This document shows positions 1 to 64,000 of a DNA stretch of 64,000 nucleotides, piece after piece. This DNA is from Baylisascaris procyonis (Eukaryota > Nematoda > Chromadorea > Rhabditida > Ascarididae), in NCBI GenBank assembly GCA_037389465.1, contig JAZARR010000230.1:5721501-5785500 (forward strand). The letters run 5' to 3'. The translations under genes were made by a program, and so were the position numbers. Below the pieces are notes generated by a model. That model saw only the letters and a program-made list of their open reading frames with translations. It searched no databases and was not told the DNA's origin. Position 1 is the stretch's first letter, and the number at the start of each line of letters is the position of its first letter.

Positions 1-208
1 AAATGATCAGCAAAATGAAAAAAAAAAAAAAAGCCGTTTCCTTCACTCTATAATTTCTGTTGCCTGAAAGGTGAAATAATTCCAAAAGTCCGCCAGAAAA
101 TCCCAAGAAGAACAAGATTTGCGCAAAAACATTAGCGCGGTTGATCGCGATCAAGGAAGGGATTCGTCTATCGAAAACTCTAATGCTTTGAATGCCGTTT
201 TCCTTCCA

Positions 209-831
209 ATGCCTCAAGAAAGCGATCCTCAAAAAGCGATCCATTTACTCTTGCGCCAAATTTTCCAAGAAGCAGCTGGCCGTGAGACGTCCTGATCTCT
301 TTCCATCCCCTCTCCCCCACCTATCTCTCGGATCCACATACGTCGTAATATGCAAGTATGCGAAAATGTCCCTCATAGGGACAACTTAGAAGAGTTTTGC
401 AGATTATATCACCTTCTAAAAGCAATGTATAAATAGTCAAATTGAAGAATCTATCACGTTTTTACCTGTGACATTAATTATAAAATGACCAGGCGCAGCA
501 CTTTAGCTGCTCGTTACCCACATAAGAGCGAAGAAACAGAGAACCATCTCAGATCAGCTTGCACAAATTTTCTTTTTCCGAAAGTTTATTCGCTTCAGGC
601 AAACAAATTACGCGTATCGATCAAACAAAAAACAAATGCAACAACGCATAATCCAATGGACGCCCCAATAGATGAACCACGAGATGTGGATTATCTAAGG
701 GCCCAGCTGAATGCCACTGAACGACGAACGTCCTTTAGATGGGTTTAAGGAACCTAAAGCATACACCGGCAACTCAATCCCTCTTCGCCAGATACAAAAT
801 CGGAAAGCAGGAAAAAGAATGGAAAACTCTG
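209..831 (+). other. Exon-like fragments, unassigned
   Basis: Three short stretches look weakly coding but do not join into a convincing gene. Positions 209-281 start with ATG and read MPQESDPQKAIHLLLRQIFQ, then reach a possible donor at 282. Positions 485-745 form an open frame whose last third has coding-like composition and contains DVDYLRAQLNATERR. Positions 739-831 follow a TTTAG acceptor that abuts an ATG and contain SLFARYKIGKQEKEWKTL before a possible GT donor. The second and third overlap in different frames, so both cannot be right as drawn. I recognise no family. This could be a small worm-specific gene, a decayed gene or chance. Confidence 0.18.
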
Positions 832-2056
832 GTGCTCAGTTTTGTTTAATACGTTGCTGTGACTGTATTTTAAAAATTCTCTATCATTTACTATGGGGTT
901 CCTAATTTGTTCTGCTACTGCAACAACGTCTATCGCTGCGCCCATATGAATCATTCTCTCAAACATAAACAAAAAAAGGGAAATAAATAATGAAATTTTA
1001 ATTGAGCTGACTTTAATCTTGATACGATAGGCATTATTGGGACTTATTTATTTATAATTAATTCGTTTAGCAGCATAATTCTATGTCTAATTCAACAGTA
1101 TTTTTGAATGTTGGTTGGAAATGATAAACAGAGAACACACTGATAAGCTTGCTTCATCAATTATCAACTTCAAAAGCAAATATCTCATGCGAAATAACGC
1201 ATTCCAAATTTTTATTGTATCAAAGAAAAAATCTCGCTGACTTATCTCATCATTGCTTCCTCTTTGATAATCAATTAAAAAACGAGTAGACAACCAGCAA
1301 TATGTCATAAGCTGGTGAGGTTTCACGATGGGGGAGGGACAGAGAGGAGGAGAGGGAAGGTGGAAGTGCCGATAATTGGAGATATTTTTCATCATTTCAA
1401 GAGAGAGGCAAATAAAAGTGCTTCAAAGAGGCCCTAATATAAGAAGAAAAAAGAAAGAAAATAACGAACATTCGACAACAATATCAACGAACAAAAATGA
1501 ACCTATCCTAATTAAGTGCAAAAGAAATGCAATATACGATAATGCAATGGTGCCTAAATGCAGCAATTGCGAGGAAGCATGAACGATGCAGTGCAGTTCA
1601 AAGTGAAGTTAGGCAGAAGTGTGCTGCATGCCATTCAGATATACAACTCTAAACACTCATAATTCAGCTATTTTATCTTCTTACAAACCCCTTTTTTCAT
1701 CACTTTTTCAATGAGTTTACTCTAGATTCTACAGTGTCCCCACTGACCCATATAGATGAGATGCAGTTAAAGGGGGATCGAGAACGAAGCAGGATAGGAG
1801 GAACAGAAAATGGGCTTGTTCTTCATCGCCGAACCTTACACCTTTAAAAATCCCATGTAGGTTTGTACTACGACGCTGTTATTGCCACGTGATGATTAAA
1901 GACGGAATTTGTGTCCATCTACCTCTACAGGTAAAATGTCTCAAGTATTTCGCAATATGCCCGTGCTGAGATCATTGAGTACATTTTTTGCGGTTGTTCC
2001 CTCCATATTTTTTGCTTAGTCTCCATTTCAGCTATTTTTCACTCAGATCATCTCAG

Positions 2057-2191
2057 GACGAGAAGGCATCCTCCTTTTTGAGTGCCCAGTTATCTGAAGC
2101 CACCTACGTGCTGTATCCGAAGACCCAAAACTGCGTCTGCAAGGAAGCGTGCCAAGAACTGATGAATACCAAGACTGGTATTTACAACTAA
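2057..2191 (+). CDS. Possible terminal exon of unknown gene
   Basis: An open frame follows a CATCTCAG acceptor and ends in TAA, giving 44 residues that start DEKASSFLSAQLSEATYVLY and end TKTGIYN. It has two cysteines (CVCKEAC) and predicted helical character. It would join in phase 0 to the piece ending at 831. An AATAAA-like signal lies about 110 bases downstream. Coding character is only moderately better than neighbouring frames and no family is recognised. It could equally be chance. Confidence 0.25.
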   Translation, partial: DEKASSFLSAQLSEATYVLYPKTQNCVCKEACQELMNTKTGIYN

Positions 2192-5100
2192 ATCCTTATA
2201 ACTAGAGGTGAATCCTTCCCCTCCCCTCTCCCTTACTCAGACACCAACGAGGGATGGAGAGGTTTTCTGAGTTCATAAACTTGAACACGGAAATAAGAAA
2301 AAAATAAAAACCGCGCTTCATCTGTTTTCTTTCCCATTCACCGACCAACACAGCCATCACATTCATAATGCTGTATACCTATGCCAATATGGCTTTGCAA
2401 AATACCAGTAGTGACGTAGTGGAGAGGATGTGGGGGGGGGGGGTGGGGGGACATCCTCTACGAGCTTTATATCTCTATAAATCCAACATAAAAGTTATCT
2501 GATGACTCAAAATCACGCATCTTTACCAGCAAATGCCCCTCCGTCATTAAATTTTAGAACGAAGTTATGCCCATTTCAGTGCATCACTAAATTAGACGAT
2601 TTTGTTGATGTACGGCTGTATACGTATGTAAAAGTAATAAAAACGTGTAAAATGAAAGTACCAACCAGATCGAGTGCTGTTCCATGCGGCTGGATATTGA
2701 GTGGACCATTGTTGTTCGGCCATTGCCATCACTTCGATTACAAGCAGCAATTGAACGAATAAAAACTTTTTACAGAAAATCGAGATAATAGGTACAAGCG
2801 CGATGCAGTTATAATACACTTCTGTACAACTCCTAAAAACATAGCATCAATAAGCATCGGAAATTCGTTAAATAATTCTAAAATAAATAAAAATTCGCTT
2901 CAATAATACACCTTGAAAGACATCTGTAACAAGTGATGACAAAAACTGCTATCGAATTCAATTATATCGACCTCTAATATGCCAAAACCATTAGAAAAAA
3001 ACCCCAGGGATTATAATGGAAGTGAATACTGTAAAAATAGTTGTAAAATTTATTTACTCTTAAGACATAATAAATACCTTCTGAGAATATAACTCAAAAC
3101 TTACTTACAATTAATGACAAAAAAGCGAAATCAACATAAAAACTGCAAGGATAAACAGTGGGCAAACATCAAACATCTTAAATAACCCGCAATCAGAGAA
3201 AAAAAAAATTAAGTGAAGCACACGGATCGTTAAAAAAATAGAAAGGAAGTTGTAGAAAAACAAGCACAGATTACAATAGGAATAGACGACCATCATTGCC
3301 CAAATCGACGGGAAACCGTCCATGGGAAAATTTTCGGTAACTTCTGAAATTTGTTGAATAAGCAGATGGGCACTTCAAAAGAGCATCGCTGTGAAGTTAC
3401 CCAACAAAATGATAGATAATAGTTTCAACATGACCACGAACGAAAAAGGACTCTGAAAATCCCCAGACCAATTTGAAATTTAAAAGAAGAGTGCCAGGCG
3501 TGAGTTTCCGATTACGCAGATAGTGAACTACCATCGCTGAATATCTGAAATTTTACGAAAGGAATAATGAATTGTAACCTTTTGGATCGAATGCGAGGGA
3601 TGGGAGGGAGGGATCAAAATTTCTTCACAAACAACATTTCTAACTTTTCAGCTAAAATGTTTGGGTACTTAAATTACATCAATACATGTGCTCGGGAATT
3701 TCCATTGCAATTTATTGTGTTTGGTATAAAATGTGCTAAAGCTTTACCTCTCGCCTCCTACAACCTCTATTCACCTAATTTCCCCTCTCCTTCCTCGTTA
3801 TACAATTTTTTTTAAAATTTTATTGCAGGTTCGAGAATGTTGTAGTTTAAGAGTTAACCACGCCTTCCCTTATGCATGAAGCGTCAATCCGTTTTATAAT
3901 TTCGTACAAACAATCATCAAATCGTAGTAACCAACAATTTATTCCATAATCCCCAACATGAATATTACATTTAACTCGTTTAAATAGCCCACTGGGTTTA
4001 AATGAAATATGAAACGGATGTTTGGGTCGGATTTTCAGGCGGGGTGGGAAAAGCAACTATGAAAGGCAACTTTACGAATGCTAGACAGGTGAATGAGGTT
4101 GGTTATGTCATGCAAGCACAAACATTTCGAAAGAAACATTCGATCGGCAAAACGACATTCCCCTCCATTATCAAAAAAAAAGCACTACGGTGATTATCTA
4201 ATCCTAAACCATAAGAGAGCAACGAACAACGGTCGAATCACTAATAAAATGATAAACGGTGAACTACAAACACTAAACGAAGATGCAAGAATATGAACAA
4301 AACTCTTCTATAGCTACCATACAACATGATGTTCATGGTTGATCATCGCCAACAAATTTTACAGTAGTCAAGCGTTACAAACACATCGCTTAGCATAAGA
4401 AATATCGTAAATGTGTCGCAATAGAATCCCAGGGGTTCAAAAAGGATAAAAAACGAATGATGATGACTCAAATATTGTCATCGAAAATATATGGCGACAA
4501 ATTGCGTCATGACCAATCACGTTAACGTCCATCCATCGAAATAAAATATAAGCGAATGGATTTGATGATAGCCGCCCACCTTTGTAAAAGACCACATTTG
4601 ATTGGTCAACAATTCTGTACCTTGAATAACCACGATCACTGTTACCGATGTCAATATGCAAATTTTATGACGACACGACAATCTTGGCAAACACTGACAC
4701 TCTCGTCGTCTGGTTGCGCTCCTTTGGCGCCTAATATCCAATGCACTTTCTTTCTGAGTATCGCAATCAGACAGACGCACTTTTTCATGTAAAAACACCG
4801 CTAGGCAGTTGAAACGTTCAAATACGCCTGATGGCATACGGTATTTTCCTGTTCAAGAGTCATGTGGAAAGTTTTGCAGCTGAAAACCATCAGATATCAT
4901 TTGCCAGGATGGATAGAGGAAATTGTTTGAGCTTGAGGATGATGAGCTGGAGAGTTTCAAAGGTGTTTCAAGAAGTAAACTGGCATTGTGTTAATTCCAT
5001 TATGTATGTATTAGCAGTAATTCTTGTGATGCATATGTTTGCACCCATATGAATCCCCATATTTGATAAGCACTCATTTAAGATGGGTTTAGTTTTTAGT

Positions 5101-5220
5101 ACAGATTATGCAAAAATCAGCGACAGATGAATGAGGTCGGTGAAAAAAAAAAACTGAGAAAAAATTTCCACCAAAACCACGCAGTAATAACGAAAGTAGG
5201 CTTTGATCTCTTTCACTTGC
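2192..5220. other. Spacer, no gene seen
   Basis: No open frame here shows conserved motifs or consistent splice phasing on either strand. A poly-G tract lies near 2430-2450, and short poly-A tracts are scattered through it. Frames of 60-106 codons occur on both strands around 3.1, 4.0 and 4.5-5.0 kb but look like chance openings. Confidence 0.5.
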
Positions 5221-5334
5221 AGTACCACCGTATCTGATCTTAGCGCCTATCTAATTAGCTCAAAAATAATCTATGAGAAATCAGTGCAACTTTCAACTGA
5301 AGAAGTTCGAGCGACGGCAGACTTTATTTAGAAA

Positions 5335-9794
<4,460 letters not shown>

Positions 9795-10040
9795 TCGTCA
9801 TTTTTATGCTTGCGACAGGGAAAATATTTATAATTATTAGCATACCTGTTTTTGACGGTGTATTATTTGGCCCAGATGACCCAAAGAAGGCTTGTCCAAA
9901 GGCAGCTGCAATTTTGAGAGTTTTTTGAGAACTTTTCCCTAGTTTTCTCAATGAAAGTGGCGACTTTTTGAGGGTGCCAAATATCTGTTGACGACATTTA
10001 AGGAGGAGGACAGGTTCTTCTATGTGAAGCTTCTTTGCTC

Positions 10041-10046
10041 AATAAA
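10041..10046 (+). terminator. Poly(A) signal AATAAA for PTGES2
   Basis: Canonical AATAAA 247 bases after the PTGES2 stop codon, in an otherwise unremarkable 3' UTR. It is the first perfect signal downstream. Confidence 0.55.
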
Positions 10047-13000
10047 TCAACGCTCAGAGGCACTGTTGATCATACTCATCCGAATTGCCTTTGTATATTT
10101 TATTTACACATTGTTATACCTATAACTTTGTAAATATTTTTGCTCATCGAATAGCTTCATCAATGCAATTGCTTTAGCATCTGTTTTGTTTCGATTTCGA
10201 GAGGCACATCTGAAATTCTTTCGCATTTATAACCTCCTAATGGTCAGCGATTGGTCATCAATGTCTAACGGTCACTTAGTCCCTCTTACAGTCTCAGATT
10301 TTTTCATTTTTTTTCTTGTCTGAAGCATCGGAAGTTTTCCCATCAGCTAAAAAAGGAAATTTTACGTTGCTTATTATTATTTCTGTTTTCCTTGTAGAAT
10401 TTGAATGAGTGTTTGAATTCTATTGAGCCTTAAATACTTCTCAAAGGTTTTTAATTAAAAGAAGCCGTTATGGATGCTTTTTATAAATACTTTGTTCGTC
10501 GTGAGTGCAGTTCGAAGTTGACTGTTCGAATTAGGAAGCATGTAGAAGTTGTTTTCTAATTTTTTAAATCTCATTAGTCGTTTTCTACCTCATTTAATGT
10601 TAGCTTTTAATAAAGATTTATTTCTAGATTTCATACTGTCAATGCGTTCTATCTTTGATTGCTTTTTTTCGGGCGACTAGTTAGCAAACCTTAGTTTTTT
10701 GCAGTAAGTATAGAACTCATAATCATCTATTAAAATTTAGCATCAAACAGAACATATTTCAATCAATTCCAATCCATTCAAATTTAAATGTTTCATTTAT
10801 TTATTAATTTTCGATGAGTTGGTCGCATTTTTGCATGCTAGACAATTATTCGTTGGGACAATAAGTGGGCGTTGTTGTGCATTGCGCGTACATCAATACG
10901 ATGCTAGCCTGCATTTATTTCTCAATTGGAGAGTTGTATGCGATGCAATTCTCGAAATTAAGGTTCCATATTGGAGTCGAGATTTCGCCATCACACGGCG
11001 TCTCTTTTTTATCGACTCCTCATGACAAAAAATATTAACTTTTGATGCTCTAAAGGACATAAATGACTCACACTTCAGAAATGCCATCAAAGCGATTCAT
11101 ATTATTTTGTTCATGGAATAATATCTAAAAATATTCAAGTATTACCACGAAACATCATCGTTTGCGGTTGACGGTAGTTGTACTTGAAGCAGGTGATCAT
11201 CTTTAATGATCTGTTGAGAACGAGGTATTCGATGCTTGAGAAATATCGTTCAACACATCTCTTTGTCGCAAAAATTCCCACTAAGGAAATTTTCATAGAG
11301 GTTTGGTCAATATTGGCACATTCATGTTCACCTGAACATCTCTTCAGACACCAATTTTTTGCATCGTCGGCATCGCGGTGAAGGATGATCGGATTTCAGA
11401 TTTAAGAACGCTTTTCTTCAGATCACTTTCAATTGATGTCTACATATCGGTTACTGTATTAACCACTGACTCATTGCTAGCGAAATTTGATCAGCAATTT
11501 TGGTTAGCAGGAAATACTAGTGCATATTCTTGCAGTATTGTTACTAATAAAATAAAATAGAAATTCAATACCGAGAGTTATATTTGAAAGGTGGTGTTGC
11601 CGCACTGAGTTAGCTTTTATTTTTATAAAAAAGAAGCAGCGTGTAGAAAAATGCAAATGCACTGCCAATTAGTGGGATTTGCGACGCCGCAATTTGCCCT
11701 CAGGGTGTAGAATTACATCACCTATATGCACATTCTCTTCCCATATCAGAGCATTAAAATAAGGATTTAGAAAAATAAACCAATAATGGGTAAATTAGCG
11801 GTCAGACTCCTCAAGAAATTAGTTTATTTAGCTCTAATTAAATCGTTCGATCGCCAGTTGTCAATGAAGCGTGAAAATGCATCTAACGGACAAGCGAGCT
11901 TGATTTAACTTTACAAATTGATTTTTTCTGGAGGAGGAGGGGAGTGCGGGGAGTTCGACTCCGGAGTCGGCGATCACTGGAACTAATTCTCTTGCAGCGT
12001 CAAAATACATTTTAGTTATGTATGAGTGGTGCTGCTTTCATGATCATTTTTTTTTTTTATAATTCTTATCTTTGTGATGATATATTTTATATCCTAACTT
12101 ATCTAGTTCTTGTATTAATTGCTTTCTGTGCAATAAACTATTTTATAAGTCATTTTTTTGCATTTATGTTCCATTGTGGCGCATATGTCCAACGTAACTT
12201 ATTTCAAGTAGGTATGTGTTCAAAGTATGTTATATGGGTGCGGAATATCTCACAAATGGATATAATCTATTATATTTCTACAGTTATGACTTCAAATCAC
12301 TTATGAAGTGATGTGAAATTCACAATGAAAAAAAACCTTATATCGTATTTTAGAAGTTTAATATTAAAATATAATCGGTTTTTATTTAGCCAATATAGGA
12401 AAATAAATACCACTAAAAAAACGGTATTAAAACTTAACATTCAGATACTCTCTCAATCTTGTTTTGATTATTTTTTCGACATATTTTCACCTATATATTT
12501 GCCTCATCTATCGATTCCACTAGGAGGACTGTAAAACAAAACTAACTGAAATGAATAAAAGTTTTAGTTGAGGTGTCACCTCAATGAATTGCTACTGTGC
12601 AATGGACATTATCTAATTTTGCACAAATATATTAACACTGCACATTCATTATTCGTTTCAAAAATGAAAACTCTTTTGTCTGCTCGTCTGCAATTACAGC
12701 AAGCAGTCTCTTCATGTCCTTTGCACTATCCTCATTCAGCATACTATTTTGCAAGGCTGGTTGCTGCAATCGATGTGTGAGTTTAGTGGAAGAGATGGTC
12801 GCCGTCCGTATGCCGTAGAGGGTTGCGGTGTGGTCTTCGCTTGAAAACTTGTGCAAGTTGTGCTCTTCGAGCGAGAATTGTTGTCGCCAACATCCGTTCA
12901 ACGATCACCGACCACCATTCCCATTTTTTTACGGTTAGTGATACCATTTATTACCGTGACTTTCTAAATCGTCCTGAAACGCACCTCATTTTACTTATAT

Positions 13001-13377
13001 GTGAGAGTGAGTGATTCTTCGGAACGAAATTCTATATTCCACATTCCTTGAAATTATATTCTCACTCAAGTCCTGCACACTCTGATCCACCCTATCCAGT
13101 CACCTTCTCCTTTGTACAGCTCAAAAATTTAATTAACTCAGCTAGGGAATATTAGGAAGGGTGTCCTCCTGTCCATATTGCTTATATGCTTTAATAGTGC
13201 GATGTGATGAATGAGATTTTAAAGTGACCATTATTCCAGAACAATATTGCTCTTATAGATTCTTCCGATTTAAGAATCAACAAAATGTTTCTGTCTCTGA
13301 AAAGAACGAGTGAGGATCCTATATGTACTATAGTATATTTATTTATTACCTATTTATTTATTTATCTATTTATCCAT

Positions 13378-13408
<31 letters not shown>

Positions 13409-15498
13409 TCTATTTATTTGCTTATTTATTTATTATTGGTTTATTTATTTATTTATTTGAGCCAATAAATGCGTTCATTAGCATTTTTCATTGGGAAGGC
13501 ATTCAGCTAATAGATGAACCTTTCAATAAGTTTTTGCATATCTCTTTATCTACAAAATTACGCTATAAGAACGAGAAAAGATGCATCGAATTATATACGT
13601 TCATTGGATAATGTTCATTCTGCTCAAAGAATATCTCAATTGTATTGTTAAATATACTCAACAAAATTAATCCATTAAGCACTCACAATTAAGGAGCAAT
13701 AATGCTGTTTTATGTGTCTAAAATGAAGTGCATAGTGCTAATATATGTGTGTTCCAATGAGGTTTACCTTCAATATTTTTGCCACTACCGTACTTTGCAA
13801 TTAAAACCCCATGCCACATATTCTGAAATTCATTGGTAATCCTAAAATCAAATGGTCCGATTGGCATTTACGTGAGCAATAGAATTCATTCAACAAATAA
13901 ATTCAGTTAATTTGGCACATAGGTTACACTTCATTCAGTGCCCAGTCTCTATCAAGTTCACCTCACTGTTTAATTATTAGTAGATTGGAACATCGATTGT
14001 TATATTGTATAAAGGTATTGATGTTTGATTCGAAAAGAAGTGTTGAAGTGAAGAATGATAGATTATATACACTCATAAAAACAACCTGTCAGATTGCATT
14101 CCAACTTACCGCATGCATCAATCGCTTTCACGAAATATTTGTTTGACAGTTGTGGCAGACTCATTTCACTATCGATTCCTCATTTACAAACGATTACATC
14201 CCTTTTTGGACGAGAAAATAAACGAAAGAGCATATTGATGGTTTTAGATGCTCATTCAAAGAGATGTGCATAAATAAGCGGTCTTTGTTTCCTTCCTTTA
14301 TGCTTATCCTAGCAGATAGATTCGTGCACACTGCAATGCATCATCTATCAAGCTCTAATCCTCGCTATTTCTCCACTTGTTCTTTATTATATTTCTTATT
14401 GCTTGATGCGATTTTCTTATCGAATCAATTCGTCGATGTGCAATTAGATATTTGTGGCAAACGACTGTCAACAATCGTTGTTGATAGCTGTCAATAAATG
14501 TATCCTTTTCATATCGCTGCATTCTAAAATACTAAGTTTCTTTATGCGAATTTGAATCGGCGCTGTTTGGGATAAGAAGCATTTTACTAACTTTCAATTC
14601 TTTTATTTATTTTCGATTCTCAAAAGGCTTTCAAAGTTTTATTCAAAAAATATTCAAGAGTAACGATTTGAAGAGCGCAGATTGGAATGTATTTTCGTTA
14701 AAAGCAATTTATTTCCCATTTGGTTAACTAGAAGTCTGTTTCAGAGAGGAGAAAAGTGATTGAACAGCATTAGACCGACATACTTATGCATCATTTGCTT
14801 TAAAGAATGGAATCGTAGCTGTAATGTCGTTCTTAACAATAAAAAAAGGACTAGTCACTTCAGACATGAAAACAGAAGCTATCGATTCAGCGATGACGCT
14901 TGAAACATGAGAGATTCTCTCATCGATCGTCTTTCCGACCACATACTCATGGATTCCACTTTCATCGAAATGCTTTCACTGAAGAGAAATGTCTATATCT
15001 ATCAATTATTCGGGCATATTCTTCACTTTCATACTTTGATATTTGACTTACTTTAGCTTTTTTGGATTGCACCTTATAAATTTCAAATTGGAAGTATTGT
15101 AATGTTTGGATAATAGCAATGAATTCGATGTTATAATACTTATAATTGATATTTTATATTATTTTAAATACAAAAAGAATTTTTATCGATTAGATTTTCG
15201 TTGAAATTTATGGATTATTTCGTGAAAATCTTAAAGAAATGACCATAAATTTAGTCACTTCCTTAAAGTGATGAAAATATCTTTTCACAAATGTAAATCA
15301 TATGATTAACAATAAAATAATCGATGATTAATCATCGAAGAAATTTTAGAAGATTTCTATAAAATTTATAAATTTCGAATTTTTCATATAATATTTGAAA
15401 TAATTTTCTCTTAGGAAAATTTATACTTTATCTAATTCAGTTTCAATATTTCATTATTTCAATATCTCACTATCAAATACATCATATGCCAGATATTG
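10047..15498. other. Gene-poor spacer
   Basis: About 5.4 kb without supportable exons. Open frames up to 108 codons exist, but the longest (13285-13611) is simply a translated TTTA microsatellite. The rest is AT-rich single-copy-looking sequence. A perfect 16-bp palindrome CGATGATTAATCATCG lies near 15322. It may contain distal regulatory DNA of mec-17, but nothing identifies it. Confidence 0.5.
13336..13459. repeat. TTTA tetranucleotide microsatellite
   Basis: About 120 bases of (TTTA)n with scattered TCTA, TCCA, TTTG and CTTA variants. It keeps a frame open on the plus strand that reads as alternating Leu/Phe/Ile/Tyr, which explains a spurious 108-codon ORF. Confidence 0.95.
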
Positions 15499-16620
15499 TG
15501 ACAGCCGGTTTACGCTATGTGTCGTATAACGTGACAGCCGATTTATACCGTTCAAATAATACTTGTGCCAAAATGATCACTCGCTGTCAATATGGACAAT
15601 TTGACAAAAAGTCTGTCTGTTGTGCTTGAAAATGATTTTATGTTGAATTATACGATATCACTTCCGCTAGCTTCTTGGTTGAACTTCAGATTCTCATCCT
15701 TGAAAGTATAGAATCTACGAATTGGTACATATCCGATACGATCGAATACCTCAGCTATTATGAGGGAAATCGATATTTGAGTAAAGATGATAGAGATGCT
15801 TAGGAATGAAATGTGACATTCGTCGAGACAGTCTCTTCAGTCCCTTTTTTTTGAGAAAAAAAAATTATTCCCATATTAAGGATGAAATATGGCAAAAGGA
15901 TATGCAGTAATGATAGTATATAGTGTGAAATGGGTACGTTAAAAAAGAAATTAATAATAAATTACAAGACGAACTGCGTCCGCATTCAATAGCCGGCTGT
16001 CACTAACATTCTTTTCATGCATTTCAGCCCTCTTATTTCTTTCTCCGAGTTTTGTGTTTAGCACTCTTCATATTGAATTGTTTCTATCAACTGATAGGAA
16101 GCATTTTAAACACCAAATTTATCTTCATTCTCCTTCCATCTTTTCGTTATCACTAAATCGGCTAGTTTCCTTCAGCCGTATCATTCAAAGAGATTATTTG
16201 GTTTGATGAAAGGCACAAGCTGAAAGACCATTTAAAAAGGATTGAAATGAATTTTCGTCTACAACGAGTTCCCTAGAAACGCATGTAGTGCAGGTGATAA
16301 GGAATGGGAACGCGGAAGAGCAAGAACGAGGGGATGAAGGGGGAGGGGCTTTCTTCTCGTATCGGCAGTGATAAGCCAACCTATTGATCAAAATAAGCGC
16401 AACACTGAGATATTTGCGAACTACACTTACTGTCAATTGTAATCACTGCTTCAAAGCCAAATTAAATTTTTGGAATCGCCATTATGATTGCGGACATGAC
16501 ATTCACTTGTATTTCGATCTCTCTGTCGGTCGTGTAAATCGGCTGTCACATTATAAGGCATATCTGTGGTGTAAACCAGCTGTCACATTATAAGGCATAT
16601 GGTGTAAACCGGCTGTTATT
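15499..16620. repeat. Inverted-repeat element with 33-37 bp subrepeats
   Basis: The left side (15499-15548) has two tandem copies, 33 bases apart, of a unit beginning TGACAGCCGGTTTA. The right side (16533-16617) has three copies of the reverse complement, TAAACCGGCTGTCA, at spacings of 37 and 33 bases. A further core, AGCCGGCTGTCAC, lies near 15992. The two arrays therefore face each other across about 1 kb of AT-rich DNA. That arrangement fits a non-autonomous DNA transposon or MITE with repeated (sub)terminal motifs. No transposase frame is present inside. Target-site duplications could not be identified with confidence. Confidence 0.6.
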
Positions 16621-18054
16621 ACATTATACAACACTAGGATTTGCATTACAAATATTTGATTAGTGAATTCGGTATCCGATGGAATATATTTGCTGCAGGA
16701 ATGGGGTAGTTGTTTTTATCTAACGGCGTGTCTATCGTATGTTCTGTGGTTTTTTTCTGCTTCAAATCGATGAATTTTGATTGAGCGGCCGCTTTAATGC
16801 TCCGTCTAATAACTTGGCATCTCGAAAAAAATTTTTTTTTCTGACCGAAGTTATTTTCAATCAATGAATCTTCCCAATCGGGTGTATTGACCCGGCAGAG
16901 CTCTACTGAAGTGAAGGAGAGTTTGCAGCTCAGCTGGAAGATTTTTTCTTCTTGAGATCTTTCCCTTTTTCTTCGTAAGATCCCTCGAAATAGAAGTGAT
17001 AAGGGCTGGGGATCTCCAATTCATCTGTCAATTCCATCCAAAAAAAAAAAAAAAAAAAAAACAAACTCAAAGATACAGTTAAATATTTCAGCTCAAGAAA
17101 TTTGTGCCATGCTTGAAATGAATCTTTAAAAATCTCACAAATTTTCACAAGAATTTCCGAATTAATGATAGTATGATGTTATTTCAATGGCGCAACTTCA
17201 AAACTAAGATATTTGCAGCATGTTCATAACACGGAGAACAGAATATAGTGGCAATGTTTTTTCGTTCTCATAAAATTTTTTGCAAAAGCTTTATATGCAT
17301 AAATTTATTCCATTTGTGTTTTTGAGAAATCTCCCTTGAGCTGAGAGAGATTTTCCAAAAAGCAAAAGTAAAAACTCGACATACATTTCAAATTTCAAAA
17401 TAGACATACAAAATACACATCTATGTGCTTTTCACTTATTGATTTGTAAACTAAAAGAATCAAGTCTGATAAATGTAGTATGTGTCAGACGTCCAATAGC
17501 ATTCAGAATTTCCCTTCGGCTCATTGATCTGAATTTTATGCGCAATTTTCTGCACAGCTGAAGTTTGGTTACATAAGTCTTTTCACGGATTATGTAATAT
17601 TTAAATGTTTAGATAGTCTGTTATAAGCGATGAATTTGCATATTCCTCGCCACAGTCACTCTCTCTTGCTTTCACAATTGTGCATGGATTGTAGTCACTA
17701 TTATTTCATTGTGGAGCGCGTTTGCTTGTTCTTCTCTACGTTGTTTTCCATTAATCGATGTTCGTGTTCAGTTTGTCAAGGGGAGGCAGGGAGAAAGGGA
17801 GAGGGTGATTCAGGGAAATTTTAGGCATCGTGGATCACAGATGGGTATCATTGAATTGGTTCGTTCTATTAAAAGCATCATCTGGATGTCGTTTGCAGCA
17901 CTTCTGGACAAACGTCATATCATTGCTGTGATAGGCAACAAACAGCGTGTGGCACCCCTCACATTTTAGAAGAATCACCTAAGGGTCTATTTTATGCCTA
18001 TCCGCTTAACTCTAACCCTAGTTTGTAATAAAAAAGAAAATGAGCTTCTCGAGT
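16621..18054. other. Spacer, no gene seen
   Basis: AT-rich sequence with a pure poly-A run of about 21 bases at 17040-17060. Short open frames on both strands lack motifs or splice support. Confidence 0.5.
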
Positions 18055-19790
18055 TCCATTGTCCTTAAATAGTTTGCAAAGTGAGTTTTTTCTCTGCAAT
18101 ATAAGTTTTTCTCACCTGCGTATTCGTTACAGCAGTTTTCTCTTTTACCAGTTTTTAATGCAGATTTTCTATATCTACCAATATGCATTACTAGCTTTTC
18201 TCATATTGCAGGACGGGTTTCTTTCTATGTACCAATTTGTGGTAGTGTTTTTTTTTATAAAGTTTTCTTTATAATACGCCATTTGTAATAAGTTATAAAT
18301 TGATTCCTTCTTTGTCAATGGTTTATGAATTATGAACAAAATATTATCACATCGTTGAAAAAGTTTCCTATAAATGAGCGGTTGCAAAAATATCGCGAGA
18401 TGTTAAGCGTTAGGTGACATCTGTGGTTTTACCTGCACAAGCCTCGAGATTCGGGGGACATCCACAATGTGTTATAAGGATTAGGTGCGCAGTGTATGAA
18501 ATTTTTTAATAACTAGGAAGAGCGTACGATGTATGGTAAAAAATATTACATAGTTATGTAAAAAGCAATGTGAGAAATCGTTGTAGATTGCGCATCCCAA
18601 TTAACAATGATGGAAGCGGCCGGCTTACTGAAGACGGGCAAAAATGCGCCATGTTCGTAAATATCTTTTCAAAGATTTTCGAAAGGGATGATTGGTGTTT
18701 TACCTTGCCTAACTTCCCGACTTAAACGAAATAAGGACGCACTTATTTTTCATGAAAAGCTATCGGTAAAATCACTAATAAACTTGCTGCATACGCCAGA
18801 TGATATTCCATCAACAACATCAAAATTCTCTCTTCTGTTGAGTAACATCTCCCTTTTAGCAATCTCATGCTGTTTTCTTTCTCCTTTATCAGTTTATAAT
18901 ACTAACTAAGAAATCATATATCATAAAAAATGATTTGAATAACTTTCATCGCTCTGTAATGAGTACGTAGAATAAGCTGGCTGCAAATATCTTTAAAAAA
19001 AAAAAGAATATTGAAGTCTTATAAAACACCTAAATCGTTTTATTCTTTGCTTTCTTGCAAATGTTATATTTTAAACTTTTTTCGTTACTTTCATCGTCAA
19101 TGATCTCATATTATTTTCAATGCTTTTCGCATTGAATTTCTTTATGCAATCTATACGTTAGCCATGGGTCATGCGATTGTTTGTTTTGCTTCTCGTTTTA
19201 TGCTTCTCTTATGTACTTATGTTTATATCTTCCCTGCATGGAACTTTGAATAAACATAAATGAAAGGCCAATTTTTTCCCCTGTACCAGTTTATAATAAA
19301 GGTTTTGTTAATGTATTAGCGCTTTTATGTAGTTATTTGCAATGGCGGTTCTTCTATTCTTCTAGTTTGCAATACGAGTTTTTAAAATGCAGTACGGTTT
19401 TTCTTATGTGCCTCTTTGCGGTGCCAACTTTCCACTTGTATGAGTTTGCAATGCGATTTTTTTGTATGTACTAATTTGCAAAACCAATTTTTCCCCTCAA
19501 ACAGCCTGAAATATGTATCGGCTTCCATTATCAATTTCTCTCAAGTACCAGTTTATATTACCAATTTTTCCCCACCAGTTCCATAATGCATTGTCTTCTC
19601 ATGAACCAATTTGCGATAGCTGTTTCTTCTCATGCCATTTTATAAAACGAGTTCTTCTCACGCAATATCAACTTGTAATCAGAGTTTTTCTAGTGTGTTG
19701 GTTTGCAGTATCAATTTCTCTTCTGTACCAGTTTGTAATATCAGTCTTTCTTATGTATCGGTTTGTAATATGAGTTCTCTTCTAATACCT
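18055..19790. repeat. Degenerate 30-bp minisatellite
   Basis: A T-rich unit recurs many times, with cores GTTTGTAATAT(C/G)AG followed by TTTCTT(C/A)TGTACCA. The cleanest copies start at 19701, 19731 and 19761, exactly 30 bases apart. Older copies at about 19334, 19365, 19443, 19475, 19605 and 19665 keep spacings near 30-35 or 60. A diverged block covers 18055-18290, with fainter matches near 18830-18900. The array lies directly upstream of mec-17. The decay gradient suggests an old array with its youngest units at the 3' end. Confidence 0.65.
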
Positions 19791-19982
19791 GAGACAGTAG
19801 TTGGTGATATTGGTCAAGGAACAGATGAAAATCTACCTTATTGATAATTTTTAACTCCCAAAGAATTTTCTTTGGTGTAAACATTATCATTGTTTCAACT
19901 GCGATAGAATATCTTATGAATGTTTTTCAAATATGTTTATTTGAGCAACCATTGTGCAATGGTGCTATGAGTTTTTTTATGC

Positions 19983-19984
19983 AG
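19983..19984 (+). other. Probable trans-splice acceptor of mec-17
   Basis: A TTTTTTTATGCAG acceptor abuts the mec-17 ATG with no base between. In nematodes this layout usually marks spliced-leader addition. A cis-spliced 5' non-coding exon further upstream is the alternative. Confidence 0.55.
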
Positions 19985-22900
19985 ATGGAGGTGCCATTCG
20001 ATTTGGGTGAATACTTCGAAGATGCGCCCATCCAAAGACTCGATCTCAACACTCTGAAACGGCTCAACCCACGCAAATGTTGGCCTGTGCAGAAGGCCAT
20101 CGATGGAATGGGCGCCCTCTCGGCTGAGGTTGCTCCTTTTGCATAGCTTCAACTTAGCCTTTTTCGAATAGGTGACCACTGCTTCAGCTTAGTCTTTCTC
20201 GGAGGAGTGACCACTTCTTTTGAAGAAGTGACCACTGCTTCAAATTATTCCGTTTCGAAGAAGCAATCACTTTTATTGCCTATCATCTCTTATCTTAATC
20301 ATTTCTTGCATTAATTTCCTTTGACATAAAGCCTCTTTCTTTTGTGTCTCGTGTCAGTCACTATGAAAAACGCTGATGGATTGATTGCTTTCTTCTAGAA
20401 TGGCGTTTTACGAGTAAAGGCATCTAAGTGTCATCCAATATTTCCGTTTCCATTCCGCGTTCTTTCTTTAACTGAATCCTAATTTCCCCATATAGATATT
20501 CAAATTTAGTGACCGTTGAAAAAATTTTTTTTATTTGAAACTTCGAAAATGTGGGAGATAACTATCAAAAATCAGCCTATAGAAATGCACAGACCGAATT
20601 CTGAGGAACTATTTTCCACTTTTCGTCAAATAAATTTCAGAGGCATCAGCGTCTTCATATAACTGGGAGTTTTTTCCTTCCAAAGGTTGTTGAAATAATT
20701 TATGAGCCAATAACGGAATCAGAATCCATCATAAAGTTCTTTCTTTTTTCTTCCTCTCTCTGTGAAATAAAGCCTCCGAATAAGTAATGCACCTCTTCTC
20801 TGATACTTTTAGCGACAACTTATTGAGGTTTTCCAGCAAACGCATTCTGTCGATGTTCTCGTTTTGTGGGTCAGTGGTGATTATGTCACTGTTCCGACAA
20901 AATTCCTTGGTACTTCCACCGCTGCTAATACTATTACTCAACAAATTGTTTTCTATGCTTTCTAGTATAAATTTTCAATCACTCTTTGAAATCGATACTT
21001 GATGCAGCAGCTCTAGATGAAACTCTCTTCAAGAAGGATATTATCGGGGGAGGGGGAGGGGGAATCGATTTGTCACATAGTAATAGTGGGCGAATAATTA
21101 CATTTGTTTCCTTTGAGAGGAATGATGATGACAGACGTCTGTCACATTCACTAGTTATATACTCGTCCAATGACATTCCTTCATACAATGCGATAATTCA
21201 TATTTTGCTGTAGCTTGACACTAATATAAGTGAAATATTTGGCTAATATAACACTTCACGATGAATTTTTAAATTTAAGATACTCTAAAGGAAATAAAAA
21301 ACAATTTATTCATTCAGGCTCAAGGTTTGAAACGGGCACTTACCTCCTATGACAAACTAATTGATTCAGACGATGGCCAAGTGCTCTATTTAATGTGGAA
21401 AAAAGATCCGAATCGTGAGTATGTGCGACTATATTCATATTCTTTTTTTTTTGTCTTATTTCATCCTTGTTGCTCAGTGAAGTAATAATTGAGAGATCGC
21501 CGTACTCATTTTCTGTAAGTGAATTAGCACTCTAAGAGTAGAGCCAACTTTAATATTATTTGCCCTTAGTACCTAGAAGGTACGTTCAGCTATTGTGCTC
21601 AATAAAATTGATGATATTTTTACACAGCCGCTATAAATTTCTACCATTGAATATACGAAGTTTCTTATGTGGCTACTGTCCAAATTACACAGTACTACCA
21701 TCAAATTCAGCACTGATCATTTCCTATACAAAAGTGTAATAGTAGTACTTTTTCCTATGGAACAGTAATGGTAGTATAGTTTATCGTTATTCTAAACCTT
21801 TAAGTGATTACCAAAGAAACAATAATAAATCAAAAGAGTTATTCGTTTTTTATTTTTCTCTTATTATGTTATCAACTGAAAAAAGAATTTTTATCGCAGA
21901 AGTTTCCCAAATTAAGTGAATATTTTATGATTATTGCTATTGTTTTATTGATATAATTTTTCATCGTTATGATTGTATTTGAAGGTTTCTTTCCGAATTT
22001 TTTGGTTTCTGAATGCAATAAATTCAATAGCAACCTATTAATAATATTCCTTGATCAAATTTCCCATAAGAATTTTTATCTAGAAACTCAGATATCACTA
22101 AAATTTTCTATTTAGGAGCTGAAGTGTCGTTAAAAATTTTAATCTAGGAACTCAAGTATCGTCATCGGATTGCTGAAAATTGGTTATAAATGCCTCTATT
22201 TGGTGGATGCCACTATGAAAACTTTCAAGACAACACCACTGTGCATACTCGACTTCTATGTGCACGATACATTGCAAAGAAGGGGCAACGGGCATAGCCT
22301 TTTTGAGTGCATGATCCAGGTACGCTCGCTTTCAATTACCAACACTTTTTTGAAAAAAAACCTTTGATATAAAGATGAATGAGATTTTTTTATTGTTATT
22401 TATATTAAAATTATAGGGACAACAATATCTGTTGAACTTGACCTTGCTTCATTATTCGAACCCGATGTGCTTGAAAAAAAATAAACGATCGCTTCTAGCA
22501 TGAGGGTTCACCAGTGGAAAGAATAGCCATCGATAAGCCATCCGATTCATTGCTGCAATTCATGAACAAATATTACGCGCTGACGGATCCATTGTGGCAG
22601 TCTACGAACTACGTCGTCTATGCACCATTTTTTGATTATTTACAACCTTGCGATGAACTCGATAGCGCTCGGAAACAACCATCCTCCTCGAAAACCGACG
22701 CACTTCACACCGAGGTATTCACTCTAATTTGTTTATATTTTGCGATTTATTTTATTGTATTCGTTTCTTGGAGATAATGATAGGCTTATATACCCACAGA
22801 TATAAACACTCAACGAGATTATGTTGTTGCAGGCATAAACATATGAAGTGTGTCGAAGGGGTGGGCATTATATGTGCATTTGCGCGGCGTTATTTCAACT

Positions 22901-23948
22901 GAACACTCTTACAGATTACCAAAAAAAAAAAAAAAATTTTACCTTCAAAGTTTAATTGATGCACGCAAATCTTCTAAAGGATGTTCGTTTTTTTTCCGGC
23001 ATAAAACGAGAATTAAGCCGGCAAAGCTTGTGATACTTTTAAATTTCTGTAATTCCTTTCGAAGTTAGTAGATCAAGGTGGAATAATGACTTGGCCGTAT
23101 GGTGTATATTAATGCCACCAACATTCACAATTCCAACTTCTATAATTCTCGAGCCGAACTCTTATTTTCTCCAACTGAACTACCGAATAGAAAGACAGAC
23201 AGACACATACGCCTATATGCATGCGCATAGACACAACACTACAACAATACAGCGTTGCAAAGCGAATTTTTAAAAGTGTATAATGAAAAGACTTTTGAAA
23301 GGCAAGACGATTTGTTTTAAAAGGCAAGACGATTTGCCTAAAGATATCATCAGGTACCTCAATATACAGTCTTCAGGTTTTCTAAAGATAAAATCTCATT
23401 GGGAGAAAAAATGGGATGTTTTTCGTTAAATAATGAAAATTATGAGAACGAAAAAAAAAAACAAACATAGCACACCAGATCGAATTAGAAAAGGATTCGC
23501 ATTCATTCTCTTATTTGGCTTTGCTAAGCGTTTATTAGACCGATTATCATGATACAATTGTTTTTCGTTATCTAAATTTTGCAACAAAATTTGTCAACTA
23601 TCTATATGTCGTTGTTTTGCTGTTTATCGATTACGATGTTCATATTGTCGATAATTCTGTATTCGAACGTGAACTGCTTTGGATCTCAAAAGGCGGTCGC
23701 AGATGCAATAGTGGTGATAAAGAAATGTATTCATATTTATTTTTATAATCTTTATATATTTTTTCTATTGTTGATAACGAAAATTTGCATCATTTCAGAA
23801 GGAGAAAACTCAACGTGCACGAATGCAAGATTCTGTGGCCGATATTATGTACGGTGGATCAAGCTCACCAATAAGGGTCATCGCTGGTCCAGACACACCA
23901 CAAGGACGTAAAAATGCACGCGATTTTGGTCATCAGTCGATATGGTAG
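19985..23948 (+). CDS. mec-17: Alpha-tubulin N-acetyltransferase (MEC-17/ATAT1)
   Basis: Complete gene in five exons: 19985-20128, 21318-21418, 22157-22319, 22499-22714 and 23799-23948 (TAG), 257 aa; C. elegans MEC-17 is of similar length. It acetylates Lys40 of alpha-tubulin in the lumen of microtubules, using acetyl-CoA. Seen: the family N-terminus MEVPFDLGEYF; the GNAT core IGYKCLYLVD and PLCILDFYVHDTLQRRGNG (acetyl-CoA loop, residues 123-127); and AIDKPS with the conserved catalytic Asp at residue 148. The acceptor of exon 3 selects donor GTATGT at 21419 over the overlapping GTGAGT at 21415, because only the former keeps frame. The exon 1 donor (GTTGCT) is weak and is followed by a 35-bp repeat. 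The last exon, a basic tail with MYGGSSSPIRV, is less conserved and rests on phase and splice signals. In worms the gene acts in touch neurons. Confidence 0.95.
20146..20271. repeat. 35-bp tandem repeat in mec-17 intron 1
   Basis: Units at 20146-20180, 20181-20215 and 20237-20271, plus a 21-base truncated unit at 20216-20236. Each begins GCTTCA and ends AGTGACCACT or a close variant, with TTTCGAA in the middle. The array begins only 17 bases after the exon 1 donor. Confidence 0.9.
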
Positions 23949-25853
23949 CGTACGAGAGTGAATGAGGAAAAGATTTGACTCTTGATTGCACATTGCACAC
24001 TCACTGGCCAAGTTTGTTTGTGCTCAAAAATGGGAAGGAAACAAACTGCCCAAGCAAAACCTTTTACTAAACTTCGTATAGAAAAGTATTTATTAATTAT
24101 TCAAGAAAATCTAAAAGGCTAATAGCTCTTTCAGACCTAAAGAAAGAAAACGAATCGATAGAAAACTTCCCCATGAATCCGATCAGAGCTTATTTATAGT
24201 TTCAATTTATAAACTTTGTTCAAACGTAACAAAAATGCAATTTATGGATTTATCGAATCGGCTCATCCTGTACTATTTATCCGCTTCCACTAATTTATTC
24301 TTATTCCTATGAACTTTGCTTTTATTTAAAATTTAATAATTCAATAAGAAATGTTTTTTCTCATTTGCAGGCTATGCTTATATCTCATCAATGCGAAATT
24401 AAACAACTCTTAAGCGTGAAATCGTTTACTAATAGAGAAAAATCTTTCCCTAAAGCGAGAAAATTTATCGATTTTGACGTAATTAAACAATTGCAATAGC
24501 ATCCATCGTTTCTATCACGTTTCATATGTGAGAATCTCATCCCAAAGTGTTGTTCTAAGTGGAAATCGGATTGTGCCGATACACTATATGCACAAACAAG
24601 TATTTTCGGTAGTTTGATGGAACATCTGAAAAAATATCTCAGTGAATTTAGAGATGAATGAAAGAGTTTCTGAAATAGAGATAATTGTATGAGGAGATTA
24701 CGTAACATAAATGTATCTGAGCATATTTCCCATATTGTATAGGATACTTGCGTGCTGCACAGGACCAAAATCTCCAACTTTGCTTTATATTTTTAATTAA
24801 ATTGCAGTTGCACAACTCAGTATCCATCTTCACTTTAATCACTTAATTTCGCATTGTAATCTCAAAGAGGGATATATCCCTCTAAAAGACACAATAGATT
24901 CCAATTATGAGTGATCGGTGCCGTTTTTGCTTTAATTCGATGCTAATTGTGCTGCATATATGTTGTATTGCTAGCAAAGAAGCGTTGTGATATCATTGTG
25001 ATTGTGTGTATCCTTTGTATCCTTCTGCATTATTTGTTCATTTCTTTGCGTCGATTGCTTTTCCAATCATTCTAGGCATTTATTGCATTTGGTTACAGTC
25101 GAATATGCCTAAAGCAAATTTTATCTGCTCTTCTGAAGCTTCAAATATCAAGTCAATATCAAATATGACGCCAATATTTCAATGTAGATCCATAATTTTG
25201 AATACTGATAAACACCGCGATTGTTTATAATTGTCGAAGATAAAATATTCTAGAAATTTTATTTTAATTGTTTTGCTTTCTAGAGCAATTTCAGCTATCA
25301 AGTGGGTGCTAAGCATCCTTTGAAATAATCGAATTCATCTGAAGAGATTCGAAAAATTCGATGCTTTATCGTTATTTAAAACTTTCAATGATGCGCAATA
25401 AAGTGCTTGTGATCTTTATTAAGCTATTTATACCGGTGCATACGACAACACTGAATAATAGGTGTTGTTTTTATTTGAATCAGTAAATGAGTTGATAATC
25501 TATCGAAATAAAACAGTTGTGCATTGGCATTTTTATGGCCAAATTGAGGAAGTGATTGAGGGGTATCATCTATTCTCTATTCAAAGAGAGAATATGGAAA
25601 ATTTGATGAGAAAATCGATAAATATTCGACTGTAGCTAATAATGAGCAGTCGGAATTACAATTGAATTGACCTTTTTTTATGACAGCTAGCTGCTCGACT
25701 AGCTAATTATTGTCTCTTCTATTGGCTCTTCCAAATGTTCGTTGTTGTTTTTGTTGTGCTTCGATTACTGAAACGATTAGCCGAACGTTTTATTGTATTG
25801 CAAACATATTTCTCAATGCTCGCAAAGCATAAATCGCTTCTTTAATGAATGTC
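23949..25853. other. mec-17 to osm-1 spacer
   Basis: About 1.9 kb between the two cilia/neuron genes. An 18-bp perfect palindrome, AGAGGGATATATCCCTCT, lies at 24866-24883. A 129-codon minus-strand frame (24388-24777) has no recognisable motif and is probably chance. An AATAAA at 25396-25401 is too far from the mec-17 stop to assign confidently. Confidence 0.5.
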
Positions 25854-25867
25854 GTCGTCATGACAAC
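25854..25867 (+). promoter_or_regulatory. X-box (RFX/DAF-19 site) of osm-1
   Basis: GTCGTCATGACAAC is a perfect match to the nematode X-box consensus RYYNYYATRRNRAC, a 14-bp imperfect palindrome. It lies 74 bases before the osm-1 ATG and upstream of the putative trans-splice acceptor at 25919-25920, within the distance typical of C. elegans ciliary genes. Known: DAF-19, the sole worm RFX factor, drives IFT genes through such sites. Inference: osm-1 here is under the same control. Confidence 0.8.
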
Positions 25868-25918
25868 TTCAATGCAGCGTTTCACTGCATTCGCATCAAT
25901 TCTGCATGCGCAATCAAC

Positions 25919-25920
25919 AG
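25919..25920 (+). other. Probable trans-splice acceptor of osm-1
   Basis: CAATCAACAG ends 20 bases before the osm-1 start codon and downstream of the X-box. This fits spliced-leader addition to a promoter-proximal 5' end. Confidence 0.45.
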
Positions 25921-25940
25921 CTCTATCTGTCTATACAACT

Positions 25941-28900
25941 ATGCGTCTCAAATATTTGCAAACAATTCTTGAACAGCAGGTAACCTGTTTCCTATTGTAT
26001 CCAATTCGTTCATATTTCCATTCCGCACGTGATAGGTGTGACAACTAGAGGGCTTTATGAAAATTGGATGGGAAACATCAGCCGGAAGTTGATGATGTAG
26101 ACCTCTGTGTTACTAGAAGGAACCGATTACATTCGATGGTTTTGGGATTCAAGAATGCTTGATGCAGGTGTTGTGGATTTTTACATATCAAAGATCACGA
26201 GATGTGTCTGAGGATGGAATGGTGGAAAGGTCAATGATGGAAAGCACTATATTTGGAGTGAAAAGTGCTGTGTGAGTATGTACAATATGACTGAATGTGG
26301 GTGTACGAATGTCGACGATAAGCCTTGAGGTGGTGGACATAGAGTAATGATAACCAAGGGACTAGTTTGCGGCGGTCGGTTACCGACAGAAGAAATTTTG
26401 ATCCGTTATCATCACTGATATCACATAAGTGATATACACCAATTGGGGGGGGGCTTGCTAGTGAGTAAAAGCTGTGGGGAATTTTTTCGTCTTTGAATGG
26501 GATTTCCTACCGATGAGTCTGAGTACATTTGTGAGTCCACCTGGAAGCATCTTTATTTGTTATATTTGCTCAAAAATGAGAAAATTTATTTGTTGATTCA
26601 TCCATATATTATTTGTCAAGTATCAAGATGTAAATAGTTGCACTGAAAAATTTATATGGGAACAAAAGAATAGAAAAAAAGATCGAAGATTTTATACATA
26701 ATCGATTTACTTCATGAAATGAATAACGCTATCGAGTGTTTCCAATTAATCGAGCGGAAAATTAACATTGATGATATTCATTAGATGTGATATCCGATCC
26801 GGAGTAAATTCATATACTTCTGCAACAAATATCTTATCATACATGATGATATATAGTTCCCGCATATAGAACGTTTATCTTAGTACTGTATTTGCTTAAG
26901 TACTGAGCTATATTAAGGATGGAGCCGCTAAAATAGCGGCATTAGATTGGTCGCCGAATGGTGCCAAGCTGGCCGTAGCGACTGCAGATCGTTCCATTGT
27001 ACTATTCGATGAAAAAGGCCAACGACGCGACAAATTCCCTACAAAGCCGACGGATTCAAAAGTTTACTCCAAATTCTATAATTTCTTTCTGCCTTATCAA
27101 GAAAATCTTTTGTGAAGTGTTATATGAAATAACGACAGTTGATGCTACTATGAACAGACTTTGAATATATGCAAGATAGAGGAGATAAGTTTTCTAACCA
27201 AATATGAGAGTGATCTATTAGTGTGTGTGTGTGTGAATTAAGATTGTCTATCAAAAGTATCACAACAAAAAATGATGCTATTTGTAAGTTACTCGTCCCC
27301 TATCTGTATATTTAATCGTCTTTTTCGTCCTTAATTATGCATCTTTATCCCTAAGTTAGCGCAGGTCCATCCAAACTAAACCAATTTCACCTGACCACTC
27401 CAACCTAACCAACCGTAGACGAAGCAATAAAATTATGTTTGCAAAAATGAGTAGCCCGAAAGCAATACACATGCACCAGGATATCTCAGTCAATAATGTT
27501 TCCAAGTGGGAACTTGTCTCAGGAGACTTGAACCTACTTTCACTTCAAATGGAATAGAACTTGATAAAGAGAATAGAAGAGACTTTTTTTAGCATCTAAT
27601 ACGGTTTGTAATAAAGTAGTTAGCCTACTATGAACTCCAATCAGCATACTACCGCCACGAATTGTTTTGTTTTAGTACGGTAAGAAGAGTTATTTGGTTA
27701 AGACGATTGTGTTCTCACCAGATTCGACTCGTTTGGCTGTCGGACAAACCGATCAAATCGTTTATGTCTATCGACTTGGGGAATCATGGTCTGTATTGGA
27801 AAGTTTTCATTTAATTTTGTGTATTGCTTTAGCATTTCATTGCTCATAGCCTATTTAGGAAAGTGTTCATCTTCCCTGTTAAATAGTTTTTCTTGTATAG
27901 AAGTCCATGAGACAGCCGGCGAAAATGAACCCTACAATAGTCACGATCTACCATTATTGATATCTCCATAACTAGTTCAGAAACCCTCAACTCAGATCAC
28001 AAGAAGTCATGCATTTGCATTGATTATATCAATTACAGATTGAATGCACCCCTAATGTCCTCAAATACAATTCAAATACAGCGTTAATTTCAACGTGATC
28101 TGCCAATATTTCTTTCACTAAACCATGCACGATTGATTAACATATATGTGAAATGATCAGTGTAACATACCTCACAGTAGTATTTCACCGTCATTGAGTT
28201 CTTAAATTTTTTGAAAATTAATTAAACAAACCTCACGACAACATTTCTTCGATATTTGGCTCTTTTCTTTTTTACAAATTAATCAATCTTCATCGATTAG
28301 AAGCACTCAAAAAAGCGGCTGAAAATATAAATAACATAATTACCAATTAATTGCTCGCATTCTTTATAAGGACTGTACTATTTCCCTAGAAATGTGGCCA
28401 TAAAGGGATATTTTCAAGGGACGAGAAGAAAGTGATATGTAATAAATTCACACAATCATCGGCCGTCACTGCGATGGTATGGCCAAGTGACGAACGTCTT
28501 ATTGTGGGTTTGGTCGATGGCAAAGTCAGACTCGCCTCATGTAAACACAACAAATGCTCAACGCTATATCGAACTGATGTTTTCGTTACTTCAATTGCAC
28601 TTCAGTATGTTCGTTGTTTCTCTTTAGAAATAATTACTTGGCTCAGTTATTTCCACTTTACGAAGAATACCGACCGTGTCAGTGACTAATATCATACTGT
28701 TGACTTGTTATCAGTGATTTACATCTCGTAGTAAAATATTATATCAGTGATTAAATTTGTATAATTCATTGGAAGCATTGAAAAGGCGGAGAATTACAGG
28801 ATAATTCAGTGGCATCTTGTAAAGCGCACATCAGCGATAGTGAAATGTTCCATAAAACGCCTTTTGCGTCCTGTTATTCCATCACTTTACAGCGATATAT

Positions 28901-31900
28901 TTAGCTTTTGAACAGCTCGCAAAAGTTGTGGAAAAGAAAACTTCTCTTATTTGAAAGTATCGTCTAATGGTGAATTTATAGGCCAACTGGTCGTTCGTTC
29001 GTATCCGGCCACAGTGATGGTTCGGTGATTTTATTTTCGTTTGAAAATCGTTCGCAAAGTAAGATCTTCACCCATCAATGCCCTCCATATGCATTGGCGT
29101 TCACGTCTAACGGCATCGTAGCAGCGGGTTGTGATCAACGGGTTGTTTCCTATACGGAATCTGGTCGTGTTCTGCAGCAGTTCGACTACAGCAATGAACA
29201 AAAAGAGAAGGAATTCACCGTTGCGATCAGAGACCCTTCTGGACAAAACGTCGTCGTTGGCAGTTTTGATAGGTTTCTCTCAACACATTATTAGTTCTCG
29301 CAAAGAGATGCATCAGCACACTTATATTTGAAGACCATATCTGCGTTTCATTTGCTACAGCAAATAACAGTAAATTAAGAACAAAAGCAAAGTGAGCGGT
29401 TACGTTGAATATGCTTTATGGGCGGTGATACGGTTGCTTACTGTAATGCTAAAGAGAAGTTACATACCTATATCCTCCCACTATATCTATATAATTGCAT
29501 ATATGACATATAATTCCACGCCTTGTCCTTTGCAAAACTTCACGCCTTACCCCCTGCATGATGTTATTTCTAAATAGAAGAACGCTTTGCTTTTTTTCGA
29601 AAATTTTTTCGTATGACTTTTTATAAAATTTAGTTTAGTTCGTTTCTTATCCGATTTCTTCTCTTCTCGGCAGTCAGCTGGATGCATATATTATAGAGTG
29701 CGATTATTTACTTGGAATCAGAGACGTGGAGCACTAGATGAGGGAAAACCTCTCGAAATTCGATACCTTTATACAATAAGTGCTCTTACATGGAGCCCTG
29801 ATGGATCGACTATTGCAGTGGTGAGTTTACCTTTAAATTAAATCGAATGGTGCAATTGAATATCGTCTTCTTGCAGTATTGCAACTCAGATGCAGCATGC
29901 AACAAAAAAAACTAAAAAAGTACTACGGAAGGAGTTGCAAAAAAAAAAAAAAATCCTTAAATGCAATTGAATACGTAATTTAAAATTTCCGATGGTAATT
30001 TGCTACGATTAAGGGAACACTATGTGGGAGTGTAATAACGCTGGATTGTTGCCTAAGACGATCACTTCTCAAAGGTCGATTCGAGATAACCTATGTGGCA
30101 TCCTCTCATGTACTCATCAACGATATCAATAGCCAACAACGTGTCAGCATTCGTTCATCTAAAGGCTATCCCATCGATGAAATTAAGGTCTTTTTATAAA
30201 CTATCTCATTCACATACATTTCACCCACTGAAAACAAATTTCACGTTCAATGTTCCTTGTTCCCTTTACTGAACTATTTGGAAATTAACAAAAAAGATAC
30301 ATATATATCAAAATTCGAATATTCTCGCAATAGCGCTAATTTCAGATTGGATAAGTTTATACTCTATGTGGCTGTAGCTGCATGCAATATTGTTTTGAAA
30401 TTCTCTGTGGTTCTCAGAAATGCATCAGAATACGGAATAGTTTCACTCAATAGCTGAGAGACCAAGGAGGGAACGTATGGTCGTTACTTTTTGCGAGTCG
30501 TAATGAATGCAAGCTTAGGTGGAATTGATCTAACTAGATGAAGCAAGCAGTTTCAAAATCGAAGTACTGTTGTGAATGGTAGTTATTTTCCAGGTGATGG
30601 GTCGTGATCGCTTTGTAGTTGCGTATACGCCGAATTCGTTGATCGTTGCCGACATGATTACTGAGAAGAGTAGTGAAGTGACATGGCAGAGCGCTGGCAA
30701 TGAAAGATTCTTCTTCGACAATGAAAACGTCTGTGTCATCGTCAACGCCGGAGAGGTTTCAAAAACCTCTTGTAAAAGTCCTGAAAAGCAAACAAATGTT
30801 TTGAGGAGGATGTAAAATCTATGCAAATAATTCTCGATTTCCGTTACAGTTTAGATACATTCAGCGTTTTATTTCTTATGAAAAATCCATCACAATTCCT
30901 TGCTTATTCTGTCTCGGATGTCATACCACTGTGGTCTATATGATGCGCCATTCTCATGCACTTTAGATGTTGCATAAGTTCAATTACAGTTCCGTAATTT
31001 TCATCTTATATTACAGTAGCCGTTACTCTTGCGGAACAATATACTGAAAAGACGATATTGTAGGTGAATTTGGTTGAATACGGTATCGATGAAGTAATCG
31101 GTTGGATCCGAACCGAACTTATCTCGCCTCACTTACTCTCCGTGCGACTAACCGAGCGTAAGCAAGGTGGTGGCGAAAGCATCAAACGAATCGCCTATCT
31201 ACTTGATGTAAACACAATTTCCGTCGGTGAGCCGCATTAATTAGTAAAAGGGATTTTCATTATGAATGCCAGAGTCGAATGCGCTATAAAATGTGAGCTT
31301 ATTCTTGTTGCCTACTAACTTCAGGTGGGAATGGAGACAATTTGATTTCCCATAAGACTTGATCACCAAAATAAGCTTTTCCGACCAATACAGCAGACAA
31401 CAGTCGAAAGTGCTAGGAGTTTCAACTATAATATCTATAAGAGATTTCAGTTCCCTATACAATGAATCGATTGTTTCAGTTGATCTCATAACGAACACAC
31501 AATTGACACAGATCTCGCATCCGGTAGTCATCGACTGGCTTGAGGTTTGTATATATTCAGCTAAATACTTCAAGTCAGTTAACTATAGCTTTTTGTCGTT
31601 TTCGTTTTTATTCTCACTACTCTCTACTTAGTTCCTTCATTAATTGAGTCGCATTACAACCGCGATGGTAAAAAAAAAATGTTTTACGGAAATGAAACGA
31701 GTGTGAGAAAGAAGTGACGAATGCAATGAAGGAAAAAAAGATGAAAGTAGCATAAAATGGAATGGAAGGTTTTCGCAGTTAGAAGTGCTGTTGCAAGATA
31801 TAATACCTGCATATTTGTTAATACATTCAGCGTAATTCAGCTAAGTGAGAGCGCAACAAAACTCTTATACCGTGATCGTCGTTCACGTCTATCGCTTATT

Positions 31901-34900
31901 GATTTGGATAGCGACCGTAAAACAACGCTTCTTAGCTATTGTACATATGTGCAATGGGTTCCCAACAGTGATGTGATCGTTGCACAATCCGGCGAGCAAC
32001 TCTGCATTTGGTATCAGGCTGATAACCCGGAACAGGTAGGTCCTCATTTAAATTGTTGAAGTGACACTACTCACAAGTCAGTTATTCGTATAAACAGGTC
32101 GATAATAAGCTGGTCGTATCATCAACACACTCTCAGGAAAGCTGATAGCCCTTATTTCCTCAGAAAGTGTGAAAGGAAGAGTTAATATATCAGATACTGA
32201 AAACGACCTAATTTCGTCTTCATCCTCCCTCCTATAAAAGTGAGAATGTTTTTCCGTTAAATTAACCAAGTTCTATAGACCTCCGAAGCAATAAAAACAT
32301 AATCCTCCCCATATACTGTGCACATGGTAGAGGCATTCGGCGAATATGAAAGCTAAAATTGCTTGCATTAACAACTTCAGATGGTGATGGTACCGATCAA
32401 AGGGGACATCGAAACAGTGCTCCGCGATGAAGAAAGGACGGAGGTGATCGTTGAGGCAAGTTTCACTCATCGTTTATCATTGTTATATACTAATAAAAGC
32501 AATAGATCAAACGACATATGCGATGATGTTTACAGTTGTAATGTAACGCATCCAAATTCATTGAAAAATCAATGCAAGGAATTAGCAGAAGGCTCGAATA
32601 TCGAAAACTTTTAGTTGGAGATTTTGCCAAGTTGATAACTGCAGGAGGCGAATGCAAAGGTGGCGTATGAGCTAGATCAAACCCTCATTGAATTCGCGAC
32701 AGCTCTCGACAATCACGAATTCGGGCGTGCTGTTGACTTCCTCGAACGACGCGATGATGGTGATGCAGATGCTCTATGGCGACAACTCGCTGAGGTGTGC
32801 TTTCCAAGAAATCCTTCACAAGCACAATATTCCCAACTAAAAGTTTCATCTGATAATATCAGTCGGCTCAACTTTCAAATCAGTCCATATTTTCGAAAAC
32901 ATTTAAAATCAAATATAGAGAATATTATTATTGTCGATATAGGCGTTCTTATGCTTCCTACTATATCTTCTCTTCATCTCCACTCTTATTGAAAGTGTCG
33001 TTAAGCTATCACCTATTACTGTCATTCCAGTATATGAACCTTATTTGGTATTGTATAGTACCGAATAGTATTCATCTAAATGGAAAACGTTTCTTATATC
33101 TCAACTTGTAAATCTGCTCATCTTTTTCGAGATAATAAATTCATAGACGGGCAAAATTGTCGACCAAAGTTTTCCTCAGCGAGTTTTGCATAGAATATAA
33201 CAATCAAACTTTTGATAAGCTGCAAACTTCGTGTTATAAGAGCATTCTAAATGTTTTATTTAACGGTTCGTTAGTGTCAGGTTGCTCTCGATCAGCAACA
33301 ACTTCTGATTGCGCAACGATGTTATGCAGCGGTTGGTGATGTATCACGTGTGAAGATGCTTGCCGACACTATTCGAATCGCCGATGAGGCTGCTAAGACA
33401 ATCGGCGGCGATGGCAAACAATATTATAAAGTACGTTTGTGCTTTAAGGATTACCTCCATTCCCATTTATACGATATTGCTCCGGCTGCATAAGTTTGGC
33501 AAAAATGTACCGTTGAAGTCCTGCTCGTTGCCATCGTACGAAAAACGTTGGACAAAGTGTATCCGGTGCAATACCCTCGCAATTCAGTGCAATACCCTCG
33601 CAATTCAGTTCGTTGACTAACCTTCATTGAATACCCATTCAGAGCTTCTTCCACCAATTGCCTCGAGGAATTTCTTCGAAAGGAATAAACTTTCCAAACT
33701 GCAGCATTCCCCAACAATGAACGTGAATCCACATGGAAACTAACGGATAGGCGGATTTTTCGATTGTTTTCATATCAAATCACTCCAATACTTGTCTAAT
33801 ATCAATCTAGGCAACTTTTTGCCTGAATGATATTCATTTGATGTGAAATTCATTGCAAATGTTTGCACTGTACACTTATTAAAAGTACGATTTGAATTTA
33901 AGATTCATAGGATGTTATATGTGTTGTGAAGAATCTTTATAGAAAATAGCATTTATGCTGTGTTAATGTTAGATTATTCGATGCAAATGCAACTTTTCTG
34001 ACCACAAATATGAATGCATAATTTGAGGTTCGTGCACGACTTGCTTTGATGAGGAAGGACCTCAAAGAAGCTGAACGAATATATCTAGAACATGTGAGTT
34101 GAAGACTTTCTTTTCCCTTCACTCCTTCTTATTCATTGTTTGCAAAAACTTGTTCATTCTTTGAGCTTATTTCTATTACAAACTTTTTAATACCAATAAA
34201 AATCGTTGAGTTGATTATAACTAAACCGATCAGCCTAATTTATTAATTTGCAGTCAGTTCTCTTGTTCTAGATGAATAGGCATTACATCAGTAATTTCGT
34301 TGCAGAATTGTCTCGATGAAGCAATTGAAATGTATCAGAATATTCACAAATGGGAAGAGGCTCTCGAATTGGCCAGAGCACGGGTATGTTCCCCGCCTTT
34401 CGCATTGCACATTTCAAAAGCACATTTTAATCGCCCCAATTAAAAATTGGAATTCCACTCGCTAATTTAGGTAGTTAATTTCGGTCAATATCTATCATAG
34501 TTATGTCGTTATGAAATCAACTAAACAAGCAGTGATAGCTTTGGAAGGACATTAATGAATCCATGATACTCGGAATGGCACCCTTTGGCCACTTCATCCG
34601 TATATCCAAGAAACAAGGCAATATTTTCAAGGTAATTCAACGGTTCAGCTCGATAGCCAGGTACAAGGTAGAAGAAGTTATGTCAATCATCTAACGGCTA
34701 AATCGATTTTCAGAATTATCCTGACTTCGAATCCTTGAAAGCGCGTTACTATCGCAATCTATTCGACTCAGGACAGGACGAGAAGGCTGCCGAAGTGAGC
34801 TTCCAAGAAACATTTTAAAGACCTACGTTTTATGCAACTATCTTCTATTCGAGAAGGACAGATGTTCCAAATTACTATTCCTCCACACTATTTCAGATAT

Positions 34901-37900
34901 CTGAACGTGAGGGAGATCTCGAAACGGCTATCGATCTCTACTTAAAAGCAAATCTGGGAGCTCACGCTGCACGTGTATTACTTTCGAGCACGCAGCTTCT
35001 GGCTAACGAGGACCTCGTTCAAAAAGTTGCCGTAACTCTTGTCCGAGCGGAACTTTTCGAAAAGGTTCTTCGCTTTATCTAACATTCATCGCCGATGTTT
35101 CATGGCTTTCAGTTAGAATGATACAACGAAGAAAAAGAGTGAAAGGGGATTATGATTTACAAACCAATATATTACATGAAATTTTAGGGGGAAAAATATA
35201 CGATCAAAAACGCTAAAGCCTTATCTCGTTTCGCCTAAAAACATGCGCGTGATGAACTTTTTGAGGACACAATCAAGTACAGTATATACTGCAATTATTA
35301 CTAATTATTATATCAAGTATTGAAACCTACGATTACTGTGGACTATTATTCGTTAACTATTATATAGCTGCGATTTCGGGGGAAGTAATAACGGTTTAGC
35401 CGGTAAAGCATCTGACCGGAAAATGAAAGGCAGCGTGTTCGGATCCCGCCTAGGATGGAACTTCTTGCCATTCATTGAATGAAAGATGTTGTATGACTAT
35501 AATATTTGGAACTGCTGTCATTCAAGAATCAAGTAATTGCCTTCCGAAAGGATCAGTCAGATCACTTCTTGTGAGGGATCGAAGTTCTCACCCGGGTGCT
35601 AAACAGGTTGAGCTTTTAAGTAGACAGTGGTGCTAGTATCAGTTTCTCATTTTTCAAGAAATAAAATAAATGAGATATTTCAGGCTGGTGATCTATTCGA
35701 AAAGACAAAAGATTTCGAACGCGCACTCGAATGCTTCCGTAAAGGGAAATGCTTCGCGAAAGCCATACAGGTATGCTGCTAATATGATGTTCTAATTTAG
35801 TTTATATAGAAAATCAGTTTTGAGTATATTATTGGAAATAAGGATGTTTGTTGCATGTTCAACTTTCAGCTGGCTCGAATCAGCTTTCCAGAGCGAGTGG
35901 TCCCACTTGAAGAAGAATGGGGCGATTCTCTGGTTGAAGATGCAAACTATGATGCTGCAATCAATCATTTTCTAGGTAAATGAATATATCTTTAATTCCA
36001 TGACATAAGGGTCACATAAAGTTCTTTAGCTTTAAATCAGAAAACGGTAAAATCTGACAGGTTTCGGGTTTTTAGTTGCACATCAATCCTACTTCGTACT
36101 GTTGTTCGACTTACCATGAAAGTGATGCGTGAGAATGCGTAATTCAATAGCAAAGTGCCTAATTTTCACCCACAGATGTCTGGGTTAGGTACCGTCTCTG
36201 ACCACCACATTAAAGAGTATCTGAATGAGGTTGGTTAAGGAGCCTTCAGCATAATAAGAGACGGCATAAGATTTTTTATTGAATAAAGCTATCTTTGTGA
36301 CTTGTTCAATTAAACAAACAAGCGAAAAAAATGTTTGAGATTATTTAGCATTGAATAATCTCAGAAAGTGGAAAAAGCGCTAAAGCATTGGAAGCGTCGA
36401 TCAGAGCGAAACAATGGAGTAAAGCGGCGCAGATCGCCGACGTTCTTGAAGATAGCGCCCTCGCGAAACAATACTATGGACGTATCGCTGAACATCATGC
36501 AGCTATTGGCGATCTCGAGGTTCACTGTTTAATTAGAATTCAATAACGCTCATACAAAATTAAATTCGACAATCAGACCTTATGCAGAACCGCAAAATGA
36601 TTGATTTCGGAGACACAAGGAAGAGGAGAAAGAATAAAGATATCTTTGAGATTAGGTTGGATTCAGCAAATTTTACAGCAAGAATCAGTAAGTTCCACTC
36701 CCCTTCCCCCTCACTCCTTATTTTTACCAGCAAACACTTATCCCCCAGAATTACTGTTCACCACAGCCAACATTTGGTCCTACAGTCTACTCACTTAAGC
36801 TTAATCCTGCACCTTACCAATACTAACTAATCCACTTCTTGAATTGGTGGAACCAATTTTTGCAGCTCAGAATCTAACCGATAAAACTTTAGAGATTCTG
36901 CCGATGAAATTTTGCATCGAGAAAGAATAGTGCTGAAAGTTCCGTAAATTGAAGTGTTCGTAACATTAAACATAACATCGACAAGCTCAAACATCAACTA
37001 AAACTGCGATAGCGATAACGCTCAGCAAATACTTTGGTCAACCGTTCAGGCAGAATCACCAGGACTTCACAGAACAGCAGTCGGATAACCATCATGACAT
37101 CAATAAAAGTGCACAGCCAAATATATAAGCTTGAGTGGGCAAATTGCTGCCGTAAAAAAGCAAATATTAACTGAAGTGAATATTCTTCGCTCAGAGAGAT
37201 CCTGATGGGAAGCGACTGGTCCGGAATCGGGGACTATTAGCATGTGCTCAGTGGCCTCTTGGGTGGCAGATGGGGTCGCTGAAGTTCGATGCCTTCGGAG
37301 TGACGATAACGATGAAAAACCGTCTCATGGAAGATGACCTTATGTTGGTCATTCATTCGTGGACGATTAATCCACTCGGAAAAATGATGCAGCACAATAT
37401 CGGTATCTTCAATACTTTCATTTGCACAATAATACAAACTGACATTTGCAGCGTGCCGAAATGCTGTATATCGAGGCGGATATGCAACGTGAAGCAATTA
37501 ATATGTACAACAAGGCAAATCGTTGGGCAGATTCACATCGAGTAAGTGAGTTATCATAATACATTCCATACCAATCAAACTTCGTTTGTACTTTTCACTG
37601 TCACAACGAGTGCATTATAAAGAAACGATCATTGCTAAAATAGTATCAGCACTACAATGCAGAGTTTCACTGCGAGCATCACCTCCGTATATTTGTATGT
37701 TAGTGTAATGGAATAAAATAAGAGGAAATGTTTCAGAGGTATATATTATCTCTCGAATTTGATGCAACATTTTTCAACTGTTCAATGGAACTGTATCGTC
37801 AAATTTACGATGTGAATCGATGGAATTATTAATTTCAGTTGGCCGCTGAATTTCTGGGACAAGAGGAGACACAAAAAATGTATGGAAAGTTAGCACAGGA

Positions 37901-40900
37901 CATGGAAGAAGCCGGTCGTCTTAGTGATGCCGAACAGGTATTGGTCACTTGCCGTTAGGCTCTCTTCTAGAAATTCACCACTTCAATCCCGAAACCATCC
38001 CTTCAGATCTGTTAATTTTCTTTATCTCGAATCATATGTATTATTGGGCGTCATATAAGAATCATTAGGCCGAACCGCTGCTTTACAGATAGTCAGCTGC
38101 TTTAATCAGGAGGTGATAATTCATGAGTGGCTTAGAAGTAGGTTGGTGGATGCGGTATAGGTAAGCCTGAATTCAATCGAAGATAAAGGATCGGATGGAC
38201 TCCACGGGCTCGAATTTTACAGACCATCCTGTTACAGTTCCCAATAGCGTTCCTTTCTTGAAAATTCTGCTAGATTTAACCCGAGATTCAGCTGCATTAA
38301 ATCAATTTGACAGAAAACAGTAAAACCTAGCGAAATTAATGGATAACCAATGAATTCTCTATTGGTTCGTATGTTTAGCTGAAACACAAATAAATGAACG
38401 ATGCACACTGCACATCTTTTCTCATATGAACGTTGTACTTGTTACAATTAAATAGTGCAAATATCCAACTATTACAGCTCTATATCTCAATCGGACAGCC
38501 CAATAAGGCGATCGCTATGTATAAAAAAGTGGATCGTATCGATGAAATGATGGCACTTGTCGAGAAATATCACTCTGAACACGTACAGGTCATTTTTCCC
38601 TTATAAAAGCTCACAGTATATCTTCATGCCTATGATGTAATCAATGTCGTCCTATCTATTCACGCTTGTGAAGCATATTACATCTGATGTATAATTACAA
38701 TAACAGAGTTTTTTAAAATAATATTCAGCAGTGATGATATAAATAAAATAGAGAGACCGTTTTTAGAGTCATAATTTTATAGATAGGCTTTTCTCTTTTT
38801 TGAGAAAGATTTAAAGCGACGAAGAGTTGTATAATTCATTTATTTTTTTTTATTATATTCAACAGGAGACACATAAGCATATCGCCGGTGACTTAGAGGA
38901 AAGGGGCGATTTGAAAGCAGCTGAAGAGCAATATCTCAAAGCCGGAGATTGGAAAAGTGCGGTGAATATGTATCGGGCCGCTGAAGAATGGAATGACGCC
39001 TATAGAATTGCGAAACAAGAAGGTGGTGATGCGGCACAGAAACAGGTTTTTATTGATGTATTTGCATCACTTTCATACAAAATAATAGAATTTGAAATGA
39101 TAAAAGAATTCGAGTAAATTATGCTAATTTGGTGATAAATACATCAATCACATTTTATTTAACGCTGATAAATTATTTGATATATCCTCAAATAATGATA
39201 GAAACGTTTCATTTGTTAAATGATTTATTTATATTATTAAGTATTATCCACCGTTCTATAAAGTATAATCTAAGTTCGATTAGAAAATATAATGGAAGCT
39301 GCTTACTGACTATTATAAAAAAAAGCTTTCATAAGATATCGATAACATTCTATTCTTATAGCGTATATAGATAGCATAGTAAATGTGATATAAAATTACC
39401 ACATAAAATTAGATATTCAGATGTGATATACAAAATTTGCATAAAACATTTTCAGTATTTATTCATATATGCAAATTTATTAAAGGTTGCATATTTGTGG
39501 GCGAAAAGTTTGGGTGGCGATTCAGCGGTGAAATTACTACAGAAGTTCAACTTGCTTGACGAGTCAATTGATTTTGCTTGCGAGAATGGGTTCGTCTAAT
39601 AACCTAAATACTTTTCTTTTACAACTTTTCCCCACCATACATTCTACGAGAATTTCCTTGAAAATATATGATTTTTACAAACTTTCGGCTTTACTAATGG
39701 AAATAATTTCATTTATTTATTATCAAAGTAGAAAGCGATGGAAATTTGAATAAGGTGAGCATTATTGAGGAGTACTGATTGCTAAGTCATTTTCTTCAAA
39801 TCATTATACCTTAGGTATTTTTCACGTCAGATTATTGCTGTGATTTCAAGCAGTAATAAAAGTGAGTAATAACATTGTTGTTTCGCAGACGCATAATCGA
39901 TAGATGTAATAGTATAATAGTTTTTTGGTTATGATCATATAATGCGTCGAGTAGAAATGGAATAATAATTTATGCTTATGTTTCGGATCTTTGAGCCATA
40001 ATCATAACACATCAAGCTGAAACTTGATAGTAATAAAAATATTGTAGAGCATTCGATTTCGCTTTCGAATTGTGCCGTTTGGGTGCAAAAGCACGTCTAC
40101 CGTTTGTGCATCTAAAACTAGCACAGCAATTGGAAGAAGAGGGACAATTCGAGAATGCTGAAAAGCATTATATCGAAGGTGGTAAACCTAAAGAAGCCGT
40201 TCTAATGTATGTGCATGATCAGGATTGGGATAACGCTGAACGTCTTGCCAAGTTTGTCGACTTTTTATATACTGTTCCCATTCGACATACTGGTGTTTCT
40301 TCATGCCAGGATTAGTAAACTTTTTCTCTGCACTATTTAAATAGATATATAGCACAAATTTATAGATTAATTGAAAATAAGAAGGTTAATGACAAATTCA
40401 AAAATTCTTCCAAACGGGATGTCCAAATGTTTGATAAGAAAAAGATCTTCAATCTGTAATTTCTTGTTGCAGCTTTCAATTTTGGTGATTATCTTTTGTA
40501 TTTCTTTTTGCATCATCTATAACGGACAGTTCAGAAAAATGATACTTAAATGATGAGACATTGCTGTTTAAGTAAAAATATAATCTGTTTTACTTATTGA
40601 GAACAGATTTCTTCTGCATAAGTTCGAAATGAAATCCACGAAGCGGTAAACGCAATCATGAGCAATTGTTTTTTAAGAGAACATTGTGAGGATGCACTCT
40701 CGGATGTATTCATCGGTCAAGCCCGTATGGCTATTGAACAGAAAGATTTTCCACGAGCTGAAAGCTATCTTCTTCGTGCTAATCGTGCCGATATTATTCT
40801 TCGCTATTATAAAGAATCGGCGATGTGGCCTGATGCGCTTCGTATTGCTAAAGATTACATCCCAACTGCCTTACCTCAATTACAGGTATATTACACTCAA

Positions 40901-43900
40901 TGAAAGTATCTGTGATTCATAAATATTCATGCATTCGACAATTATAACACTATTTTGTAATTGTAACATCGTTAAAGCTCCTTTATATTATATTCTGTTC
41001 TTCACTATCAATATTCTTTAGTGAGCAATATGTCGGATTCATTACAGGAGGAGTACGAAGAAGCACAATTGAAATCAGGTGCGAAAGGTGCGCTATCGTT
41101 TATGGCTCAAGGTCATGATTGGGAAACACAAGGTGAATATCTCAGAGCGATTCAATGCTATCTGAAGGTACAAGAACCGGAAACGACCGATATTAATATG
41201 ATTGTAACTGCACTCACGAGGGTATGTTCCTAAATTTTAAGCAACCCACAATTTGGTAAATGTTCTCATAGATGCTACATTTTGTGCATTGAATATTGGA
41301 AAATAATGGGAAATGAGTCACTGAAATTGCGAAAGGATAGATGACGTCATAGGGAGGTATAAAAAGAATAATTCATTTGCCTCATAACATTTATATCAGC
41401 GAGAAATGGAATTGAACAGCAACGATATTGAAAGAATTTGTGATCGTAAATGTTTAATATTGCAGTAATAGTTAATTGTTGCTTATAAATAATTCTTTAA
41501 AGGCAGGCGATTTAACAACGAAATTTTTATCGGATGATGAGAGTGCACAAATTATTGATGAAATATGCGAACGATTACTTAGCTACAGAAAGTAAGTAAA
41601 TATTTTTGAGGGAATTTTGTATTAAGAAATAGAAAATAATGAAATGAGAAACTATTAAAATTAAAATTTTTTAAATATTAAAATAAAAAAATTAAAAATT
41701 GAAATATTAAAATATTACAAAAATTAAAATTTTTGTAATAAGAAAATAGAAAATAAAGGATTCATTCTCCGAGAAGTCCTTTTATTCATTATTTCTATTT
41801 CTATAAATATCTAACAAATTCAGTAAGGATACTGCATTCGAAGCATTATTCTATATATCGTTAAAATGATCTCTTAGTCCGTTTATAGCTGTTGGATGAC
41901 TCGAATAAAGTCAATCATTGATTAGCTTAATCGGTAATAAATTCGATTTGCAAATTCCTCTCGCTGATAGTTAAGATTTGCAAATTCATATAGAAGTAAA
42001 TGCTCATGTACCAATCGTATCGTTGAGAAGCACTAACACAGGAAACATTTTAAGCAGTTCTTATGGATAAATTTACCAAAATTTGAATCTATTCATGTTA
42101 CGACATTGTAATTTTGGACAATATTCTGCCACTGATTGCAGATTTACTTACCTCATATGTTGGGTAAGGGGGAAGTGGGTAAATATCAGTATAATAAGTC
42201 ATATTTATTTATGAGAAATGTATCGCAGATTCACCGAAGCTGCCGAAATATTTATGGCGTCGAATCGACCCGATAGTGCTATAAAGGCATTTGTGCTTGC
42301 TGGACAATGGGCCAAAGCGAAAAAGGTACTCACGTCTATTTAATCCATCTATAAATTCGAGAATATTTCAAAGGAATGTTTTAAGATTAGCCTCACATAC
42401 TTAAAGACTTCTTGCTTTATGATTAAGGAATAATATTTAAAGTTTACTAAACATTCTGAATACGTGACTGTTACTTCATTAATAATTATTCGTAATATCG
42501 TCTTTATCTTTTATATATAATAGTAATTCTTAATAAATCGTTTATGGTCAATATCAACTTATGCCTATGAACACACAATTTTGATGTACGAATGAAATTA
42601 TTGCTTATAGTTACGATTTGCCACCTCAGTTATTTGCCATTTCCGCGACTCAAAAATTTGTAACGACCAATAAAGAGTCTCTATGTGAAAGCAATTTCAT
42701 TTAGGTAGCGACTGAATTGCTACCGGAAATGGCTGATTTTGTCGACGAGAAATATAAAGAGTCGCTAAGGAACGAAGGCCGATTAGGCGAATTGATCGAT
42801 GTTGATGCAGTCAGTGCGATCGATCTACTTGTAGAGAAAGGCTTCTGGGAGAAAGCACTCGAGACGGCTAAACAACAAAATGTTCCACAATTTCATTGTT
42901 TTATATCCGTTTGCAACAATCACATAATCATATCTATAGGAAAGAAGTATAGGATTGCCTATTATATTGATGAAATCATGAGGTACAAGTTTCAGCCTCA
43001 GAAAATGTTTGTTTCCTTATGTTCACTAAAACTTCGGTACAAATATACATTACACTTCTTATTCAGTATTACAAACATAATAGCTATATAACAGCATTTT
43101 CACAAAGTATTTTACTATAGTAGCAATCAGTGATGAAGATATACAATACTCCGTTTTCCAGTTCAATTCTGTTTCTTTTTTTTTCTGGATTTGAGATTAA
43201 TTTAATTGTTGGATTGTATGAGAGTGTTTTGATCGATGCATAATTCAAATTTCTAGTATCAGCCATTAATGGACAAATATGTGGCACTTTATGCAACGAA
43301 TCTCATATCGCAAGAACGCTTCGCCGATGCTATCGAGGCATTTGAAAAATATGGTGCATCGAGTAATCCACACAATTTCAACATCTATCAAAGACTTATT
43401 TCACAAGTAATATTTATTATTTCTTATTAATTAATTGGCATTTGGTTAAATTTATAGATCCCTTAGCCTCACCTCACTTCTCTAGTATTCACTCTTCAAA
43501 GAAAATTTGTAAAGAAACAGTTGGTGAGTTCATTTCCAAAGAAAGATTATGCTGAATCTGTTCTTATTATCACGAAATATATCATAAAAGTGAATAATCA
43601 CTTCTCGATGATTGATTAAATTTCGTGCAGCATTGCAATTTTTTTCTTCTCATTGCAGTCAATTTCAACTTCAACTTTAAACTTTCAAAGTTCACTCGCC
43701 GTTCTAAGGTGCTCCAAGGTGGAGATCGAAAGAGGCACTGAAGCTCAGAGGCGGTCAGTCGATCTGGAATTAGGATCAGATCCTTGAAACAGTTAGCGAA
43801 CAAAGGGCTGGTACAGAACTAGATCAAGTCCAATATTTGCTAGCCAGAGCCAGATTCAGTTAAGTATTTGCCACCTCAGGAACCTATACTGGTAAAAATA

Positions 43901-46620
43901 TTCTATGGAAGGCAAACATTAACTGCACTTCATATTACGCTGATCGTTAGGTAGCTGTTGTCTTCATTACATGATGATAAATCGAGCTGACCACTAATTG
44001 TGCCCAATTGAGGTAATGAATTCACGCTTGGAGATCGCAGTGGGATCTTATGAAGTGTGGTCACATCTGCGTAATATGCTTCTACTGATCTGCGAGAGTC
44101 TTGATGCCGATTCATCGGCTGACGATGAGCCCAAAGAAGTAATCATTCCTTTTGCATGCATTATGAATTACAATTAACCGGATTATTGAAACCTTCAAAA
44201 GAATTCATTACTGCATTTACTACCTTCATGTACTTCACGATATTCGGCTACGCTTGCATCTATAAACTTTTTATTCGTCGTTCGTCATCGCTCAGTAATA
44301 TGATATTTGTTAATCTCTTATCCCTTCGTTCCTCGTAGCCTGATTTTTCATCCTTTAATTAAGAGCTGCACATTATTCAAGTAGCAAAGATTGTGTTGCA
44401 GATATTTGGAAGATATCTCTACGCTGCACATTATGGTGCATTGCGTTGTGCACTCTCTGAGTTTGGTAGTGTTGAAATGGAGGAGATGATAGCGCAGATC
44501 TGTATCAGTCTTCTGCGTTATTCCGATCTAGTGGCTGCCGATAAGGTTTTCTACGAGGCCGGAATCACCTGTCGAGTTCGTATTTCTAAATTTATGCATT
44601 CCGACTTCCTTTTGATTCGATTTCATCTCTTTCTTCTTTTTTTTCCAAACGAGCGATAATATTATTGAATTAAATTCAGAAGCAAGGTGGTCGACGAGAG
44701 AAATTAGCATTCGTCCTTCTCAATCATTATCTCGATCTAAACGATGCAATCGAAGAGCAAGACCCCTCATTAGTGGATGCATCTATTTTCGAAGGAACTG
44801 ATATACCACAGGAAGTACCCCTTCCAGAGACTACATTCCTGACGGTATCGTTTTAATTTTCATGTTGAACATTGTAATAATTTTTGTCTCCATAGCTCAG
44901 TTATAAGTTGAAGAGGAATGTTTTTGTAGTAGCGAAATGAAAACACAATGTGATTACCAGTATTGTCATTTCTTGTTTAATGCATGCAATTTGCTTGGAT
45001 GCAAAACCGATATAAGCAATGAAACAAGAAAATGGGGATTCACTCCCCTCCCCCCCCTTCCCTCTCCCTAGATTGCTTAATGAGCACTGAAACATATGCT
45101 TGCCAAGAAACATCAATTTTTTGGCATATTTCATTAACTCTTATTTCAGAACTTGCAAACATTCTTCCTTAGCTTATAAAAAAGTTTTTTTTTTTTTTAA
45201 TTTCATTGTTCTTCCCTTGTCAAAAGGAATAATATAAAACCAAATCGGAGGTTATATTCATTTTGAGCAATATTCAGCATTCGAAAAGTGGCGGCTCTAT
45301 GTTTACTTCAACAACGATGCATACTTTTAACTTGTTTTGATTATGTGCTGTCCAGAACGTTTTTCGAAGAGTGTCACAACGACAAAATAATTCAGATCTA
45401 AACAAATTCATTTCAGCTTAGATTCTCGTTAACCATCTTTTTGTGTCGATGAATTTTCTGACCGAACAGTTGGAAATTCACCCAGATTTGGCAACGGATG
45501 GGGATATTAGTGGTTTAGATGTCTTACTGAAAGTTTCGAGAGTACTCTATATTTTGGCTGCTCCTCAAACTTCAAAATTAGTAATTAAAATTTTCTGCAG
45601 TTTGCCAGCTTCTAAAAGTCAACACTTTTGGGGTTTTGCCGCTTTCTGGCAGTTTTATCGAACTTCCTCCCATTAAACGGTTGCGTCTATATGGCTGTTG
45701 ATGCGCATGAAGGAGTTATCCTGGAGAGTAGCTGAACACTGCTATTAATATCATTGTGATGTATAGACAAAAAAATATGAAATTATGCATTGTTTTTTCA
45801 CTCATGTAGGAAAATTATTTGAGAAAGAAGAGCATGAAGAAGTGAAGGAATGGGTGTTGGCTATTTCTATGGAACAAAGCTTGGAACGAGCATTGCCACT
45901 CGATTCGAGAGGTAATTTCGAAGGTAGCCTTCTGAATAGCAAAGGTGTCATGCATAAACCCTGCATCATTACAGGTTTATTTTCATTCCTATTAATTCAT
46001 ATCAAGTATTTGTGGATTCTTTCTTTGTATTTCGAAAATAGAATCGAACTGAATTTTATCTTCGCGTTCATTTTTTTTCTCATTCAGAAATGACACATTT
46101 CAGTCTATTTTCTTGAATATAGTTGAATGTTCTGCACAGTTTCCAGTTTTGTATTGTAGAAATTTGCAATTTGCTTCCCGTCGATATCGTTATACATACA
46201 TTCCTTTGGCGTTTAAACTGTGGCCGAGTCACTTCGATATACACATTAATGCTGCTCTTTTGTATGAAATGTCTATTCGGAAAGCATTTTAGCTTTGTAA
46301 ACGTTTCACTTTTCCATGTTATTTATACTTGTATATTTTCTTTATTTTTTCCCAACATGGGACACTAAAGTAAATCAATAAATCAATAAACCAATAAACA
46401 AAATAAATTTGTAAACTGATCTTCAAGAAGGCATATTTGATATACAGGATATGCAGTATATGATGATGCCAAAGAATTCGGTGGATCAGGAAAAGTGGCG
46501 AACAAAGATGCATGGAACAAATTCGTGATGGCACAGAAGACGAAACCAAGCGAGAATGCGAGTGATGTGCAACAATTCATAGCGCGATGGACTGGAACCC
46601 CTCTTTCGTTGTCACTATGA
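25941..46620 (+). CDS. osm-1: Intraflagellar transport protein 172 (OSM-1/IFT172)
   Basis: Complete 38-exon gene, 1747 aa (human 1749). Exons: 25941-25979, 26918-27061, 27676-27788, 28419-28604, 28982-29272, 29697-29820, 30014-30187, 30594-30755, 31064-31226, 31480-31544, 31841-32035, 32381-32455, 32645-32794, 33281-33430, 34028-34093, 34306-34383, 34714-34794, 34897-35064, 35684-35770, 35870-35975, 36365-36519, 37452-37541, 37839-37937, 38478-38588, 38866-39045, 39486-39589, 40048-40251, 40678-40885, 41048-41221, 41503-41591, 42229-42325, 42705-42881, 43257-43406, 44013-44138, 44402-44575, 44680-44844, 45824-45974, 46448-46620. It is the largest IFT-B subunit and links trains to turnaround at the ciliary tip. 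Exons 1-12 (aa 1-577) encode two WD40 propellers ([20 protein letters not shown]-like RRDKF, PPYALAF). Exons 13-38 encode a TPR-like helical solenoid ([42 protein letters not shown]) and the IFT172 C-terminus. All junctions keep phase. Intron 12 is GC-AG. Exon 34's start is the least certain. Confidence 0.97.
32456..32644 (+). other. GC-AG intron (osm-1 intron 12)
   Basis: The exon ends GTTGAG and the intron begins GCAAGT, the classic AG|GCAAGT form of a GC donor. It ends CTGCAG. Splicing here gives [14 protein letters not shown], which has exactly the length of the human segment. The nearby GT (GAG|GTGATC at 32443-32444) would delete four conserved residues. Confidence 0.8.
33567..33608. repeat. 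Perfect 21-bp tandem duplication
   Basis: Two identical 21-base copies (TGCAATACCC...AATTCAG) lie head to tail in osm-1 intron 14. Perfect identity points to a recent duplication. Confidence 0.9.
35375..35455 (+). repeat. tRNA-like sequence, SINE head candidate
   Basis: Inside osm-1 intron 18, GGTTTAGCCGGTAAAGC resembles a tRNA A box/D arm. CATCTGACCGG follows like an anticodon stem, and GTGTTCGGATCCCGCC resembles the B box/T arm at normal tRNA spacing. The folding is imperfect and no CCA-proximal stem closes, so a functional tRNA is unlikely. A Pol III-derived SINE or a tRNA pseudogene fits. The body may extend to about 35640. Confidence 0.5.
41635..41760. repeat. AT-rich low-complexity tract with hairpin
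   Basis: Runs of ATTAAAA-type sequence in osm-1 intron 30. They include the inverted repeat TTACAAAAATT / AATTTTTGTAA around a two-base loop near 41715-41738. No coding content. Confidence 0.7.
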
Positions 46621-46747
46621 TTCACTGAACTTCATAACAACTCTATCTTTGCAATCCACTATCATTTACTCTTTCCCTTCTCTCGGATCTAAGATTGAAT
46701 TCAAAATACATTCCAATTTCTTATGAGTTCAATTATTTCTATAATTT

Positions 46748-46753
46748 AATAAA
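46748..46753 (+). terminator. Poly(A) signal AATAAA for osm-1
   Basis: Canonical AATAAA 128 bases after the osm-1 TGA, within a normal worm 3' UTR length. Confidence 0.75.
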
Positions 46754-48541
46754 GTACTATCTTTTCGGTAAATGTGTAACATTTTAAGGAGGTAGAAGCA
46801 ATAGTACCACAGATTTTATTTCATGCATACAACAACCCGGAAAAACACAGTTGAAAATATTTACATTAAGTTCTGAATATTTCATTATTCGGGGTTAGGA
46901 ACGTGGCAAAGACTCAAATTTTAGCGTATAAAGAAGATGCAGGAACGATAGAGAACTCATATTGCAATATGCGAAATCAGGAGGCAAAGATCCGGTGATA
47001 ATTGGATGGAGTCGAATGGGAGGATAAAGGCCGGAATGGCACTCAGATGAGATACTATCGAATAGACTTCATTGAAAGCAAAAGGTTGAATAATTTTCTA
47101 AACGTAAAAAAATTGAACTTCCTGAACATCCTGCATAGACGAGGAGTATGAGACAATAAGGAATTTGCCCCGAGACTATTATATTTCTCTCTTAATGACA
47201 GATTATAATTCAGAAGTATATAGGCAAAATCAGGCTTCATAGAGTTTCTTGTAGGTCGCCAAACTTCCCCCAGGATATCCCGTCTATTATAAAACGTTTG
47301 ATAAAATAATCGCCTCCGATGATGGTCTTAATTTTCCGTTTCTTAATTTTGCATTTTTGAATCGATGATTCGGCAAGAATCTTTTACCATTTGAAATAAT
47401 TTAGCGGGAAGATTTTGTTAGGCGGTTACAATTTACCCAATCTGTGTATCGCCTATTTTTCTCATGATGTCTGTCGTGTTGGATTTCGATGAAATCCTTT
47501 CCCTTCTAAGATTCTGTAAGGAAACTATTCAGGTGTTTACATGAATAGGTAGTCGTATAGCAATAAAAAATTGAGAAGAGTTTTTTAGATCTTCAAATCA
47601 TACTCTTGATCGCCCCTATTATTTTGCGTATCATTGATCATCTTTTTCTTTGTTTCTATTCGCTTGGTGATGATGGGTGAATGTTTGCACGACTCAAGGT
47701 TTTCACATTTGCGGGCACAGAATGTGAGTGCAGCAAGAGGTGAACGGTTGGATATTCGGCAGTTGTATGAGGTGATAAGAGGTTGAACGAGATGTGGGGA
47801 GGGGTGGGTTATTTTAAGATTCCAAGTTTATACAAATTGTATCTGATTTAGAGGAGAAGTGAGAAATTGAGTCTTATGAAAGTTCGAGTTATTTACTGGT
47901 TGTTGTAGCATTTTCGTTTTATTCGCATTGATGTCTGTTGATTCCACATAAGATGAAATTGTTCCTCGAGGACGGATAGCATCTAGTGGTATGGTTCCGT
48001 CGATGTATTGCTCTTTTTAGAATGTTTGTGCTTGCCTAGTGTGGCTTCTATTTTCATTTTTCCTTGAACATTGTAAATCGTAAAATGTAACCGTAATATG
48101 TGGCCGTTTATTTTCTTGTTCTTTCAAGAAACTCACTTCCCACTTGTGCTGTAGTTCGAAGCTCTTCCTTCACCTTGACCGCATTAAAGCATGATGGTAG
48201 GGGAAACATATGGACGTCAAAGTGGAACTATTAGAAAGTGATAAAAAATTGAGCTAATGTTAGCTATATATTGCTGGTTATGATGGGGAAGGAAAATTGC
48301 GTAGGAACGAGACTGGCAATAATTAAAAAAAAACAATTACCTGCGCATTGTCGTGCAAGCGCTTATTTATTGTTCAGTTTGTTTGTGTTTTTTGGGAATA
48401 GAAGCTACTACCGGTGCTTAAGCCCATCCATAAAACGGTTCTTTTGTGGGGTCGGGAATAAAACCGCTTTTCGCTTACTTGTTTAACATATTTTATAACT
48501 GTTTGTATAATATTGTTTCAAGGTAAATAATAAAAGAGTAT

Positions 48542-48605
<64 letters not shown>

Positions 48606-48888
48606 CATTTTTATGTGTGTCTTGTATCACCAACTTTCACAACGTTGACATGTGAATGTCTTATTAGGTAATCTGCTGTAATGTGTCTTCACTAAGCCTA
48701 CACTATGTTTATCACATAGTCCGTAAGGTTTAGGGACGTTCTTTACTACCATGTTTGGTGTTTATTCCCCCAGGGGCTCAATTATCGCCGAATCGTTTCA
48801 GTTTCACCATTGATGTTGTATTTGCAGCCGCTTTCGTATATCAATTGGTTAAGATTTTTGCTCGAACACAATCACCTCTAACTTCAAC
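46754..48888. other. osm-1 to RRM gene spacer
   Basis: About 2.1 kb without supportable coding sequence. Open frames of 60-77 codons lack motifs. It contains the long AT dinucleotide tract described separately. Confidence 0.5.
48545..48599. repeat. (AT)27 dinucleotide microsatellite
   Basis: An uninterrupted AT dinucleotide run of 55 bases. It can form cruciform or hairpin structures and is likely to vary in length between individuals and assemblies. Confidence 0.98.
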
Positions 48889-48890
48889 AG
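48889..48890 (+). other. Probable trans-splice acceptor of RRM gene
   Basis: ACTTCAACAG lies two bases before the ATG at 48893, so nearly the whole 5' UTR would come from the spliced leader. It also excludes the in-frame ATG at 48755 as the usual start. Confidence 0.6.
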
Positions 48891-48892
48891 TC

Positions 48893-49886
48893 ATGTCTCG
48901 TTCAATTTTCGGTTCGTTTTTTTTCACATTATTTTATTCTGCAGTGAATATTTTTATTGCTCTACACATAAAATGATTTTTATTATTATTTTGCACCGAA
49001 GTATTTAAAATAAATATGAAATATGAGGTATATGATTACGCTTTCTGCTAAATAAGAACATAATCGTACCGCTGTTATTCTCGATATAGAACAAATAATT
49101 TATTTTAGCTTATTGTGATTCAAGTTATCGAATGTGTTGCTCATCTTGCCTAACAATGCTTGTAATAGAAATTGAGCATTTTGGGGAAATTTGTGATGTT
49201 GAATGAGGGTATCACTTAATTATGATCATTTTACCTTTAACGGGATCGTAGTGAGGTTCTTGAAGCGATACAGGGAAACTTGACTTATAGTTTGCAAATT
49301 TCTCTGCAGTAAACTCTTTTAGCACTTCATCCAGGAAAATTCCTGACACAGAAAGAATCAGTGAAAGGAATTTGCTCCAGAAGGTTTCGAGAATAGCCGA
49401 ATGACCTCTTAAGAGTGATGCTTATTTTTGTTCGAAGAATGCCTACCAAAGAAATTATTTATAGATGTCCATCCCATCTTATGTTGCTTTAGAACCTTGC
49501 CTCACATTCAGTAACTAAAGTAGTTGATGAGCTAATGCCCAACAATCATTGACGTCTTCAATCGTTGGTATTATTTCTCTCTTTATCAGTGAGTGCTAAG
49601 ATCTGGAGAGAGGGAATTGTACCACATTCACAAATATGAGAAATTTGTCTTTTCAGTTGGTAATCTTCCATTCACGGCGAAAGAAGACGATATCGCCGAT
49701 TTCTTTAGCCAAGTGGGACGTGTAGTGAACGTACGAATAGTATTCGATCGAGAGACTGGTCGTCCACGAGGTTTTGGCTTTTGTGAGTTCGAATCGGAAG
49801 ATGCAGCGGAAAAAGCTGTTGGTTGCATGAATAATGCTGAATTCATGGGTCGTCAAATTCGTGTTGATCATGCAAATTCACGTTGA
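48893..49886 (+). CDS. Small single-RRM RNA-binding protein
   Basis: Two exons: 48893-48911 (19 bases, MSRSIF plus one base) and 49657-49886 (TGA), giving an 82-aa protein that is one RNA recognition motif and nothing else. RNP2 is IFVGNL (residues 5-10). RNP1 is RGFGFCEF (44-51), with the aromatic residues that stack on RNA. A typical linker GRPRGFGF and the C-terminal strand IRVDHANSR complete the fold. The join restores the RNP2 valine across the split codon, which supports the tiny first exon; its donor (GTTCGT) is weak. Such minimal RRM proteins exist in nematodes and resemble the RRM of CstF-64, but the rest of CstF-64 (hinge, C-terminal domain) is absent. Exact function is unknown; a nuclear mRNA-processing role is an inference. 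Confidence 0.85.
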
Positions 49887-50360
49887 ATAGAGACATGATT
49901 GGGATTTAATTCACGTTGATCTCTTGCTCTATTTTATTGTCTGATTGCTCATAACTTTGCGTTCACTTTTTTATTTCCTCGTTTCGATATCATTTACATG
50001 CATTATGTATTGATTCGTTTATTTCTATATTCTGCTTCTTTGAAGCGTCGATATATACTGTGCAATTTTTCATAAAGCACCTTTGTATACCTACTATCTG
50101 ATGGAATATACCTTTACGGTTCAGGTGAATTGTCGTTTACAGAATTTATTTCTTTATTCGATCATCTTGAGCATTGTACGCACTGAGAAGAAAATTTCGA
50201 TGAATGCTTAATGCAATTAATTAAACATCGATAAGCAACAACGCAAAGACGGCATGGTATATTCGTCGGGTCACATACTGTGGGTGCACATCAAAATTGG
50301 CGAATTGGCGGCCATCGGTTCGGTGCCCGTTCACTGTAGTATTTCCAGTACTGCCTCGTG

Positions 50361-50366
50361 AATAAA
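50361..50366 (+). terminator. Possible poly(A) signal
   Basis: AATAAA about 475 bases after the RRM gene stop. It is the first canonical signal on the plus strand after it, but the distance is long, so a nearer variant may be used instead. Confidence 0.35.
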
Positions 50367-50412
50367 GTTTGTTCTAGATTTATTTCGAGGCTTTTAGGCG
50401 ATTCAGTTGTAA

Positions 50413-50538
50413 ATGGCTGATCTTTTAACGTTGGCCCAACATATAGTTCGGATTCGTGAAATTGGTTGGACTAACCCGCAATTTGAAAATTCCGTACTAA
50501 GTAAAATCGAAGAAGCGAACATTGAGGCAAACTTTTAA
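50413..50538 (+). CDS. Possible 41-aa small ORF
   Basis: ATG to TAA frame beginning MADLLTLAQHIVRIREIG and ending EEANIEANF. It has balanced, helix-prone composition unlike the surrounding AT-rich DNA. No splice sites extend it clearly and no family is recognised. It may be an isolated exon, a decayed fragment or chance. Confidence 0.15.
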   Translation: MADLLTLAQHIVRIREIGWTNPQFENSVLSKIEEANIEANF

Positions 50539-50539
50539 T

Positions 50540-52072
50540 AAGTACGGCACAATAATATGGCGAAACGGAACGATAGATGACAGATCTGCAACAATGGCGA
50601 CAAGTATTAGAACATTTTGAGCATAGTTAGTGTAGTGTTATAATCAGTAATAAAATGTTTGAAATATAACGGCAATACTAGTAACCGTAAACAAGCATCT
50701 GCGGCACAATGCTCATCCATCATTTGTCGTCTTTTGCGTTTTATGAAATATCTCAGGCAGAAATGTTGTTGCTGCTTTGACAACTAAGATAGCTTCTCAC
50801 ATCAAGGTTGGCAAACCTATCATTCACAGTAGACAGCAATTGATTCACCTAATTAGACTGCCTTTTGGCTTGCCGTACAACAACTGTGATGCTTAATTTC
50901 TAAGCAGCTATTTCTACGACAACGCTATAAACAATGTCATAAGCATATTAACAGGACTAGGATCGAAAATGAACTACCTCGATCAAACTATCACGGCACT
51001 TGTGCTGTTTATGCCTCTTCCAATAAAACATTGACTCGTGATTTGTGACTTTAAAAAAGACCGGTTGGTCACTGATGTCAAAAACGAATGAGTTGTCATT
51101 AAGAAGGATGCCACTGCAATAAGCGAAAAGATAGAAGATAAACGGCACATGTAGGCAGATGCGGTATGATAGCTCAATGAAATATGGAATCAGATTATCC
51201 AATCCACATGAATGGGGACGTTTCAACGTGATTAGTTATAGGCGGCCCCAGCAGGAGTATTAAACATAAAATCTGCAATGATTTCTCAACGAACATTTAA
51301 AATGCAATAATAGAGCAGTAATTTCCTCAATATATTATTCTACAATAAAATAAATGCCCAACATGGAAAGACTATCAATCACTATATCACATGCAAGACA
51401 ATATTACCAATAAACGGCGGTCTTTCGTCAACAACCACCAACAAATAAAAAACAAAGTAATTCAATGTAAAATTACGCATCGATATATGTCTGTGAATCA
51501 ATCTCAACAAATAGAGATTTTAATGCTGCACAATGATACCGTAGCTTGAACGATAATACTCGGACTTTATGGATTCAAATGGAACCCAACAACAGAGCAA
51601 CTGAATTCGTGAAGTTCGATTTTGCATCGCAAAACGATCTTCAGATACAAGGGGAGCGCCGCTTGAAAATGTTTCAAGCAACGAAAGCATTATTATAGAC
51701 ATAATAAATTTTAATGAGAAAAAGGGGTGACGAGTATGCTTCTCCTCACGCCTTGAAATAAAGCCCTCAGATCATTGTGAATTCCTAACGAATATCCAAT
51801 CTTTTTGAACTGCCAATGTCGGTGCCACTAGCACAAGACCTTGCACTATACACTGTTTTGAATATATTCCTAAAATGAGCCATACAACTCGGAGAGAGAA
51901 AACAACCGCTAAACGAAACATCGTAATACTGCATCGTAGAAGACAGAAATTGAATAGAGCTCAGCATTTGCAACACAACTCCATTACTTCAGACAACTTT
52001 ATGAAGAATAAAACCATTAAATGAGGCCATAAGCAGGTGCTCAAGCTTGATTCCTATCTAATCTACAAACTG
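50540..52072. other. Spacer, 3' side of carrier gene
   Basis: AT-rich sequence with no exon support. Minus-strand frames of 60-89 codons near 50.96-51.98 kb show no motif. It presumably contains the 3' UTR of the minus-strand carrier gene, but no clean poly(A) signal was identified. Confidence 0.45.
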
Positions 52073-55000
52073 TCAAGCGATCGCACTATTCCATTTATGA
52101 ATGAGATGTCTTATGTTCTCGTAGGTGACGAATGTGACCACTGCAGCCGGTACTTGTCGAACATTCGCCATTAAGAGACCTTTATAGAAACCGCTGATTC
52201 CCTCAGTCCGTGCTGTTTTCACAATGGCGTCCCATAATCCGTTATAGGCAGCATGCTGGTCCTTTAAATCATCCATTAATTAGTGACGAAAGAGTCGACA
52301 CGGAGCCTTAAGTGCGACTATGGATGCAATCAGCAATCCCCTTCGTAAGGAAAGAAAAGAGTTCATGAGGCCTTTAACTAGAAAGTGAGTAGGTCACATA
52401 GCCGATTCGATCTCATCGGCCTCATTCTCTCCTCAGCACTCTCCAAGCGGATCTGTAGAATGCTTCGAATTCCTTACAACTACGACAGTATAAACTGATT
52501 GCCGTTGATGGAAGAATCAGTGAGAAGCAGCTACTGTTAACAGCACAAACTACAACTTACTGACGATAAGCAAGTCAATAAGACTTGAGCTATGATCAGC
52601 TGTGTAAGTCGTGAACCCATTAATTTGCTTCAACAAGTGTCAATGGTTGGATCGAAGCAATAGTACTTCAACAGCTATTTCCACAGAGTATTTCTGCAAG
52701 TCAGAGAGAAGATCTGAGGTAGAGCTCGGCTTTAATGAAAACGAATGAAGCAATTTTCTTGAAATTAAATAAGAGTAATTGTGTGCATTTGCCGAAATCG
52801 TTGTATCATTGTTGTCAGACCCCTCAATTGTAAACGATAACATTAAAAAGGGACAACAACTGCAAAGAAACACATAAACAGCGATATAAGATGAATACAC
52901 AAACCTGAAGTCGTGTGCGCAACAACTGATAAGGGAATGTGACTGTAGTTGCGATTATCTTTGAAGCAGCCGAATACACTAAATAATCGATGGTACTCTG
53001 CAAACACACTATGCCACTCACCTTTACAAATATATACAATATAATGTTACAGCTCAAGCAACTGGAAAAGCGCGCCAGGCGCTTCACACAATGTGCACTT
53101 TTTGCAACCTATAATGTTTTGATTATTAGAAAAGACTCTTCTCATAATCGTTCATCTACTAAACGCACATTACTGTTCCCTTAGCTTCATCCATCTTACA
53201 AAAAATACCAAGATATTTTTATTAGCCTTTGAAAAAGCAACGATATCTTTCGCTCATGGACGATCGGATCGTCTGACCGGTCACACAAGTGATAGACCAA
53301 CTTCCTTCCTCCACCTCCTTTCCGAAGCACACAGTTTTTTGGATTTCAAACTCGAAAACAAGAACGAGGTTTAATGAATCGAAATCATCACTAATCCGGA
53401 AGCTGGTTGGATAGTTCACTTCCGATAATAGACCAAACTTAATAAATTTTACCGCCGATGAGTTTCTACGTTATATACTGAAAGCACTGCACGCAATGAA
53501 TTTTTATAACATTATCACTTTCGAGGACAGCTAATGGATCGATTTCATTAATTCCTTACAGATAACGACTCCGATAATCATAAAATCAAATCTCATCTAT
53601 CGATCATAGATCACAGAATTTATATATGTGGATATCACAATAAAAAATGGTGCTACCAACTGATACTCGGAGTTGACACCAAGATGTCGAAAACGTGCAT
53701 CTTTGAAATAGTTATAGAGCATGAATTGCAACGCACCATGAATTGTACCAAAAAGTCCTGGGACGAAGCCCTGCAACACAAAAAAATATAATGCTGCAAT
53801 ATATCCTTCATTAGAAGACCTATAAACTTTTTACTTTCTTCCAATAAAACATTGAGGTCTTCATATACGTTTTCATTAATGAAAACATCGACCTATCGAT
53901 ATGAAATCTCTTTAAAACTGAAAGAGTTCAACAGCTAATCAAAACCTTAGTTCTTCCAGATTTAATTTTTTCTTTTTTTTCTATGACTAATCTACGAGGA
54001 GTTGTTGTTACAATCACAACACTAGAAATATAAAGGAAGATAAATTATAAAGGCAATACCTTATATAACGATGAGAATCCTTCATCTAGAGCCATACGCT
54101 TAATGCAATGAAGCATTCCATTGTAAGGTTTGCTAAACTGGTTTTCATATTGTAAGCAAAGTCGTGTCTTCGAGACCCATATCGGATTGGTGAGTGCTAA
54201 TACACAACTCCCCGATGTTAATCCGAAAAAGAAATTGTCGACCGTTTCTGCACCCGTCGATACGTTGTGTTTTGTACATTTCGCTTTGATAATATAATAA
54301 CTGCAAATATTCTTCAAATAAGTTATCTGAAAATTTGAATAAATAATTTGCATATCGATTTGATCAGTCGTAGAGGTGAATACGACTCGAAAGCGAGCAA
54401 TAATAGTAGCGTATCGTAGTCGGCACTCATCTTCACATTAAAACAGGCTTGATTAAAACACTAATAGCCTATCTATTGGAATATCAGGTCGAAAAAGACC
54501 TTTATTATAATATTAAGTGGCGTTAAATGTTCGCTAAGAGGTTAGATGAAGTATAATGTAAGGGAAAAACGGAAAATTACTGTACCATAACTATTTTTGG
54601 GCCCTTTTTTCACAGAAGAAAACAAGAATCTCTGAAGGAAACTCAAAAGAAATTGAAGTTTTCGCGTTAAGTATTTCGTAAGACAAAGAAAAATAACCAA
54701 ATAATTGCTGAGCAATTGAACCCTTTAAAATTTGCCAAAAATGGCCGGCCTATCACATCGCCCTTATCGGTCGTTGGCTAATTTTTTGCATCGCGCCATA
54801 AGATTATGATACTCTACTAATCATTGCGATTTGTATAAAATATTTTATAAACATATTCCCTCCTCTGTAATCGGCTTACCCTATTATAACTGAAAGTTGC
54901 CCCACTCCTATGCACCGTTAACCGTTCAGGATTGCACTTTATCTTTTGTGTAAGGGAAAAGGACATGATCCCTCCTCATTACGTCTTCACAATGCCAATG

Positions 55001-56871
55001 CCTACAGGTATATCATTCCTTTTGTGGCAAACACTAACCAACATACAATAATCCGTACTACTTGGTTAGGATGATTTCAAATGAAGTTTATTCAGTGCGG
55101 TAATTCATTTCTTCATTCATATCGGCATGGGAAGGAGTTAATGAAATGGTAGAACGAACGATCAACGGAGTTCCTGATTGAACGATTGATATTATGGGTA
55201 TCGGATAGGAAAGAAACTAGTCTCAAAATTCAGACGAATATGGCCCCACAAAAATGAAAAAAAGTATTACAGAGAGGAGAGAGGATAAAAGAGCACGTGG
55301 ATTTCAGCACTTCCTAAAAAGGGTGCACTATTAAGGCAACATAGATTTATAGAAAAATTTTATATTAAGTTTGTTTAAATTTCAATCATAAAACGACAAA
55401 AAACATCCATATATAAATATCTTTTTGTATATTAAAAGTATTATTTAAACAAATCGATGAAATATCAAGTGTTAAAGAAGGAAAATTAAGGGAACGCAAA
55501 CAAAATGCACATACAAGTCGAAATAAAGTCCCCATGCAAGTGCAGCGCCAACAAGATTTGGTGTTAATCCTTGATAAAGACCTCTAAATCCTTCGGCTTT
55601 CACGATGCTTTTTGTTGCGTGCCAATAACTGCGATATTGTGGTCGATTCTTGTTGCCTTCATTTGCTAAAATTATTCCATTATCGCAATAGATCTTTCGT
55701 TGCGTAATCCTACAAGAATTGATGCCGATAAACAAACATCCCACCTGAATATTTATTTATTTGTTTACTTATTTATTCATTTATATAAGTAGCATCTCGA
55801 AGTCCGTAACCATACAAATAGCTACTTAAAAGGATTAAGCGGCTGCTCCAACAATTGCATGACCACTGGTGAAGAGACGAAAAAAATCTGAATATATATT
55901 TCTGTTCCATATAGTTATTTCCATCATAATAAAAAATGTACGTATCGCACCTGATGGATTCATAAATGAAACGATTTCAACCTGATATCACTAAACAACT
56001 AAATTGATGACATTTTGGTACCATACCTCTAGAATATCTGCAATTAATTGCAGTTCTCATCTTTCACATCACACCTTTCCGACCACATAGTTAACTAGAA
56101 ATTGAAATGAATACAATCGATGAAATGTAAACGCGACGATTACAACTTATTCGACCATTCGACGAAACCTACTGTATTTCTTATTACCTAATATATCCAT
56201 TTGTAGTGTTCCCTATGCAAGAAGGATTTAATTTTCAATCACTTACAAGCAAATTTTGTTGCTTTCAAGAAATTTACATATTTACAAAAAATTTGCACAA
56301 AGCGTTGTTTGCACAAGATGGCCCGAGTTGTTTGCCTGTAAAGGTATGTAAATTGTAGAGTATTTAAGAGGCACTAAAAATTCACCGGCCGAATTAAATT
56401 ACATATCTATGAAGTTAATCCAGGTGGGAAATCAAGCGTGAAGACAAAGGCACCGTCGGTTGTGAATATTTTTAATTTTCCTTGCATTGTTTGGCTAATT
56501 TCTTTAGCTAATATCGAGGAGATCATACCGTCTCACCTTGCTCAGGTGTAGTTTAAAAAATCTGCATGGTGATTTACATATTGCAGCTATTAAAACTCGT
56601 GAATGGATTTTCTAAATCAGAGGTTGAAAGTACTGAACAAATACATAGGTATATATACATTATATATTAGTATTTCTGCAATAGTCGACGTTTATAATAT
56701 CGTATTTTTAAGCATAAATGGTCCATAATAGAAAAGCACTGGAATGCGTGATTAAGAGCATAGATGCAGCTCACCTGAATATCGTATCCTAAGAAGGTCA
56801 AGTGGGTGGCATACAAGAGTACTGACCACTCCTCCGGCGAAACCACCCACAAGGTGCTCACGAGAGGCCAT
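52073..56871 (-). CDS. SLC25A32: Mitochondrial folate/FAD carrier (SLC25A32-like)
   Basis: Complete minus-strand gene. Exons in reading order: 56871-56775, 55665-55515, 54300-54060, 53770-53657, 52997-52905 and 52261-52073; 294 aa (human 315). All phases agree. It is a six-helix mitochondrial inner-membrane carrier with three repeats. Repeat signatures are HPLDLLRIR (from residue 22), NPIWVSKTR (121) and FPYQLLRTR (222). Trp in place of the acidic residue in repeat 2 and Gln in repeat 3 are hallmarks of the folate/FAD branch. The segments GLYFDF, YKGFVPGLFGTIHGALQFML and RLQDQH match that family closely. The substrate (tetrahydrofolate or FAD import) is inferred from the family. The start is ATG 56871, shortly after a TTTAAG acceptor (56882-56883); the protein has little N-terminal extension, as usual for carriers. 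It is transcribed away from PRPF38B. Confidence 0.93.
55743..55786. repeat. Short TTTA-type microsatellite
   Basis: About 44 bases of imperfect TTTA repeat in intron 1 of the carrier gene, of the same motif class as the tract near 13.4 kb. Confidence 0.8.
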
Positions 56872-56883
56872 CCTCTATTCCCT

Positions 56884-59025
56884 TAAATAAATTTATTCCA
56901 TCACAATCACTGACATGAAGAGAAGTGGTAATAAAAACGTATACAAGCATCGCAAAAGAATTTATGTCGTCTTGGATGGATCCGGCTTCAGTCTCCGTCA
57001 CAGCCGAAGACACAACCGAAACAAGCATCCGTCCCGGTTGTCACCAGGATCGACAGCTAGTTTATGGATCAATATGGACCATAACTTAGACTCATACATG
57101 AACTCATAGAGAAAAATAGGGACGAACTATGTGAAATGAACGAATATTTCCTTAGTTGTGTGATTCCATCTACAACAGTGAATAAATATTATCAGTAGCT
57201 GAGGGCGTGAGTGTTCATAGAACAGGGCGGTGCTTCATTCTTTATATTAGTGCGGATAGCATGATTTTCTGCCGTTGGTAAAGGTAATATAACCTTCTTG
57301 ATGTTAGAGTTAGAAGTTTTTTGCAGCATCAGCACTGTTCAAAAATCATGGGTGGCATTTCATTTTCAGAAATAGTAAAGAAGTAGAATCAGATTCCCAA
57401 AAATGTGTCTCCAGCTCTGACTTAATACTATACTTAATACCCACACACATCGTAACCCAGGTATCTGGTAACCGCAGATGGTTGACCACTCATGTGGTAA
57501 TAGGTCATCACCAAATTGGAAATTAATTCCCTTGTCGTTTTCTTTGACATCTTTGCTTTATTTCTTTGTTATAACTGTATTTTATATTTGTTATATCTAT
57601 TCGAGTATTTATGCTTCTATAGTTTAGTTTGCATCCATCTTAATCTCATTACCTTAAAGATATTATACCTGTTTATCATTTTCAAAAATTTTCATCTGCT
57701 TTTGTATACGTTCGAATAATCGTTTAAAGTACACTCATCGTGCCGTTAATTTACGAATTACTGTGGTTTGTGTGAATAAATACGGAGAATTGCCCATCCT
57801 GTGTTAGCCGAAACCACCAAACAAGCAAATTTGCCCAAAATCAGTCACGCACACCTCTAACCTATCTCTCCCCCCCCCCCCTCTGCTTTCTCTCTCTCCT
57901 CTCTCACTGTAAAAAATCCCCAATCACCTTTGTGCTGTAATCTTTACCTGGCCCTCGTTACTGTGATATAGTTCACCACAGTTTCGTCTATCGTCAAGGA
58001 ATGTCTTTCCATCCGAAATTGCTCCCCACACAAAATTTCTTCCTATTCGTCTATTGAATACGACACTGCCACTTCATATTAGTGTGCATATTTGATGTCC
58101 GGTGGCACGATGGTTCCATTGTTTGTTCTCAATGCATTAATTTTTTGGGTGATTATTGCGAAATTATTTCTATCTTTATCGAGTTCTTATTGCTCTAATT
58201 GCACATAATTTATTTGTCTCTTATCTATGCGTTTCTGTAAATTTTATTTTTTATTTTTTTTTGCTAATATCTCCTTCATCGCCGTAAACTTTATCGTTGT
58301 TTAACGCATCGATGATTCTACCTTTAAAATATTTCAAATAGACCAATCCTCATTTAATATTCAAGAAAAAAGTATTATCCCACTTTTATCTATATCACAA
58401 AAAAAAAATCCAATGATCTACGCGCTATTTTTCTTTACGCTAATGTATTTATTAAATATTTTCTCTCTATACCTGCATAGGTAAATTCATTATTTGAAAA
58501 TTAAACACGTCCAGTTGCTTTTCGAATATCCTCTTTTGTACTTCACTCCTTTCGTATTATTTAGCTATTGTACATGTATGTTTATCCCTCCATTTATGAC
58601 ACTTAGTGGCCACAGTTCCATATAAATCAAACTTTATATTGAAACTACGAGGCAGACGAACAGACAGACACAGACACGCATAGATAGTGCAAAGCCATAT
58701 TGCGCTTAGCAGATGTAAATTTATAAAGCGCAAACACAAATGCCGAGCAAGTGCCAAGGTGCAGTCTATGCCATTGGTGGATTTGAGGAGAGGTTTAAGG
58801 CCCAACCGAAAATGCACCACGCGGTTGGCTTTGTGGAAATTAGAGAGTAGCTTAACCTCATGCTAGATGTGTAGCGTTGGAATACAGCACCCAAAAATGG
58901 CGCTGTTTGAGGGAGTCGTCGAACGAAAAGAGGTTTGTGGGGGTACAGGTTTTGAGAGAAAACGAGGCTCGCGTAGAACGAACGCGGTACCCGTTGAAGA
59001 AGTTTATTTTGCATACGAATGTTTC
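56884..59025. other. Divergent intergenic region
   Basis: About 2.1 kb between the minus-strand carrier start and the plus-strand PRPF38B start, so it should contain both promoters. Seen: a poly-C run near 57870-57880, CT-rich sequence just after it, and an AGAC-rich stretch near 58650. Open frames at 56915-57109 (+) and 58557-59125 (both strands) lack conserved motifs. No recognisable transcription-factor site was found. Confidence 0.5.
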
Positions 59026-59027
59026 AG
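59026..59027 (+). other. Probable trans-splice acceptor of PRPF38B
   Basis: GAATGTTTCAG ends 24 bases before the ATG at 59052, with the TTTCAG consensus of nematode acceptors. Confidence 0.55.
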
Positions 59028-59051
59028 GGTTGTTGCAAATAAAAACAAGCA

Positions 59052-62000
59052 ATGTCGGCGGCAGATGGAGGAGCGGCAGCATTGTTGGTGGCTGGACTCA
59101 GTACCGGTCCCGAAGTGATGTATGAAGACGATCTCAGCGATAACACTATCCCTGATATCCAGGTTCTTTTTATTTAGATTCTCTTTAGTTTATTTTCACT
59201 TTTCATCGGGAAAATTGATCGACGTTAACATTTAATTAGCTAAAATTCAGTGAAATCATGTATTGGCAAGTCTTGACGTTGATCCATGAAACTTCAAATT
59301 TTGCATGGGACGTTTTTCGATATTTCAGACAAATAGAAGTCCCATCCACATATATTTTGCCGTTCGAAGAGACCAAAAAATATTCTAAACAATAAAATTA
59401 GTAAATCATTTAATAGTGCTGATGTCAAAGAATAAAAAAAGGCTTTAGAAAAAATATTGCATCTTTAGTCAGATGTACTGAAGATTGTTCATTTATAATT
59501 TTGAGAGATGAAATTTTCCCTTCTTTATGCTCTGTCCGAATTGATTTCAAAACCTAAAGAAATTCTACTCAAAAATGCTGAAGTAAACAGTACTTTGGCC
59601 AAATAAAACCCTGAGCATATAATTATTGATGTTGACGAGGTTTTTTCATTGAGACGAGAAAATTTCTTCTATAGTAAACGGAGCTGAAATCTCACACTCG
59701 GGTGAGTAGGGAGTTCAGGTTCATGCAAGCTCCGTGCTTCATGTTGGTAAGCTGCATATGAATTGCAGTTGTTGAAACGAGATACACAGACTTGTGACAT
59801 ATAAGTAATGCTTGTGATACATAAATAACCATTTTTCTAAGTGCTACTTATACGGCACGTGCCTTTTGTAAAACAGATTGATCAAGGTTTCTGGATTAGA
59901 AGCATCCGTTAGAATAGAGCAGTATTAACGCATCTTGAAGGGGTCTTTCTTATAAGGTTGCTTGCTAGCGCACAATATTAAGCGAATGTTACTTAGAAGA
60001 GTAGTGCGGGCTTGTATGAGTCGTATAATTGGAACTCGAACAATCCGTACTCCTATCCCAACTTAGGAGTGAGCTGCCTGAAATACTCTTGCCCACGCAT
60101 CTATACGAAATAATTTTGTCCATATTGCCCATTTTACATATCTTGGTCTATTTTCTGTCGTTGCAGGGTACACCATTTGGGCTGCGATTTGTGTTGGCTT
60201 TATTCTTTCTCCCTGTTTCCTGGTTCGTACAAGAATCTTTCGAGGGTCTACATAGCGTTTGGAAATTGAGCAGAGAGGGGGGTAGACGGTTCAACTCATG
60301 TGTGATTGAAATCATATTCTAATCCCCCCCTCCCTCTTAGTATATCATGGTCGCTGATCGTTTACCCACATTTCTTAGTTCCTTTTGTGGATTAGCTATT
60401 CCATAGTCCATCCTCAGCTCTTCGTAAACAGTTTTCTGCTACGAAACTACGAAGAACGCATAAGAATATTTTATCTTGAATGAAAACATTTCTGAGTATA
60501 AATTGATTTATTAATTTATATTGTTTCAGAAAATAACAAAAAAGAATAACATTCTTCCATTATGGGGCAATTCACAATCGATGAATTTGAATGCACTTGT
60601 TCTCGAGAATATTATTCAATGCACCTATTATAAGAATTACCTCGCAGAGACAACCGGCTTCCAGCAGCTAACCGAAGAGATCTACTACAATGTACGTTAT
60701 CGATTTCTATTGCATCTTTGAGATTATAGTCTGCTTAACGATTATTTAGAATCCAAATGACTTGGGGATGGAGAAGAGAATGAAATGGATGTCATATGAG
60801 TGCATATATGTTTACAATTCGTAGTGCAAGAGTGATATATCCGTTCATCTGAGATATGCGTAAGTGAAGCTCAGGAAGTTGTATAGGCTTGTGATGTCTT
60901 AATGATGAGGCTATTTATTCGGCAGACCGAACCAGAAATTCGTGTAAATGTATGCTATATATAGGATTGATTGTGCATTATATGGCCAAAGCGGATCTGA
61001 GTATAGCCGTCGTTCTTTTGCAAGCGATGAAATTAGTGCACTTGAGGCAGCTAAGTTTTTAAATGTTTCGATGAGCTCTGTGTTCACTAAAAGACTCATG
61101 TTACATAAATGATTCTATTGGTGTTAATTATATCGCTCTTTCTATGTGTGCAATTTATATCGCTTTAGAAAGGTATTTTGATATCATTTTATGCCATATT
61201 TTATGCAATTATTTCATAAAAGTATTCTAGGTGAAGCATTTGGAACCATGGGAACGAGGAACGCGTAAAACTCAAGGCATGACTGGCATGTGTGGCGGGG
61301 TCAGTCACTTCAGTGGTACTTCTCTTGCCTCATTCACTTTTTATCAAAATATTCTATCAGCTCATTTAGATTACTCTTTGAGCAATGGTTTCTATTGTTC
61401 ACAACTGAATTTCTTTTGTGATTATTCATTTTAAAGCTGATAAAAGAAGCGGAATTGACCGGTCATTTTTAATTTTATATGAATCTCGATTACGCACATA
61501 AGTTGTTTTATAAGCTACTTTGGTTTCCGATATTGATGTCATCATTGTGCCCATGGGGAGGGGGAGTGGAAGAGGTGTTGGTTAGTGAGATATGATGTAA
61601 GTTCATTGCATTAGAATGAAGATTGAGGTACATAAAAGGGTGAATGTACGTTCAGGTGCGAGGTGTTGGTGCTGGTGGTGTGGTGAGTACAGCCTTCTGT
61701 CTTCTCTACAAACTGTTCACGATCCGGTTGACGAGGTGAGAGTCATCAGCTACTGTTCTTATGCCTCAGGAGTGATTTGCCATTTTTGTTGCGTTATCAC
61801 TCATCATCGGGTTCATACACTACTTCAATCGTAATTCCGAGTTCTGTGACTAGTGATTGGTTATGGAATTTGCTTCATTTTTCTTGATTAACGGTGATAA
61901 TTAGTTGATAGCCATGAGCGTATATCCTTTTGTGGTCTCTTGAATAGTAACTCAGGGGGGGGATATTTGCAAGTGAGGCTAGATAAGGAGGTATTTTGTG

Positions 62001-63818
62001 TCGCGGAAGGGTACTTGGGGCATGTACCCGAGGAACCTCACTTATATGATAGGAATAAGCTTTGCTAGTAACGTTGATATCCACTAAGCATCTATATATT
62101 TGTTATCTTAATTTAAATTGAAAGGTTATAGGTACATTAATGTATGTACGTTTCATCTGTGTTCAATCACGTTCGCAGGAAAAGTGTTTGGACGATAGAT
62201 AATTTCATATTGCAGGAAGCAATTGGTGAGTATGATCAATAATCGTGACTCACCATATATTCGAGGAATCGGATTTATGTATATTCGTTTCTGTCAGCCA
62301 CCAACCGATCTATGGGCATGGATGGAACCTTATTTGGTGCTTTTTTTTGTTTCATAGAATATCGACCCATTGTTGCAACTTCATTCAAGTCTTTTTCTAG
62401 ATGATCATCATGAAGAATACTATGAAATTGTTAGTAAATCTATACCGGTAAGGCACATTATGGCATCCATCTTATTATTTATTTGTGTTGTGCATAACAT
62501 ATTGGCTCTTTTTTTAATGCTTGAGGCTCGTTTATTCGCTAGCATTGACATTGCCTACTAAGGAACCTTATTCAGGGAAAGTATATTAAAGGGAGCATTT
62601 AGGAAGACGAAGAGCAGATTGATCCACGATCAGGTGGAGGTGATGTGATGACGATGGCACAGGTAGTGAAGATGATGCTCACGAAACTCGATTGGTACGG
62701 TACTCTATTCCCTCGCATACCAGTACCCATACAGGTCAACTATTTGCCCATCTTCCTTTAACTTACCGCATTTATATCGTGCCCACTATGGCTAAACTCG
62801 TTCGGAGGATTTGCACAGTTTAACCACAGCTAAACATGGATTGAACCCTTATAATGTATGGTTTTTATGAGATCACGAGACTAAAATAGTACTTAAATGT
62901 TAATCTAAATCATTCCTAACCATGTCTCATGAAACTCATTGGGGTTATGGCCAATTCCCAGCCGTATATATTGTAGAATGAAATCAAAACAAAACTCAAC
63001 TAGAGCCTAATGGAATCTCTTAAGTAGCTTTGTGGCAGTCCTCGATGTGGCTAGGTTGCGGTTATGAATTGCCTTGCATTTGTTTCTTTTCTTTTTTTTT
63101 TTATCAACTGACATTCCATTTGCCTATTTCTGTTTATTTCCATTTGTACTTGCTTGATTAACAAATTTCGCAATTTTTTTCTCTATTATTTATAAGCAGT
63201 TTCACTTAGCATATTGTTTGATTTCAGAAAGAAATTGAACTGAAGTTCCGTGAACGTGCAAAGGCAGATTATGACCGCGAACGAGGTGAAAGGTCAGATT
63301 GTCCCTTTGACCGTTTTTAAATTTAGTACGTGGAATATATATGAAGTTGCAAAAGTAGCCTTCCTTTCTCACCGAAAAATATTTTTTAAGCTCTGCTAAA
63401 TCTTTGCCTGAAAAATATTCTTTTTAAGCTTTTTTAAAATTTCCCAACCTCAACTTTTCTCTTCAAATTGGAACTACCGTAGAGACGCGTGTACGCATGC
63501 ATGCAAACCCACATTTTTAAAGAATGTTTAGCAGTTTTAAATTTTAGATGATTTGTTCTGCGCTCGAAGATGTTTTTATTCGAGACCATGTATCAGATTG
63601 TTTTAACCAGTATTATTAGTTCTGTGCTTCAGGGAGAGAGAAGAACACGATCGAGATCGAGATCGAGACCGGGATCGAGATCGAGATCGAGATCGAGATC
63701 GAAGAAGGACTAGAAGCAGAACGCCAGATCGTGACAGGGGTAGAGAGCGTGTCAGAGAACGCGACCGGGATCGTGATCGGAAAAGAGAACGAGACAGAGA
63801 TAAACGAAAAGATTTCAG
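59052..63818 (+). CDS. PRPF38B: Pre-mRNA-splicing factor 38B (partial, 3' end missing)
   Basis: Eight exons lie in the window: 59052-59162, 60530-60691, 61231-61299, 61656-61735, 62216-62336, 62603-62734, 63228-63292 and 63633-63818. They give 308 residues plus an open phase-2 donor, so the gene continues past the right edge. Residues 1-37 are an acidic N-terminus ([15 protein letters not shown]). The PRP38 domain spans about 42-225: [81 protein letters not shown] and [11 protein letters not shown]. An Arg/Asp/Glu-rich, RS-like tail then begins, with nine alternating Asp-Arg pairs. Known role: association with the spliceosome before activation. Human PRPF38B is 546 aa with a long RS tail, so about 240 residues may be missing. 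Its tail distinguishes it from PRPF38A. Confidence 0.95.
63649..63702 (+). repeat. (GATCGA)9 coding microsatellite
   Basis: Nine hexamer units, one of them GACCGG, inside PRPF38B exon 8. Each encodes Asp-Arg. Because the unit is a multiple of three, length changes would alter the number of DR pairs without a frameshift. The opposite strand reads as a spurious SR-rich ORF. Confidence 0.95.
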
Positions 63819-64000
63819 GTTTGCATTTTTGATCATTTCAATCTCCCTCTTCCTTTCAAAAGTGTTATTTTAAGCAAAGATCCTATAGCTATAAGCTAGA
63901 TAAAATTAATAATTGTGGGAGAATTAAGATGAAAGCTAGTCATATGAATGACCATTGTAGCACATTATGCAAATTTTGCATTATTGGTAAAGGGGGGTAT
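63819..64000 (+). other. PRPF38B intron running off the window
   Basis: Begins with GTTTGC after exon 8 and shows no acceptor-linked coding sequence before the edge. The remaining exons must lie to the right. Confidence 0.6.

What the first reader, a model, noticed from the sequence alone, without database searches (positions are those of the whole stretch)
25854..25867. Perfect X-box 74 bp upstream of the osm-1/IFT172 start
GTCGTCATGACAAC matches every position of the nematode X-box consensus and lies where DAF-19 sites sit in C. elegans ciliary genes. It implies that RFX control of IFT is conserved in this worm, and it gives a motif for finding its other ciliary genes.
Basis: partly seen in the sequence, partly recalled or inferred. 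Interest (0 to 1): 0.75.

Follow-up and report, generated by a model that had tools for sequence, protein, structure and literature searches.

The report
RFX-type X-box before worm osm-1
A well-formed binding site for the cilia master regulator RFX/DAF-19 sits 87 bases before the start of the cilia-transport gene osm-1 in a roundworm genome, a sound but expected example of a control switch already known from other worms and from flies.

Summary
GTCGTCATGACAAC lies at 25854-25867, 73 bases before the ATG (25941) of an IFT172/OSM-1 gene. A consensus match in 64 kb is not rare by itself (0.57 expected). Scored with half-sites of RFX-regulated Drosophila genes, it is the window's best site (16.85; next 12.34). 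None of 511,888 simulated positions and none of 1,447 real 150-bp stretches, motif-selected sites cut out, reaches it. The first exon matches IFT172 starts of other animals. One RFX DNA-binding exon was found, differing from human RFX1 at 2 of 42 core residues. Six ciliary genes were located and four start codons placed. Three have an X-box-like site within 100 bp (osm-1 -87, dyf-3 -87, mksr-2 -72); che-13 has none in 627 bp. Best explanation: a DAF-19/RFX site driving osm-1 in ciliated neurons of an ascaridoid nematode. It is a new member of a known kind, as RFX control of osm-1 is known in flies and C. elegans. The strict motif is a weak gene finder here. Side leads: an upstream alpha-tubulin acetyltransferase gene, and a GCGTT-TGCA element beside the X-boxes.

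The parts
25854..25867 (+). X-box GTCGTC-AT-GACAAC, predicted DAF-19/RFX dimer site; half-sites palindromic at 5 of 6 positions
25941..25979 (+). osm-1 exon 1, [16 protein letters not shown] at 25941, GT donor at 25980
   Evidence: similar starts in other nematode and animal IFT172 proteins
25941..46620 (+). osm-1/IFT172 gene, 36 exons and 1672 aa in the model (no junction could be set between 41176 and 42224, and a small exon near 32378-32455 is not in the model)
   Evidence: PDB IFT172 8bd7_S E 4.8e-82; 90% to Parascaris univalens OSM-1
25877..25889 (+). GCGTTTCACTGCA, an element of the form GCGTT-N2-4-TGCA also found between X-box and ATG of dyf-3 and of an unnamed gene; function unknown, noticed after the fact
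25871..25891 (+). 7-bp inverted repeat AATGCAG / CTGCATT right after the X-box, overlapping the element above
   Evidence: read from the sequence
19985..23948 (+). alpha-tubulin N-acetyltransferase (MEC-17/ATAT type) gene, tandem upstream neighbour, stop codon 23946-23948, 1992 bp before the osm-1 ATG
   Evidence: PF05301 E 9.1e-54

Best explanation
The 14-mer is a functional X-box. A dimer of the worm's RFX protein (DAF-19 orthologue) binds its two inverted half-sites GTCGTC and GACAAC, separated by AT. Because it lies about 87 bp before the start codon, it activates transcription of osm-1 (IFT172, an IFT-B subunit) in ciliated sensory neurons together with other cilium genes such as dyf-3 and mksr-2. 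Shown here: site, position, gene identity, presence of an RFX gene with an intact recognition core, and non-random match. Inferred: binding, activation, cell type.
For: Highest matrix score in 64 kb and beyond the controls. Its reverse complement GTTGTC-AT-GACGAC has the same half-sites as the X-box GTTGTC-AG-GACGAC of Drosophila CG15161/IFT46. The Drosophila osm-1/IFT172 gene has an X-box GTTGCC-AC-AACAAC 123 and 103 bp upstream in two species, and its reporter is shut off in dRfx mutants (PMC2375033, passages and section 8). C. elegans osm-1 is DAF-19 controlled (PMC1794439 passages). One RFX DNA-binding match in the genome, E 2.4e-20, near-identical to human RFX1 1DP7. dyf-3 has ATCACCATGGAAAC at exactly -87 and mksr-2 TTCACCATGGCAAC at -72. 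Fisher's combined p for mksr-2, dyf-3 and che-13 without osm-1: 0.005.
Against: che-13/IFT57 shows no site in 627 bp before its ATG, which sits 4 nt after a splice acceptor, so its promoter may lie further off. The starts of mksr-1 and mks-1 were not reached; the 1.35 and 1.55 kb pieces read hold no site scoring above 2.5. The dyf-3 site alone is weak (77 of 1,447 stretches score as high). The loose consensus is not enriched genome-wide, and 4 of 21 strict sites at other loci score higher than osm-1's without a recognised ciliary gene beside them. The predicted proteins of the two closest relatives listed do not show osm-1 exon 1: Parascaris starts further in, Toxocara joins exon 2 to the upstream gene. 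No expression, transcription-start or binding data were available.
Confidence: 0.9

Rival explanations
1. Chance match: with hundreds of consensus matches in 273 Mb, one happens to lie before a ciliary gene.
For: GTHNYYATRRNAAC: 0.57 expected in the window and 36 of 100 shuffles hold one; no genome-wide excess over the reversed pattern. Beside 20 strict-motif loci the only recognised possible cilium gene was a tubulin, and 4 of their 21 sites score higher than osm-1's.
Against: The matrix score is not reached in the simulated or real controls; position within 100 bp of the ATG, the -87 dyf-3 site and the -72 mksr-2 site.
Confidence: 0.05
2. The site is real RFX DNA but serves the neighbouring alpha-tubulin acetyltransferase, or an operon of both genes, rather than osm-1 alone.
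For: The acetyltransferase gene lies 2 kb upstream on the same strand. Predicted proteins of Toxocara canis and Mesorhabditis spiculigera run it into IFT172, so the gene order is shared.
Against: The X-box is downstream of the acetyltransferase stop codon and directly before osm-1. The acetyltransferase has only a weak best site (4.92; 94 of 1,447 stretches as high) in its own 150 bp.
Confidence: 0.03
3. The site is bound by RFX but has no regulatory effect, for example because transcription starts elsewhere and the osm-1 message is trans-spliced from a distant promoter.
For: No transcript data; a possible acceptor (CAACAG) at 25915-25920.
Against: Position agrees with functional X-boxes in C. 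elegans (60-160 bp, PMC551537 passages) and Drosophila (8 genes of Table 2 have it 56-146 bp upstream in both species).
Confidence: 0.02

Closest known systems
C. elegans X-boxes of DAF-19 target genes (osm-1, osm-6, che-2, bbs genes)
   Same: RFX sites about 100 bp before the ATG of ciliary genes, including the osm-1 orthologue (PMC1794439 and PMC551537 passages). The AT spacer as a rule and the C. elegans osm-1 site near -86 are recalled, not from a call.
   Different: Left half-site GTCGTC is not the GTTNCC form that I recall as usual; different nematode group; no functional test here.
Drosophila dRFX X-boxes of oseg2/osm-1 (CG13809) and IFT46 (CG15161)
   Same: Same target gene family at similar distance (123/103 bp); half-sites GTTGTC and GACGAC of CG15161 are identical to those here read on the other strand.
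   Different: Spacer AC or AG/AA instead of AT; distance to ATG differs.
RFX1 DNA-binding domain (PDB 1DP7; its being a complex with X-box DNA is recalled)
   Same: The worm's RFX exon matches it at 2.3e-24; 2 of 42 residues differ from KLEP to RIK.
   Different: Only part of the domain (profile 30-78 of 79) was recovered in one exon.

Membership tests
RFX/DAF-19 X-box | Two inverted half-sites matching RYYNYY N1-3 RRNRAC | tested here: met
   GTCGTC-AT-GACAAC fits all positions; consensus printed
RFX/DAF-19 X-box | Better match than background DNA | tested here: met
   0 of 511,888 simulated, 0 of 156,077 real positions, 0 of 1,447 stretches, motif-selected sites left out
RFX/DAF-19 X-box | Near-palindrome, over-represented in RFX targets (PMC2375033) | tested here: met
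   GTCGTC versus reverse complement of GACAAC = GTTGTC, 5 of 6 positions equal
RFX/DAF-19 X-box | Lies within about 60-160 or 250 bp of the ATG of a cilium gene | tested here: met
   -87 to -74 of the IFT172 ATG (ranges)
RFX/DAF-19 X-box | Cognate RFX protein encoded in the genome | tested here: met
RFX/DAF-19 X-box | Shared by other ciliary genes of the same genome | tested here: inconclusive
   3 of 4 genes with placed start codons counting osm-1; 2 of these outside the strict consensus; che-13 negative; four planned family searches did not complete
RFX/DAF-19 X-box | Conserved in promoters of close relatives | not testable with these tools
   The genome search states that G000 has no relatives; no search of other collections for nematode DNA was made
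RFX/DAF-19 X-box | Bound by RFX and needed for expression | not testable with these tools
   needs bench work

The most novel reading that the evidence does not exclude
Ascaridoid ciliary promoters may be two-part: an X-box plus a downstream element GCGTT-N2-4-TGCA (relaxed CGTT-N1-4-TGC) between X-box and start codon, perhaps an initiator or a site for a partner factor. The strict form occurs in 3 of the 4 X-box-to-ATG intervals examined (osm-1, dyf-3, an unnamed gene), the relaxed form in all 4 including mksr-2, against about 0.02 expected per 75 nt for the relaxed form. Against it: absent before che-13 and the acetyltransferase, near only one further strict-motif site (L048), and found after the fact.
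Probability: 0.15. Interest if true: 0.5.

Novelty: new member of a known kind. Interest (0 to 1): 0.3.

Why it matters
It extends promoter-proximal RFX control of an intraflagellar transport gene to an ascaridoid nematode, outside the Caenorhabditis species compared in the papers seen here. Amphid sensory organs matter for drugs: C. elegans amphid mutants are linked to ivermectin resistance (start of abstract of PMC6237615 in a search listing). The open-access library holds no paper with X-box, DAF-19 and Ascaris together, nor X-box, DAF-19 and Pristionchus pacificus; I recall a study of DAF-19 in Pristionchus, which these searches did not show, so absence from this library is not absence from print.

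Tried and rejected
Rejected: treating the consensus match alone as proof (one search shows it is not). Rejected: a good X-box for the acetyltransferase gene within 150 bp (weak best site). Rejected: a real acetyltransferase-IFT172 fusion in this genome, because the upstream gene ends in its own stop codon at 23946 and osm-1 has its own conserved first exon. Tried with little gain: naming genes beside 20 loci with strict motifs; 53 hand-picked coding-like ORFs, fewer than one search listed and some of them lengthened, gave only Tubulin and Der1. These loci hold 21 of the 50 sites listed out of 203; 9 further listed sites were read at 0.9 kb, two of which (L053, L055) are the same sequence on two contigs; the other 20 listed and 153 unlisted sites were not read, apart from a 500-base test piece beside one (L047) that I did not analyse. 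The gene behind L053/L055 (X-box GTCTCCATGGTAAC at -96) stayed unnamed. FKH sites: seven RYMAAYA matches in 25400-25990 are too short to mean much; the FKH-8 paper itself found no canonical-site match in its ChIP peaks (passages). C-box: its sequence was not in the passages seen, so not tested. PMC5838959 passages gave nothing of use.

Limits: the real background comes from the window and from flanks of motif-selected loci, not from annotated promoters. The matrix uses 26 sites of Table 2 of PMC2375033; I left out sites further than about 350 bp, the second CG9595 site (264 bp), the second CG15161 pairing and the unresponsive genes, and it includes the two Drosophila osm-1 sites. Only spacer 2 was used for the chance counts. 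The names mksr-2, mksr-1 and mks-1 and the first exons of dyf-3, che-13 and the tubulin gene rest on Pfam hits plus resemblance to recalled sequences. The dyf-3 and mksr-2 sites were found by taking the best-scoring site of each promoter. For Fisher's test osm-1 was given p = 0.5/1,447.

Full report
The window is G000:C228:5721501-5785500 of a 272.8 Mb genome. The IFT172 protein modelled here is 90% identical to Parascaris univalens OSM-1 over 93% of the query, and 85% to a Toxocara canis protein over 78%.

The site. GTCGTCATGACAAC is at 25854-25867 on the + strand. Its half-sites GTCGTC and GACAAC are inverted copies at 5 of 6 positions.

The gene. tblastn with a recalled human IFT172 gave an ordered series of exons from 26915 to 46623. 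A splice-aware join starting at ATG 25941 gave 1672 aa, 46.6% identical to the guide over its length. The beta-propeller part matches the PDB chain 8bd7_S, named IFT172, at 4.8e-82, the only PDB sequence below 1e-10. The first exon [13 protein letters not shown] resembles MRLRYLATIVEQQ, MKLKYADTIVEQQ and similar starts of other nematode proteins and MQLKHLKTLL of vertebrates, so the ATG is firm. The predicted proteins of the two closest relatives do not show it: Parascaris (P0001) starts further in, and Toxocara (P0004) joins exon 2 to the upstream gene. The model has no set junction between 41176 and 42224 and lacks a small exon near 32378-32455 that the Toxocara protein shows.

Chance. By consensus alone the match is weak evidence: 0.57 expected in the window, and 36 of 100 shuffles hold at least one. 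The whole genome has 1032 + 1006 matches, fewer than the reversed control's 1772 + 1750. A stricter palindromic form, GTYNYCATGRNRAC, has 203 sites against 149 for its reversed control. I therefore built a half-site matrix from 26 X-boxes of dRFX target genes in two Drosophila species (Table 2 of PMC2375033, section read), which is independent of this worm. The osm-1 site scores 16.85, the best of the window; the next is 12.34. No Markov position of 511,888 and no real position of 156,077 reaches it, and no 150-bp stretch of 1,447 does. The strict-motif sites that had brought in those loci were left out of these controls; 4 of the 21 score higher (L027 and L034 17.1, L040 and L041 18.8). So equally good sites exist elsewhere in the genome, but they are rare.

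The factor. The genome search found one RFX DNA-binding match at E <= 0.001 (C169:4077660-4077806, E 2.4e-20). Its core matches human RFX1 1DP7 at 2.3e-24, differing at 2 of 42 residues.

Other ciliary genes. Answered family searches found three B9 genes, CLUAP1/dyf-3 and IFT57/che-13. With osm-1 that makes six, of which four start codons could be placed. dyf-3: ATCACCATGGAAAC at -87, score 5.26, within the degenerate consensus but not the strict one. mksr-2: TTCACCATGGCAAC at -72, score 9.72, one base outside the degenerate consensus. che-13: nothing in 627 bp, best score in the last 150 bp -1.38; its ATG is 4 nt behind a splice acceptor, so the promoter may be elsewhere. mksr-1 and mks-1: start not reached, best scores 2.27 and 2.44 in the pieces read, and one degenerate-consensus match in the mks-1 piece. 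In 1,447 background stretches, 6 reach the mksr-2 score and 77 the dyf-3 score; Fisher's combined p for mksr-2, dyf-3 and che-13 is 0.005, and with osm-1 3e-5. Searches for BBS5, BBS1, BBS2 and IFT46 never got an answer, so the enrichment test is small.

The reverse test was less favourable. Among 20 loci around strict sites (21 of the 50 listed of 203), 53 hand-picked coding-like ORFs gave only a tubulin and a Der1 family match in Pfam. The tubulin, a beta-tubulin by eye, has sites at -613, -1593 and -2274. The strict consensus would miss dyf-3 and mksr-2. So the 14-mer is a poor finder of ciliary genes here without position and orthology.

What is known. In Drosophila the osm-1/IFT172 gene has an X-box GTTGCC-AC-AACAAC 123 and 103 bp before the ATG in two species, and its reporter is fully shut off in dRfx mutants (PMC2375033). 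The same paper warns that an X-box upstream of an ATG is not by itself predictive of RFX dependence in flies. In C. elegans osm-1 is among the first known DAF-19 targets (PMC1794439 passages), and X-boxes sit about 100 bp before start codons (PMC551537 passages). FKH-8 works with DAF-19 there (PMC10393296 passages). The present site is the expected ascaridoid counterpart. Binding, activation and cell type are inferred.

Two leads. First, the gene directly upstream (19985-23948, same strand) is a MEC-17-type alpha-tubulin acetyltransferase (PF05301). Predicted proteins of Toxocara canis (P0004) and Mesorhabditis spiculigera (P0037), 2 of the 120 listed, carry both parts, which means the gene order is shared by an ascaridoid and another nematode genus. 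In this window they are separate genes. Second, GCGTT-N2-4-TGCA occurs 10 times in about 221 kb on both strands (4 in the window, the osm-1 one included, and 6 in L024-L043), yet lies between X-box and ATG in osm-1, dyf-3 and the unnamed L055 gene; a relaxed form is in mksr-2 too. Within 90 nt of the 30 strict sites read, the relaxed form occurs at L053/L055 (one sequence) and L048 only, and it is absent from the 80 nt before che-13 and the acetyltransferase. It was noticed after the fact, so it is only a lead.

Noticed in passing
window 19985-23948 (+): Alpha-tubulin N-acetyltransferase gene directly upstream of osm-1 in tandem; predicted proteins of Toxocara canis and Mesorhabditis spiculigera join the two, so this pair of microtubule/cilium genes is neighbouring in other nematode genera too and may be an operon in some.
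   Followed up: partly
window 25877-25889; L057 199-210; L055 539-550: Element GCGTT-N2-4-TGCA between X-box and ATG of three genes, relaxed form in a fourth; about 0.02 expected per 75 nt for the relaxed form.
   Followed up: partly
L029 (C32:940200-948500), reverse strand: A beta-tubulin gene (by eye; Pfam Tubulin) with three X-box-like sites at -613, -1593 and -2274 of its ATG, possibly a ciliary tubulin.
   Followed up: partly
L053/L055/L059 (C82 near 5650260; C84 near 86297): Unnamed predicted gene starting MESVRAKNDELEQLERRLFAIDSKLQHAR with X-box GTCTCCATGGTAAC at -96 (1 of 1,447 stretches scores as high); no significant Pfam or protein match; candidate ciliary gene. The two contigs carry the same sequence over 911 bp.
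   Followed up: partly
L057 (C172) versus window: The dyf-3 and osm-1 X-boxes start at exactly the same distance, 87 bp, from their ATGs.
   Followed up: yes
window 25871-25891: Inverted repeat AATGCAG/CTGCATT immediately downstream of the X-box; the L055 promoter has a different CTGCATCGA/TCGATGCAG inverted repeat.
   Followed up: no
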